From contig NZ_LMDU01000011.1 of the NCBI RefSeq assembly GCF_001425165.1, positions 558,058-622,057 on the forward strand: DNA of 64,000 nucleotides, given 5' to 3'. This document shows, in pieces, positions 1 through 64,000 of this stretch. The notes under the pieces are model-generated. The model was not told the origin of the DNA and made no database searches. It worked only from the letters and a program-made list of their open reading frames with translations. The stretch comes from Pelomonas sp. Root405. GTDB lineage: Bacteria; Pseudomonadota; Gammaproteobacteria; Burkholderiales; Burkholderiaceae_C. Both the position numbers and the translations under genes were made by a program. Position 1 is the first letter of the stretch. Every line of letters begins with the position of its first letter.

Positions 1-1251
<1,251 letters not shown>

Positions 1252-1273
1252 GCCGCTAACTCGCCAGGCGCGC

Positions 1274-2266
1274 ATGCCCCTCGGCACCCTAGACCGCACA
1301 CCCCCGCCGTTCTTCCGCCAGGGTCCGTCGGCGCTGACCAAGCTCGCGCTGTGCTCGGCGCTGGCGCTGTTCATGATGGTGGCGGATGCCCGCTTCAAGC
1401 TGATGCAGCCGGTGCGCGCCGGCTTCGCCCTCGTGCTGCACCCGGTGCAACGCCTGCTGCTGACACCGGTAGATGCCTGGGAGACGGCCGGCGACTACCT
1501 ACGCGGTACCCAGCGCGCCATGGCAGCCGAGGACCAGGCTCGCCGCCAGCTCAGTGCACAGGCCGAGCGCCTGTCGCGCGCGGAAGCGCTTCAGACCGAG
1601 AACGACCGGCTGCGCAAGTTGCTGGGCCTGGTGCCTTCGCTGAGCGTGCCGGCCATCCCTGCCGAGGTGCTGTTCGAGGCGCCCGACCCGTTCTCGCGCC
1701 GCGTGGTGCTCGACCGCGGCGCGACGGTCGGCGTCACCGCCGGCGCGCCTGTCATCAACGAGGCCGGCGTCCTGGGGCAGGTGACGCGCGTCTACCCGCT
1801 GTCCGCCGAAGTCACGCTGCTGACCGACAAGGAGGCCGCCATCCCGCTGCTGAACGCACGCACCCAGATGCGCAACGCCGCCGCCGGCCGGGCCGACGGC
1901 GCGGGCATGGAACTGCGCTTCCTGGCTGCGAATTCGGACGTGAAGGTCGGCGATGTGATGACGACCTCGGGGCTGGACGGCGTCTATCCGCCGGGCTTGC
2001 CGGTCGCCAAAGTCAGCGCCGTCGAGCGGCGCGGCGACTCCAGCTTCGCCCAGGTGCTGCTGGCACCCATCGCCCAGCCGGACAGCGCCCGCCACGTGCT
2101 GGTGCTGCTGCCGCAGGACCGACACCTCTCGGCCAAGCGCGAAGCCGATGTGGCTGCAGTCGCCGAAGCGGCATCGGCCGCTGACACCAAGGCCAGCGCT
2201 CGCGCCGCGAAGAAGGTGGAGCGCGCCGAGAAGGCCGCCGCCAAGGCCTCGGGAGCCGCGCCATGA
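1274..2266 (+). CDS. mreC: Rod-shape determining protein MreC
   Basis: Periplasmic scaffold of the elongasome that links MreB and MreD to PBP2. The 330-residue protein has a short cytoplasmic N-terminus, one membrane segment at about residues 21-38, a coiled-coil stretch at about 75-115 (QAERLSRAEALQTENDRL) and the two beta-barrel-like MreC repeats. An Ala/Lys-rich tail of about 30 residues at the C-terminus is a lineage-type extension. The stop overlaps the mreD start as ATGA, implying translational coupling. Confidence 0.95.
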   Translation: MPLGTLDRTPPPFFRQGPSALTKLALCSALALFMMVADARFKLMQPVRAGFALVLHPVQRLLLTPVDAWETAGDYLRGTQRAMAAEDQARRQLSAQAERLSRAEALQTENDRLRKLLGLVPSLSVPAIPAEVLFEAPDPFSRRVVLDRGATVGVTAGAPVINEAGVLGQVTRVYPLSAEVTLLTDKEAAIPLLNARTQMRNAAAGRADGAGMELRFLAANSDVKVGDVMTTSGLDGVYPPGLPVAKVSAVERRGDSSFAQVLLAPIAQPDSARHVLVLLPQDRHLSAKREADVAAVAEAASAADTKASARAAKKVERAEKAAAKASGAAP

Positions 2267-2784
2267 TCATGCCGCGCGCCGCCGACCAGCTGCTGCTGCC
2301 GGCCAACCCCTGGTTCATCGCCTTCACGCTGATCGTCGCCCTGATGATCGACATGGTGCCGGCCGGTCGGCATGCGGCCATGCCGGACGTGCTGGCCGTG
2401 GTGCTGGTGTTCTGGGGCGTGCATCAGCCCAGGCGCGTCGGCGTGCTGTGGGCCTTTGTGTTCGGCCTGCTCGTCGACGTGCATGACGGCGCGCTGCTCG
2501 GCCAGCACGCGCTGGCCTACAGCGCCCTGAGCTTCGGCGCGATCATGCTGCACCGCCGCCTGACCTGGTTCCCGCTCGGCGCGCAGGCGGTGCAGGTCCT
2601 GCCGCTGTTCTTCGGCGCCCATGCACTGGCGCTGGTCGTGCGAATGATCGTCGGCGGCATGTGGCCGGGCTGGGGCGTGCTGCTGGCGCCGGTGTTCGAG
2701 GCCGCGCTGTGGCCGGTGATCAGCGTGCTGCTGCTGGCGCCGCAGCGCCGCGCGCCGGACCGCGACGCGAACCGCCCGCTCTGA
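2263..2784 (+). CDS. mreD: Rod-shape determining membrane protein MreD
   Basis: Polytopic inner-membrane partner of MreC, 173 residues with about five hydrophobic segments and the family-like stretch FGLLVDVHDGALLGQHAL. ATG 2263 overlaps the mreC stop; a second ATG at 2269 is possible. MreD is poorly conserved, so the assignment rests on topology, length and its fixed place between mreC and mrdA. The following PBP2 gene starts 14 bp after the stop. Confidence 0.92.
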   Translation: MIMPRAADQLLLPANPWFIAFTLIVALMIDMVPAGRHAAMPDVLAVVLVFWGVHQPRRVGVLWAFVFGLLVDVHDGALLGQHALAYSALSFGAIMLHRRLTWFPLGAQAVQVLPLFFGAHALALVVRMIVGGMWPGWGVLLAPVFEAALWPVISVLLLAPQRRAPDRDANRPL

Positions 2785-2798
2785 CAGCGCCCTCAGCC

Positions 2799-4814
2799 GT
2801 GGTCGTCCTCAAGAACCTCCCCCAGGAGCTGTCGCGGTTTCGCATGCGCGTGCTGGCCGCCGCGGCCTTCGTGCTGTTTTGCTTCGGGCTGTTGGTGGCC
2901 CGTCTGGTCTGGCTGCAGGTCATCCAGCACGATGACCTGGCGGCCCGCGCCGAGTCGAATCGCATTGCCATCGTGCCCATCGTGCCCAACCGCGGCCTGA
3001 TCAAGGACCGCAACGGCGTCGTGCTGGCCAGCAACTATTCGGCCTATACGCTGGAGATCAACCCCGAAAAGGTGGTCGACCTCGACGCCACCATCGAAGC
3101 ACTCGGCGAGATCCTGGACATTCAGCCACGCGACAAGCGCCGCTTCAAGCGCCTGATGGACGAAGCCAAGCACACCGACTCGCTGCCCATCCGCACCAAG
3201 CTGACCGACGAGGAGGTCGCCCGCTTCACGGCCCAGCGCTATCGCTTTCCGGGCGTGGAGATCAAGGCGCGGCTGTTCCGCTCCTACCCGCTCGGCGACG
3301 TCGGCGCCCACCTGATCGGCTACATCGGCCGCATCAATCAGGCCGAGAAGAAGCAGATGGAGGATTGGGAGGAGGAGGACCTGGCCAACTACCGTGGCAC
3401 CGAATACATCGGTAAGCTCGGTCTGGAGCAGGCCTATGAGCGTGAGCTGCATGGCATCACCGGATTCGAGCAGGTCGAGACCAGCGCGGGCGGCCGCGCG
3501 GTGCGCCGCCTGGACCACCGCCCACCGACGCCCGGCAACACGCTGAATCTGTCCATCGATATCAAGCTGCAGGCCCTGGTGGAGCGGCTGTTCGGCGAGC
3601 GCCGCGGCGCGCTGGTGGCCATCGACCCGCGCAACGGCGAGGTGCTCGCCTTCGTGTCCAAGCCGACCTTCGACCCCAACCTCTTCGTCGACGGCATCGA
3701 CGCCGATTCCTGGCGCGAGCTCAACGAGGACATCGACAAGCCGCTGCTCAACCGCGCGCTGCGCGGCACCTACCCGCCCGGCTCGACCTTCAAGCCGCTG
3801 ATGGCCATGGCCGCACTGACCAGCGGCAAGCGCGGGCCGAACGTCGTCATCCAGGACAACCTGACCTACAGCTTCGGTGGACGCACCTTCGGCAGCCCGG
3901 AGGCCGACCGGCCCGGCCCCAAGGACATGCGCCTGGCCATCGTCGGCTCGTCCAATGTCTACTTCTACAGCCTGGCCAACGAGATGGGTGTGGACCTGAT
4001 CCATGACGAGCTGGCACCCTTCGGCCTGGGCCGCAAGACCGAGATCGACGTGCAGGGCGAGGTCACCGGCGTGCTCCCCTCACAGGACTGGAAGCGCCGC
4101 TATTTCGCCAAGAATCCGGCGAACCAGAAGTGGTTCCCGGGCGAGACCATTTCGCTGGGCATCGGCCAGGGCTACAACAGCTTCACGATGCTGCAGATGG
4201 CCAATGCCTATGCCATCGTCGCCTCGGGCGGCCAGCGCTACCGCCCGCGCCTGGTGCGCGAGATCGAGGATGTCGTGCGCCATGAGCAGCGCCGTACCGC
4301 CAGTGACGCGCTGACCCCGCTGCCGCTGCGGCCTGCCGATGTGGACGTCATCCGCAACGCGATGGGCGGCGTGACGCTGGAAGGCACGTCGCGCCAGGTC
4401 TTCCTTGGCGCGAGCTATCTGAGCGGCGGCAAGACCGGCACCGCTCAGGCCGTCGGTCTGCGCGCCGGCGAGCGCTACAGCGCCATCAAGGCCGACGAAC
4501 GCAAACGCGACCACTCCCTCTACGTCGCCTTCGCGCCGGTGGACCAGCCGAGCGTCGCGCTGGCCGTCATCGTCGAGAACGCCGGCTGGGGCTCCGCGGC
4601 CGCCGCACCGATTGCGCGCCGCGTGTTCGACTACCTGCTGGCCGGCGTCTACCCCAGCGAGGAAGACATTGCCAAGACGCAGCTGGGCCAGACCTACGCG
4701 CCCATCGGCACGCCGCGCAAGGTGGCTGACGTGCCGCTGCTGCCACCGAGCCAGGCCGCATCTGCGGTGACGGCAGCTGCGGCGTCCGCACCGGCTTCAG
4801 GAGCTTCGCGATGA
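2799..4814 (+). CDS. mrdA: Penicillin-binding protein 2, elongasome transpeptidase
   Basis: Class B PBP that cross-links peptidoglycan during rod elongation and activates RodA. The product is 671 residues from GTG 2799 (VVVLKNLPQELSRF). This start is preferred over ATG 2844 because residues before the membrane anchor at about 17-40 match the usual N-terminal length of the family. The pedestal domain is followed by the transpeptidase domain: SxxK is S329-TFK, an SSN-type motif is seen in VGSSNVYF, and KTGT begins at K545. The frame extends upstream inside mreD, but that part is not expected to be translated. It overlaps rodA by ATGA. Confidence 0.95.
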   Translation: MVVLKNLPQELSRFRMRVLAAAAFVLFCFGLLVARLVWLQVIQHDDLAARAESNRIAIVPIVPNRGLIKDRNGVVLASNYSAYTLEINPEKVVDLDATIEALGEILDIQPRDKRRFKRLMDEAKHTDSLPIRTKLTDEEVARFTAQRYRFPGVEIKARLFRSYPLGDVGAHLIGYIGRINQAEKKQMEDWEEEDLANYRGTEYIGKLGLEQAYERELHGITGFEQVETSAGGRAVRRLDHRPPTPGNTLNLSIDIKLQALVERLFGERRGALVAIDPRNGEVLAFVSKPTFDPNLFVDGIDADSWRELNEDIDKPLLNRALRGTYPPGSTFKPLMAMAALTSGKRGPNVVIQDNLTYSFGGRTFGSPEADRPGPKDMRLAIVGSSNVYFYSLANEMGVDLIHDELAPFGLGRKTEIDVQGEVTGVLPSQDWKRRYFAKNPANQKWFPGETISLGIGQGYNSFTMLQMANAYAIVASGGQRYRPRLVREIEDVVRHEQRRTASDALTPLPLRPADVDVIRNAMGGVTLEGTSRQVFLGASYLSGGKTGTAQAVGLRAGERYSAIKADERKRDHSLYVAFAPVDQPSVALAVIVENAGWGSAAAAPIARRVFDYLLAGVYPSEEDIAKTQLGQTYAPIGTPRKVADVPLLPPSQAASAVTAAAASAPASGASR

Positions 4815-5965
4815 CCGTCTTCGAGCGCCCGCCGCTGTGGCAACGCGTGAAGCCCTGGCTCAGCGGCCTGGACGCACCGCTGCTGCTGGCCATCGTCTGG
4901 ATGTGCGGCTGGGGGCTGCTGTGCATGTACTCGGCCGGTTATGACCATGGCACGCGGTTCGTCGACCATGCGCGCAACATGGGGCTGGCGCTGGGCCTGA
5001 TGTACATCGTCTCGCGCGTGCCGCCGCAGACGCTGATGGCCCTGGCCGTGCCGCTGTACACGCTCGGCATCGCGCTGCTCATCGCCACGGCGCTCTTCGG
5101 CGTCAGCAAGAAGGGGGCGACGCGCTGGCTCAGCGTCGGCGTGACGCAGATCCAGCCGTCCGAGCTGCTCAAGCTGGCCACGCCGCTGATGCTGGCCTGG
5201 TGGTTCCAGAAGCGCGAGGGCTTGCTGCGCTGGCCGGACTTCATCGCCGCCTTCGCGCTGCTGCTGCTGCCCTTCCTGCTGATCGCCAAGCAGCCCGACC
5301 TCGGCACCGGCATCCTGGTGCTGGCCGCTGGGCTGTATGTCATCTTCTTCGCCGGCCTGCCCTGGAAACTCATCGTGCCCGCGGTCGTGCTGGCGGCCGC
5401 CGGTATCACGGCGCTGGTGCTGAGCGAGGACCAGATCTGCCAGCCCGAGGTGACCTGGCCCCTGCTGAAGCCCTATCAGAAGACCCGTGTCTGCACCCTG
5501 CTCGACCCGACCAAGGACCCGCTCGGCAAAGGCTTCCACATCATCCAGGGCGAGATCGCCATCGGCTCCGGCGGCCTCACGGGCAAAGGCTTCATGCAGG
5601 GCACGCAGACGCACCTGGAGTTCATCCCCGAGCGCACGACGGACTTCATCTTCGCGGCCTTCGGCGAGGAGTTCGGACTGATGGGCGCACTGGCGCTGCT
5701 GGCCGGCTTTTCGGCGCTGATCCTGCGCGGGTTGATGATCGCGTCGGATGCACCGACGCTGTTCGGTCGGCTGATGGCGGGCGCGGTGACGCTGAGCTTC
5801 TTCACCTATGTCTTCGTCAACATGGGCATGGTCAGCGGCATCCTCCCCGTCGTGGGCGTGCCCCTGCCCTTCATCAGCTATGGCGGCACGGCCATGGTGA
5901 CGCTGGGCCTGTCACTCGGCCTGCTGCTGTCCATCGCGCGCGCCAAGAAGCTGGTCAAAACGTAG
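4811..5965 (+). CDS. rodA: Rod-shape SEDS glycosyltransferase RodA
   Basis: SEDS-family peptidoglycan glycosyltransferase that polymerises lipid II with PBP2. It has 384 residues, about ten membrane segments, and family motifs in KKGATRWLSVG, IQPSELLKL, KQPDLGTG and, near the C-terminus, GIPLPFISYGG-like VPLPFISYGGTA. ATG 4811 overlaps the mrdA stop. The 3' end overlaps the convergent histidine kinase gene by 11 bp (5955-5965), so no terminator separates the two units. Confidence 0.96.
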   Translation: MTVFERPPLWQRVKPWLSGLDAPLLLAIVWMCGWGLLCMYSAGYDHGTRFVDHARNMGLALGLMYIVSRVPPQTLMALAVPLYTLGIALLIATALFGVSKKGATRWLSVGVTQIQPSELLKLATPLMLAWWFQKREGLLRWPDFIAAFALLLLPFLLIAKQPDLGTGILVLAAGLYVIFFAGLPWKLIVPAVVLAAAGITALVLSEDQICQPEVTWPLLKPYQKTRVCTLLDPTKDPLGKGFHIIQGEIAIGSGGLTGKGFMQGTQTHLEFIPERTTDFIFAAFGEEFGLMGALALLAGFSALILRGLMIASDAPTLFGRLMAGAVTLSFFTYVFVNMGMVSGILPVVGVPLPFISYGGTAMVTLGLSLGLLLSIARAKKLVKT

Positions 5966-7493
5966 CAGCAGGCACCGCTTGGAAGCGGATCGTGAAGCGC
6001 GCGCCCGGCCCCTGGCCATCGGGCGATTCACCGCCCGCAGCGCGGCGCACACGGGTGTCGTCCAGCGTCAGCTCGGCCTCGTGCTGCTGCACGATTTCCT
6101 GCACGATGGCCAGGCCCAGGCCCGAGCCTTCGGCGCCGCTTCCCAGCGAGCGGTAGAAGGGCTGGAAGACCTTGTCCCGCTCCGCCGGTGCGATGCCCGG
6201 CCCGGTGTCCTCGACCTGCAGCACGATGACCTGGCCGAAGGGGTCCTCGACGATGCGCACCGTCACGAGCCCGCCCGCGGGGGTGTAGAGCAAGGCGTTG
6301 TCGACCAGGTTGCGGATCAGCTCGCCAATCAGCACCGGCTGGCCCTGCACGCGCAACCGGCTGTCGTCCGGCGCAACGCCGTCGTAGCCCAGGTCGATGC
6401 GCCGCTCCAGCGCGCGCGGCACGAAGTCGCGCACCGTGTCGATGGCGATCTCGGCCAGGTTGACCGGCTCACGCCGCATGGCCTGCTCGGCGTCCTCGGC
6501 GCGCGCCATGGACAGCAGCTGGTTGACCATGTGCGCTGCACGCTCGCTGGCCCGGGCGATGTGGGCCAGCGAGCGCTTGAGTTCCTCGGGCGAGGCACGG
6601 CCGGCGTCGATCTCGCGCTGGATCAGCTCGGCCTGGGTGCGTAGGCCCGCCAGCGGTGTCTTCAGCTGATGCGCCGCATCGGCAAGGAAATGCTTCTGGC
6701 GGCTCATCGACAGGTCCAGCCGCATCAGCAGGTCGTTGATGGCCTGAACCAGCGGCGCCACCTCATCGGGCACGCGCTGTTCATCGATGGGTGACAGGTC
6801 TGAACTCTCGCGCGAGCGGATGCGCCGCTGCAACTCGTTCAGCGGCGAGATGCCGCGTGCCAGCGCCAGCCAGACCAGCAGCACCGCGAGCGGCAGGATG
6901 ACGAACTGCGGCAGGATGACACCCTTGATGATCTCGTTGGTCAGCCGCGCGCGCTTGCCCAGGGTCTCGGCCACCTGCACGAGCATGGTCTTGGTCGAGC
7001 CGGCCTGGCCCTCGGGCGACACCCAGAGGTAGGCCACGCGCACGGCATCGGTGCCGACCTCGTCGTCGCGGAAATGCAGTTCCCAGGGGACGACGGGCGC
7101 GTCCTCCGACGGCACAGGCAGGCTCGCATCGCCGCTGAGCAGCTCGCCGCGCACGCCGAGTACCTGGTAGAAAACCGTGTCCGACGCGTCCGCTCGCAGC
7201 AGCGCCGCCGCCTCCGGCACCAGCGCATAGCGGTCGCGGCCCTTGGCCGGCGCGGACTCGGCCGCGACTTGCAGCCCCAGGCTGCGCGCCACCTCGCCCA
7301 GTTCGCGGTCATAGGGCCGGCTGGCGATGCCCTGGGCCACCAACCAGGTCAGCGCGACGCTGATCGGCCAGATCAGCAACAGCGGCGCAAGCATCCAATC
7401 GAGGATCTCGCCGAACAGCGAGCCCTGGGCCGCAGGGGCGCCCGCCCGAGCCATCGAGCCCTGCTCGGGGCTGGCGCCGTCCTTGTTGGGCAT
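5955..7493 (-). CDS. Sensor histidine kinase, TctE/QseC-like
   Basis: Membrane histidine kinase of 512 residues. Order: membrane segment about 35-55, periplasmic sensor of roughly 130 residues, second membrane segment about 190-212, HAMP linker, HisKA with phospho-acceptor H275 ([13 protein letters not shown]), and an HATPase_c domain with the G-box VEDTGPGIA and [10 protein letters not shown]. The layout and its partner match TctE-type kinases, which in related bacteria respond to tricarboxylates, but the ligand cannot be read from sequence. The start codon directly abuts the stop of the response-regulator gene, so the two are co-translated. Confidence 0.92.
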
Positions 7494-8165
7494 CTAGGAG
7501 GCGATCTTTTCCAGGCAGTAGCCCAGGCCACGCACGGTCGCGATGCGGATCGGCCCCTGCTCGATCTTCTTGCGCAGCCGGTGGATGTAGACCTCGATGG
7601 CGTTGTTCGAGACCTCCTCGCCCCACTCGCACAGGCGCTCGACCAGCTGGTCCTTGCTGACCAGCCGACCGGCGCGCTGCAGCAGCACTTCCAGCAGCGA
7701 CAGCTCGCGCGCCGAAAGCTCCAGCATCTGGTCATTGATGTAGGCCACGCGCCCGGTCGCGTCGAAGGTCAGCGGGCCGTGCTTGATGACGCTGCTGGCC
7801 GTGCCCAGCCCGCGTCGAGTCAATGCCCGCACTCGCGCCTCCAGCTCCTGCAGCGAGAAGGGCTTGGCCATGTAGTCGTCCGCGCCCAGATCCAGGCCCT
7901 TGACGCGTTGCTCGACGCTGTCGGCCGCTGTCAGGATGCGCACCGGCATCGTCGAACCGCGGGCGCGCAACTTGCGCAGCACTTCCAACCCATGCAGTCG
8001 CGGCAGGCCGAGGTCGAGGATGACGAGGTCGAAGTCGTGCGTGGCCAAGGCGGAGTCCGCCTCAGTACCGCTGCTGACGCGATCCACCGCGTAACCCGAC
8101 GCGCGCAGCGCACGCAACAGCCCATCAGCCAGCACTTGGTCGTCTTCGGCAATCAGGATGCGCAT
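7494..8165 (-). CDS. OmpR-family response regulator, TctD-like
   Basis: DNA-binding response regulator of 223 residues. The receiver has acidic residues D8/D9, phospho-acceptor D51 (VILDLGLP) and K101 (AKPF). The C-terminal winged helix ([14 protein letters not shown] to [10 protein letters not shown]) is OmpR/PhoB type. It is the first gene of the pair, transcribed away from recA, and its 5' leader contains a perfect 12-bp hairpin at 8201-8229. Targets are unknown; the neighbouring kinase is the obvious partner. Confidence 0.93.
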
Positions 8166-8200
8166 GGTTTTTTGTCTCCGCCGCCGATGTTAGGTGTTGA

Positions 8201-8229
8201 GCAGGTGGCTCACGCATTGAGCCACCTGC
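8201..8229. repeat. Perfect 12-bp inverted repeat between the regulator gene and recA
   Basis: GCAGGTGGCTCA (8201-8212) and TGAGCCACCTGC (8218-8229) are exact reverse complements separated by CGCAT. No T-run follows on either strand, so it is not a typical intrinsic terminator. It lies 36 bp upstream of the response-regulator start and 60 bp upstream of the recA LexA box. It could be a protein-binding operator or a leader hairpin. Confidence 0.85.
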
Positions 8230-8288
8230 CGCCTAGCATGCTCATCAATCCTGACGCTGCGGGCTGCCGCAGATCGAGGGACAAACCA

Positions 8289-8317
8289 CTGTACAAACCT
8301 ACAGCTTGCCCCATAAT
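8289..8317 (+). promoter_or_regulatory. recA promoter with LexA (SOS) box
   Basis: CTGTACAAACCTACAG at 8289-8304 fits the proteobacterial LexA pattern CTGT-N8-ACAG exactly. CATAAT at 8312-8317 is a good -10, and CTGTAC at 8289-8294 sits 17 bp upstream as a weak -35, so the LexA box covers the -35. LexA would therefore block RNA polymerase directly. The recA start is 26 bp after the -10. Confidence 0.85.
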
Positions 8318-8342
8318 TCAGCCATTCCCTACGGAGATTCGC

Positions 8343-9380
8343 ATGGACGCCCCCGTCAAAGCCCTGAACACCGAAAAAGCCAAGGCCCTGCAGGCCGCCC
8401 TCGCCCAGATCGAAAAGCAGTTCGGCAAGGGTTCGATCATGCGGCTCGGCGAAGGCGAGGTGATCGAAGACATCCAGGTCGTCTCCACCGGCTCGCTGGG
8501 CCTGGACATCGCCCTGGGCGTCGGCGGCCTGCCGCGCGGCCGCGTCGTCGAGATCTACGGCCCCGAATCGTCGGGCAAGACGACGCTGACGCTGCAGGTC
8601 ATCGCCGAGATGCAGAAGCTGCAAGGCACCTGCGCCTTCATCGACGCCGAGCACGCCCTGGACATCCAGTACGCGCAGAAGCTCGGCGTCAATCTGCAGG
8701 AACTGCTGATCAGCCAGCCTGACACCGGTGAGCAGGCGCTTGAGATCGTCGACGCCCTGGTGCGCTCAGGTTCGGTGGACCTCATCGTCATCGACTCGGT
8801 CGCGGCGCTGACCCCCAAGGCCGAGCTCGAAGGCGAAATGGGCGACAGCCTGCCGGGACTGCAGGCCCGCCTGATGAGCCAGGCGCTGCGCAAGCTGACC
8901 GCCACGATCAAGAAGACCAACTGCATGGTCATCTTCATCAACCAGATTCGCATGAAGATCGGCGTCATGTTCGGCTCGCCCGAAACGACCACCGGCGGCA
9001 ATGCGCTCAAGTTTTACGCCTCCGTGCGCCTGGACATCCGCCGCATCGGCTCCATCAAGAAGGGCGAGGAAGTCATCGGCTCCGAGACCAAGGTCAAGGT
9101 CGTCAAGAACAAGGTCAGCCCGCCGTTCAAGACGGCCGAGTTCGACATCCTCTACGGCGAGGGCATCAGCCGCGAGGGCGAGATCGTCGACATGGGCGTC
9201 GTCGCCAAGATCGTCGAGAAGTCGGGGTCGTGGTACGCCTACCAAGGCGAAAAGATCGGCCAGGGCAAGGACAACGCCCGCGAGTTCCTGCGCGAGAACG
9301 TCGATGTCGCCCGCGAGATCGAAAACAAGATCCGTGAATCGCTGGGTGTTGCGCTGCTGACCACAGCCGCGCCGGAGTAA
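8343..9380 (+). CDS. recA: Recombinase RecA
   Basis: DNA strand-exchange ATPase and co-protease for LexA cleavage. It has 345 residues, with Walker A GPESSGKT at 73-80, Walker [11 protein letters not shown], and the family blocks [18 protein letters not shown] and [12 protein letters not shown]. The frame is open far upstream, but ATG 8343 is the true start: it follows ACGGAGA as ribosome site and gives the standard N-terminus. The usual acidic C-terminal tail is short here (ALLTTAAPE). recX follows after 19 bp. Confidence 0.98.
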
Positions 9381-9399
9381 GGCTTCAGCGCCGACCGCC

Positions 9400-9915
9400 G
9401 TGGCGCGTGCGCCCCTCTCGCTGAAGGCCCGCGCCATTGGCCTGTTGGCCCAGCGCGAACAAAGCCGTGCCGAACTCAGGCGCAAGCTGCTCAGAATTGA
9501 GCAGCAGCAGCGGGCACGACGCGCCGAAGCCGACCGAGCCGGCGGCGAAAGCAGCGCCACGGCTGTCGAGGACGCGCCGGAATCCACCGACAAAGTCATC
9601 GAGGCGCTCCTCGACAGCCTCACCGCCGATGGCTACCTCGATGAAAACCGCTTCGTCGAGTCCCGCGTGCATGTACGCGCCAGCCGTTTTGGCGCGCAGC
9701 GCATCCAGCAGGAGCTGGCGCAGCACGGTTTGAAACTGGATGCGGAGCAGCAGGCGGCGCTGCGGGCGACAGAGCTGGACCGCGCTCGCGAGGTCTGGCT
9801 GAGGCGTTTCGGCGCCGAGCCGTCTCGTGATGTGACAGAACAGGCTCGGCAAAGCCGTTTCCTGCTGGCGCGCGGATTTGCGCCCGATCTGGTGCGCCGC
9901 TTGCTGAAGGCCTAA
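9400..9915 (+). CDS. recX: RecA regulatory protein RecX
   Basis: Modulator that caps or inhibits RecA filaments. It has 171 residues starting at GTG 9400. The three-helix repeats are visible: LAQREQSRAELRRKL at the N-terminus, DGYLDENRFVESRV in the middle and FLLARGFAPDLVRRLL at the end. A charged insertion of about 30 residues (roughly 37-65) separates the first repeat from the core. Its position directly after recA supports the call, and it probably shares the SOS promoter. Confidence 0.93.
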   Translation: MARAPLSLKARAIGLLAQREQSRAELRRKLLRIEQQQRARRAEADRAGGESSATAVEDAPESTDKVIEALLDSLTADGYLDENRFVESRVHVRASRFGAQRIQQELAQHGLKLDAEQQAALRATELDRAREVWLRRFGAEPSRDVTEQARQSRFLLARGFAPDLVRRLLKA

Positions 9916-10088
9916 GGGCCGCTTGACCGAGCGCGCAGGGGTAGTTTTCACCCTCCGTGCTACATTGCCGCCTGCCCCAAAACGGCGGTTCACCCGGTTA
10001 CAAGCGCCTTGCCTCCACGGCAAACAGCGGTACGAGCCCGGCGAACACCGTCCCGGCATCGGCCGGTCGTTCTGCCCAATTCCCGTCC

Positions 10089-10720
10089 ATGCCTGCCGTC
10101 CACCCGTCCATCACGCGCCGCCTGCTGCACCGCCGCGCACTCGATGTGCAGGTGTTTGCACGCGATGACGGATTGTTCGATGTCGAAGCCGGCTTGGTTG
10201 ACACGAAGACGCATGACGTCCCTCTTGCCGGCGAAGCCCGCAAGGCCGGCGATCCCATCCACGAGATGCGCCTGCACCTGACTGTGGACGCCGGGCTGAC
10301 GATCACGGCCGCAAGCTCCGAGATGTTGTGGATGCCCTATCCCGGCAATTGCGACGAGCACGGCGGGGCCTACGCCCGCCTCGCCGGCCTGAACCTGATG
10401 AAGGGTTTCCGCCAGGCGGTCAACGAGCGCCTGGCTGGAACCCGCGGCTGTACTCATCTGACCGAGTTGTGCCAGGTACTGCCCACCGCCGTCATCCAGG
10501 CCATGGCCGGCTCCGTGATCGATACGCGCGAAGGTGACGCGGCCGGCAATCCGCCTTTCCAGCTCGACCGCTGCCACGCCCTGCGCCGCGATGGCGCAGC
10601 CGTCGCCAAGTTCTATCCGCGCTGGCACACCGATGCCGCCGAGCCGGCACCCGGTAGCTCCCCGGGACACCCGAGCCAGCCACAACCGATTCCTGACTTC
10701 CCGACCCGAGAGACCCAGCC

Positions 10721-10724
<4 letters not shown>
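10089..10724 (+). CDS. DUF2889 domain protein
   Basis: A 211-residue cytosolic protein of unknown function belonging to the DUF2889 family: it begins by matching [20 protein letters not shown] and continues with the conserved block [11 protein letters not shown] 10089 is chosen because the domain begins right after it; the frame is open further upstream. No signal peptide or membrane segment is present. The stop overlaps sucC by ATGA, so expression is probably coupled to succinyl-CoA synthetase, but this does not establish a role. The last 35 residues are Pro-rich and low in complexity. Confidence 0.85.
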
Positions 10725-11881
<1,157 letters not shown>

Positions 11882-11899
11882 AGCCCAGGAGAACAAGAC

Positions 11900-12793
11900 A
11901 TGTCGATCTACATCAACAAAGACACCAAGGTCATCACCCAGGGCATCACGGGCAAGACTGGCCAGTTCCACACGCTGGGCTGCCAGGCCTACGCCAACGG
12001 CAAGAACGCCTTCGTCGCGGGCGTGAACCCGAAGAAGGCCGGCGAAAAGTTCAGCGAGATCCCCATCTACGCGACCGTCAAGGAAGCGGCTGGCCAGACC
12101 GGCGCGACCGTGTCGGTCATCTACGTGCCGCCCGCGGGCGCTGCGGCCGCGATCTGGGAAGCCGTCGAGGCCGACCTGGACCTGGCGATCTGCATCACCG
12201 AAGGCATCCCCGTACGGGACATGCTGGAGGTGCGCAACAAGATGAAGGCCAAGGAAGCAGCCGGCGGCAAGCGCACGCTGCTGTTGGGCCCCAACTGCCC
12301 GGGCCTGATCACGCCGGAAGAAATCAAGATCGGCATCATGCCGGGCCACATCCACCGCAAGGGCCGCATCGGCGTCGTCTCGCGCTCGGGCACGCTGACC
12401 TATGAAGCCGTGGCCCAGTTGACCGAGATCGGCCTGGGTCAATCCAGCGCTGTTGGCATCGGCGGCGACCCGATCAACGGCTTGAAGCACATCGACGTGA
12501 TGCAGGCCTTCAACGACGACCCGGACACCGACGCCGTCATCATGATCGGCGAGATCGGTGGCCCGGACGAGGCGGAAGCCGCGCGCTGGTGCAAGGCCAA
12601 CATGAAAAAGCCCATCGTCGGCTTCATCGCAGGTGTCACTGCCCCCCCCGGCAAGCGCATGGGCCACGCCGGCGCGCTGATCTCGGGCGGTGCCGACACG
12701 GCCGACGCCAAGCTGGCCATCATGGAGGAGTGCGGCTTCACGATCACGCGCAACCCGTCCGAGATGGCCAAGCTGCTCAAGGCCTTGCTGTAA
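11900..12793 (+). CDS. sucD: Succinyl-CoA synthetase alpha subunit
   Basis: CoA-binding subunit that carries the phospho-histidine intermediate. The 297-residue product contains the Rossmann CoA-binding start ([12 protein letters not shown]), [12 protein letters not shown] and the active-site His in [10 protein letters not shown]. It is complete, co-directional with sucC and followed by a strong intrinsic terminator at 12813-12846, which ends the operon. Confidence 0.98.
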
Positions 12794-12812
12794 GCGGCTT
12801 GCTCCAACAAGC

Positions 12813-12846
12813 AAAAGCCGCTGGGCCACTGCCCAGCGGCTTTTTG
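12813..12846 (+). terminator. Intrinsic terminator after sucD
   Basis: A 10-bp GC-rich core stem (GCCGCTGGGC / GCCCAGCGGC) extended by A-T pairs, with loop CACT and a T-run at 12841-12845. The A-run on the 5' side would also let it act on the opposite strand. Confidence 0.92.
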
Positions 12847-12907
12847 ATTTAGGGCCGTAGCGATGGGATGGGGTCGGAGCCGATCTGCTCCGCCTAAGAT
12901 CAACGGC

Positions 12908-14029
12908 ATGGCGACTGGCAAACCCAGCTTCTGGCAGCGCATCATCGGCCGCGCGGCCGGTAGTGACGCGCCCGCTAGCGAGCTGTCAACGCTTCCCGCC
13001 GTCCAGCAAACCCACGCCCCCGGCGCTTCGGCGCCCCAGGCAACGGCCGCGTCAACCGCGCAGGATCTGCGTGACTTCGACCTCGGCGCCGAGATAGGCC
13101 GGGGCGCGATGGCCATCGTCTACAAGGCCACCCAGCGCTCCACCGGCCGTCAAGTGGCGATCAAGCGCCTGGCGCTGAGCCGTGAGTTCTCTGCCGAAGA
13201 CTTGGCCGACGTGCGCGAACGCTTCATGCGCGAAGCGCGTGCGGCACGCGCCTTGGAACACCCCGACATCCTGCAGGTCGTCGACGCCGGACAGGACGGC
13301 GGCGACGCCTGGATCGCCCTTGAGTACGTGCTGGGCCGCGACCTCAGCCTGTTCACCAAGGCCGGCCAGTTGCTGCCGGTGCGCGAAGTCGTGCAACTCG
13401 GCGCCCGCCTGGCACGCGCGCTGCACTATGCGCACAGCCAGGGCGTTATCCACCGCGACATCAAGCCCGCCAACGTCATGCTGGACCGCGTCAACGGCAG
13501 CTTGAAGCTGATGGACTTCGGCATCGCCCGCGTGGGCGATGGCAGCCGCACGCGCACGGGGCTGGTGCTGGGCACACCGTCATTCATGTCGCCCGAACAA
13601 CTGGCCGGCTTGACGGTGGATGGCCGCAGCGACCTGTATTCGCTCAGCGTGCTGCTCTATCAGTTGCTCAGCGGCACATTGCCGCACCAAAGCGATTCCA
13701 TGGCACGGCTGATGCAGCAGATCGCGACGGAACCCGCCGCCGATGTGCGCACGCGCCGGCCCGGCCTGCCCGAATCGCTGGCCCTGGTGCTCGCGGTCGC
13801 GCTGGAAAAGCGCCCGGAGCTGCGCTACGCCTCGGGCGAGCAAATGGCGCGCGACCTGGAGGCCGTCCTCGTCATGGACTTGCAAGCCGAGCCGAACGCG
13901 CCCGAGGTGGCCCAGTCTCAGGATGCAGCCTTCGCACAAACACTGCGCTTGACGCCCGAGGAAGCAGGGCAGAATCGCCGCTCCCCTGCCTGCGGCGCTG
14001 AGCCCCACGACCCCTCCCAAGCCTCATGA
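12908..14029 (+). CDS. Hanks-type serine/threonine protein kinase
   Basis: Soluble eukaryotic-like protein kinase of 373 residues from ATG 12908 (an in-frame ATG 12863 is a less likely start). All catalytic elements are present: Gly loop GRGAMAIV (64-71), K86 in VAIKRL, HRDIKPAN with D184, DFG with D203, and the activation-loop end SPEQ. There is no transmembrane segment and no PASTA or other sensor domain; the N-terminal 55 residues and the C-terminal 60 are unordered-looking. It overlaps the phosphatase gene by ATGA, giving a kinase/phosphatase pair, and the FHA gene after that suggests a phospho-threonine reader. The substrate is not known. Confidence 0.93.
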   Translation: MATGKPSFWQRIIGRAAGSDAPASELSTLPAVQQTHAPGASAPQATAASTAQDLRDFDLGAEIGRGAMAIVYKATQRSTGRQVAIKRLALSREFSAEDLADVRERFMREARAARALEHPDILQVVDAGQDGGDAWIALEYVLGRDLSLFTKAGQLLPVREVVQLGARLARALHYAHSQGVIHRDIKPANVMLDRVNGSLKLMDFGIARVGDGSRTRTGLVLGTPSFMSPEQLAGLTVDGRSDLYSLSVLLYQLLSGTLPHQSDSMARLMQQIATEPAADVRTRRPGLPESLALVLAVALEKRPELRYASGEQMARDLEAVLVMDLQAEPNAPEVAQSQDAAFAQTLRLTPEEAGQNRRSPACGAEPHDPSQAS

Positions 14030-14835
14030 TCCTGGAGTTCTTCAGCGCCACCGACGTGGGCCGTGCGCGCGACAACAACGAAGACTCGGTCGCCCTCGAT
14101 GAGGCTGCCGGTCTCGCCGTGCTGGCCGACGGCATGGGCGGCTACAACGCTGGCGAAGTGGCCAGCCAGATGCTGACCGGCTTCATCAGCACCGAACTCG
14201 GTCGCTGGCTCAAAGACGCCGGACGCGAGGCACGCGCGGGTGAAGTCAAGCGCGCGATGGACATTTGCGTGGACAACGCCAACCGCGCCATCTTCAACGC
14301 CGCCAACACCAACCCCAAGTACGCGGGCATGGGCACAACGCTGGTGCTGGGCGTTTTCCGCCCGGAAGGCCTGCTGCTCGGCCATGTGGGCGACTCGCGC
14401 GGCTACCGGCTGCGGGCCGGCCGCCTGATGCAGATCACCCGCGACCATTCGCTGCTGCAGGAACAGATCGATGCCGGCCTGCTGACCGTCGAGGAAGCGG
14501 CTTTCTCCAGCAACAAGAATCTCGTCACACGCGCCGTCGGCGTCGAAGACACGGTGTTGCTGGAGCTGCATCTGCACGAGGTGCAGCCGGGCGACACCTA
14601 TCTTTTCTGCTCCGATGGCCTGTCGGACATGCTCGACGACGACAGCCTCGCCAATCTGCTCAATGGCAATCCGGCTCTGCCCGAGGCTGCACGCGCGCTG
14701 ATCAACGCAGCCAATGACTCCGGCGGTCGCGATAACATCGCGCTCATCCTGGCCCGCGCCGAGGGCCGCCAACGTACCGAAGGACGGGGCTGGTGGCCCT
14801 TCGGTCGACGCGGCGGCAAAGACTCTCCTGCCTGA
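14026..14835 (+). CDS. PP2C-family protein serine/threonine phosphatase
   Basis: Metal-dependent phosphatase of 269 residues expected to reverse the neighbouring kinase. PP2C motifs are intact: RDNNEDS at the N-terminus, ADGMGGYNAGE, GTTLVLG, HVGDSRGYRL, CSDGLSDML and the final DNIALIL with its metal-binding Asp. The last 25 residues are basic and Gly-rich. No membrane segment is seen. It is translationally coupled to the kinase gene (ATGA). Confidence 0.94.
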   Translation: MILEFFSATDVGRARDNNEDSVALDEAAGLAVLADGMGGYNAGEVASQMLTGFISTELGRWLKDAGREARAGEVKRAMDICVDNANRAIFNAANTNPKYAGMGTTLVLGVFRPEGLLLGHVGDSRGYRLRAGRLMQITRDHSLLQEQIDAGLLTVEEAAFSSNKNLVTRAVGVEDTVLLELHLHEVQPGDTYLFCSDGLSDMLDDDSLANLLNGNPALPEAARALINAANDSGGRDNIALILARAEGRQRTEGRGWWPFGRRGGKDSPA

Positions 14836-14872
14836 TGAGTCGTGGCACGTACAACAGAACTTGAGGTCTTAC

Positions 14873-15526
14873 ATGGGCAAATTGGTGGTCTCGCTCGACG
14901 GCGTGGTGATCAAGGAGGTACAGATCACCAAGGACAAGACCACGCTGGGTCGGCGGCCGTACAACGACATCGTCATCGACAACCTTGCCGTCAGCGGTGA
15001 GCACGCTGTCCTGCAGATGGTCGGTGCCGATGTCTTCATTGAGGACCTCAATTCCACCAACGGCACCTACATCAATGGCAAGGCCATCAAGAAGCAGCTG
15101 CTGGCAGACAACGACACGGTCGAGATCGGCAAGTACAAGATCAAGTTCCTGCTGAACGACGGTGGGGACTACGAGAAGACGATGATCCTCAAGCCCGGCG
15201 CCGGCGCGCCGCCGAATCTGGGGCTCACCTCCTCGTTTGGCTCACTGGGCACCACGGCGCCCATCGGGCCGGCTTCCATCAAGGTGTTGACGGGCGCCGC
15301 TGCGGGCCGCGAAGTGGCGCTGACCAAGGTCGTCACCACGCTCGGCAAGCCCGGCGTGCAGGTGGCCTCCATCACCAAGCGCCCCACCGGCTACGTCTTT
15401 GCCCACGTCGAGGGCGGCCAGCGCCCCAGTGTCAACGGCATCCCGCTGACGGGTGAATCGATTGCATTGCGCACCGGCGACCTGATCGAACTTGCCGGCA
15501 CGCAGATGCAATTCATTCAGGGCTGA
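14873..15526 (+). CDS. FHA-domain protein
   Basis: Phosphothreonine-binding adaptor of 217 residues. The N-terminal FHA domain (about 1-90) has the signature pieces LGRRPYNDIVID, SGEH and NSTNGTYING. A second, more divergent FHA-like fold covers about 140-217 (TTLGKPG, ITKRPTGYVF, VNGIPL). ATG 14873 gives the standard start although the frame is open upstream into the phosphatase gene. It lies 37 bp after the phosphatase stop in the same direction and likely reads the kinase's product. Confidence 0.92.
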   Translation: MGKLVVSLDGVVIKEVQITKDKTTLGRRPYNDIVIDNLAVSGEHAVLQMVGADVFIEDLNSTNGTYINGKAIKKQLLADNDTVEIGKYKIKFLLNDGGDYEKTMILKPGAGAPPNLGLTSSFGSLGTTAPIGPASIKVLTGAAAGREVALTKVVTTLGKPGVQVASITKRPTGYVFAHVEGGQRPSVNGIPLTGESIALRTGDLIELAGTQMQFIQG

Positions 15527-15735
15527 TTGCCCGCGCCGCGCCGGTTTTTGGCCGCGTGGACGGCCGATCAGGAGCCGTTGCCGGCCCGATCAGCCGGCCT
15601 CGGCGGCTGCGTGACTTCCTCACGATAGCGACACCCCCAACTCGGTAATCCGACCGTCCGACCTCCGGGGCGGGTGCGTACATTCTTGGCTCCACCTCGC
15701 CTGAAGCGAGGCCACGACACCGAGCCACGCATCGC

Positions 15736-16521
15736 ATGAACATCCGCGTCCTGGGCTGCTCCGGCGCCATTGCTGCCGGCTACAAGACCACAGCCTTCCT
15801 GCTCGACGACGATGTCCTCATCGACGCCGGCACGGGCGTGGGAGACCTGCCGCTGGATGCACTGGCCGCCATCGACCACATCCTGCTCAGCCACTCGCAC
15901 CTCGACCATGTGCTGGGCATCCCGCTGCTGGCCGACGCCGTGCTGCGCCTGCGTGCCGCTGCCGGCCGCCCGCCCATCCAGGTCCATGCCCTGCCCGAGA
16001 CGCTGGACGCACTGCGCCGCCACATCTTCAACGGCGTCATCTGGCCCGATTTCACGGCCCTGCCCACGCGCGAAGCGCCGGTGCTGTCGCTGCACGCCTT
16101 CCAGATCGGCGAGCGACTGGAAATCGGCGGCCGAGTCATCGAAGTGCTGTCCGCCGTCCACACCGTCCCGGCGGTTGGCTTTGCCGTCGACGGCGGCGCT
16201 GCGGCGCAACATGCGCACTGGGTGTTCACCGGCGACACCGGCCCCAACCCGGCGCTGTGGAAGCGTCTGGCCGAGCTTCGCCTGTCGCACCTCGTCATCG
16301 AAACCGCCTTCAGTGACGACGAGGCCGAACTCGCGCACGTCAGCCGTCATCTTTGCCCCGCTGACCTCGGCAAGGAGCTGGCGCAGCTGGCCGGCAGCGT
16401 CGACGTCCGCATCACCCATATCAAGCCCGGCGAGGCCGACGCCGTGATGCAAGGCGTGCAGGCGCTGAGCAGCCCACACCGCATCAGCGCGCTGCTGGCA
16501 GGGCAAGAGATGCAACTCTGA
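15736..16521 (+). CDS. Class II 3',5'-cyclic-nucleotide phosphodiesterase (metallo-beta-lactamase fold)
   Basis: Metallo-hydrolase of 261 residues. The MBL metal motif HSHLDH occupies H53-H58, and the family-typical downstream pieces are SAVHTVPAVGF, FTGDTGPNPALW, ETAFSD and ITHIKPG. This pattern is that of class II cyclic-nucleotide phosphodiesterases (yeast PDE1/CpdP type) rather than a lactamase. It would lower cAMP or another cyclic nucleotide. A 209-bp gap separates it from the FHA gene and a terminator follows, so it may be an independent unit. Confidence 0.85.
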   Translation: MNIRVLGCSGAIAAGYKTTAFLLDDDVLIDAGTGVGDLPLDALAAIDHILLSHSHLDHVLGIPLLADAVLRLRAAAGRPPIQVHALPETLDALRRHIFNGVIWPDFTALPTREAPVLSLHAFQIGERLEIGGRVIEVLSAVHTVPAVGFAVDGGAAAQHAHWVFTGDTGPNPALWKRLAELRLSHLVIETAFSDDEAELAHVSRHLCPADLGKELAQLAGSVDVRITHIKPGEADAVMQGVQALSSPHRISALLAGQEMQL

Positions 16522-16538
16522 GCGTTGCGGCTCGGCAG

Positions 16539-16564
16539 AAGGCGCCCGCGAGGCGCCTTTTTTT
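16539..16564 (+). terminator. Intrinsic terminator after the phosphodiesterase gene
   Basis: AAGGCGCC / GGCGCCTT stem with a 5-base loop CGCGA, then a run of T ending at 16564. Confidence 0.92.
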
Positions 16565-16696
16565 CGTCTGACGTTTCTCGGCTGGCCGCGGCCGGGTGAC
16601 ACAACGCGTCAGTTCGAGATGACGTTTTTTGTCAGTCCAGCGGCCTTTCCGCCGTGGATCCGTGCGGTTTCGCACGGCAAAGGGGCCTCGAAAAGC

Positions 16697-16712
16697 TGGC
16701 ACGACCCCTGCA
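16697..16712 (+). promoter_or_regulatory. Sigma-54 promoter of the pilin gene
   Basis: TGGCACGACCCCTGCA has the -24 GG (16698-16699) and -12 GC (16710-16711) separated by exactly 10 bases, matching TGGCACG-N4-TTGC with one mismatch. It lies 47 bp before the pilin ATG. Sigma-54 control with the activator PilR is established for pilA in several proteobacteria; PilR itself is not in this window. Confidence 0.85.
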
Positions 16713-16758
16713 TTCAAGGGGTCTGCCCTCCCACCACTCACTTCGCTGGAGTAATCAC

Positions 16759-17217
16759 ATGAACCTGAAAGCACGCGCCCAACAAGGCTTCACCCTGATC
16801 GAACTGATGATCGTCGTGGCCATCATCGGCATCCTGGCCGCTGTGGCGATTCCGCAGTACCGGGACTACACATCCAAGTCGAAGGCTGCTTCAGCAATTG
16901 CGAGCATCGATTCGCTGAAGAAGGCTGTCGCCATCTGCGCGCAGGAGCAAGGTGCGCTGACGAATTGCACGACTGCCGCCGCTGCGACTTCGGGCATCCC
17001 GGCGTTCACGGCTACGCCTTTGATCAGTGCCGCCGTGGTGAATGCAAACGGCGTGATCGTCGCAACCATTCCGACCGGTGCCATGGGTAATTCGGGCGGA
17101 ACTGGCACTATCACCATCACACCGACGATGGACGACTCCCGCCTGAAGTGGGAGACCGTCGGCACTGGCAACCTGCCCGCAGCAGTGATCACGGCCCTGG
17201 CCAAGAACAATTCCTGA
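16759..17217 (+). CDS. pilA: Type IV major pilin
   Basis: Structural subunit of type IV pili, 152 residues. The class IVa leader [10 protein letters not shown] is cut by prepilin peptidase before F11; mature residue 5 is Glu (E15), needed for assembly, and the hydrophobic helix [16 protein letters not shown] is canonical. The only cysteines are C60 and C70, so the usual C-terminal disulfide loop is absent. The protein ends in NNS with a C-terminal serine, the residue type glycosylated in some Pseudomonas pilins. It has its own sigma-54 promoter and terminator. The ATG 16759 start is fixed by the leader. Confidence 0.95.
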
Positions 17218-17241
17218 TCAAACAGCGGTTCGCCGCATGAC

Positions 17242-17270
17242 AAAGGGGCCTGCGGGCCCCTTTTCTTCTT
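17242..17270 (+). terminator. Intrinsic terminator after the pilin gene
   Basis: AAAGGGGCC / GGCCCCTTT stem with a TGCG loop, followed by TTTTCTTCTT. It separates the pilin from the downstream membrane-protein genes. Confidence 0.9.
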
Positions 17271-17280
17271 ATTGCATCAA

Positions 17281-19185
17281 ATGTCGACCATGTGGGGTTT
17301 GCTTCGGCGACGTCAAACCATCGTTTTGCTCGCCGTCCTTGGCTGGATGCTGGCGGCACAACCCTATCGCGGCCTGTGGCACGACGGCATCCTCTACTTC
17401 GGGCAGGTGCTCCGGCATTCAGAGGTACCGGCGTTATCGGAAGACATGTTTTTCGCCAGCGGTTCGCAGGACCGCTATTCGGTCTACGCCCACGTTGTTG
17501 CACCGCTGTACTCGGCCTTGGGCAAGTACGCCACCCATGTGGTGGGCGTGTTGCTCAGCTGGACCCTCATGGCGGGCGCGCTCCTGACACTGTTGAAACC
17601 CTTGGAGCAGCGGTGGCAGCCGGCGGCCCTTTGGGGCTTGCTGGCGTATGGCGTCGTTTCGCCGATCTACGGCGGCGGCTGGGTGTTCGGATACGGCGAG
17701 CCATTTCTGACGGCCCGCACCGTCGCTGAACCGCTGTTGTTGTGGAGCCTTGTGGCGCTTTTGAGCGGCCGCTTGGCCAGGGTGGCTGGCCTGCAGGGCG
17801 CGGCAACGCTGTTCCACCCGCTGATGGCGCTGCCCGTCGTGCTGGTTACCGGCTGCTATCTCGCACAGAAGGACCGGCGCTGGTGGTGGGCGCTATGCAT
17901 CGTTCCGTTGGCGATGTTGGCAGGCGCAGCCGGGCTGCCACCCTGGGATGGCTTGCTGAAGCGCTACGACCCCTACTGGTGGTCATTGATCGGCACCGTC
18001 AATGCGCAGGTGCTGTTGCAGAACTGGTCGCTGCTGGACTGGCTGACCGTGGGTCTTGATCTGGCAGTCCTGCTGGTCGTTGCCAAACTGCGCCCCAGCG
18101 CCGGATTGACTCGACTGCTCCATGCCGTCGTGATCACGAACCTGGCACTTTTCGCTGTTGCCGTCGTGCTGGCCGACGGCCTTCAGCTCGTGCTGGTCAC
18201 TCAGTTGCAGCTATGGCGCGCCCATTGGATTGCTCACCTGCTTGCGGTTGCGACCTTGCCCTGGTTGGTGATGCAGCTCTGGCGTCTGGGCGGACTTTGG
18301 CCCACCAGCGCTTGCGCCCTGGCGTTGGCGATGCTCAATATTCATGTCGGCGGTCAGCACGGCCCTGCCACGACGGCGTTGCTGCTTTTCACGTCGCTGC
18401 TCGCCTGGCGCGTTCGCAAGGTATCGGCGTCGACGCGCTGGCTTATCTGCGGGTGCATCCTGCTTTGCATCGCGGCTGTCTCCTGGGCGCGTCTTCGAGA
18501 CGTGCTGGCGCTACAGGCTTGGCAAAACCCAGCAGCAGGAGCAAACGCGTCCGCAATGCTGGTGCTGTCGTTCCCAACGGTGGCCATGTCATGTTTTGCC
18601 GCTCTGTGGCTGCTGGTCCAGCGCGGACGCACAGCCTTGGGGTTCGCAGCCCTGTCGAGCGCCGCTCTGTTCACAGTGGCTGCCGCCGCGTGGGACCAGC
18701 GCCCTGACTTGGCACGCGCCGTAGAGTCACCATCGGGTGCATCACATCCGTTTGCTGGCCACCTTCCGCCGCGAGCCACCGTTTACTGGCCCGGCCAGCT
18801 CTTGCCGGTGTGGGGCCTGCTCGAGCGCACCAGCCACTTCGCGCCGCAACAAGGCTCCGGCATGCTGTTTAACCGAAATACCGCAATGGCGTTTGGTGCG
18901 AGGCGCGATCAGCACCGCAACATCAACGAGGATGCCGCGAACTGCCGCAGCGATGCCATGCGTCTCAGAGACCGGGAGTTACTGGCTTCTTGTGACGCCC
19001 CATCAGTGCAGCAGCGGCTCGCAGCACTGTGCAGTGCGTGGGACCCACCGGATTTCTTGGTCCTTCCGCAACATCACGCACGCACGCCGCTGGCGACGTG
19101 GCAACCGCCAACCCATCGCGACCCACCCTTGGCCTACTCGCTGCATTCATGCCGTCAATTCGTCGCCCTGCAACCTCAGCGCTAA
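17281..19185 (+). CDS. Polytopic membrane protein, unrecognised (possibly GT-C-like)
   Basis: A 634-residue integral membrane protein with about 11-13 hydrophobic segments in the first 460 residues and a soluble, presumably periplasmic, C-terminal domain of about 170 residues with several cysteines. The N-terminus has [13 protein letters not shown] followed by a long loop before the second segment, reminiscent of GT-C glycosyltransferases with an acidic residue in the first loop, but no family can be named. ATG 17281 is preferred to an upstream TTG. The neighbours (GtrA-like, FAD enzyme, glycan ligase) suggest a role in surface glycan or pilin modification; this is inference. Confidence 0.7.
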
Positions 19186-19592
19186 CGCTCCCCCAACGGG
19201 AATTCATGCTCTATGCCGCCGCCAGCGGGATCGCGTTGGCTCTGGACATGATCGTGTTCACCTGCAGCCTTCGCCTGGGCGCGGACCTCGCCCTCGCGGC
19301 CGCAATCGGTTTTGCGGTCGGGTTGTTGTCTATCTATGCGATCAGCGCGCGCTACGTGTTTACGCATCACCGACTGGCCGACCGTCGCATGGAATTTGCG
19401 ATCTTCGCGGTGGTCGGCGTCGCTGGACTGCTGTTGACCGAGGCCTTGCTGTGGTGGCTGGTCGGAAAACTCCACTTCGCTCCTCCTGCAGCCAAGCTCG
19501 CCACGGCAGGCGCGACGTTCGCGTTCAATTTCCTGTTGCGCAAAGGCTTGCTGTTCTCCCTGCGCCCGGCAGCACTGCTTCCGGCACGATGA
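19149..19592 (+). CDS. GtrA-family membrane protein
   Basis: Small membrane protein of 147 residues with four transmembrane segments, matching the GtrA family: [17 protein letters not shown] at the start, a paired-helix repeat, and the C-terminal [13 protein letters not shown]. GtrA proteins are thought to flip lipid-linked sugars for glycan or O-antigen modification. ATG 19149 overlaps the preceding gene; ATG 19206 (residue 20) would avoid the overlap and is an alternative start. The stop overlaps the next gene by ATGA. Confidence 0.82.
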
Positions 19593-21154
19593 CGCCCACT
19601 CTCATCATCGGCGCCGGTCCCGCCGGCCTCACCGCTGGCCTGGAGCTGCTGCGCGCCGGCTATCCGCAGGTCACGATCCTGGAGGCCACCGACGCGATCG
19701 GCGGTATCTCCAAGACGGTCAACTACAAGGGCAACCGCATCGACATCGGCGGGCATCGCTTTTTTTCCAAGTCAGACTGGGTCATGGATTGGTGGCGCGA
19801 CGTGCTACCTGTCGCCAAGCCGACCGGCGGCCAGGGCGATACGCAGCTCGCCTACCAGGGCCAACGACGTCTGCTTGGCCGCCACGAGGCGACTGCCAGC
19901 GAAACCGACGATGCGGTCATGCTGGTCCGCAGCCGCCAGTCGCGCATTTATTTCGGTGGGCAGTTCTTCGACTATCCGCTCAAACCTGGCATGGACTTGG
20001 TGCGCAAGATGGGACTGGCCCGCTGCATGCACTTCGCCGGCAGCTACATGGCCGCGGCCGCCAACCCGATCCAGCCAGAAAACACGCTCGAAGACTTCTT
20101 CATCAACCGCTTCGGCCGCCAGCTCTATCGTCAGTTCTTCAAGGACTACACCGAAAAGGTCTGGGGCGTGCCATGCCGCGACATCAGTGCAGACTGGGGT
20201 GCCCAGCGCATCAAGAGCCTGTCCATTGGCAGCGCCGCGAAGCAGGCACTGAAGAAGATCGTCACCGGCAAGAACGACAGTCAGCACACTTCGCTGATCG
20301 AAAGCTTCCTCTACCCCAAGTTCGGCCCCGGCCAGATGTGGGAGGCGGCCGCCGCCGAGTTCGAGCGGCGTGGGGGACGTTTGCTGCGGGGCTGGACCGT
20401 GGACGAGATTCACCGGCGCGAGAACCGGGTCGAACGTGTCGTCGCACGCGATGCCGAAGGCCAGCGCCAGAGCTTCGACGCCAACGCGATCGTCTCGACC
20501 ATGCCGATCCGCGAACTTGCGCAGGCACTCCGTCCTGCACCGGATGCGCCCGCCCTGTCGATCGCCTCGGGCTTGGAGTACCGGGACTTCATCACCGTGG
20601 GCCTGCTCTACCGCCGCATGTCGCACAAGGTGTCGGGCAAGGCGCGCCACGTTAAAGACAACTGGATCTACATCCAGGAGCCTGGCGTCAAGGTCGGCCG
20701 CGTGCAGGTCTTCAACAACTGGAGCCCCTACATGGTCGCCGACCCGGACACTGTCTGGCTCGGCCTGGAGTTCTTTGCACGCGACGACGACTCGCTGTGG
20801 GCCATGAGCGAAGACGCGCTGAAGGCGCTGGCCGTGCGCGAAATGCAGCAACTCGGCCTCGCCGACGAGGCAGAACTTCTCGACGCGACCGTGCTGCGCC
20901 AGCCTAAGGCCTACCCAGGCTATTTCGGCGCCGCCTTCCAGCGCTTTGACGAGCTGCGCGCCTGGCTCGACGGCCTGGACAACCTCTACCTGTGTGGTCG
21001 CAACGGCATGCACCGCTACAACAACCAGGACCACTCCATGCTGTCCGCGCGCCTGGCCGCACAGGCCATCATCAAGGGCGGTGCAAGCCGCGACGCGATC
21101 TGGGCCGTCAACATCGACGACGACTACCACGAGGAAACTGCAGCGAAGACCTGA
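19589..21154 (+). CDS. FAD-dependent oxidoreductase of the amine oxidase/UDP-galactopyranose mutase-like group
   Basis: A 521-residue flavoprotein. The N-terminal dinucleotide motif [13 protein letters not shown] and the second FAD block [23 protein letters not shown] are clear, and a C-terminal FAD block includes [18 protein letters not shown]. The arrangement resembles protoporphyrinogen-oxidase-like and UDP-galactopyranose-mutase-like enzymes that often sit in glycan clusters. The substrate cannot be determined. It is coupled to the GtrA-like gene (ATGA) and followed within 7 bp by the ligase gene, implying one operon. Confidence 0.82.
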
Positions 21155-21161
21155 AGCGCCC

Positions 21162-22880
21162 ATGCCATCATCCGCGCCCATGTCTCCTGTGACGCCCGAT
21201 TCCTCCCAGCAGGCCGCCCCCTTCGGCCTCATCCTCGCCGCCGCCCTGCCACCGCTGCTGGCCTTCAACCAGACCCCGGCCGCCACTCTCTACAACCAGC
21301 TCCTGGCTCTGGCCGGCTGGGGGGTCGCATTGCTGCTGTGGGCGCGGCTCACGCCCGGTTGGCGCGCTGGCCTGAGAAGTCCTGCGGCGATCGGGCTGGC
21401 GCTGCTGCTGGCGGCGCCAATGTGCTCTGTCGTCTGGCGTGCATTGCCGGCGTCGCTGGGGCTGAGCGCCACCGCGATCCTCGGCGCGGGCCTCGCGGTG
21501 CTGCTCGTCGCCCAGGGCCTGTCCAAGGAGATGCGCAGCCGCGCCGCCGAGGCGCTGTGCTGGGGCCTGCTCATCGCGGGCATGGCAAGCATCGTCATCA
21601 GCCTCGTGCAGGTTTTTGCGCCTGGCTGGGCGGATGGCGACGTCATCGCGCGCTCCGGCATCCCCGGACGCGCGGTTGGCAATTTGCGTCAGCCCAACCA
21701 TCTGGCCAGCTTGATGATGTGGGCTGCGGTCGCTGCCGTCTTCATCTGCGAGAAGCGCGGCTGGCGCGTGATGCTGCAGCCATTGGTGTTCGCCTGCGTC
21801 TTCACCGTCGTGTTGAGCGCCTCCCGCACCGGCTTCATCGGCATCGGGATGCTGGCCGCCTGGGGCCTCGTTGATCGCAAGCTCTCCCGCAATGCGCGCC
21901 TGAGCCTGCTCGCCACGCCGCTGATGCTGGGCGTCAGCTGGTGGCTGATCTCGCTGTGGTCCGCCGAAAGCGGCCATGCCTTCGGTGCGGCATCACGGTT
22001 GTCCGAGGGCGCTGGCTCGCCGTCGCGGCTGGCCATCCTGCGCGACGCCTGGGCGTTGACGCTGGCCAATCCCTGGCTTGGCGTCGGTTGGGGCGAGTTC
22101 AATTTCGCCTGGAGCCTGACCCCATTCCCGGCGCGGCCCATTGCGTTCTTCGACCACACGCACAACCTGCCGGCGCAGCTGGCCGTCGAATTGGGACTGC
22201 CCTGGGCCGGCGCGGCGCTCGGCCTGCTCACCTGGGCACTCTGGAAGGCCTGGCGCGGCGCCGTGCGCGCCACCGACGACGCGCCATTGCGCCGCATGGC
22301 CCTGATGCTGGTGCTGACCATCGCGCTGCACAGCCTGCTGGAGTACCCGCTCTGGTATGCGTACTTCCTGTTGCCTGCCTGCTTTGCGCTCGGCCTGGCA
22401 TTGCCGGCCGACACGCCCGCTGTGCCCGCTTCTGCAGCGCCATGGCAAGTGATGGGCGGGCTGCTGCTCGCGGGCAGCGTCTTCGCGCTGTGGGACTACC
22501 AACGCATCGTCGCGATCTACGCGCCCAGCGCGGACGCCGTGCCGCTGGGCAAGCGCATCGCTTCGGGCCAGCGCTCGGTGTTCTTCAGCCACCAGGCTGA
22601 CTACGCGGCAGCCACCAGCCTCTCGCCCGGCCCGTTGGCCCTGGCCGCCGCGCGCCGCACCGCCTTCAACCTGGTCGACGCGCGGTTGCTGATGCACTGG
22701 TCGCGCTCGCTGGAGACAACGGGCGACGTGGAAGGCGCGCGCCACCTGGCCGACCGGCTGCGAGAGTTCCGCAACCCGACCGGCGACAACTGGTTCGCGT
22801 CCTGCAGCGATGCCGCCTCGGCGCCCATGCCGCAATGCGAGCCGGCGTCGGCCGTGGTTGACTGGCGCAGGCTACGCTGA
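21162..22880 (+). CDS. O-oligosaccharyltransferase/O-antigen ligase-type membrane protein (PglL/Wzy_C)
   Basis: A 572-residue membrane protein with about 12 segments. The Wzy_C-type periplasmic loop is recognisable by its conserved histidine in [18 protein letters not shown] and by [16 protein letters not shown], both typical of PglL O-oligosaccharyltransferases (Wzy_C plus Wzy_C_2). Such enzymes transfer lipid-linked glycan to pilin or other proteins. ATG 21162 or ATG 21180 could be the start. It lies 3.9 kb downstream of the pilin, an arrangement I recall from related Burkholderiales. Its 3' end overlaps the convergent moaC by 9 bp. Confidence 0.85.
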
Positions 22881-23372
22881 AGGCGGCGGTGCCTCGGCGG
22901 CCCGCCACTCACCGCTCTTGCCGCCCTGCTTTTCGAGCACACGCACATTGCCAATGACCATGCCGCGGTCGGCCGCCTTGCACATGTCGTAGATGGTCAG
23001 CAGGCCGACCTGGACGGCGCACAAGGCCTCCATCTCGACACCGGTGCGGCCCAGCGTCTCGACCTGGGCACGGCACAGCACGCGGTTGGCGACGTCGTCC
23101 AGTTCGAACTCGACCTTGACGCGCGTGATCGGCAGCGGATGGCACAGCGGCACGAGGTCGGCGCAGCGCTTGGCGCCCTGGATGGCCGCGATGCGCGCCA
23201 CGCCGAGGACGTCGCCCTTCTTGGCGGTACCGCCGGTGATCAACGCGAAGGTCGCGGGCAGCATCCGGATCTCGCCTGCGGCCACGGCAACGCGGTGCGT
23301 CTCGGCCTTGGCCGACACGTCCACCATGTGGGCCTGGCCCTGGGCGTCGAAGTGGGTCAGCGGGGACGTCAT
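22872..23372 (-). CDS. moaC: Cyclic pyranopterin monophosphate synthase MoaC
   Basis: Molybdenum-cofactor enzyme that, after MoaA, forms cyclic pyranopterin monophosphate. The 166-residue product has [16 protein letters not shown] at the N-terminus and the active-site stretches [10 protein letters not shown] and [14 protein letters not shown]. The start at 23372 (MTSPLTHF) gives the usual N-terminus; an upstream ATG at 23384 adds four residues. It stands alone, with no other Mo-cofactor gene in the window. Confidence 0.95.
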
Positions 23373-23446
23373 GCCTGGAAACAAAAAGGAAACCGAGTTG
23401 CAGGCATCATAGACAGCCAGCCCGCGCTGGCCGGAGCCTTTGCCTG

Positions 23447-25051
23447 ATGAAGAAGTCGTTCGCCACCCGCCCCCTGCTCACCCTGCTCGCAGCCGCCAGC
23501 CTGGCCTTGCCCGGGGGCCCGCTGAATGCCCAGGTCAACCTGCCTGCGCTGGGCGACTCGGTCTCGCAAGACCTTGATGTCGGCACCGAGCGCCAGATCG
23601 GCGACCGCTACATGCGCCAGATCCGTATCGACCCGGCCTACCTGCACGACCCGTTGCTGCAGGAATACATGGACGGCATCTGGAACCCTCTGGTGACGGC
23701 TGCGCGCAAGCTCGGGCACATCGGCGACGAGACGCAGGCGCGCTTTGCGTGGGAGCACTTCCTGGTCGAGGACAAGAGCGTCAATGCCTTCGCGCTGCCG
23801 GGCGGTTTTGTCGGCACCCACCTCGGCCTGATTGCGATGACGGTGTCCCGCGACGAGCTGGCCTCGGTGATCGCGCATGAAATCTCGCACGTGACCCAGC
23901 GCCATATCGCGCGCCGCATCGCGGGCGATTCGCGCAACAGCTGGGTAGCGGTGGCGGGCCTGCTGCTGGGGATCCTGGCCGCCTCGCGCGGCAATGCCGA
24001 CCTGGCGCAAGCAGGCATCGTCGGCGGGCAGGCGGCGGCCACGCAGTTGTCGCTGAATTTCTCGCGCGACATGGAGCGGGAGGCCGATCGCGTCGGCTTC
24101 AACGTGCTGGTCGAAGCCGGCTTCGCGGGCAGCGGCATGGTGGGCATGTTCGAGCGCATGGAGCAGGCCTATCACCTGATGGACTCGGGCGCCTTCCCCT
24201 ATCTGCGCTCGCACCCGTTGACGAGCGAGCGCATAGGCGACGCCCGCACCCGCCTCGCGCTGGAGCCCTTCATGCGCCCCCGTGGCCTGGCCGAGCATGC
24301 GCTGATGGCCGCGCGCGCACGCGCACTGATGGACCCGCGCGTGGACGCCTGGAAAGTGCTGGAGAACTACGACGCCGGCGCGCGCAACATCAAGGAAAGC
24401 GGCGGCTTCGAGCAGCTCGGCGCCCGCTATGCCGCCGCGCTCGCGTCCATCAAGCTGCGCAATTTCGACCGCGCCGAGGCCTCGCTGCGCAGTGCCGAGC
24501 TGACGCTGGAACTGATCGGCCCCAGCCCGGTCGAGACCGCCTCGGCCACCCGCCTGCTGACCTTCCTGCGCGCCGAGCTGGCCCAGGCGCGCGGCCGCGC
24601 CGCCGACGGCAATACGGCGCTGGACCGGCTGCCAGGCGAGCGCTCGCGGCCAATGCTGCTGCAGCGCGTCGGCCTGGCGCTGGCGGCGGGCCCCGCAGCA
24701 ACGAGCGGGCCGGTGCTGCGTGAAGCAGCAGACGCCCTGCAAACCCATGTCAGCCTGACGCCGAACGACGCACTGGCCTGGTCGCAGCTTGCGCTGGTCT
24801 GGGAAAAGCTGGGCCACCCGCTGCGCGCGGTGCGCGCCCAGGCGGAAACACGTGCCGCCGCCGGCGACCTCAACGGGGCCATCGACCGCCTGCGCTCCGG
24901 GCTGCGCCAGTCGCGCGGGGCCGACGCCGACCAGGTCGAGGCCTCGGTCATCGATGCGCGCCTGCGCACGCTGGTCTACGAGCGCCAGTCTCTGCTGGGC
25001 GAGATGTTCCGCGGGCGCTACATCCCGCCGGACGCCGAGCTGCCGAACTGA
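23447..25051 (+). CDS. M48-family periplasmic metalloprotease, BepA-like
   Basis: Exported zinc protease of 534 residues with a signal peptide (cut near LNAQ, about residue 29). The catalytic HEISH is at H144-H148 and the third-ligand motif EREAD at 210-214; the C-terminal half (about 280-534) is TPR-like. This is the architecture of BepA/YfgC, which checks assembly of LptD and other outer-membrane proteins. It is divergent from moaC with a 74-bp gap. Confidence 0.92.
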
Positions 25052-25114
25052 AGCCCCTCGCCCAGTCCGGCCGCGCTGCACGCGCGCCGGCGCTCCGCCC
25101 GCGACTGCAAGGGA

Positions 25115-25468
25115 TCAGTCGGACGGAAAAATGCGCTCGACGACGACGTCGATGACCATGCCGCACAGGCTGTAGATCAAAGAGCCGATCAGCGCGGCCC
25201 AGAAGCCGGTCACGGCCAGGCCAGGCAGCAGCGACGCCGCGGCCCAGAACATCAGCGCGTTGATGATGAAGAGGAACAGCCCCAGCGTCACCACCGTCAC
25301 CGGCAGCGTCAGCAGCACAAGGATGGGCCGCAACAGCGTGTTCAGCAGGCCCAGCACCAACGCAGCAATCAGCGCGGAGGTGAAGCTGGTCACCACGACG
25401 CCGGGATAAAGGTGGGCGACTAGCAGCAGTGCGCCAGCCAGCAGCAGCCAACGAGTGAATGTCTTCAT
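25115..25468 (-). CDS. Small four-helix membrane protein, phage-holin-4_2 superfamily
   Basis: A 117-residue protein with four transmembrane segments and the family-like stretch LLNTLLRPILVLLTLPVTVVTLGLFLFIINALMF (start and end given by LLNTLLRP and INALMF). The family name (mycobacterial 4-TMS phage holin) is historic; chromosomal members of this type are housekeeping membrane proteins of unknown function, and there is no phage context here. ATG 25468 is preferred over 25480. Confidence 0.88.
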   Translation of the reverse strand: MKTFTRWLLLAGALLLVAHLYPGVVVTSFTSALIAALVLGLLNTLLRPILVLLTLPVTVVTLGLFLFIINALMFWAAASLLPGLAVTGFWAALIGSLIYSLCGMVIDVVVERIFPSD

Positions 25469-25508
25469 GATGCCCAGCATACAAGGGCCCGTGTGGTGAA
25501 ACGCGATT

Positions 25509-25530
25509 CACAATAGGAATCATTCTCATT
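25509..25530 (+). promoter_or_regulatory. Fur box upstream of tonB
   Basis: The 19 bases at 25509-25527 match the Fur consensus at 13 positions, with the core GAATCATTCTCATT in an AT-rich patch 28 bp before the tonB start. Iron repression of the downstream tonB-exbB-exbD-receptor unit is expected. Confidence 0.8.
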
Positions 25531-25557
25531 CAATGTTAAGATGCCTTCGGTTGCGCC

Positions 25558-26334
25558 ATGGCGCCCGTCCTCGCTCCACCAACTTTGCTGTCAGGCGTGA
25601 CCACTGCCTCCCCCGTCTTTGTCGAACCCCCGCCGCCCGCACCGGCTGCCGCCGCGGCCCAGCTGCGTCTGCCGCCGGCGCGTGGTGACGAGTTGGGCCC
25701 TCAGGGTCGCCGAGCGCTGATTGGCGGCGTAGTGGCCGCCCACCTGGTAGGCGGCTGGGCGCTGATGCAGATCGACGCTGTCCGCACGGCCGTCATCGAG
25801 GCCGCGCCGGTGCTGATGGTCGACATGATCGCGCCCGCAGAGGCCCCCAAGCCTGCGCCGCCGCCGCCCAGGCCCCAGCCCAGGTCGACCGCCCCGGCAC
25901 CCGCACCCCTCATTGCCGCCGCGCCCACCCCCTCGCCTGCGCCACCGGCCTTCGTCGTGCCGGCGCCCGAGCCGGTCCTGCCGCAGCCGGTCGTCGTCGC
26001 GCCCGCGCCGCCGGCACCGCCCGCGCCGGTCGCCCAGCCGCTGGCCCAGGTCATCAAGCAGGTGGCGCCCAGCGCGGTGCGCTACGTGAAGGAGCCGACG
26101 CTGGATTTCCCGCTGCTGGCCAAGCGCGCCCGCGAGCACGGCACCGTCGTGCTGCGCATCACCGTGGACGCCCACGGGCGGCTCAAGGAGGCCTGGGTGC
26201 ACAAGTCCTCGGGCTTCGAGCGCATCGACCAGGCGGCACTGAAGGACATCCGCACCGCCCGCTTCGTGCCGCAGATGGAAGACGGCCGGCCCGTCGAATG
26301 GCAAACCCTGGCCCCGCTGGCCTACGACCTTTGA
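25558..26334 (+). CDS. tonB: Energy transducer TonB
   Basis: Periplasm-spanning protein that carries proton-motive energy from ExbBD to outer-membrane receptors. It has 258 residues: an unusually long cytoplasmic N-terminus of about 50 residues rich in Pro/Ala, one membrane segment (about 52-70), a Pro/Ala-rich spacer (about 90-165) and the TonB C-terminal domain (from about 178, with AREHGTVVLRITVDAHG and SSGFERIDQAAL). First gene of the iron operon behind a Fur box. Confidence 0.94.
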   Translation: MAPVLAPPTLLSGVTTASPVFVEPPPPAPAAAAAQLRLPPARGDELGPQGRRALIGGVVAAHLVGGWALMQIDAVRTAVIEAAPVLMVDMIAPAEAPKPAPPPPRPQPRSTAPAPAPLIAAAPTPSPAPPAFVVPAPEPVLPQPVVVAPAPPAPPAPVAQPLAQVIKQVAPSAVRYVKEPTLDFPLLAKRAREHGTVVLRITVDAHGRLKEAWVHKSSGFERIDQAALKDIRTARFVPQMEDGRPVEWQTLAPLAYDL

Positions 26335-26353
26335 AACGCTAACCGAGTACCCC

Positions 26354-27112
26354 ATGGACGCCACCGCTTCCGTCATCGCCGCCACGCCGGCCCCTGGCTT
26401 CGGCCACTTCATCGCCCAGTCCGACGCCGTCGGCAAGTTCCTGCTCGGCGTGCTCGTCGTCATGTCCATCGCCTCCTGGGGCCTCATCGTCGCCAAGGGC
26501 GTGGCGCAGTTCCTGCGCAACAAGCGCGCGACGAGCTTCCTGGACTTCTTCTGGAACGCGCGTTCGCTGGACGCCGTGCAGGCCGAGCTCAACACCCACG
26601 GCGCCCACGACCCGTTCTCGCACCTCAGCGCGCACGCCATGCACGCCCAGGCCCACCATGCCCGTTACGGCTCGGCCAAGCTGGCCGAGGCCGGCACCGC
26701 CAACGACTTCATCACGCGCACCATCAAGAAGGTGCTCGACGAGGAAACCACGCGCCTCGAATCCGGCCTGACGACGCTGGCGACCATCGGCGCCACCGCG
26801 CCCTTCGTCGGTCTGTTCGGCACGGTCTGGGGCGTCTACCACGCGCTGCTGGCCATCGGCATGAGCGGCGCCGGCACGCTGGACAAGGTGGCCGGCCCGG
26901 TGGGCGAGGCGCTGATCATGACCGGCATCGGCCTGGCCGTGGCCATCCCCGCCGTCATGGCCTACAACGCCTTCACGCGCAGCAACCGCGTGCTGAGCGC
27001 GCGCCTCGACGCCTTCGCCTACGAGCTGCACAGCTTCCTGACGCTGGGCGAGGCGCCGGGCGCTGGCGCCACCGGCAACGTGCGCCCGCTGAAATCGACG
27101 GCCGCGGCCTGA
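26354..27112 (+). CDS. exbB: TonB-system proton channel subunit ExbB
   Basis: MotA/TolQ/ExbB-family inner-membrane protein of 252 residues with three membrane segments; family signature LATIGATAPFVGLFGTVWGV and the last segment GIGLAVAIPAVMAYNAF. With ExbD it forms the motor that energises TonB. It lies 19 bp after tonB and 19 bp before exbD. Confidence 0.96.
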   Translation: MDATASVIAATPAPGFGHFIAQSDAVGKFLLGVLVVMSIASWGLIVAKGVAQFLRNKRATSFLDFFWNARSLDAVQAELNTHGAHDPFSHLSAHAMHAQAHHARYGSAKLAEAGTANDFITRTIKKVLDEETTRLESGLTTLATIGATAPFVGLFGTVWGVYHALLAIGMSGAGTLDKVAGPVGEALIMTGIGLAVAIPAVMAYNAFTRSNRVLSARLDAFAYELHSFLTLGEAPGAGATGNVRPLKSTAAA

Positions 27113-27131
27113 ATCCGAAGGACTGCACGCC

Positions 27132-27551
27132 ATGGCCTTCGCCTCCTTCGACAGCAAGCGCGCCAGCGCCCCGATGGCCGAGATCAACATGGTCCCGCTC
27201 ATCGATGTGATGCTGGTGCTGCTGGTGATCTTCATCGTCACCGCGCCGCTGCTGACCAATGCCGTCAAGCTGGACCTGCCCAAGGTCAGCTCGCAGGTCA
27301 ACGAGCTCAAGCCCGACAAGATCGAGTTCGGCATCGACGCGGCCGGCCAGCGCTTCTGGAACGGCGAGCCGCTGACGCGCGCCGAAGCCGTGACGCGATT
27401 CAAGGCCGAGGGTCTCAAGCCACAGCAGCCCGAGATCCACCTGCGCGCCGACCAGAACGTCGCCTACCGCGCCGTCGCCGAGACCCTGGCCGATGCCAGC
27501 AAGGCCGGCCTGACGCGGGTCGGCTTCGTCAGCGAGCCCGAGCGCCCCTGA
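27132..27551 (+). CDS. exbD: TonB-system proton channel subunit ExbD
   Basis: A 139-residue protein with one N-terminal membrane segment carrying the essential proton-translocating Asp, D25 (MVPLIDVMLVLLVIF), and a periplasmic domain. Third gene of the operon. The TonB-dependent receptor follows after 112 bp, in which no terminator was seen. Confidence 0.96.
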   Translation: MAFASFDSKRASAPMAEINMVPLIDVMLVLLVIFIVTAPLLTNAVKLDLPKVSSQVNELKPDKIEFGIDAAGQRFWNGEPLTRAEAVTRFKAEGLKPQQPEIHLRADQNVAYRAVAETLADASKAGLTRVGFVSEPERP

Positions 27552-27663
27552 GCGCCGTCGCCGCAGCAGTTTTCCGTTTCTTTCGCCAACAAGACGGCCA
27601 AGCCATCGCCAGGCCGCAAGGGCAGCGCCATGTCGCCGTCCACCCACAGAGGAGTTACTTCAA

Positions 27664-29937
27664 ATGTCCGCCAAGCCTTCCCGCCGCCGCCGTCCGGCGC
27701 TGAATCTCCTGCCGATGCTGCCACTTGGCGCCCTGGCCGCCGGCTTCGGCCTGGCCTCGGCCGCGCTGGCTCAGGCGCCTGCGGCCCCCGCCGCCAAGCC
27801 GGCCGCTGAAGAAGCAGCCCTGCCCACCGTGCGCGTCAAGGCCGCCGCCGAGCCGCAGGGCAAGGACGCCTACCAGGCCACCGAAACCCGCATCGGCAAG
27901 GGTAGGCAGGACATCCGCGACATTCCGCAGTCGCTGACCGTCGTGACGGAAAAGCTCATCGACGACCGCAACCTCGACAACGTCAAGGAAGTGCTGAAGA
28001 ACACCGCCGGCATTACCTTCATGGCGGCCGAGGGCGGCGAGGAAGACATCCGCATCCACGGCATCTCGCTGCAGAGCACCGGTGACATCTTCATCGACGG
28101 CATGCGCGACCCGGCCTTCTACGAACGCGACACCTTCTTCCTCGACCGGGTCGAGCTGCTGCGCGGCTCCGGCGCGCTGATGTTCGGCCGCGGCTCCAGC
28201 GGCGGCGCGGTCAACCAGGTGACCAAGCAGGCCGTGCTGGCCGACCAGAACGAGATCGCCATCACCGCGTCCAGCCACGCCGGCCTGCGCGGCGTCGGCG
28301 ACTTCAACCGCCGCACCGGCGAGACGACGGCCTGGCGCATCAGCACCATGGTCGACCGCGCCGACAACGACGGCGCCGGCAACATGATCAACAAGGCCGG
28401 CCTGGCCGGCTCGGTGCGCACCGGCATTGGCGAGACCGATGAGTTCGGACTGACGCTGTATGCGCTCAAGAACGAGAACGGCATGAACTACGGCATGCCG
28501 TGGATCCGCCCGACGCTGACCTCGCCGGTGGCCGACACGACGCTGGTGCCCGTCGACCCGACCGCGTACTACGGCATGGCCAGTGATCGCAACAAGGGCT
28601 CGGCGCAATACGTCATGGGCCAGCACATCCACCGCTTCAGCCCCGACATCGAGCTGACAACGAAGGCCCGCTACGCGTCCTACACGCGCGACCAGCGCGC
28701 CGGTACCGTGCGCTTTGCCGGTGCGGCGCTGCAGCCCGGCGGTCTGGCCGTGTCGCTGGCCACCTTCGGCCCCAACACGGTCATCAACCGCGGCACCCAC
28801 CTCAAGGTGCAGGACATGCAAACGGTCACCGTCCAAAGCGACCTGCAGGCCCGGCTGAAGGCCGCCGGCATGGACCACAACATCACGACCGGTGTCGACT
28901 TCTCGCAAGAGAAGAAGCAGGTCTATGCCGCCTACTCCGCCAACCAGGGGGGCATCGTGCCGCCCAAGCCCACCACGACGGCGGGCCGGCCCAATGACGG
29001 CGCATGGATCGACGAAGGCCTGCGCAGCTTCCGCACCAACAACGAATACGTGTCCAAGGGCTATGGCGCCTACCTGCAGGACCTGATCCAGGTTGCGCCG
29101 ATGTGGAAGGTGCTGGCCGGCCTGCGCTACGACAAGCTCGACGGCGACTACAAGGTCTACACCCTGCCGAACAACGCGCCGTCGCCGACGACGACCCAGC
29201 CCTATGCGATGAACATCTCGGAGTGGAGCCAGCGCGCCGCCGTGCTGTTCCAGCCGAGCGAGCGTCTGTCGTTCCACCTGATGGCCGCCACGTCCTTCAA
29301 CACCTCGGGCGACACCTATTCGCTGAGCGCCGCCAACGAGAACATCCCGCCCGAAAAGTCGGTCAACGTCGAGCTCGGCGGCCAGTACGACTCGGCCGAC
29401 GGCAAGCTGACGACGCGCTTCGGCATCTTCCGCGCCACCAAGCTTCACGAGCGCAACACCGACCCGCTGGTCAACCTGGTCACCCTGTCCGGCAAGCGCC
29501 ACGCCGCGGGCGTCGATGTCGACATCACCGGCCGCATCACGCCCGAATGGGAAATCTTCGGCAGCTTCACCTGGATGCCAGTGGCCAAGATCGACATCGG
29601 TGCGCCCGGTGCGGAGGGCCAGGGCACCCGCCCGTCGCTGACGCCGCGCTATTCCGGCAGCCTGTGGACGACCTACAAGCTGAACCCGCAATGGCGCGTC
29701 GGCGGCGGCTTTGTCGCGCGCAGCGGCCAGCAGCCCAACCGCAACCCGGGCTTCTACGCGCCCAAGTTCATCGTCGGCAACCTGATGGCCGAGTACACCG
29801 TCATCGAAGACGCGCTGCTGTTCCGCCTCAATGTCGACAATGTGGCCAACAAGCTGTACGCGGACACGCTCTACTCCGGCCACTACCTGCCGGGCACGGG
29901 CCGCATCGTCGCGCTGACGGGCACCTACAAGTTCTGA
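27664..29937 (+). CDS. TonB-dependent siderophore receptor, Fiu-like
   Basis: Outer-membrane receptor of 757 residues. A signal peptide ends near residue 36 (ALAQA). The TonB box is probably in LPTVRVKAA (about 52-60). The plug domain contains DIPQSLTVV, IRIHGISLQSTGDIFIDGMRD and GSSGGAVNQVTK; the C-terminus ends NKLYADTLYSGHYLPGTGRIVALTGTYKF-style with a terminal Phe. Overall resemblance is to catecholate receptors of the Fiu type, and the adjacent PKHD hydroxylase supports this, as fiu and ybiX are linked in other proteobacteria. The exact siderophore is unknown. Confidence 0.9.
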   Translation: MSAKPSRRRRPALNLLPMLPLGALAAGFGLASAALAQAPAAPAAKPAAEEAALPTVRVKAAAEPQGKDAYQATETRIGKGRQDIRDIPQSLTVVTEKLIDDRNLDNVKEVLKNTAGITFMAAEGGEEDIRIHGISLQSTGDIFIDGMRDPAFYERDTFFLDRVELLRGSGALMFGRGSSGGAVNQVTKQAVLADQNEIAITASSHAGLRGVGDFNRRTGETTAWRISTMVDRADNDGAGNMINKAGLAGSVRTGIGETDEFGLTLYALKNENGMNYGMPWIRPTLTSPVADTTLVPVDPTAYYGMASDRNKGSAQYVMGQHIHRFSPDIELTTKARYASYTRDQRAGTVRFAGAALQPGGLAVSLATFGPNTVINRGTHLKVQDMQTVTVQSDLQARLKAAGMDHNITTGVDFSQEKKQVYAAYSANQGGIVPPKPTTTAGRPNDGAWIDEGLRSFRTNNEYVSKGYGAYLQDLIQVAPMWKVLAGLRYDKLDGDYKVYTLPNNAPSPTTTQPYAMNISEWSQRAAVLFQPSERLSFHLMAATSFNTSGDTYSLSAANENIPPEKSVNVELGGQYDSADGKLTTRFGIFRATKLHERNTDPLVNLVTLSGKRHAAGVDVDITGRITPEWEIFGSFTWMPVAKIDIGAPGAEGQGTRPSLTPRYSGSLWTTYKLNPQWRVGGGFVARSGQQPNRNPGFYAPKFIVGNLMAEYTVIEDALLFRLNVDNVANKLYADTLYSGHYLPGTGRIVALTGTYKF

Positions 29938-29969
29938 GCCTTTGACCCGATGACCGACCGCGCCACGCC

Positions 29970-30662
29970 ATGCTGCTGAAGATCCCCCAGATCCTCGACA
30001 CGGCCGGCGTGGCCCGGGCCCGTGAACTGCTGGCCGCGGCCCCCTGGGCCGATGGTCGCTCGACCGCCGGCCGCCAGGCTGCGCAGGTCAAGAACAACGA
30101 ACAGCTGCAATCCGGCAGCCCCCAGCACCGCGATCTGCAGGCGCTGGTGCTGCAGGCGCTGGAGAAGCACCCGCTGTTCTTCTCGGCCACGCTCCCGAAA
30201 CGTGTGCTGCCGCCGCTGTTCAACCGCTACGCCGGTGAGGCCAACGCCTACGGCAGCCATGTGGACCAGGCGGTGCGATACCTGCCGGGTGCAGGTTCGG
30301 GCCCGCAACGCGTGCGCACCGACATCTCCTGCACGCTGTTCCTCAGCGACCCGGCCGACTACGACGGCGGCGAACTCGTCATCGAGCACAGCTTTGGCGA
30401 GCAGCGCGTCAAGCTGGCGGCGGGCGACCTGATCGTCTACCCCGGCAACAGCGTGCACCGGGTCGAGCCGGTCACGCGCGGCGAGCGCCTGGCCAGCTTT
30501 TTCTGGATCGAGAGCATGGTGCGTGCCGAGGAGCAGCGCCGCCTGCTCTACGAGATGGACATGAGCCTGATGAAGCTGCGCGGCGACCTCGGCGAGACGC
30601 CCGAGCTGGTGCGGCTGACCGGCGCGTATCACAACCTCTTGCGAATGTGGGCCGATACGTGA
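29970..30662 (+). CDS. PKHD-type Fe(II)/2-oxoglutarate hydroxylase, PiuC/YbiX-like
   Basis: Dioxygenase of 230 residues. The iron triad is H97-x-D99 (GSHVDQ) and H163 (GNSVHRVEP), with an Arg at 170 or 173 for 2-oxoglutarate. Members sit beside Fiu/PiuA receptors and are linked to siderophore or siderophore-antibiotic uptake; the substrate is unknown. It begins 32 bp after the receptor and its stop overlaps the next gene by GTGA, so it belongs to the iron transcript. Confidence 0.92.
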
Positions 30663-31792
30663 CCGCGCCGCGCATCGAGTCGCTGCCGGACGGCGTCGTC
30701 AATCTGGCCGACTTCGAAGCGCCAGCGCGTGCGCGCCTGGACGAGGCGGCGTGGGCCTATCTCAACGGCGGCGCGGCCGACGAGCTCACGCTACGCACCA
30801 ACCGCGCGGCCTGGGACGCGATCCGGCTGCAGCCTCGCGTGCTGCGCGACCTGGCCGGCGGCCACACGGGCGTGACCCTGCTCGGCCGTGAGCTGCAGCA
30901 CCCGGTGCTGCTCGCGCCCATCGCCTACCAGCGGCTCTTCCATGCCGACGGCGAGCTGGCCATCGCCCACGCGGCGGCCGCGCAGGGCGCCGGTCTCATC
31001 CTCAGCGCGCAGGCGAGCGTGCCGTTGGAAGAGATCGCCGCGCCGATGCGGGCCGACCCGGCCGCCGGTCCGCTGTGGTTCCAGCTCTACTGGCGCGACG
31101 ACCGCGACTTCATGCGCGCGCTCTTGCGGCGCATCGAGGCCGCCGGCTACCAGGCCCTGGTGCTGACGGTCGATGCGCCGGTGCATGGCGCGCGCGACCG
31201 CGAACGCCGCAGCGGCTTCAAGCTGCCGGACCACATTCGCGCGGTCAACCTCGGCGGCCTGAAGAAGCCGCTCGACCTGCAGCCCGGCCAGAGCGCCCTC
31301 TTCGACGGCCTGATGCCGCGCGCCGCCACCTGGCGTGAGGTCGACTGGCTGCGCGCCGAGAGCCGCCTGCCGCTGCTGCTCAAGGGCCTGGCCCATGCCG
31401 ACGACGCACGCGAGGCCCTGGCCCGCGGTGTCGACGGCTTCATCGTCTCCAACCACGGCGGCCGCACGCTGGACACGCTGCCCGCGACCGCCGAGCTGCT
31501 GCCGCCGCTGCGCGCCGCGCTCGGGCCCGACGTGCCGCTGCTCGTCGACGGCGGCATCCGCCGCGGCACCGACGTGCTCAAGGCCATCGCGCTGGGCGCC
31601 AACGCCGTGCTGCTCGGCCGCCCCTATGTGCATGCGCTGGCCGCCAGCGGCGCGCTCGGCGTCGCCCATGCGCTGCGCCTGCTGCGCGACGAGCTCGAGA
31701 TCGCGATGGCGCTCTCAGGCTGCAAAACCCTCGCCGACGCCGGCCCGGCATTGCTCTGGCCCGCCCGTTCTCCTGAAAGGACCTCGACATGA
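30659..31792 (+). CDS. FMN-dependent alpha-hydroxy-acid oxidase/dehydrogenase
   Basis: A 377-residue TIM-barrel flavoenzyme related to lactate, glycolate and mandelate oxidising enzymes. Visible parts: [30 protein letters not shown], the catalytic-histidine motif SNHGGRTLD (H266) and the phosphate loop [21 protein letters not shown] 30659 overlaps the hydroxylase stop (GTGA); another GTG at 30647 is possible. No membrane-targeting insert is seen, so it is probably a soluble oxidase-type enzyme. Why it is in an iron-uptake unit is unclear. Confidence 0.88.
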
Positions 31793-32082
31793 AACACCCC
31801 ATCGCCGCCCTCGCCCTGAGCTGCATCGCCAGCACTGCATTCGCGCATGGCAACGTCTCCTGCCCGGCTGTGCCCAAGGAAGAGAAGAAGCCGCAGATGG
31901 AGCTGCAGCGCAAGCTCGAAGCCGAAGGCTGGAAAGTCCGCCAGGTCAAGAACTTCAACGGTTGCTACGAGGTCTATGGCTTCGATGCGCAGGGCAGGAA
32001 GGCCGAGGTCTTCTTCAACCCCAAGACCTTCGAGCGCGTCTATGCGGAGGGCGAACAGCCCGCCGCGCCCGCCACCAAGTAA
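31789..32082 (+). CDS. Small exported PepSY-like protein
   Basis: A 97-residue protein with a signal peptide (cut near AFAHG, about residue 19) and one short domain with the PepSY-type pattern: LQRKLEAEGWKVRQVK, then GCYEVYGFDAQGRKAEVFF. Two cysteines (in NVSCPAV and FNGCYEV) could form a disulfide. The start overlaps the oxidase stop as ATGA. Such proteins often accompany cytochrome b561-type membrane proteins, as here. Confidence 0.8.
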   Translation: MKHPIAALALSCIASTAFAHGNVSCPAVPKEEKKPQMELQRKLEAEGWKVRQVKNFNGCYEVYGFDAQGRKAEVFFNPKTFERVYAEGEQPAAPATK

Positions 32083-32089
32083 GGTCACC

Positions 32090-32641
32090 GTGGCCGCGCG
32101 CATCCGCGTCTGGGACGGCCTCGTGCGCACGCTGCACTGGGGCCTGGCCGGCGCCGTCGCCGCGGCCCTGATCAGCGGCCACTGGCCGCCGAGCGACTTC
32201 GACAGCATCCACCACGGCGCGGGCTACGCTGCGCTCGCGGCGGTGGCGGCGCGGCTCATCTGGGGTGTCGTCGGCAGTCGCCATGCGCGCCTCGCGCAGT
32301 TCGTGCGCGGCCCACGCGCGGTGCTCGGCTATGCACGCGCGCTGCGCGCCGGACACGAGCCGCGCTACATCGGGCACAACCCGCTCGGCGGCTGGATGGC
32401 GCTGATGCTGTGGCTCACCGCCGCCGCGGTCAGCGTCACCGGCTGGCTCTACACGACCGAATGGCTGTGGGGCTATGCCTGGCTCGAACAACTGCACGCC
32501 GCGCTCGCCTGGCTCATCCTTGCCCTTGTCATCGGCCATCTCGGCGGTGTCGCCGCGACCAGTTGGCGCCACCGCGAGAACCTCGTCGGCGCAATGTTCA
32601 GCGGCACCAAGCGGGCCCCCGACGCCAACGACATCGACTGA
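32090..32641 (+). CDS. Cytochrome b561-type membrane protein
   Basis: A four-helix di-haem b membrane protein of 183 residues. Haem-ligand histidines are seen in VRTLHWGLAG, IHHGAGYAAL, LEQLHAALAW and ALVIGHLGG, the b561/Ni-hydrogenase b-subunit pattern. GTG 32090 is chosen because it starts the domain and follows TAAGGT; the frame is open upstream. It is the last gene of the iron-linked run, and may take electrons for ferric reduction (inference). Confidence 0.87.
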   Translation: MAARIRVWDGLVRTLHWGLAGAVAAALISGHWPPSDFDSIHHGAGYAALAAVAARLIWGVVGSRHARLAQFVRGPRAVLGYARALRAGHEPRYIGHNPLGGWMALMLWLTAAAVSVTGWLYTTEWLWGYAWLEQLHAALAWLILALVIGHLGGVAATSWRHRENLVGAMFSGTKRAPDANDID

Positions 32642-32748
32642 CTGCAAGACCCTCGCGAAGCCGCAAGTGATGCGGCCTCGCGACACGCGGGCCGCAAAGG
32701 GCCGATTTCATGGGCCTCTGCGGGTCATCCCCTCTATGAAAGCCTTCT

Positions 32749-32763
32749 CTTCCCCTAGGGAAG
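32749..32763. repeat. Inverted repeat CTTCCC-CTA-GGGAAG
   Basis: A perfect 6-bp-arm palindrome with a 3-base centre, 102 bp before the H1-like/SWIB gene. A related pattern CCCTA-ACAC-TAGGG occurs at 33931-33944 ahead of the PEP-CTERM gene. Candidate regulator site. Confidence 0.5.
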
Positions 32764-32864
32764 CGCAGTACCATCGCCGCCGCAGGGTGCTAGCGAGTAT
32801 TGAAGGCTTACGCGGCCTTCACCCAGGCCCCGCACATCAACAACCTTTGATGGAGTGAATCGAC

Positions 32865-33290
32865 ATGGCAACTGCGAAGAAGGCCGCGCCCGCTAAGAAG
32901 GCGGCACCGGCCAAGAAGGCTGCACCGGCGGCAAAGAAGGCGGCAGCGCCTGCAAAGAAGGCAGCGGCTCCGGCCAAGAAGGCCGCCGCGCCTGCGAAGA
33001 AGGCAGCTCCGGCCAAGAAGGCCGCAGCACCCGCCAAGAAGCGCACGCCGAACGCCGCCTTCATGAAGGCACTGACCCCCAGCGCGGCTTTGGCCGCCAT
33101 CGTCGGCGCAGCCCCGCTGCCGCGCACCGACGTGACCAAGAAGGTCTGGGAGTACATCAAGAAGAACAAGCTGCAGGATGAGCTGCAGAAGCGCGTCATC
33201 AACGCCGACGCCAAGCTGAAGGAAATCTTCGGCAAGGCCAAGGCCGACATGTTCGAGATGACCAAGCTGATCAACAGCCACCTGAAGTGA
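32865..33290 (+). CDS. Histone-H1-like tail fused to SWIB/MDM2 domain
   Basis: A 141-residue basic protein in two parts: residues 1-59 are repeats of the KKAAPA/KKAAAPA type like H1-like DNA-binding tails, and residues about 62-141 form a SWIB/MDM2 domain (TPNAAFMKALTPSAAL, TKKVWEYIKKNKLQDELQKR). It is probably nucleoid-associated. The ATG follows GGAG, and an intrinsic terminator ends the gene. Related proteins are known from Burkholderiales and Chlamydiae; the tail length is variable because of its repetitive codons. Confidence 0.92.
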   Translation: MATAKKAAPAKKAAPAKKAAPAAKKAAAPAKKAAAPAKKAAAPAKKAAPAKKAAAPAKKRTPNAAFMKALTPSAALAAIVGAAPLPRTDVTKKVWEYIKKNKLQDELQKRVINADAKLKEIFGKAKADMFEMTKLINSHLK

Positions 33291-33321
33291 TGCAGCGCCG
33301 CGCAAGCGGCCTGCCATTACG

Positions 33322-33350
33322 AAGCCCGGCACTGCCGGGCTTTTCTTTTT
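33322..33350. terminator. Intrinsic terminator after the SWIB gene, probably bidirectional
   Basis: AAGCCCGGC / GCCGGGCTT stem with loop ACT and the T-rich tail TTCTTTTT. The convergent response-regulator gene ends 25 bp further on, so it may serve both. Confidence 0.88.
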
Positions 33351-33374
33351 GCGGCGCCGCTTTCTCTGTCCTGC

Positions 33375-33767
33375 TCAGGCCAGCAACTTGCGCAGTGCGG
33401 CTTCGAGGTGGGGCACGTCGATGGGCTTGAGCCAGTAGTCGTCGAAGCCCGCGGCGCGCGCGGCGCGCACGACGCTGCCGGGGTCGTCGGCCGACAGGGC
33501 CACCCAGCGCAGTCCCTTGAGCGTCTCGGCCAGGCCCGCGTCGGCATGCGCCTTCTCGATCAGCTCCAGGCCCGTCATGTCGGGCAGGTTCATGTCGACG
33601 AGGACGAGGCTGGGTCGGCGTTCAGTCAGGGCCGCCAGCGCCTCGGCCCCAGTCTCGGCGCAACGCAACTCCCAGCCCGGCAGCAACCGGAACACCTCCT
33701 CCATCAGGATCAGGTGGATGCGATCGTCTTCGACGTAAAGCACCAGCGGCACGGCAGGGTCGGGCAT
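33375..33767 (-). CDS. Single-domain response regulator (CheY-like receiver)
   Basis: A 130-residue receiver with no output domain. Key residues: acidic pair in YVEDDRIHL, phospho-acceptor Asp in LVLVDMNLPDMTG, Ser in ALSADD and Lys in WLKPIDVP. No histidine kinase is adjacent; the partner must be elsewhere. Convergent with the SWIB gene. Confidence 0.92.
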   Translation of the reverse strand: MPDPAVPLVLYVEDDRIHLILMEEVFRLLPGWELRCAETGAEALAALTERRPSLVLVDMNLPDMTGLELIEKAHADAGLAETLKGLRWVALSADDPGSVVRAARAAGFDDYWLKPIDVPHLEAALRKLLA

Positions 33768-33984
33768 GGCGGGTTAAGAGGCGGCAAGGGGGCGTCGGCA
33801 CGATAGCAGCAATGCCAGCCGGGGCTGTCATTCGCGTCGGGCCATCGCGTTACGGCCGTTTGCGTGACATTTCTCACCCACTCGCCACCCGACCTCCGGG
33901 GGTCTTCAAGGCACGTAAACCCGTACTCATCCCTAACACTAGGGGCATGCGCCCTGGTTCGGGCGCGTCCTTTTGGACAGCTCG

Positions 33985-34794
33985 ATGTCTCTGATCGCCA
34001 CGCTCGCACTCGCCGCCTCCGCCGGCGCCACGCTGCCCCAGTGCAACTGGGACCGCCCCGGCGTCAACCCCTTCACGGGCGACGTGGTGGCGGCCGTGGA
34101 TCGCTACAAGGACATCCCTGCGGCGACGCGCGACAAGCTCAAGGCCCGCATGAAGGCGCGCAGCTACGACGACATCGCGCTCATCGAGCGCGACAGCATC
34201 AAGGGCACCGCCAGCTACGCGCCCGAGATCCGCGACATGCACTTCGGCCCTGGCGCCGTCTGCAACACCGTGACGCGCTCGAAATGGACGGCGGCGACCC
34301 AGGAGCGTGGCCTCGTCTATTGCGAGGACGGCCAGTGCATCCTCGTGCCGACGGTCTGCCGCAACGTCAGCCGCATCCGCCGTCTGGACAAGCCGGCCGC
34401 CATCGCGCCGGCCCAGGCCGCCAACGTCGCCTCATCGACGCGTGAGGGCGAAGACAACACGCCGCTGGAGTTCGAAGCCCCCGCGGCCGGCCCGATGGCG
34501 GCGGCGCCGGAGACCTTCGCCACAGCGTCGGGCGTGCCCGCGCTGGGGGGTGCACCGGCCCAGGGCGGCAGTTTCAGCCTGGCGGGCGGCAATGCGCCTG
34601 CGGCTGCGACCGCCGGCGGCGGTGGCGTCGGCCTGGTCAACCTTGGCATGCCGGCCTTGCCGCCCGGCCGCGTGTCGACGGCCGATACCGACCTGCCCGG
34701 CGACAACATCCCCGCCGTGCCCGAGCCCGGCACCTGGGCCATGATCGCTGCAGGCCTGCTGGTGATCGCCTTTCGCGCGCGCCAGAAGCGCTGA
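33985..34794 (+). CDS. MHFG-type PEP-CTERM sorted protein
   Basis: An exported protein of 269 residues with a short N-terminal signal (LIATLALAASAGA) and a C-terminal PEP-CTERM sorting signal: VPEPG, a membrane helix and basic RARQKR. The central stretch RDMHFGPGAVC carries the MHFG motif that names one PEP-CTERM subfamily. Four conserved-looking cysteines lie in the N-terminal half, while about 150-240 is Gly/Ala-rich and low in complexity. The sorting enzyme (exosortase) is not in the window. ATG 33985 is preferred to TTG 33973. Function unknown. Confidence 0.85.
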   Translation: MSLIATLALAASAGATLPQCNWDRPGVNPFTGDVVAAVDRYKDIPAATRDKLKARMKARSYDDIALIERDSIKGTASYAPEIRDMHFGPGAVCNTVTRSKWTAATQERGLVYCEDGQCILVPTVCRNVSRIRRLDKPAAIAPAQAANVASSTREGEDNTPLEFEAPAAGPMAAAPETFATASGVPALGGAPAQGGSFSLAGGNAPAAATAGGGGVGLVNLGMPALPPGRVSTADTDLPGDNIPAVPEPGTWAMIAAGLLVIAFRARQKR

Positions 34795-34816
34795 TCAACG
34801 CCTGATCAACGCCTGA

Positions 34817-34834
<18 letters not shown>
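34791..34834. repeat. Tandem 11-bp repeat at the junction of the PEP-CTERM gene and uvrA
   Basis: Three exact copies of CTGATCAACGC (34791-34801, 34802-34812, 34813-34823) and a fourth degenerate copy (34824-34834). The unit holds the palindrome TGATCA, so it supplies the stop codon of the PEP-CTERM gene on the plus strand and of uvrA on the minus strand; the last copies encode the UvrA C-terminus. Confidence 0.9.
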
Positions 34835-37702
<2,868 letters not shown>

Positions 37703-37772
37703 GGGAGTTTTCACGACGAACCGGCCATGATAGGCCGCCACAATCCCGCGCACAAAACAGCAGGGAGTGCTG

Positions 37773-39755
37773 ATGAAGAACCGCTTGGCCACCGTGATGC
37801 TGGCCCTGGCCGCCGCCATGCTGGCCCCGACCGCTGCTGCGGCCGAACCGCCGCCGGCCACCGCCTTTTTCAAACGCCCGCAGGTGCGCGCGCCCAAGCT
37901 CAGCCCGAGTGGCCGCTACCTGGCCATCCAGGCTGCCGGCAAAGGCGACCGGATGTGGCTGGCCGTGATCGACCTGCAGGTCATGCAGGCGCCCAAATTC
38001 ATCGCCGGCTTCAACGACGCCGACATCGCCAACCACCACTGGATCAACGAGGACCGGCTGGTGTTCGACGTGTCGGACTCGCCGGACGGCACGACGCGTC
38101 TCTTCGCGCAAGGCCTGTGGGCGGTGGACCGCAACGGCAGCTCGCTACGCCAGTTGGTCAACGATCACCGGTACTTCGTCTCCGATGGGACACGCATCAG
38201 CGACCGTCGGCTGAGCGGCAACTGGTCGCCGCACAGCGTATCGCCGGGGCTGGAGGGCGACGAAATCATCGTGCAGCGCCGACCTTGGGAGGACGACGCC
38301 GAGAGCGCTGGCGTGCAGCTGGCGCGGCTTGACACCAGCACCGGCAGGACACGCACCCTCAGCGAGGGCATCCCGGACTACACGCGCCATTGGCTGCTGG
38401 ACTGGCGGGGCGAGCCGCGCATCATCGCCACCGAACACCAGGGCCGTAGCCGGCTGTACCGGCGCGACGACGCCGGCCGGTGGCAATTGTGGGTAGACGA
38501 CGACGCCACGGCGCGCCAGCACCCCTGGCCGACCTGGGTCGGTCCCGACGGCCAGCTGCTGGGCGAGCACAGCCACCGCGGCTACGCCGCCCTGTACAGG
38601 CTCGACGCGCAGACCGGCCGCAGTAACGGCGAGCCGCTGGTCACTACACCGGGCTATGACTTCGAGGGCGACCTCATCACCGAGCCCGGCAGCGGCCGGC
38701 TGCTCGGTGTGCGCTTCGAGAACGATGCGCCCGGCACCGCCTGGATGGAGCCGACGATGAAGGCCTTCCAAGCCGATATCGACGCCCGGCTGCCCGGCAG
38801 CGTCAACCTCATCGAATGCCTGCGGTGCATCGGCGCGAGCCACCTCATCGTCACGGCGCTGTCCGACCGGCGCCCGCCGCTCTACTACCTCTACAAGACG
38901 GCCGACAAGCAGCTTGAACCGCTGGCCGGCAAGCGCGCCGACCTGCCGGTGGCTGCGATGGGCCAGCGCGACTATCACCGCATCAAGGCCCGCGACGGGC
39001 TGGAGGTCCCGGTGCTCGTCACGCAACCGGCGGGCGGTTTCAAGGGCGCCACGCCCACCGTCGTGCTCGTGCACGGCGGGCCCTATGTGCGCGGCACGCA
39101 CTGGCGTTGGGAGCCCATGGCGCAGTTCCTCGCCAGTCGTGGTTATTTGGTACTGGAGCCGGAGTTCCGCGGCAGCACGGGCTACGGCTTCAAGCACTTT
39201 CGCGCCGGCTGGAAGCAATGGGGTCTGGCCATGCAGGACGACCTTGCCGACACCCTCGCCTGGGCCGTCAAGAAGGGCTGGGCGGACCCTCAGCGCGCCT
39301 GCATCGCTGGTGCGAGCTATGGCGGCTATGCGGCCATGATGGCCGCCGTCACGCAGCAGGGTCTGTTCAAGTGCGCCATCAACTGGGTCGGCGTGACGGA
39401 CATCGGCCTGATGTCCAGCATCAGCTGGAGCGACTTCTCCGAGGAATGGAAGCAGTACGGCATGAGGCGCCTGGTGGCCGACCCCGACACCGACGCCGAG
39501 CAGATGCGCAAGACCTCGCCGCTGGCGCGAGCGGCCGAGATCCGCATGCCGCTGTTGATGGCCTACGGCGCCGAGGACCGCCGCGTGCCGCTCAAGCACG
39601 GTACCGATATGAAGTCCGCGCTGCGCGCCGACCAGCCGCTCGAATGGGTCGTCTACCCCGACGAGGGCCATGGCTGGTTCAACCTGAAGACCAACGAGGA
39701 CTTCTGGGGGCGCGTCGAGCGCTTCCTGGCCGCGCATCTCGCGCCGAAGAACTGA
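37773..39755 (+). CDS. S9-family prolyl oligopeptidase-like serine peptidase, exported
   Basis: A 660-residue peptidase with a signal peptide (cut near AAAAEP, about residue 24), an N-terminal beta-propeller and a C-terminal alpha/beta-hydrolase domain. The triad is S515 (GASYGGYAA), D602 (GAEDRRVP) and H633 (DEGHGW). This is the acylaminoacyl/dipeptidyl-peptidase branch of S9, found in the periplasm of many Gram-negatives. ATG 37773 has a GGGAG ribosome site. Divergent from uvrA. Confidence 0.92.
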
Positions 39756-39892
39756 CCGTCCATCGCGGCCGCATGCAGCTCGCGGCCTGCGGCCGGCGGT
39801 TCATCGCAGCGCCCTGGCGGCACGCGGCTTCGGTGACGAAACTGCTTCCATCGACACAGCAATACCGCTGAGCGAAACCCCAAGGAAGCATC

Positions 39893-40126
39893 ATGAACAC
39901 CACCGTCCTGATTCAAGCCGCCGCCGTCGCCGCTTTCGCATTCACCGCCTTCAGCGCCAGCGCCGCTCCGCAGGAAATCAAGCAGTTGCCCCGCGTCGTC
40001 GTCACCGGCAAGGCCACGCAGACCGTTGCCCAACTGCCCCGCGTCGTCGTGACCGGTTATGCCGTCCGTGAAGTGGCCCAAATGCAGCAACTGCCCCGCG
40101 TCACCGTCACCGCCCGCCGCGCCTGA
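39893..40126 (+). CDS. Small exported protein with three TonB-box-like repeats
   Basis: A 77-residue protein with a signal peptide (cut near FSASAAP, about residue 25). The mature 50 residues are three spaced copies of one motif: QLPRVVVTGKA, QLPRVVVTGYA and QLPRVTVTARR. The motif resembles the TonB box at the N-terminus of TonB-dependent receptors (compare LPTVRVKA in the receptor at 27664), but there is no plug or barrel. The start has a good AAGGAAG ribosome site. A relative with two such motifs is at 50731-51021. No known family is recognised. Confidence 0.8.
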   Translation: MNTTVLIQAAAVAAFAFTAFSASAAPQEIKQLPRVVVTGKATQTVAQLPRVVVTGYAVREVAQMQQLPRVTVTARRA

Positions 40127-40281
40127 GCCCTGCATGACGATGCATTCGACGATGAACTTCCGAGCCGAGTCGCCGGCACAGCAGGCCGCCGGCCGGGGCT
40201 GTGCCGACGAGTCGACTTGCGTCCTACGCCGGCCGATACATCTCTGAAAGACAATCCGGGCTTCTTCATCGGAGCCCGCTT

Positions 40282-41532
40282 GTGAAAGAAGAGCTGCGCA
40301 AACGCCGGTCCTGGCTGGATGGCTTCATGGCCTACCCAGCGCCGCCCGGCCTGAGTGAGACCGCACTGCGCGACAACATCATCCGGCTCGACCAGGCGCT
40401 GTACGCGCTGTGGGCCCTGGGTGACAACCTCATCTACGGCTGGACACCCGAGCCGCGCGGCCTTCGCGTGCTGGTCGCGCCACACCCCATGCTGACCGAG
40501 TTTGCACTGGGGGATGGCTCGCTGTCGTCCGACGAGCTGACACGGCGCGCGCGCCTGCTGGACAAGCTGCTGTCCAACCAGGAACACCTCGACAAGCAGG
40601 CCTTCGACGCTGTCGCGGCGGCGCTTGGCATCACGCCCCGTCTCATCGAGCTGCCTTTCGCGCCCGAGCGCGGCCTGGGCCTGCCGCTGATCGCGGCCAT
40701 TGCGGCGCGCTACGGCATCCGCCTGGTCGAGGACCGCGCCGTCATCCTTTTCGACGCCGTCGGCTTCTCGCTGCTGACGCCGCTGCAGCAGGTGGTGCAG
40801 CTCAACAGCCTGTCCTGCTCGGTCAATGCGGCCTATGCCAAGCTGCTGGACCGCGAGATCAACATCAACTTCGCGCGCACGACGACGGGCGACGGCTTCT
40901 ACATCTGGAACCGCATGCGCGGCATCGAGGCCAATGTGGAGCTGTATCAGCTGATGCAGTTCATCCTGGCCGACAACGCACTGGCGCAGGAGCGCGCGAC
41001 GCGCCCCGAATCGGTGCCCCGGCTGCGGGCCTGCTTCCATGTCGGCTCGCACTACGAGTTCTATCAATCCGAAGGGCTGAACCCGACTTCGTTCAGCTAT
41101 TTGGTCGGCCAGGTCACCATCGAGCTGGCCCGCATGATCGAGCGCGCGGAGCCGGGCCAAATCCTGGTCGGCAAGTTCAACACCCTCATGCATGACGAGG
41201 CCACCGGCGAGGACGTGCGCATCGACAGCCTCGACTTCGTCGAGCGCACGCGTGCGCCGCTGCGCAGCCTCAATGGCTTGAAGCTCGCCGGCTCCGAGGT
41301 CGACGAGATCGCCTGCTACCTGACCGGCCGCCGCGACGCGGCCGGCCTGTGGGGCATCAGCGAATACCACATGGCCGACAAGCACGGCCTGATCCACCGC
41401 GTCTACAACGCCAAGATCAACATCCATCGCCGCAATGGCGAGCCCATCTACCTCGGCCTGCGCGAGGAAGACCTGCCCACGGACTCGCTGCGCACCGTGG
41501 CTGACACCGACTTCACGCCGATGCAAGGCTAG
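40282..41532 (+). CDS. Divergent class III nucleotide-cyclase-like protein
   Basis: A 416-residue soluble protein from GTG 40282. Residues about 150-300 resemble a class III cyclase catalytic core: VILFDAVGFSLLTPLQQ with D158 and TTGDGFYIWN with D204 fit the two metal-binding aspartates, and the repeat-like HVGSHYEFY follows. The N-terminal 150 residues match nothing that I recognise. The usual substrate-specifying Lys/Asp pair could not be placed, so it may be inactive or regulatory. It lies just before a gene with a canonical cyclase domain. Upstream in-frame sequence to 40201 is probably not translated. Confidence 0.65.
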   Translation: MKEELRKRRSWLDGFMAYPAPPGLSETALRDNIIRLDQALYALWALGDNLIYGWTPEPRGLRVLVAPHPMLTEFALGDGSLSSDELTRRARLLDKLLSNQEHLDKQAFDAVAAALGITPRLIELPFAPERGLGLPLIAAIAARYGIRLVEDRAVILFDAVGFSLLTPLQQVVQLNSLSCSVNAAYAKLLDREININFARTTTGDGFYIWNRMRGIEANVELYQLMQFILADNALAQERATRPESVPRLRACFHVGSHYEFYQSEGLNPTSFSYLVGQVTIELARMIERAEPGQILVGKFNTLMHDEATGEDVRIDSLDFVERTRAPLRSLNGLKLAGSEVDEIACYLTGRRDAAGLWGISEYHMADKHGLIHRVYNAKINIHRRNGEPIYLGLREEDLPTDSLRTVADTDFTPMQG

Positions 41533-41618
41533 CTTGATGCCCAGCGTCTGGAGTTACGTCTTCAAACGGCGGGTTTTCGCCGCCGTCAACGGCCGCAGCG
41601 GCTAGCATCCCCGGCGTT

Positions 41619-44594
41619 GTGACCGAGTCCTTCGCCTTCACTGTCGCCAGTCCCAACGCCGCTGGCCAGCGCCGGCTGCTGACGCTGCTGTTCGTCGACC
41701 TGAGCGGCTCCACCGCGATGGCCGAGTGGATGGAGGCCGAGCACTATGCAGCCATGCTGGCCGGGTTGCGCGAGCTGTACGAGCGCATCGTGCCGCACCA
41801 CGGCGGCGTCATCGCGCGCATCCAGGGCGACGGCATGCTGGCCGTCTTCGGCCACCCGGAAGTGCGAGAGGACGACGGCCGCCGCGCCACCGAGGCCGCG
41901 CTGGAGCTGCACGCCGCCGTGCGCGGCCTGCTGCCACCCGGCCCCCGGCCGGCAGGCTTCCCCGGCCTGTCGCTGCACAGCGGCATCCATGCCGGCGTCG
42001 TCCTCGTCAACGACGGCGACCAGATGCGCGGGCGCTTCGAACTGCTCGGCAACGCGCCCAATATCGCCGCTCGCCTGTCGGAGGCAGCCAAGCGCGACGA
42101 GATCATCGCCAGCGAAGAGAGCCTGGGCCTGCAGAGCCAGTTCTTCGAGACCGGCCCGCGCTTCTCGCTGCAGCTGCGCGGCCGCGCCACGCCACTGGCG
42201 GCCTACCGCGTGTTCGGCCGCGCACCCGTGGGGCGGCGCTTCGAGGCCAGCGTGCGTCGCGGCCTGGCGCCCTTCGTCGGCCGCGGTGACGAGCTCGCCG
42301 CGCTCGAAGTCGCGCTGGCGCGCACGCTGTCCGGACAGACGCTGTGGCTGGGCTTGCGCGCCGGCGCGGGCGTGGGCAAGACCCGGCTCACCGAGGAGTT
42401 CCTGCGCCGCGCGGCGGACCAGGCCTGCCAGATCCACCGTGGCTATTGCGAGAGTTATCTCAGCGCCGAGCCGCTGCAGCCCTTCGTGCAGATGCTGCGC
42501 GCGCTTGATGGCCTGCACGACGCGCCGCCCGAGCTTTTCGCGGCACAGAGCAGTGCATCGGCCCAGCGTGCCGATGCGCTGCTGGCCCTGCTGCTGGCAC
42601 TGGCGCGGCGCACACCGCAGGTCGTGTGCATCGACGACCTGCAATGGGCCGACGATGCCTCGCTGCGCCTGCTGCACCGGCTGCGCGCCGTGGCCGAGCG
42701 CGAAGGCCTGCCGCTGCTGCTGCTGAGCGCCAGCCGACCGGCGTCACACCCCGCGGCGTTGCCCGGTGCCAACGACGGCGATGCCGACATCCTCGAACTG
42801 CCGCCGCTGACCGAGACCGAGGCCGCGCGCGCCGTGCAGCAACTGCTGCCACAGACCGACCCCTTCATCGCCTCCGAGGTGCAGCGCCACGCCGGCGGCA
42901 ACCCGCTCTTCATCGAGGAGCTTTGCCACGCCGCGGCCGACAACGGCGGCGGCCTGGTCGAAGGCCAGAGCAGCGCTGCCTGGCTGGCCGCCCTGGTGGA
43001 GTCACGCGTCGGCCGCCTGCCGCCCGAGCAGGCACAGCTGGTGCGCGTGGCCGCCGTCATCGGCAATGTCATTCCCGTGTGGTTGTTGCAGGCACTGTCC
43101 GGCTGCGGCGAACAACATCCCGCCGTGCGGGCACTGGCCGCGCAGGATTTCATCTTCCCGGACCAGCGTCCCGGATTGCTGCGCTTCAAGCACGGGATCA
43201 CGCGGGACGTCGTCTACGAGGCGACCGGCCTGCACGAACGCCAGGCGCTGCACCGCCAGATCAGCGCCGAGCTGAGCGCGCGCGGCGGGGCCGAAGACCA
43301 GCTCCACGAGCAGTTGGCCTATCACGACGCCGCCGCCAACGACTGGCCGGCTGCCGCCCGTCACGCCGAGGCCGCGGGCGACCACGCGCTGGCCGCGTCG
43401 GCGCTGGACCGCGCCAAGAAGCAGTTCCGCGCCGCGCTGGCCGCGCTGGAGTTCCTGCCCGATGGCGACGACCAGGGCCGCGAACGGCGGCGCCGCTGGG
43501 TCGGCATTGCGCAGCGCCTGGGCATGGCCTGCGTGTTCGACGCGTCGCAGGACGACCTGCGCGTGCTGCGGCATGCCGCCGGCCTGGCGCGCGAGGACGG
43601 TGACCCCGGCCTGATCGCCCGCACCGAGTACTGGCTGTCCTATGTCGGCTATGCGCTGGGCGAGACGCGCGACAGCCTGCGCCACGCGCGCGCCGCCGTC
43701 GAGACCGCCCAGGAATGCGGCGACCACGCGCTGCTGGCCCAGCTGCCCGGCACCGTCGGCCAGCTGCAGGCCGCCGCGGCCGACTACGCCAACGCGCTGC
43801 CGATGCTGGACCTGGCCATCGCCCGCCAGCGCGCCCGCGCCAGCAAGAGCGCGGCCAACCGGATCGGCCTGTCCTATTCGCTGTGCTGCCGCGCCTATGT
43901 GCTGGGCGACCAGGGACAGTTCGAGCAGGCCCACCAGGTGTTCGCCGAGGCGTTGGAGCCCTTCGAGGGCAGCGGCCACGCAGTGGAGGCCAGCATCCAG
44001 GGCTGGCGCGCGGCCGTGCTGCTCTGGCAGGGCCGCTGGGCCGAGGCGCGCGAGGCGGCTGCGGTGGCCCACCGCGTGGGCGCCCAGGTGCGCAGCATGT
44101 TCACCTGCGCCATGGGCCACGCCGCCGGTGCCTATGGCGCTTGGATGCAGGATGCCGACCCGGCTGCCCGCCAGCATGTGCTGGACGCCACGGCCTGGCT
44201 GGCCCCGCGCGGCGGCGGCCTGTACAGCAGCTTCAATCACGGCTGGCTGGCCGACATCCTGTCCACCCAGGGTGATGCCGGCGCGGCCCGCCACCATGTC
44301 GCGCTGGCGCTCAGGCGTGGCCGCCAGCACGACTGGATCGGCGTGGCGATGGCCTACCGCGCCGCGGCCCGCCTGGCCGCACGTGTGGGCGACAACCCTC
44401 GTGCCAAACGCTATCTCGACCTGGCGCGCGGCGCGGGTGAGCAACGCAACTCGGCCCACGAGGCAGCGGTCACCGCGCTGCTGCAGGCCGAACTGCGGCT
44501 GGACGGTGCCTGGCAGGCCGCGCGTGACCGCGCCGGTCGAGAGTTCGAGCGTCTGGGCATGACGGGTTTCCTGGAGCGAGCGCTGCAGCTTTGA
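41619..44594 (+). CDS. Adenylate/guanylate cyclase-AAA ATPase-TPR regulatory protein
   Basis: A 991-residue protein starting at GTG 41619. Residues about 15-200 are a class III cyclase domain with metal Asp D27 (LFVDLSGST) and D71 (IQGDGMLAVFG). Next is an AAA_16-type ATPase with Walker A GAGVGKT (249-255) and Walker B VVCIDDLQWAD; the C-terminal 450 residues are TPR-like helical repeats. The build matches large signalling ATPases with an N-terminal cyclase module, not a membrane receptor. Nucleotide specificity is uncertain. It is co-directional with the cyclase-like gene 86 bp upstream. Confidence 0.88.
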   Translation: MTESFAFTVASPNAAGQRRLLTLLFVDLSGSTAMAEWMEAEHYAAMLAGLRELYERIVPHHGGVIARIQGDGMLAVFGHPEVREDDGRRATEAALELHAAVRGLLPPGPRPAGFPGLSLHSGIHAGVVLVNDGDQMRGRFELLGNAPNIAARLSEAAKRDEIIASEESLGLQSQFFETGPRFSLQLRGRATPLAAYRVFGRAPVGRRFEASVRRGLAPFVGRGDELAALEVALARTLSGQTLWLGLRAGAGVGKTRLTEEFLRRAADQACQIHRGYCESYLSAEPLQPFVQMLRALDGLHDAPPELFAAQSSASAQRADALLALLLALARRTPQVVCIDDLQWADDASLRLLHRLRAVAEREGLPLLLLSASRPASHPAALPGANDGDADILELPPLTETEAARAVQQLLPQTDPFIASEVQRHAGGNPLFIEELCHAAADNGGGLVEGQSSAAWLAALVESRVGRLPPEQAQLVRVAAVIGNVIPVWLLQALSGCGEQHPAVRALAAQDFIFPDQRPGLLRFKHGITRDVVYEATGLHERQALHRQISAELSARGGAEDQLHEQLAYHDAAANDWPAAARHAEAAGDHALAASALDRAKKQFRAALAALEFLPDGDDQGRERRRRWVGIAQRLGMACVFDASQDDLRVLRHAAGLAREDGDPGLIARTEYWLSYVGYALGETRDSLRHARAAVETAQECGDHALLAQLPGTVGQLQAAAADYANALPMLDLAIARQRARASKSAANRIGLSYSLCCRAYVLGDQGQFEQAHQVFAEALEPFEGSGHAVEASIQGWRAAVLLWQGRWAEAREAAAVAHRVGAQVRSMFTCAMGHAAGAYGAWMQDADPAARQHVLDATAWLAPRGGGLYSSFNHGWLADILSTQGDAGAARHHVALALRRGRQHDWIGVAMAYRAAARLAARVGDNPRAKRYLDLARGAGEQRNSAHEAAVTALLQAELRLDGAWQAARDRAGREFERLGMTGFLERALQL

Positions 44595-44650
44595 CCCGCC
44601 AGGGCCCCCGGCGTCGCAGTCATCGGCCTCGTGAAACTACGTATCCATAA

Positions 44651-44666
44651 AAACAGAACGCTGTTT
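44651..44666. promoter_or_regulatory. Palindrome AAACAG-AACG-CTGTTT upstream of the pectate lyase
   Basis: A perfect 6-bp inverted repeat in a short AT-rich patch (about 44632-44680) within GC-rich surroundings, 218 bp before the pectate lyase start. It is a candidate operator for a sugar-acid regulator; the identity of the regulator cannot be read from the sequence. Confidence 0.45.
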
Positions 44667-44701
44667 CATCATTAGATCGCGATGCGCGGCCATGCCCGCG
44701 C

Positions 44702-44758
44702 CGACCTGACGTCGCCGCGCCCTTAGCGCGCGGATCGACCGGGAGCGACCTGACGTCG
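44702..44758. repeat. Two direct copies of CGACCTGACGTCG
   Basis: Exact 13-bp copies at 44702-44714 and 44746-44758, 44 bp apart start to start, in the leader region of the pectate lyase gene. A third copy lies inverted at 46924-46936, beyond the vapC remnant; counting flanks, 44700-44715 and 46923-46938 form a perfect 16-bp inverted pair around the pectate lyase and vapBC. Confidence 0.85.
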
Positions 44759-44883
44759 GCACCGGTTTCCTCCCTGCCACACAGCCTTCGCCGGCAGCGC
44801 GCTACCCAGCCCGCCCGACGACGGCCGGCTGCGCGCACCTGGACGGATACCGCGCTGCCACTACAAGACCAGGAGACATTCCC

Positions 44884-46335
44884 ATGACGACGATCAAGAA
44901 GATGACACCGCCGCCGCTGCCGGTTCTGCGGTCCGCGGGCGCTGCCGTGTCACTGCTGCTGGCCGCCTCGGTCGCGCAGGCCGTGGACTGGCCCTCGGGC
45001 TACTCCAAGTGCGCCGACGAAGGCGAGACCTGCAAGGCCGGCACCGCGACTCGGCCGGTGTCTTTCGGCATCAAGGACAAGTGGGTCATCAAGAACCTCA
45101 GCGGCGACATCGCCTGCACGGTGGCGACCTTCGGCTCTGACCCCAACCCCGGCATCACGAAGAAATGTGCGGTCGGCCCCGTCGGCAGCCCTGCTCCCTC
45201 ACCCGCGCCCTCTCCGGCGCCTTCACCTGCGCCAACACCTGCCCCCGCCCCCACACCTGCACCGACGCCAGCGCCCTCGCCGGCCCCTTCCCCTGCTCCC
45301 TCACCTGCGCCCGCCCCGGCCGGCCACAGCGGCGGCTATGCCGGCACGGTCACTGGCGGCGGCAGCAAGACGCCCGTGACCGTCAGCACCGCCGCGGCGA
45401 TGCAGGCAGCGCTCAACGCCTATGACGGCAACTCCGGACTGGTGCTGCGCTACACGGGCACGTTCAACTTCGCGTCCATCACCGACTCCTGCGCGCAATG
45501 GCAAAAGCCTGCGGGCGCCATCGTCGAGATCAAGAACAAGAACAACGTCACCATCGAAGGCGCCAACGGCTCAGGCGCCAATTTCGGCCTGGCCATCAAG
45601 GCAGCGGCGCAGAACATCATCATCCGCAACATGACCATCGGCCTGCTGCCCGGCAGCATCGACGCCATCGGCATCGAAGGCCAGAGCGGCGGCACGCCGG
45701 GCTACATCTGGATCGACCACAACACGCTCTTCAGCAGCCTCAAGGAGTGCAGCGGCGCGGGCGACCTGGAGTTCGACGGTCTCATCGACAGCAAGGCCGG
45801 CGCCCACCACATCACCTACTCGTACAACTACATCCACGACCACCAGAAGGTCGGCCTGATCGGTTCCAGCGACAGCGACAGAAGCGACCGCTTCATCACC
45901 TTCCACCACAACTACTACAAAGACGTCAGCGCCCGCCTGCCGCTGCAGCGCGGCGGCTACACGCACCTGTACAACAACCTCTACAGCGGGGTGAAGACCT
46001 CGGGCGCCAACATCCGCATGGGCGGCTACTCGCTGATCGAAAACAACTGGTTCGAGAACGCCCAGAACCCGGTGACGTCGCGTGACAGCTCGTCCATCGG
46101 CTACTGGCAGCTGCGCGGCAACAACGTGCAAAGTCCGGCGGACTTCGGGACCTACGGCATCACCTGGGTGCCCAGCGGCTCGTCGCCGTCGCGGGATGCG
46201 ACGGACTGGACCACCACGGCGAACTTCCCGCTCGGCATTCCCTACGGCTACACGCTGCAGGCGCCGTCGTGCGTGAAGCAGAGGCTGCCGGCGGCGGCGG
46301 GGGCGGGAACGAACTACGCGAAGGTCAGTTGCTGA
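44884..46335 (+). CDS. Secreted pectate lyase, polysaccharide lyase family 1
   Basis: Cleaves polygalacturonate by beta-elimination outside the cell. The 483-residue protein has a signal peptide (cut near VAQAVD, about residue 34), an N-terminal module of about 65 residues with paired cysteines (YSKCADEGETC), a Pro/Ala/Ser/Thr linker of PAPSPAP repeats (about 100-142), and a right-handed beta-helix with PL1 landmarks WIDHNT, FDGLIDSKAGAHHIT and SARLPLQRGG in the position of the usual RxPxxR. The linker is typical of multi-module plant-polymer enzymes. It suggests a plant- or detritus-associated life. Confidence 0.9.
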   Translation: MTTIKKMTPPPLPVLRSAGAAVSLLLAASVAQAVDWPSGYSKCADEGETCKAGTATRPVSFGIKDKWVIKNLSGDIACTVATFGSDPNPGITKKCAVGPVGSPAPSPAPSPAPSPAPTPAPAPTPAPTPAPSPAPSPAPSPAPAPAGHSGGYAGTVTGGGSKTPVTVSTAAAMQAALNAYDGNSGLVLRYTGTFNFASITDSCAQWQKPAGAIVEIKNKNNVTIEGANGSGANFGLAIKAAAQNIIIRNMTIGLLPGSIDAIGIEGQSGGTPGYIWIDHNTLFSSLKECSGAGDLEFDGLIDSKAGAHHITYSYNYIHDHQKVGLIGSSDSDRSDRFITFHHNYYKDVSARLPLQRGGYTHLYNNLYSGVKTSGANIRMGGYSLIENNWFENAQNPVTSRDSSSIGYWQLRGNNVQSPADFGTYGITWVPSGSSPSRDATDWTTTANFPLGIPYGYTLQAPSCVKQRLPAAAGAGTNYAKVSC

Positions 46336-46351
46336 CGCGGCAGGACCCCCA

Positions 46352-46398
46352 ACCTTGAGAAGGCAGTCGCGCAGCTCGTGCGTGACTGCCTTCAAGGT
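46352..46398. repeat. Long imperfect inverted repeat between the pectate lyase and vapB
   Basis: ACCTTGA-GA-AGGCAGTC (46352-46368) pairs with GACTGCCTTCAAGGT (46384-46398): 15 paired bases with a 2-base bulge and a 15-base loop. No T-run follows. It could end pectate lyase transcription or mark an insertion junction. Confidence 0.6.
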
Positions 46399-46418
46399 GC
46401 GCGACCCGGCGCTAGTAT

Positions 46419-46444
46419 GTGTACCTCTCCTTGAAGAAGTACGC
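46419..46444 (+). promoter_or_regulatory. Candidate vapB promoter and operator
   Basis: TAGTAT (46413-46418) resembles a -10 box. Directly after it, GTGTAC (46419-46424) and GTACGC (46439-46444) form a one-mismatch inverted repeat spaced by 14 bases that ends 3 bp before the vapB start and covers its GAAGAAG ribosome site. Autoregulation by VapB binding to such repeats is usual for the family; the site here is inferred. Confidence 0.4.
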
Positions 46445-46447
46445 ATC

Positions 46448-46642
46448 ATGCGCACCAACATTGAGATCGACGACAAGCTCATGAAGGACGCGCTGAAAGC
46501 CACCGGCGCAAAGACCAAGCGCGAGGTCGTAGAACTGGGCCTGAAGACGCTGGTTCAGCTTCGGGCACAGGAAAAGGCCCGCGACCTGAAGGGCCGGATC
46601 ACCTGGGAGGGTGATCTGGACGCACTGCGGCAAAACAGGTGA
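46448..46642 (+). CDS. vapB: Type II antitoxin, VapB family
   Basis: A 64-residue ribbon-helix-helix antitoxin: MRTNIEIDDKLMKDALKATG followed by KTKREVVELGLKTLV, then the toxin-binding tail. It looks intact and normally sized. ATG 46448 follows GAAGAAG. It overlaps the vapC remnant by 4 bases (GTGA). Since vapC is broken, this may be an orphan antitoxin, perhaps still neutralising a related toxin encoded elsewhere. Confidence 0.9.
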   Translation: MRTNIEIDDKLMKDALKATGAKTKREVVELGLKTLVQLRAQEKARDLKGRITWEGDLDALRQNR

Positions 46643-46907
46643 TCCTCGTCGACTCCAGCGTCTGGATCGACTACTTCCGTGCTTTGGATACGCCGGCCAC
46701 ATCGACCTCGCGGGTTATGAGTTGGCGGTGAAGGCAGCGGACAACTTCCGCCGGCTGCGCGCCATGGGCGTCAGGGTGCGCAAGACCATCGACACCCTGA
46801 TCGCCACCCGATGCATCGAGGACAGGCTGACGCTGCTGCATGCCGACAAAGACTTTGAGCCATTTGCCGAACATCTGGGGTTGAAAGTGGCGTATTCGCA
46901 AAGCTGA
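46639..46907 (+). pseudogene. vapC: vapC PIN-domain toxin remnant with internal deletion and frameshift
   Basis: From GTG 46639 the frame reads VILVDSSVWIDYFRALDTPAT, the standard start of VapC with its first catalytic Asp, and then stops at about 46731. The C-terminal part appears in another frame: GYELAVKAADNFRRLRAMG to ADKDFEPFAEHLGLKV, ending at 46907. About 45 residues expected between them, including the conserved Glu of the active site, are missing, and the two parts are out of frame. The gene cannot make a working toxin. Confidence 0.88.
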
Positions 46908-46923
46908 GCGAACCGCGCATTCG

Positions 46924-46936
46924 CGACGTCAGGTCG
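46924..46936. repeat. Inverted third copy of the 13-bp repeat
   Basis: CGACGTCAGGTCG is the exact reverse complement of the copies at 44702 and 44746. It lies between the vapC remnant and the end of the DyP-P450 gene. Confidence 0.85.
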
Positions 46937-46984
46937 GCACATTCGCCGCCTTGACCGCTGCGGCGAGTCCGGTGATATGCCGCG

Positions 46985-49900
46985 TCACACCCCCATCGCC
47001 ACCACCGTCGGCGCCCCGGTAAACCTCAACACCCCCGCATCCAGCACCGCCGCCACGACACCCAGCATGACACCCATCCCCATGCCATAGCCCGAGCACG
47101 CATGCGGCGGCGGGCCTTCCGGGTCGGCGCGGTCGCCGCCGAAGGCGACGTGGTGGCGCAGCGGGTCTTGCTGGGTGGCCGAACCCAGGCCGACGATGAC
47201 GACGCGATCGGCCTCCACATTCACCTGCCCCAGCCGATGCGCCACGCGCGCCTTGCGCCAGACCTGGAAGGGCGTGGGGCGCTGGTTCAGCGTGGCGACC
47301 AGCGTCGGCCTCAGACGCGCCACGGCCTCGGCGTAGGGAGGCGGAGCCGTCTGCGTATCCGGGTGCACCTCGTTCCACTGCGGCTGCAGATCCCAGAGCT
47401 TTCGGGTCTGCACCCAGGCGGCCAGCACGGTCACGAGGTTGGCATGCGTCGTCGGTGGGAAGCCCAGCATGATGCCGGCCAGCGTGCGCGCGGGCAGGTC
47501 GGGCGTGGCGTCGGGCAGGGCCTTGGCAGCCGCGACGATCTTCTGCGCCAGCGGCGGCAGCTGGGCGGCCGGGTCGGCCAGCCAGGCTTCGACGGCGGCG
47601 GTGAAGCGGCGGCCGGCGGCGCGCCCTTCGGCTTGGACATCCTTGGTCGGGAAGGGGCCGAAGACGTGGCGCGACACCTTGATGAGGTCGCGCGGGCAGC
47701 GCGGCGCCACGCTGCCGACGGCAGGCGCGCCCGCATAGGGCTCGGCGTGGAACTCCGTGCCCCAGATGTGGCGGCCATCGGGCTGGCCGAACCACATGCG
47801 GCACAGCGCGGCCAGCACGCCTTCGCTGAGGCGCTCGAAGTCCAGCGGCGTGTCCGTGGGCAGGTCCTTGGGTTTCTGTGACGCCGGGAAGGCGTCCAGC
47901 AGCGCACGGGCCTCGTCCTTCAGCTTGTTCAGTCCCGCCTTGGCGACCTGGTAGGCCACGCCATAGCAATACGCCTCGCTGTAGCCCTCGATGGCCGCAT
48001 TGATGACCGGCGCCAGCTCGCTGTGCCCGGTGTCGTCGTCCTGGCCCAGGTAGCCGACACCGATGGAGTCGTGCATGCGCTCGCCGTAGCCGCTGACGGA
48101 GTAGCGGTCGGGGTCGTTGCGCAGCACCTCGCAGACACGCTCGGGCGTGCCGACGAGCACGCCATACGCCGTGTCCACCACCCCGCCGGGCTGGGTGCGC
48201 ACCCAGGCCCACGCACCGTCGCGCGTCGTGCTGTCCTCCAGCCAGAGCTGCATGGCGACCTTGTCCTGCAGGTCGGGAACGCGCTCGGGCACGGCGACCG
48301 CGGGCGGCAGCGGCAGGGGCAGCTCGACCAGGCCGGGCAGTCCCTGCAACGCCGCAATGGAGGGCACGAAGAAATAAGCGCCCCATTGCAGCGTGACGAA
48401 GGGCTCGGGACCGAGGTCGATTTCGTAGGTCTTGCCACCATGCTCGAAAGGAAAGAGCCGCGGGCCGGCATTGCCGTCGACCACCGCGAGCAGCGGATCG
48501 GCCTGGCCCGAATAGCCGCCGCTGGCATTGCCGCCGGCGACCCAGCGCTGCACGACCTCGAACTGCTCGGCCAGGTGGGCGTTGTAGGCCATGAAGACCA
48601 GGCCGCGGTCCGCATCGTCGGGCGCGTCGGGGTTCACGGGCGCGCCATAGCTCATGCCGCGTCGCAGGATGCGCGGCATGCGATTCCTGGCGAAGGCCGA
48701 GTCGTCCTCGAGGTCGCGCGGATTGACGCGGCGAATGTGCGAATGGAAGGGACAGGCCGAGCCCGCCGCGTCCTTGGCGTAGTTGAAATCGTTCGTCGTG
48801 CCCGGCGCCTCGGGGGCAACGAGCGGGCGGCCGTCTCGGTAGCGGCCCATCAGCTTGGCCAGCACCAGGTCATGGTCCAGGCCGTGCTCCTTGGCCTGCT
48901 CATAGGTGCGCTTGGCGAAGCGGCCGGTGTACTGGCGCAGCTTGCGCACGACGAGGAAGGTGCCGCGGTCCAGCAGCGCGTCGGGCTTCTCGGGCACGGC
49001 GTGGCCCTTGTCGCGTTCGGTCGGGAAGCCCTGCAGGATCTCGCCGGTCTTGACCGTGTCGCCCCAGGCCGCGCCCGGCGTGGCCGGTGCCAGCGTGGGC
49101 TGGCTGATGCCGTCCTTGAAGCCGAAGTGTTCCTTGTCGGCCGCATTGCTGCGCATGGGCTCGGTGGCCATCAGCGCCAGGCCGGTGTTGACGGTGAGCG
49201 CCTCGGCCAGGGCGTCGAGGCGCTGGCCGTCTGCGGCCGTGAAGTGCTCGCCCGGCTCAGCGGCCGGGAAACGCAACTGCACCAGCACATGAGCGTTGGC
49301 GGGGTCGAAGCGGTCGATGCCGTTGACGTGGCGCACCAGGGCCCAGTGTGTCGGGTGGTTGTGGCGCACATCGCCGAGCAGGCCGGCGCGCGCGGCCATG
49401 CCTTCCTTGAAAGCCTGCGGGAAGCGGTCCAGCCGCGCGGCGGGTACGCCCAGCGCCTTCAGGCCGGCCAGCGTCAGGGCGACCTGGCGACATACGCCTG
49501 GCTGGGTCGGGTCGTCGACGACCTTGTCATCCTCGCGGTTGACGGGCGCCGTGCTGAGCCAGGCCACGGCTTGCGCCGGCTGGGCCACGCGCAGCAGCAC
49601 CAGGCCGCCGCGGTTGCCGGGCGGCTTGGTCAGGATGCAGGCCTGCAGGTCGCCGGGCTTGAGCGACAGCTCGCGAGCCTTGACCTCGGGCTCGACGAGC
49701 GGACGCTCGAACCATTCCAGCATTTCGTGGTGGCGCTGGCGCAGCTGGCCGCCAGGGGTCTTGCCGCCGTCGTTGGGGAAATGCTGGGCGGTGCCGAGCT
49801 CTTTGAGCTCGAACAGCACGTCACGCGTGGCGCGGCGCAGGCAGTCGCGGTCGGGGGCCTCGTCGCCAAAATAGCGCTGCAGCGTGAAGAGCCCAGCAAG

Positions 49901-50533
49901 CGGCACCAGGCCGCGCGCGGCCATCGCGAAGCGCTCCTTGTCGCCGGTGGGCAGCGGCGGCACGTCGCCCGAGGCCGGGGCGCGCAGGCGGTTGAACGCC
50001 AGCTCGCTGGCGCGGCCGCGCTGGGCGGCCTCCAGCAGGGCGAGATATTCGGCATCGCTGACCGTGCGGCCGGATTCGATGAACAGGAAGTCCGCCGACA
50101 CCTCATGCTCACGCACCCAGCGCGCATAGGTCTCGAAGCTGCAGTCGCGCGACAGCGTGTAGCCCTCGGTGTGGCAGAGCATCAGGTCCAGCGTGCTGCC
50201 GAGCTGGTCCCAGATGACGCGCATGTAGGGCTCCCAGCCGCCGTCGAAATTGACGGACAGCAGCAGCCGGTCGGGCGCGTCATCCTTGCCTTCGACGATG
50301 CTCCAGCGGAAGGAATGGACGATGCGCCAGCGCGCGACGATGTCGGTGTAAGGCGACGCCGGCGTGCTCGATTCGCGCGAGCCCAGGCGCAGCCCGTTGA
50401 GCGTGCGCAGCACCTTGCGCAGCCGCTCCACATAGGTGATGACCTCCAGCGCGTCGACGAAGCCGCGCTTGATGTCGACCAGCAGATTGAGGTCGGTGAT
50501 GCCGCCGAGCTGGACGTCGTTGCCGCGTGCCAT
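46985..50533 (-). CDS. DyP-type peroxidase fused to a cytochrome P450 (three-part protein)
   Basis: A 1,182-residue soluble protein with no signal peptide. Residues about 1-190: an unassigned domain, perhaps ferredoxin-like (LLSVNFDGGWEPYM). Residues about 290-745: a DyP haem peroxidase with GFKDG (D474), probable proximal His H599 (CPFHSHIRRVNPR) and distal Arg in RILRRGMSYG (624-625). Residues about 780-1182: a cytochrome P450 with haem-thiolate C1146 (HACSGYG). In the P450 part, the I-helix region reads GFPPTTHAN, without the usual acid before Thr, and EAVARLRP has Ala where the ExxR Glu is expected. The start has a strong AGGGAGA ribosome site. No ferredoxin or reductase gene is near, fitting a peroxide-driven P450. 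Function unknown. Confidence 0.88.
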   Translation of the reverse strand: MARGNDVQLGGITDLNLLVDIKRGFVDALEVITYVERLRKVLRTLNGLRLGSRESSTPASPYTDIVARWRIVHSFRWSIVEGKDDAPDRLLLSVNFDGGWEPYMRVIWDQLGSTLDLMLCHTEGYTLSRDCSFETYARWVREHEVSADFLFIESGRTVSDAEYLALLEAAQRGRASELAFNRLRAPASGDVPPLPTGDKERFAMAARGLVPLAGLFTLQRYFGDEAPDRDCLRRATRDVLFELKELGTAQHFPNDGGKTPGGQLRQRHHEMLEWFERPLVEPEVKARELSLKPGDLQACILTKPPGNRGGLVLLRVAQPAQAVAWLSTAPVNREDDKVVDDPTQPGVCRQVALTLAGLKALGVPAARLDRFPQAFKEGMAARAGLLGDVRHNHPTHWALVRHVNGIDRFDPANAHVLVQLRFPAAEPGEHFTAADGQRLDALAEALTVNTGLALMATEPMRSNAADKEHFGFKDGISQPTLAPATPGAAWGDTVKTGEILQGFPTERDKGHAVPEKPDALLDRGTFLVVRKLRQYTGRFAKRTYEQAKEHGLDHDLVLAKLMGRYRDGRPLVAPEAPGTTNDFNYAKDAAGSACPFHSHIRRVNPRDLEDDSAFARNRMPRILRRGMSYGAPVNPDAPDDADRGLVFMAYNAHLAEQFEVVQRWVAGGNASGGYSGQADPLLAVVDGNAGPRLFPFEHGGKTYEIDLGPEPFVTLQWGAYFFVPSIAALQGLPGLVELPLPLPPAVAVPERVPDLQDKVAMQLWLEDSTTRDGAWAWVRTQPGGVVDTAYGVLVGTPERVCEVLRNDPDRYSVSGYGERMHDSIGVGYLGQDDDTGHSELAPVINAAIEGYSEAYCYGVAYQVAKAGLNKLKDEARALLDAFPASQKPKDLPTDTPLDFERLSEGVLAALCRMWFGQPDGRHIWGTEFHAEPYAGAPAVGSVAPRCPRDLIKVSRHVFGPFPTKDVQAEGRAAGRRFTAAVEAWLADPAAQLPPLAQKIVAAAKALPDATPDLPARTLAGIMLGFPPTTHANLVTVLAAWVQTRKLWDLQPQWNEVHPDTQTAPPPYAEAVARLRPTLVATLNQRPTPFQVWRKARVAHRLGQVNVEADRVVIVGLGSATQQDPLRHHVAFGGDRADPEGPPPHACSGYGMGMGVMLGVVAAVLDAGVLRFTGAPTVVAMGV

Positions 50534-50730
50534 GTTTGTTCTCCCTTGTGCAGGGAGAAGTATCCCGGCGCCGCATGAAGGCGTCGCTAGGGCGGCCCCT
50601 TAAGTCTGACGACGGTCCTGCTGATCCGCGCCAGCCGCAATTCATCCGCGGAAAGCCGCAACCTATCGCAAACCCTTAGGCCGTGGACCGTGCCGCGAAC
50701 ACACTGGCGGCACAGACAGAGGAACACACC

Positions 50731-51021
50731 ATGAACCGCATCAGCACCACCACCGCCCGCACCACCCGCCTGCAAGCCGTCAGCGCCTTTGCCCTGGTCG
50801 GCCTGATCGCCCTGACCGGCGCTGCATGGATGACCATCACGGTCCCCGCCGACGAGTTGGACGTGGTGAAGCTGGATCGCGTCGTCATCAGCGGCGTGAG
50901 CACGCCCGAGGCGACGGATGGCGTCAAGCAGCTGCCGCGTGTGGTGGTCGTGGGCCGCCGGGACGCGGCTGCCGATGGCGCGCAAGTGGCCAGCGCCTGC
51001 GTGGCGCCGGCGGCTTGCTGA
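50731..51021 (+). CDS. Small exported or anchored protein with two TonB-box-like motifs
   Basis: A 96-residue protein with a hydrophobic N-terminal segment (about 15-34) that is a signal peptide or membrane anchor. After it come KLDRVVISGVS and QLPRVVVVGRR, close to the repeats of the protein at 39893, and a C-terminus with two cysteines (SACVAPAAC). The ATG at 50731 follows GAGGAAC. It is divergent from the DyP-P450 gene, sharing a 197-bp promoter region. No family is recognised. Confidence 0.72.
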   Translation: MNRISTTTARTTRLQAVSAFALVGLIALTGAAWMTITVPADELDVVKLDRVVISGVSTPEATDGVKQLPRVVVVGRRDAAADGAQVASACVAPAAC

Positions 51022-51022
51022 A

Positions 51023-51967
51023 TCAGACCGCCGAGCCCCGCAGCGCATCCCGGTCGCGGGCCGGCGGCGCACCGAACATGCGGGCGTATTCGCGCGTGAA
51101 CTGCGAGGCGCTCTCATAACCCACCATGAAGCCGGCCGACGCCGCATCCAGCCCTTCGGTCAGCAGCAGCCGGCGAGCCTCCTGCAGCTTGAGCTGCTTC
51201 AGGTAGCGCAGCGGCGTCTCCGACGTGACCGCCTTGAAATGTTGATGCAGGGCCGACGGGCTCAGATGCGCCGCCTGGGCCAGCTCGGTGATGCTCAAGG
51301 TTTCGCGGAAGCGCTCGCGCATCAGCGCGATGACACGCGCGATGCGCTGTTCATGGCTGCCCGGCAACACCGTACGGGCCAGGCGCCATCCCTCGGGCGA
51401 GGCCAGCAGGCGGTACAGGATCTCGCGCTTGACCAGCGGCGCCAGCACCGCGCGGTCGCGCGGTGCGTCCAGCAACTGCAGCAGCCGCAGCAGGGCGCCC
51501 ATCAGCTCAGGCGTCGTCGGCTCGGTGCACAGGCCGCGCGCCGCCTCCCTCGTGGCAGCCGGCGGCGCACGCAGTTCCGGGTGGTCAAGGATCAGCCCGA
51601 TCACCTCGCCCAGGTCGATGGCCAGGTGGACACACAGGTAGGGTGACGCTTCACTGGCCTCGATGACCTGCCCGAGCACTGGGAGGTCCTGAGACACGAC
51701 CAGGTGGCAGCTGCCGGTGTACTCGGTCACCTGGTCGCTCAGGAAGATGCGCTTGGCGCCGCCGAGCAACAGGCACAGCGCCGGCCGGTACATGACAGCG
51801 ACTTGCCCGCTCGGTGCCGATGCCCGCAGCAACTGCAGCCCCGGCACGGTGGTGGCGTGGGTGCCGTCGCCGGGCGCGTGGCGCAACGCGATGGCATGCA
51901 TCAGCCGGCGCGCTGCCGTGTGCTCGGCTGTGAAAGCCGGGGCGACGGCGGTGTCGAGGTGGGCCAT
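51023..51967 (-). CDS. AraC-family transcriptional regulator with AraC_N domain
   Basis: A 314-residue regulator: an N-terminal cupin-like AraC_N domain (VAVMYRPALCLLLGGAKRIFL) and two C-terminal helix-turn-helix motifs (LSITELAQAAHLSPSALHQHFK and GYESASQFTREYARMFG). The start at 51967 (MAHLDTAV) is chosen although the frame is open to 52048; neither has a clear ribosome site. It lies 52 bp downstream of the CMD-family gene on the same strand and probably regulates it and the divergent SDR gene. Confidence 0.9.
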   Translation of the reverse strand: MAHLDTAVAPAFTAEHTAARRLMHAIALRHAPGDGTHATTVPGLQLLRASAPSGQVAVMYRPALCLLLGGAKRIFLSDQVTEYTGSCHLVVSQDLPVLGQVIEASEASPYLCVHLAIDLGEVIGLILDHPELRAPPAATREAARGLCTEPTTPELMGALLRLLQLLDAPRDRAVLAPLVKREILYRLLASPEGWRLARTVLPGSHEQRIARVIALMRERFRETLSITELAQAAHLSPSALHQHFKAVTSETPLRYLKQLKLQEARRLLLTEGLDAASAGFMVGYESASQFTREYARMFGAPPARDRDALRGSAV

Positions 51968-52019
51968 GGAGAAAAAAGGGTGCAGTGGGCGCGTCAAGCG
52001 TGATCTTGCCGCCTGGCGG

Positions 52020-52505
52020 TCATTCGCGCGCGGCCGGCTGGCTGGCACGCTCCCGCAGCAGCTCCTGCAAGGCCTGGGACGCCTCGATCGCGCGCGGAAA
52101 TCCGGCGGGAACCGTCGTCAGGTAGACGATCTCCTTGAGCTCATCCACCGTGGCGCCAGCGTTCAGCGCATAGCCGGCGTGCGTCTTGAAAAAGCCGCGC
52201 AGTCCCAGGGCAGCAAAGGCGGCCGAGGCGGCCAATTGGCGCGTGCGTGCATCCAGCCCCGGCCGGCCCCAGACGTCACCGAGCGCATAGCCGGCCGTGG
52301 CATCGGCCAGGAAGGGAAAGTCCGCGCGCATGGCCTCCAGCACCGGCTGGGGCTGGCCGCGGTTGAGCTGGCTCAGCACCTGCATGCCGCGCTCGACGCG
52401 CGGGTTGAGGGGCGCCTGGGCAGCCGGGTTGGCAAGCGTTTGGGCGGCGGCCAGCGCAGGGCTGAGCGCCAGAACGATTGCGAAAGCGAAAACGGTGGTC
52501 GGCAT
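52020..52505 (-). CDS. Exported carboxymuconolactone-decarboxylase-family protein
   Basis: A 161-residue protein with a signal peptide (cut near ALAAAQ, about residue 22), followed by a CMD/AhpD-like helical domain (AALGLRGFFKTHAGYALNAGATVDELKEIV). The AhpD CxxC pair is absent, so it is not a peroxidase of that type. The start at 52505 is chosen for the signal peptide. It is divergent from the SDR gene across a 205-bp region. Confidence 0.82.
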   Translation of the reverse strand: MPTTVFAFAIVLALSPALAAAQTLANPAAQAPLNPRVERGMQVLSQLNRGQPQPVLEAMRADFPFLADATAGYALGDVWGRPGLDARTRQLAASAAFAALGLRGFFKTHAGYALNAGATVDELKEIVYLTTVPAGFPRAIEASQALQELLRERASQPAARE

Positions 52506-52710
52506 GCGGGCTCCCGGTGGCAACGAAGTCTCACTGTGGCGGCCGGGGGCCGCGCGCGTGAGCACGTGCCTCCACGGCGCTTGCCCAAAACTCCAGGCGT
52601 TGCATCAGGCAAGTTTCGTGGCCCATCGCGCTCACGCGAGCCAGGCGGAGACGGCGACGCTGCGGCCTGCGGTGTGGACGGTCTGCACCGCTGACGATGG
52701 AGTGACAGAC

Positions 52711-53451
52711 ATGAACGGAATCGAAGGCAAGGTGGTGGCCATCACGGGCGCCAGCAGCGGCATCGGCGAAGCCACGGCGCGGCACCTGGCCGCTGGTGGT
52801 GCACGCGTGGTCATCGGCGCCCGGCGCACGGCGCGGCTTCAGACCCTGGCCGCCGAGTTGACCGCCGCCGGCGGCACGGTGCAATGGGCCGGCGTCGACG
52901 TGTGCAGCCGCGCGGCGGTGGAGGCGTTTGTCAAAGGTGTGGTGGCGCGCTTCGGGCGGCTGGATGTACTGGTCAACAACGCCGGCGTGATGCCGCTGTC
53001 CACCCTCGCGATGGGACGCGTCGAGGAGTGGGAGGCAACGCTGGACGTCAACGTCAAGGGCGTGCTCTACGGCATCGCCGCAGCACTGCCGCTGATGAAA
53101 CGACAGGGCACGGGGCAGTTCATCAACGTCGCCTCCATCGGCGCCCACCGGGCTTACGCGGGCGCGGCCGTCTACTGCGCCTCCAAGTTCGCGGTGTGGG
53201 CCATCTCGGACGCCCTGCGTCAGGAGGAGCTCGGCGGCGACATCCGCGTGACGACCATCAGCCCCGGCACGACCGCCTCCGAGCTGGCCGACCACATCGC
53301 CGATGCCGACGCAGCGGCGGCGATGCGCGAGTTCCGCGCCGTCACGCTGGACGCCGACGCCATCGCCCGCGCCATCGGCTTTGCCATCGCGCAGCCGGCG
53401 GATGTGGATGTCAGCGAGATCATCGTGCGCCCGACGCGCAGCCCCGCCTGA
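52711..53451 (+). CDS. Short-chain dehydrogenase/reductase (SDR)
   Basis: NAD(P)-dependent oxidoreductase of 246 residues. Cofactor motif TGASSGIGEA, NNAG, and catalytic Ser-Tyr-Lys (ASIG, then VYCASKFA) are all present; the Arg after the first strand (GARRTARL) suggests NADP. Substrate unknown. With the CMD protein and AraC regulator it forms a small cassette that recurs in Proteobacteria in various orders (general recollection). Confidence 0.92.
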   Translation: MNGIEGKVVAITGASSGIGEATARHLAAGGARVVIGARRTARLQTLAAELTAAGGTVQWAGVDVCSRAAVEAFVKGVVARFGRLDVLVNNAGVMPLSTLAMGRVEEWEATLDVNVKGVLYGIAAALPLMKRQGTGQFINVASIGAHRAYAGAAVYCASKFAVWAISDALRQEELGGDIRVTTISPGTTASELADHIADADAAAAMREFRAVTLDADAIARAIGFAIAQPADVDVSEIIVRPTRSPA

Positions 53452-53464
53452 AGGAGGCAAGGGC

Positions 53465-55357
<1,893 letters not shown>

Positions 55358-55383
55358 GCCGCGATTGTCCCCGGAGACTCCTC

Positions 55384-55878
55384 ATGCCCTCTTCCCCGTC
55401 CGCCGCCGAACTGCGCGAGCAGCTGATCCGCAATTTCAACGACGCACCGCGCGAGCGCTTCCTTCGCGCACCGCGCTACGACAGCGAGACTGCCTCGATG
55501 ACCACGGGTACCGCCGCCCAGCAGCTGGGCGCCAGCTTCGACATCGTGGCCCCTGGCCAGCAGAGCTGCCCCTACCACTTCCATTACGCGGAAGAGGAGA
55601 TGTTCATCGTCGTCCAGGGCCAGGGCACGCTGCGCGTGGCCGGCGAGCTGGTGCCGATCAAGGCCGGCGACGTCATCTCCATCCCGGCGGGGCCCGAGTA
55701 TCCGCACCACATCATCAACACGTCCGACGCGCCGCTGCACTACCTCAGCATCAGCACGCAGAAGAAGCCGGAGATCTGTGTCTACCCGGACTCAGGCAAG
55801 GTGGGCAGCTTCGCACCCGGGCTGCGCCTGCTGCAGCGGCGGGAGGCCGGGCTGGAATACTGGGACGGCGAAGCCTGA
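55384..55878 (+). CDS. Cupin-domain protein
   Basis: A 164-residue single-domain cupin. Motif 1 is YHFHYAEEEMFIVVQGQG with His and Glu ligands, motif 2 includes AGPEYPHHIINT. Metal binding is likely; the substrate is unknown. ATG 55384 begins the standard length. It ends 12 bp from the convergent coiled-coil gene. Confidence 0.88.
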   Translation: MPSSPSAAELREQLIRNFNDAPRERFLRAPRYDSETASMTTGTAAQQLGASFDIVAPGQQSCPYHFHYAEEEMFIVVQGQGTLRVAGELVPIKAGDVISIPAGPEYPHHIINTSDAPLHYLSISTQKKPEICVYPDSGKVGSFAPGLRLLQRREAGLEYWDGEA

Positions 55879-55890
55879 CGGGCGAGCGCC

Positions 55891-57351
55891 TCAGTAGCGC
55901 GCGTTGGGCGGGAAATAGTCCAGCCCGCCGGTGCTCCAGCTGTACTTGTTCTTGTCCTTGCCGTTACCGCGCGAGTTGGCGGTGTCCACGACGATGGGGG
56001 TGACCTTGTACTGGTCGTCGAGCTGGTAGACGAAGGCCATGCCGCCGCTACCGCCGTCGATGTGGACATGCCCCTCGAAGCCGACCTTGAGCACCGAGCC
56101 GCCCGCGGTGGTGTTGGACTTCAACTGCCCCTTCTTGAGCAGGTCCAGCTGCTGCGAGGTCATGCTGGAGTTCGACGTGCCGTTGCGATAGACGACCGGG
56201 TTCATGACCCAGGTCGACGAATCGTTGTAGGCATAGACCGATTTGCGGCCGGTCACGGTCGAGAGATCGACCGCCGTGGTGGGCTTGAGCGCATCACGCA
56301 TGAACGTGAGCAGCTTGTTCTCGAGCTCGATGAGGTCGGTGAAGGGCTCGTAGCGGTCTGCGATCAGCAGGGTGTCGGGCGTCTTGTCGGCCAGCTGCTT
56401 GACGGCCTTCTCCAGCAGTTCGAGGTCTTTCTTGCGGGTCTTGAGGACCGTGGCGCGGTCCTTCTGGGCGATCTCCTTGACCAGCGCCTCGTGTTCGGAC
56501 TTCTGGTCGCGGAACACCCGAGCCAGGTCGGACGCCTTGTCCAGCAGGGTGTCGACGGCGTCGAGCTTGGCCAACTGCGTGGCCAGGTTGAGGAACTCGA
56601 CGGCGTCCACGGCCTTCTGCACTGAATCGAAGACCTCGCCGATCGCCTTGGTGTGCTTGGGGTGCAGGGCCGGCTTCTTGAAGCCGTCGGCCTGGGTCTT
56701 GAGGGCCTTCATGCGCTTTTCCAGCGCCTCGCCCTTCAAGTCGTGCTCACGCTCGATGAGGTCCAGCACCTTGCCGATGCCGACCACCGCCTCCACCGCT
56801 TCCTTGCCCGACCCGTCCTTGACGGCGTCGTCGTACTCCTTGATGGCAGCATTCAGGCGTTGCTTGTGGTTGTCTGCCCCGCGCTTGAGCGCGACGTCCT
56901 TGCGTGCCTTCAAACCCTCGAAGGCCTTCTTGGCCTTGTCGACAAGCGCGTTTTCGTCCTTGCTGGGCGCCGCCCCCTTGCCGGACGCGCTGGACAGCGT
57001 CTGCAGCGCCGCATCCAGGTCCTTCACGCGCAGCACGGGCTTGCGGATGCTGGCGTCCAGCAGCTGCACCGTCAGCCCCTTGTCGGTGAGCTGGCTGCCA
57101 GCCTCGAACAGGAAGGCCTTCTCGGTCTCGGCGATCCGGCCGATCAGCACCTTGAGGCCGGAGTCCTGCTTCTTCATCAGCGTGACCATGCCCGCGCCAA
57201 CGTCACCGACGAAGACGACCGCAGGCTTCTTGTCAGCGCGGTCGTAGATGTAGCGCAGCGCGACCGCCTTGCCGTCACTGTCCTTGAGTTCGGTCTTGAG
57301 CAGGCGGATGTAGTTCGCCGGCTCCAGCAGTTCCAGTTTCGCAGTCGTCAT
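55891..57351 (-). CDS. Unrecognised protein with coiled-coil middle and distinct C-terminal domain
   Basis: A 486-residue protein with no signal peptide or membrane segment. Residues about 1-110 form a beta-rich domain (AVVFVGDVGAGMVTLMKK), about 120-350 are strongly charged helices likely to form coiled coils, and about 370-486 form a separate Gly/Asn/Ser-rich domain with GHVHIDGGSGGMAFVY and an aromatic end (YFPPNARY). The start at 57351 follows AAGGAGA. It precedes no partner on its strand; slyX and pbpC lie upstream. I cannot name a family. A secreted effector or structural role is possible but unproven. Confidence 0.7.
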   Translation of the reverse strand: MTTAKLELLEPANYIRLLKTELKDSDGKAVALRYIYDRADKKPAVVFVGDVGAGMVTLMKKQDSGLKVLIGRIAETEKAFLFEAGSQLTDKGLTVQLLDASIRKPVLRVKDLDAALQTLSSASGKGAAPSKDENALVDKAKKAFEGLKARKDVALKRGADNHKQRLNAAIKEYDDAVKDGSGKEAVEAVVGIGKVLDLIEREHDLKGEALEKRMKALKTQADGFKKPALHPKHTKAIGEVFDSVQKAVDAVEFLNLATQLAKLDAVDTLLDKASDLARVFRDQKSEHEALVKEIAQKDRATVLKTRKKDLELLEKAVKQLADKTPDTLLIADRYEPFTDLIELENKLLTFMRDALKPTTAVDLSTVTGRKSVYAYNDSSTWVMNPVVYRNGTSNSSMTSQQLDLLKKGQLKSNTTAGGSVLKVGFEGHVHIDGGSGGMAFVYQLDDQYKVTPIVVDTANSRGNGKDKNKYSWSTGGLDYFPPNARY

Positions 57352-57406
57352 GGGGGGTCTCCTTGAGAGACCCGTTAGTGACAGGCGGTGGCTGGTGGTT
57401 CCCGGG

Positions 57407-57625
57407 TCAGTAATGCGGCGGCAGTTCGTCGCGCATGCCACCCGGCCCGCCTGGTTCCGCCGCGGCGGCGCGGTCGCGCAGTTGGACCAACTCGCGCACC
57501 AGCCGGTCGATCTGCGCCTGCTGGCGCACGACGACCTGGTTGAGCTGCTCCACCGTGTCCTCGGCGAAGCTGGCCTTGATCTCCAGGTCGGTGATGCGTT
57601 GTTCGAGGGCTTGCAGGGTGTCCAT
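57407..57625 (-). CDS. slyX: SlyX-family protein
   Basis: A 72-residue coiled-coil protein: ALEQRITDLEIKASFAEDTV and LVRELVQLRDR are typical, and the C-terminus ends DELPPHY, the family's usual last residues. Function is unknown. The start at 57625 is 4 bp from the pbpC stop, so it is co-transcribed with pbpC. Confidence 0.9.
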   Translation of the reverse strand: MDTLQALEQRITDLEIKASFAEDTVEQLNQVVVRQQAQIDRLVRELVQLRDRAAAAEPGGPGGMRDELPPHY

Positions 57626-57629
57626 GCCG

Positions 57630-59966
57630 CTATGGTGCCGCAAGCTGGAACTCGACCCGCGCCCACTGCCCGAGCCCGTCCATGACGGTGAGCCGATGCG
57701 CGCCGGCGCGCTCGATGCGCAGCGTCTGCGCCGCCGAGGCGATGTCGCTCGCGGCCATCCACTGGCCGTCGAGCAGCCAGGTGGCTCCCCGTTGGGCGCC
57801 GATGGCCTGCAGCCGGAGCACGACCTCGCGCTGGCCCGGCGCCGGGCGCAGCACCGTGCCGGGTTCCAGCCCCACGACGCGCAGGCGGTGGGCCACGGGA
57901 TGCCGGCCGCTGCAGTCCGCGCGCCACGGCAGGCGCTCCAGCGGATGGCGCTGTTCGCTGTCGACGAAAGGCCCGAGCAGGGCCGGCCAGCGCACAGCCT
58001 CATGGCGCTCGGCCATGGGTGCGCAGCCGGGTTGCACCCGCTCACTCGCGGCCACCCACACGGGCTCGGCCAGTCCGCCCGGGCGCAGCCGGTCCGGCAG
58101 CGTCGGCGGCACGGCGCCGTCCAGCGTCCAGGCGGTGCGGCGCTGCAGGCATTGCCCCGGCAAGGTGGCTGATTCGGCCAGCCCCAGCGGCCAGCAGACC
58201 GGCACGGCGGCAACGCTGGCGGGCTGGCGGCGCGGCGCGAGCTGCTGGCGCGACTCGGCCGGGCCCAGCGCGGCGGCCAGGTCGCGCAACAGCGGGGCCG
58301 CCGCGTTGGCACCGAAATGGCCGGGGTTGGGCGTGCCGTCGGGGCGGCCGATCCAGACGCCGAAGGTGTAGCGGTCCGTCACGCCCAGCGCCCAGGCATC
58401 GCGAAAACCGAATGACGTGCCGGTCTTCCACGCCACGCGCTGCGCGCTCTCGCGGAAGGGGCTGCCGGGGCGGCCGCCGTTCTCCAGGATCTCGCGCACG
58501 ATGTAGGCGGCGCCTTCGCTCATCAACCGCGCCTCCTGCAGCGGCTCGTCGGGCGTCAGGCGCGGGCGGGCGGCGACCCCGCCGCGCGCCAGTGCCGTGT
58601 AGGCGCCGAGAAGCTCCTCCAGCGAGGTGCTGCCGCCACCCAGGATCAGGCTGAGGTTGGGCGCCGCATTCGCCGGCATGCGCAGCCGCAGGCCCGCGTG
58701 CCGCAGCCGGCCGGCAAAGCGTTCGGGGCCGAGGCGCTCGAGCAGGTCCACGGCCGGCACGTTCAGCGAGCGCTGCAAGGCCTCGGCCACGCTGACCGGG
58801 CCGGAGAAATCCGCCTGAAAGTTGCCCGGTGCATAGCCGCCGAAGTTCTGCGGCGCATCGATGAGCAGGCTCTCGGAATGCACCAGTCCTTCGTCCAGCG
58901 CCATGCCGTAGAGGAAGGGCTTGAGCGTCGAGCCCGGCGAGCGCCTGGCGCGCACCATGTCGACGTGTGCGCCGCGGCGCGCATCGTTGAAATCGGCGGA
59001 CCCGACGTAACCTCGCACTTCCAGTGACCGGTTGTCGACCACCAGCGCTGCCAGCGAGACGGCATCCGGCAGGCTGTTGAGGCGGTCCGTCAGCAGCTGC
59101 TCCAGTCGCGCCTGCAGGCCGGCGTCGAGCGTCGTCTGGATGACGGCTGCCGCTCGACCGCGGCGCTTGGCCTCCTGGCGCAGCCGCTCGGCGGCCAGCG
59201 GCGCCAGCCAGCGCGCCCGCAGCGGCGGCGCGAAGACGCGTTCCAGCTTGGCATCAGCCACGTCGGCGGCGCTCCAGACGCCCAGCGTCTGCATGCGCGC
59301 CAGCACCTTGTCGCGCGCGGCCTGGGCAGCGGGAACGGCGCGGTCCGGGCGCAGCCGCGTGGGCGACTGTGGCAGTGCGACCAGGAGCCCGGCTTCGGCT
59401 TTCGAGAGGTCGGAGGCGCTCTTGCCGAGATAGGCGCGGCTGGCAGTCTCGACGCCCTCCAAGGGCCCGCCCATGGGCGCGAGGTTGAGGTAGAGCGCCA
59501 GGATCTCGCGCTTGCTCAGATGGAGTTCGAGCTGCAACGCACGGGCGATCTGGCGCAGCTTGGCGGCGATGCTTCTGCCCGCGGCCTTCTCGTCGACCAA
59601 ACGGGCCACCTGCATCGTCAGCGTCGACCCGCCCGACACGATGCGCCCATGCCGCGCCCACTGCCAGGCCGCGCGCGCGAGGGCCGCCGGGTTGACGCCC
59701 GGGTGCCAGTAGAACCAGCGGTCCTCGTACTGCAGCAGCGCCCGCACGTACAGCGGCGACACCGCCTCCGGCGTCGTCGGATGGCGCTGGGCGCCGTCTG
59801 CACCCGGCCAGGTGCGCAGCGGCGTGCCATCGGCAGCCAGCACGGTCAGCGTCGGCGAGTCCGCGGCGGGCTGGGGCAACGGGCAGGCAAGGTCCAGCAC
59901 CAGCACAGCCGCGAGCAGGCCGGCGAGGGCGAGCTCAACGTGGCGGCGGGGCAAGCGCTTGGGCAT
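57630..59966 (-). CDS. pbpC: Penicillin-binding protein 1C
   Basis: Class A PBP of 778 residues: N-terminal membrane anchor (about 10-27), glycosyltransferase domain with YEDRWFYWHPGVNP and GGSTLTMQ, transpeptidase domain with SxxK in SPGSTLKPF, KTGTS in VAWKTGTSFG, and the C-terminal BiPBP_C domain (from about 690) that marks PBP1C. The start MPKRLPRRH at 59966 puts the anchor at the right place. In many bacteria pbpC neighbours an alpha-2-macroglobulin gene; none is seen here. Confidence 0.93.
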   Translation of the reverse strand: MPKRLPRRHVELALAGLLAAVLVLDLACPLPQPAADSPTLTVLAADGTPLRTWPGADGAQRHPTTPEAVSPLYVRALLQYEDRWFYWHPGVNPAALARAAWQWARHGRIVSGGSTLTMQVARLVDEKAAGRSIAAKLRQIARALQLELHLSKREILALYLNLAPMGGPLEGVETASRAYLGKSASDLSKAEAGLLVALPQSPTRLRPDRAVPAAQAARDKVLARMQTLGVWSAADVADAKLERVFAPPLRARWLAPLAAERLRQEAKRRGRAAAVIQTTLDAGLQARLEQLLTDRLNSLPDAVSLAALVVDNRSLEVRGYVGSADFNDARRGAHVDMVRARRSPGSTLKPFLYGMALDEGLVHSESLLIDAPQNFGGYAPGNFQADFSGPVSVAEALQRSLNVPAVDLLERLGPERFAGRLRHAGLRLRMPANAAPNLSLILGGGSTSLEELLGAYTALARGGVAARPRLTPDEPLQEARLMSEGAAYIVREILENGGRPGSPFRESAQRVAWKTGTSFGFRDAWALGVTDRYTFGVWIGRPDGTPNPGHFGANAAAPLLRDLAAALGPAESRQQLAPRRQPASVAAVPVCWPLGLAESATLPGQCLQRRTAWTLDGAVPPTLPDRLRPGGLAEPVWVAASERVQPGCAPMAERHEAVRWPALLGPFVDSEQRHPLERLPWRADCSGRHPVAHRLRVVGLEPGTVLRPAPGQREVVLRLQAIGAQRGATWLLDGQWMAASDIASAAQTLRIERAGAHRLTVMDGLGQWARVEFQLAAP

Positions 59967-60115
59967 GCCGAGGACGATAGCCGAGCAGCCAAGCCCCCTA
60001 GCTTGGCACCCGGCGTTTTGCATCCAAGCCGCACGCGCTGCGTAGAGACAAGGCCGCAGCGCTGGTTGTTCACATCTGTTTGCGGCCACCGCCACGATCA
60101 GTCACAGGAGCAACC

Positions 60116-61672
60116 ATGAACCGTCCCACCCGCGCGCCCACCGTCGCGCTCATCACTGCGGCCGTCCTCGCCAGCCTAGCCACCTTGCCGGCCCAGGCGT
60201 CCAGCCACCGCGAGGCGCCGTCGATTGCCGGCATGCCGCGCGTCGACGCCGCCGACTTCTACCTGTTCAACAGCTACGAAGGCGTCGCAGCCAACGGCAC
60301 CGGCGGCCGGGCCGGCTATGTGACCCTGATCGCCAACTACCTGCCGCTGCAGGACGCCTACGGTGGTCCCAACTACTTCAAGCTGGACCCGAACGCGATC
60401 TATGAGATCCACGTCGACAACAACGGCGACGCCAAGGAAGACCTGACCTTCCAGTTCAAGTTCAGCAACACGCTCAAGAGCATCGCATTGCCCATCGGCA
60501 ACCAGATGGTGCCCATCCCGTTGACGCAGGCGGGCACGGTGAGCGCGCCCAACGCGGCCACGCTCAACGTCAACGAGAAGTTCAGCCTCACCCTCGTGCG
60601 CGGTGACCGCCGCACCGGCACGGCCAGCCCGATACCCAACCCGGCCGGCGGCACGCTGTTCGACAAGCCGGTCGACAACATCGGTACCAAGACGATTGCC
60701 GACTACCCCGCCTATGCCGCCCAGCATGTCTACAACGTCAGCCTGCCCGGCTGCGCCATGCCGGCCAAGGTGTTTGTCGGCCAGCGCCAGGAGGCCTTCG
60801 CGGTCAACCTGGGCACCATCTTCGACCTGGTCAACGCCCCCGTAGCCGTGCTGGTCGACCGCGCCACCATCAACGCCGCCGCGGCCAATTCCATCCAGGA
60901 CAAGAACGTCACGTCGCTGGCCGTGGAAGTGCACAAAAGTTGCCTGACGCAAGGCAGTGAGACCGTCATCGGCGGCTGGACGACTGCCAGCGTGCGCCAG
61001 AGCCAGATCGTCAACGCCGCGCCGCCCAGCGGCTACGACACCGCCGTACGCACCGGCGGCGGCTGGGTTCAGGTCTCGCGCCTGGGCCATCCGCTGGTCA
61101 ACGAGGTCGTCATCGGCCTGCCCGACAAGGACAAGTTCAACGCCTCGGTGCCGTCGGGCGACGGGCAGTTCGCCACCTACGTGACCAACCCGACGCTGCC
61201 AGCGCTGCTGTCGGCCGTGCTGCCCATCGGCAATGCGGCCCCGACCAACCTGCCGCGCCTGGACCTGGTGACCACATTCCTGACCGGCATCCCCGGCGTC
61301 AACCAGCCGGCCAACGTGGTCGGCTCGGAGATGCTGCGCCTGAACACGGCCATCGCGCCGCGGCCCTTCGCGATGCAGAACCGGCTGGGCATCGTCGGCA
61401 CGCTGCGCGACGCGGACAACCCGCCCGACTTGGCCGGCTTCCCGAACGGCCGCCGACCCAAGGACGATGTGGTCGACGTGTCGCTCGCCGCGGTCATGGG
61501 CGGCCTGTGCTGGCTCAACAACGGCGGCGCGCTCTTCGGCCCGGCCTGCACGCGTGCGGTCGTGCCGCTGGGCGCCACGTCGCTGGAGTTGCACGACGCC
61601 GTCGACCAGGCCGTCGTGCCGCTGCTGCCCGGCTTCCCCTACCTCAACACGCCCAAGCCGGGCGCGAAGTGA
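60116..61672 (+). CDS. Exported DUF4331 protein
   Basis: A 518-residue protein with a signal peptide (cut near LPAQASS, about residue 24) and the DUF4331 domain: the opening SSHREAPSIAGMPRVDAADFYLF is the family hallmark, followed by NGDAKEDLTFQFKF. The function is unknown; the family is periplasmic or extracellular and may bind metal through its N-terminal His/Asp residues (inference). ATG 60116 has an AGGAG site. A PEP-CTERM gene follows after 23 bp and may be in the same transcript. Confidence 0.9.
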   Translation: MNRPTRAPTVALITAAVLASLATLPAQASSHREAPSIAGMPRVDAADFYLFNSYEGVAANGTGGRAGYVTLIANYLPLQDAYGGPNYFKLDPNAIYEIHVDNNGDAKEDLTFQFKFSNTLKSIALPIGNQMVPIPLTQAGTVSAPNAATLNVNEKFSLTLVRGDRRTGTASPIPNPAGGTLFDKPVDNIGTKTIADYPAYAAQHVYNVSLPGCAMPAKVFVGQRQEAFAVNLGTIFDLVNAPVAVLVDRATINAAAANSIQDKNVTSLAVEVHKSCLTQGSETVIGGWTTASVRQSQIVNAAPPSGYDTAVRTGGGWVQVSRLGHPLVNEVVIGLPDKDKFNASVPSGDGQFATYVTNPTLPALLSAVLPIGNAAPTNLPRLDLVTTFLTGIPGVNQPANVVGSEMLRLNTAIAPRPFAMQNRLGIVGTLRDADNPPDLAGFPNGRRPKDDVVDVSLAAVMGGLCWLNNGGALFGPACTRAVVPLGATSLELHDAVDQAVVPLLPGFPYLNTPKPGAK

Positions 61673-61695
61673 ACACCGCCCCAAGGAGCACCACC

Positions 61696-62232
61696 ATGAA
61701 ACGTCTACTCAGCGCGCTGGCCCTAGCGGCCGCACTCGGCAGCGGCGGGGCGGCCCACGCCGGCCTCATCACCTTCGACAACCCCGGCCTGGTCGACATC
61801 GACAACAACACCGGCATCGCCAGCTACATGGAGGCCGGCTTCGTCATCAGCGGCCCGGCCACCAGCTTCCTGCCGCTGGACAGCGCGCTGGTCGGCGGCT
61901 TCGACGCCACGCCCTTCACGCTCAGCCTGCTCGGCGGCGGCGCCTTCGGGCTGCAGTCGCTCGACGTGGCGGCCTATGACCTGGGCTTTGGCCCCGGCAT
62001 GCTGTCCATGATCGGCCTGCTCGGCGGCGCGCAGGTGGCGGCCCTCAGCGTCGACCTGGCCAGCGCAGGCAGCTTTGCGCTGGCCAGCAGCTGGGCCAAG
62101 CTGGACTCGGTCAGCTTTTCGGCCACCGGCGGTTTCGCGCTCGACAACATCAGCGCCGTGCCGGAGCCCGGCAGCTTTGCACTGGCGGGCGCAGGCCTGC
62201 TGCTGCTCGCTGCAGCGCGCCGTCGACGCTGA
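61696..62232 (+). CDS. PEP-CTERM sorted exported protein
   Basis: A 178-residue protein with a signal peptide (cut near AAHAG, about residue 22), a Gly-rich beta-type middle and a C-terminal sorting signal: VPEPGSFALAGAGLLLLAAA followed by RRRR. It is a substrate for an exosortase not found in the window. The middle resembles small PEP-CTERM surface proteins without a known function. It is followed by a terminator. Confidence 0.9.
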   Translation: MKRLLSALALAAALGSGGAAHAGLITFDNPGLVDIDNNTGIASYMEAGFVISGPATSFLPLDSALVGGFDATPFTLSLLGGGAFGLQSLDVAAYDLGFGPGMLSMIGLLGGAQVAALSVDLASAGSFALASSWAKLDSVSFSATGGFALDNISAVPEPGSFALAGAGLLLLAAARRRR

Positions 62233-62251
62233 GCGGGCAGCGGTGCCCCTG

Positions 62252-62275
62252 AGGGCGGCTTCGGCCGCCCTTTTT
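62252..62275 (+). terminator. Intrinsic terminator after the PEP-CTERM gene
   Basis: AGGGCGGC / GCCGCCCT stem with a TTCG tetraloop and five Ts. Confidence 0.92.
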
Positions 62276-62431
62276 CATGGCGCCGGGCGGCAGCCGGACC
62301 AGTGCGGGTATCGGGCGGGTATCGGGCGGATAAGGGCTTGATCGTGGGATGGGACCGCCTGCGCGCCTCGTATCCTTGCGCAGCTCACGATCAGCCATTC
62401 CACGCCGCCGGCCATCCAGAAGGAAGAACCC

Positions 62432-63124
62432 ATGCGCTGCACCATCTGCGGATCCCAGAACTTCGTCCAGAACCATGTGCTGTGGGACGGCCTGGTCTCC
62501 GAATGGCAGCTTGCGCCGCACGAGGCTCGCTATATCAACGCCCAGCAAGGCACTGCCTGTGCGCACTGCGGCGCCAACCTGCGCTCGATCGCGTTGGCCG
62601 ATGCCATGCGGGCCTTCCTCGGCACGGACCTGCTGCTGGCCCAGGTGAACGTGCAAGAGCGCTGTGCCAACATGGCCACGCTGGAGATCAATGAGGCCGG
62701 CACGCTGACCCCCTTCCTCAGGACCCTGCCCCGCTACACCTTCGGCGCCTATCCGGAAGTCGACATGCATGCGCTCCCGTATGCCGACGGCTCCTTCGAC
62801 CTGGTGCTGCACTCGGACACGCTGGAACATGTGCAACACCCGGTCCACGCCTTGCGCGAATGCTGGCGCGTGCTGCGACCGGGCGGTGCGCTCGCCTTCA
62901 CAGTGCCCATCGTCGTGGGCCGGATGTCCAGAAGCCGCGACGGTCTGGCGCCGAGCTACCACGGCAACCCGGCGACCGATACGCAGGACTACATCGTCCA
63001 TACCGAGTTCGGCGCCGATGCGTGGACACACGTGATGCAGGCCGGGTTCAAGCGCGTGGAGCTGCACACGGTGGAGTTTCCCAATGCCGTCTCCATGCTG
63101 GCGCGCAAGGACGCCGGCGCCTGA
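62432..63124 (+). CDS. Class I SAM-dependent methyltransferase with N-terminal Cys-rich motif
   Basis: A 230-residue protein. The N-terminus has CTICGS and CAHCGANL, a probable zinc knuckle; the C-terminal part is a Methyltransf_11-like domain with DMHALPYADGSFDLVLHSD, LEHVQHPVHAL and WRVLRPGGALAFTVP. The SAM-binding Gly motif is weak (TFGAYPEVDMH region). Such small proteins are found in glycan or secondary-metabolite clusters, but the neighbours here give no lead. ATG 62432 follows GAAGGAAG. Confidence 0.85.
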   Translation: MRCTICGSQNFVQNHVLWDGLVSEWQLAPHEARYINAQQGTACAHCGANLRSIALADAMRAFLGTDLLLAQVNVQERCANMATLEINEAGTLTPFLRTLPRYTFGAYPEVDMHALPYADGSFDLVLHSDTLEHVQHPVHALRECWRVLRPGGALAFTVPIVVGRMSRSRDGLAPSYHGNPATDTQDYIVHTEFGADAWTHVMQAGFKRVELHTVEFPNAVSMLARKDAGA

Positions 63125-63137
63125 AACGCCGCGGAGT

Positions 63138-63529
63138 TCAGCCCGGCTTGTCGGCACCTGCGCGCAGCCGCTGCAGTTCGCCGGCCAGCCACTTCGCGCT
63201 TTCCACCGGCGCCTTGCCGCCGCAGCGGACAAGGTAGGGCTTGCCGCTCATGCTGCTGGCCGACGCACGCGCTCGATGAACTGCTCGGCGGTCTGCACGA
63301 GGTTCTTGCGCTCCAAATAGTCCAGCTTCTTCAGCAAATGCGCCCGGGCCTCGGCGCCGGCATGCCAACTGCCGTTGCGGTTGAACTGACAGCCGGAGGA
63401 TTGCAGGCGGGTGAGTAGTGCGTCGACTTCGGCGCGGGCGGTGGCGGGCAGAGGTGCGGCGTTGGCGACGGATGCCAAGGCAAGCAATGACGTCAGCACA
63501 AGGCGCATGAGGAAGTGACAGGCATTCAT
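63138..63529 (-). pseudogene. DUF5329 protein gene with a frameshift
   Basis: From ATG 63529 the product has a signal peptide (cut near VANAAP) and a DUF5329 start: LLTRLQSSGCQFNRNGSWH, then HLLKKLDYLERK and TAEQFIER. It then reads into RVRRPAA and stops at 63248. The rest of the family (ASASSMSGKPYLVRCGG to WLAGELQRLR) continues in another frame to 63138. The break lies at 63268-63269 and fits loss of one base in GAGCGC-GTGCG. It may be a true mutation or a sequencing error in a GC repeat. Function unknown. Confidence 0.85.
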
Positions 63530-63616
63530 GATTCGGACTCTTAAAAAAGTTCGGCACTCCAACGCACGCTCGGCGGCCAGAAACGTTGAGCTCACACCGT
63601 TCACCAACCGACTTCG

Positions 63617-64000
63617 TTAGGGATAGTCTTTCATCGGCGGCAGGCGCTCCACCGGAATTCGAAACGCCGTAACAGCGTAAGAGTCGGCTGGTCCCTTTTC
63701 TTTCGGCTGTACAAGCTGCCCACGGCCGTACAACACCAGATCACCCCCTTCAACAGCTGCGCCCTTGAAATCAAGCGCAGGTTCGTCTCGGCGCGTAGAT
63801 AGGCCGTCTTCTGCAGCGATAGATACCACCCACTCCAGCTGGCCCTGGCGCGTGAAGCGAGCCAGCAGTCGTTTTCCATCAACGCCTTCCCGCTTCATGA
63901 CAAAGAAGCCGTTGAATGCAGCATGCGTCCACCAATTTAAGTGCCCCTCGTTCCCCGAATCAAGTCGGATGAGCGTCGCCTCGCCGAGATCGATCAGTTG
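63617..64000 (-). CDS. Unrecognised protein, truncated by the window end
   Basis: The frame is open from the stop at 63617 to the window edge, at least 127 residues, so the 5' end lies outside. The visible C-terminal part alternates short strands (LLARFTRQGQLEWVVSI, DLVLYGRGQLVQ) and ends PPMKDYP; repeated short strand patterns may indicate a beta-propeller-like or PQQ-like fold, but no family is certain. The codon usage is somewhat less GC-rich than in the neighbouring genes, which may indicate recent arrival. Confidence 0.6.
   Translation of the reverse strand, partial: QLIDLGEATLIRLDSGNEGHLNWWTHAAFNGFFVMKREGVDGKRLLARFTRQGQLEWVVSIAAEDGLSTRRDEPALDFKGAAVEGGDLVLYGRGQLVQPKEKGPADSYAVTAFRIPVERLPPMKDYP

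Follow-up and report, generated by a model that had tools for sequence, protein, structure and literature searches.

A DyP peroxidase–P450-fold fusion protein of Pelomonas and related bacteria, and its nucleotide cyclase neighbour

A single frame joins a DyP-type peroxidase to a P450-fold domain

The window, a stretch of 64,000 nucleotides from Pelomonas sp. Root405, a soil and water bacterium, contains a fusion gene on the minus strand (46985..50533), whose single conserved frame encodes 1,182 amino acids and is preceded by a Shine-Dalgarno-like AAGGGAG (50541..50547, minus strand). From its N-terminus, the protein comprises an alpha+beta-barrel-like front domain (residues about 9-155; 50069..50509), a helical stretch without an assigned family (residues about 198-276; 49706..49942), a class V DyP-type peroxidase domain (residues about 291-735; 48329..49663) and a P450-fold domain (residues about 753-1182; 46988..48277), all on the minus strand. 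Neither a signal peptide nor a membrane stretch was seen by eye and, thus, the protein is probably soluble. No redox partner gene was found among the nine scanned neighbours. Elsewhere in the window (25558-31792), inspection by eye revealed TonB/ExbB/ExbD-type genes, a large receptor-like gene, and PiuC-like and lactate-oxidase-like genes.

The original prediction had described a DyP–P450 fusion carrying residues for two haem sites and lacking a nearby redox partner, and these observations hold: three domains are encoded in one conserved frame, and the C-terminus is predicted to adopt a P450 fold. Its interpretation as a counterpart of the fungal Ppo enzymes is partly supported; channelling between the two haem centres, in which the peroxidase would make or consume a peroxide used by the P450, is a hypothetical feature. 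It did not cover the neighbouring cyclase, the fusions with the opposite domain order, the unfused versions or the links to lipases, all of which are described below.

A scan of genome contigs retrieved 42 further loci with the window-type P450 part. All three parts are encoded in one frame in 38 of them, the remaining four (L037, L049, L075 and L076) being cut by a contig end, and no sign was found of the error joining two genes that the prediction had allowed for. Among the named hosts are Pelomonas, Roseateles, Paucibacter, Variovorax, Xenophilus and Rubrivivax, and metagenome-assembled genomes are also represented. A free-standing version of the window-type P450 part was absent from all 40 loci whose DNA extends upstream of it. 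The fusion is rare elsewhere, as the front-domain profile matched 3 out of 399 genomes from the same order, the source genome of the window being one of those counted. A weak front-domain match was noted in genome G059. On the Sphingopyxis plasmid pDB-1, a DyP–P450 relative without the front part lies directly after a Tn3 transposase (L034, 7980-10409).

Active-site residues of the two haem domains

Active-site positions were compared in an alignment of 44 sequences, corresponding to the 42 loci, the window and one Sphingopyxis plasmid copy. The DyP domain has the features of class V: a GxxDG motif with the distal aspartate (GFKDG, Asp474; 49109..49123), a proximal histidine (SHIRRVNPR, His599; 48716..48742) and a distal arginine (RRGMSYG, Arg624; 48644..48664), all on the minus strand and each conserved in 42 of the 42 covering sequences. 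The domain passes the Pfam cut-off of PF20628 (25.1 vs 20) and scores below those of PF21105 (14.6 vs 27.5) and TIGR01413 (95.1 vs 100.5). It shares its sequence family and catalytic residues with class V DyPs such as DrDyP of D. radiodurans (8re2/8re3), DyP2 (4g2c) and Alr1585 (5c2i) (PMC10820274). The solved class V proteins are, however, single-gene peroxidases of 442-493 residues with no P450 attached.

The P450-fold domain is more divergent. A candidate haem-thiolate ligand, Cys1146, lies in HACSG (47090..47104, minus strand); the cysteine is present in 44 out of 44 sequences and the motif HAC[PS]G in 43. Its predicted fold and this predicted ligand in an HxCxG context are features of the P450 superfamily. 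The Pfam comparison gave no match to PF00067 up to an E-value of 1; the same profile matches relatives in other arrangements, with L108 below the cut-off. The K-helix ExxR is lost just before RPTPFQVWR (47255..47281, minus strand), a segment that retains its Trp-Arg pair (Arg1093 in 44/44, Trp1092 in 43/44). None of the 44 sequences has ExxR at the aligned place, which is why we use the term P450-fold domain, and in four of them an E..R occurs elsewhere within 34 residues. Rare P450s without ExxR exist.

The acid-alcohol pair found in the I helix of monooxygenases is also absent, proline occupying the usual acid position in GFPPT (47450..47464, minus strand); GFxPT is present in 40 of the 44 sequences, and one of the other four does not cover the site. 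Ordinary P450s of related genomes served as a control: out of 59 frames, 53 have an acid-alcohol type motif and none has GFxPT. These frames, from 62 loci, were chosen for a Cys motif plus E..R, and some of them overlap or are duplicates. A Pro-Thr in place of the acid-alcohol pair is known from the H2O2-driven CYP152 peroxygenases. The likeness is incomplete: in CYP152 an arginine precedes the proline (Arg-Pro-Thr) and ExxR is kept, whereas the window domain has Pro-Pro-Thr and no ExxR.

A cyclase-AAA-TPR gene accompanies the fusion

On the plus strand of the window, a gene at 41619..44594 encodes a 991-aa protein with a class III nucleotide cyclase domain, an AAA ATPase and a TPR region, the TPR_12 match (27.5 bits) being below the cut-off of 30.1. 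This domain make-up is common to other bacterial class III cyclase-AAA-TPR proteins, and no published link of such proteins to a DyP or a P450 was found among the matches listed in the open-licence literature. Asp27 and Asp71, which we take to be the metal-binding positions of the cyclase, are present in 36 of the 36 covering sequences (out of 39). At positions 67 and 141, presumably the adenine-selecting sites, the expected Lys and Asp were not matched; mostly Arg67 (29/36) and Glu141 (33/36) are found. Next to the cyclase gene, a 443-aa protein without a Pfam match (40201..41532, plus strand), present in 20 out of 43 loci, possibly contains a degenerate second cyclase-like domain, as judged by eye.

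With the window counted, 38 out of 43 loci have a cyclase-AAA-TPR gene no more than 7 kb from the fusion, convergent to it in 37 and co-directional in L076. The two genes are within 500 bp of each other in 27 loci, with overlapping 3' ends in nine; the Sphingopyxis copy also has a convergent cyclase-AAA-TPR neighbour. Five loci lack the gene in the DNA covered. For L042 (genome G017) the ortholog is on the same contig at a distance of 80 kb, and for L041 (G014) and L051 (G005) it is on another contig, the DNA of L051 covering 1.2 kb downstream; no cyclase was detected within 9 kb in L052 and L056. At the genome level, the cyclase ortholog (E < 1e-150) was present in the same 22 of 60 genomes as the fusion (own genome included; in G001, G010 and G013 as fragments that adjoin the end of a contig) and in none of the other 38, a 22/22 agreement that comes from related genomes of 3 out of 41 genera and does not represent independent events. 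The best cyclase match among the 38 non-carriers had an E-value of 5.2e-33. None of the loci examined showed the DyP/P450 protein fused directly to a cyclase.

The segment between the two genes in the window (44884-46907) encodes a pectate lyase, which contains a long Pro-Ser-Ala linker and is also found in L035-L038, as well as a VapB antitoxin and a small downstream frame without a Pfam match, a pair that clustered with no other locus.

The same parts occur in reversed order and as separate genes

Among the other ARRANGEMENTS, L098 is a 1,535-aa frame that starts with a P450, which passes the Pfam cut-off (PF00067, 37.6 bits vs 22.8); a stretch that looks membrane-like by eye comes next, followed by the front domain, and the DyP is last. 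Three plasmids, from Pararhizobium, Novosphingobium and Sulfitobacter, have this order too; the Novosphingobium P450 scores below the Pfam cut-off, and the front domain of this copy is visible as a motif only. The loci on these three alphaproteobacterial plasmids and 16 loci from genomes of the phylum make up a reversed-type set of 19. GFxPT and ExxR are both kept in 18 of them, the frame of the 19th (L123) having been chosen without its P450 part, and the loss of ExxR is, therefore, not general. A TPR gene lies upstream on the same strand, by up to 137 bp between open frames, in 18 out of 19 loci (again a count over related genomes, not over independent events). Sixteen of these TPR genes resemble the cyclase of L098 and L107, the two on which Pfam was run, while those of L108 and L109 have another front, annotated as SARP in L108.

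Front-domain relatives were also found as separate genes beside a DyP. In L190 the front domain, a second small gene, the DyP and the P450 are separate neighbours on one strand, and in L191 a P450-containing gene, a DyP and a patatin overlap (3817-9213), the P450 gene having a front-domain-like tail by eye. L110 and L188 contain front domain or DyP parts without a P450, which indicates that the P450 is not always needed; in L188 a divergent cyclase-AAA gene is 1.1 kb away. Other combinations include a row made up of a catalase-family gene (in L096 a similar-looking one), a front-domain gene and a DyP (L095, 5231-8592; L096, 5232-8337), and a RoxA-like cytochrome c gene in the neighbourhood of a DyP (L097, 4385-5779).

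We considered whether the P450 domains of both fusion orders form one special family. In favour, GFxPT is common to both, profile–profile comparisons gave E-values of 1e-13 and 1e-15 (run without a control profile), and the free-standing L190 P450 matched the reversed-type profile at 1.2e-83 and the window-type profile at 1.1e-12, E-values that derive from a very small set. On the other side, a single-sequence search with the L190 P450 scored controls (best 49.4 bits) above window-type domains (best 12.1), and its I helix reads GAIPT rather than GFxPT. The idea is further weakened by the control comparison, which gives no proof: the best control reached 28.0 bits vs 24.7 for the best reversed-type domain, with medians of 0.5 and 15.3, respectively.

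Lipase genes and domains near the fusion

Lipases are linked to these proteins in several ways. A patatin gene lies 20 bp upstream of the fusion in L069/L070 (one strain) and in L072. In L191 a patatin follows the DyP, and in L189 one is close to matches for the DyP and the front domain; the patatins of L072 and L191 pass the Pfam cut-off and that of L069 is just below it. In L068 (6481-11235), L073 (6586-11247) and L085 (392-5152), the fusion is longer and carries an additional SGNH/GDSL-like domain at its C-terminus; all three domains score below the Pfam cut-off, with Ser and His motifs recognised by eye. In L064, a beta-lactamase-type hydrolase precedes the fusion. For most window-type loci, no adjoining lipase gene was identified in the part of the neighbours that was scanned.

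A possible peroxide-driven enzyme on a lipid substrate

These observations lead us to propose, tentatively and at somewhat less than even odds, that the fusion is a peroxide-driven two-haem enzyme acting on a lipase-released lipid, with its product or redox state being read by the cyclase partner. Both domains would bind haem. The oxidant would be a peroxide, making an electron-transfer partner unneeded; peroxide use is the most likely option because the P450-fold domain lacks the I-helix acid and ExxR, no redox partner is encoded among the nine neighbours, and the domain is tied to a peroxidase. The lipase links suggest a hydrophobic, probably fatty-acid-derived substrate, on which the DyP haem may carry out one-electron oxidation or control the peroxide, and the P450 haem may serve as a hydroperoxide isomerase or a peroxygenase. 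The association with the cyclase hints at a signalling role, in which the oxidised product, or the redox state of the enzyme, would be read by the paired cyclase-ATPase-TPR protein. Several findings count against this proposal: the reversed-type P450s keep ExxR, L110 and L188 lack a P450, L052 and L056 have no cyclase within 9 kb, the 18/19 and 22/22 counts stem from related genomes, several of the lipase scores are below the Pfam cut-off, and most window-type loci showed no adjoining lipase among the neighbours scanned. In addition, no paper on DyPs with fatty acids and hydroperoxides was found in the open-licence literature.

Alternatively, the DyP could protect its partner by clearing H2O2 or organic peroxides, which would allow a peroxide-sensitive P450 to work, with no substrate in common. 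Peroxide removal is a classic role of peroxidases and the catalytic DyP residues are conserved, yet we consider this unlikely, as it does not account for the association with lipases, the absence of the usual motifs for O2 activation in the P450 or the separate barrel domain kept with the DyP. Somewhat less probable is a fusion that serves mainly as a sensor, whose haem domains detect peroxide or an oxidised lipid and relay their state to the cyclase protein, turnover being low. Such a role would fit the cyclase/TPR association in two arrangements and a P450 domain devoid of ExxR and acid, but the catalytic DyP residues, retained in 42 of 42 sequences, exceed what sensing needs, and none of the examined loci has a direct fusion to the cyclase.

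A slightly more doubtful possibility is that the DyP is a fatty-acid dioxygenase whose hydroperoxide product is then isomerised by the P450, exactly as in fungal Ppo/DOX-CYP enzymes. In its favour, the peroxidase-then-P450 order is that of the fungal families, and the reverse order also occurs on both sides (PMC5919972). DyPs are, however, not known to be dioxygenases, and a hydroperoxide-making DyP has no known precedent. A P450 part that has degenerated into a scaffold without haem is very improbable, since Cys1146 and Arg1093 are invariant (44/44 each), despite the absence of both a Pfam p450 match and ExxR.

Comparison with fungal and oomycete fusions

In fungal DOX-CYP proteins, a COX-like peroxidase precedes the P450, while in oomycete CYP5619 the P450 comes first and a haem peroxidase second, according to PMC5919972 and, for the fungal proteins, also to PMC13049297. 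Like the window protein with its two predicted haem sites, the Ppo/LDS/AOS/EAS enzymes (CYP6001-6005) are two-haem single chains with HxCxG in the cysteine pocket (PMC13049297), and in them, too, a peroxidase-type domain precedes the P450 (PMC5919972). They differ in their COX-like first domain; the window protein has a DyP instead of the COX-like dioxygenase domain that characterises the Ppo family, and it also lacks ExxR, has a barrel-like front and comes from a bacterium. CYP5619 shares its P450-then-peroxidase order with the reversed-type relatives (PMC5919972), but has a different peroxidase family, belongs to another kingdom and is opposite in order to the window protein.

The bacterial DyP–P450 proteins repeat both fusion orders with a DyP. 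They are not members of the fungal or oomycete families, and would work like them if the proposed mechanism holds. The lipase partners strengthen the analogy to Ppo enzymes, as does the absence of the usual motifs for O2 activation from the P450 domain. No paper on a DyP–P450 fusion, and no functional family with this architecture, was found among the matches listed in the open-licence literature.

Fused or paired peroxidase–P450 systems occur in fungi, oomycetes and animals, and several of them make lipid signals. A bolder extension, which we regard as unlikely in its entirety, is a bacterial form of lipid-mediator signalling: a patatin or SGNH lipase would free a lipid, the DyP–P450 protein would make an oxylipin-like signal with peroxide as the sole oxidant, and the cyclase-ATPase-TPR protein would give a second messenger. 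Its parts would be unrelated to those of the animal and fungal cyclooxygenase/dioxygenase–P450 pathways and similar in arrangement, both fusion orders having evolved again in bacteria.

If the proposed mechanism is true, peroxidase–P450 logic would have evolved more than once, here with a different haem peroxidase and an altered P450-fold domain, in several arrangements and often near lipases or cyclases. The P450-fold domain, devoid of ExxR, offers a test object for what this motif does, and the fusion may represent a natural two-haem catalyst that is peroxide-driven and partner-free.
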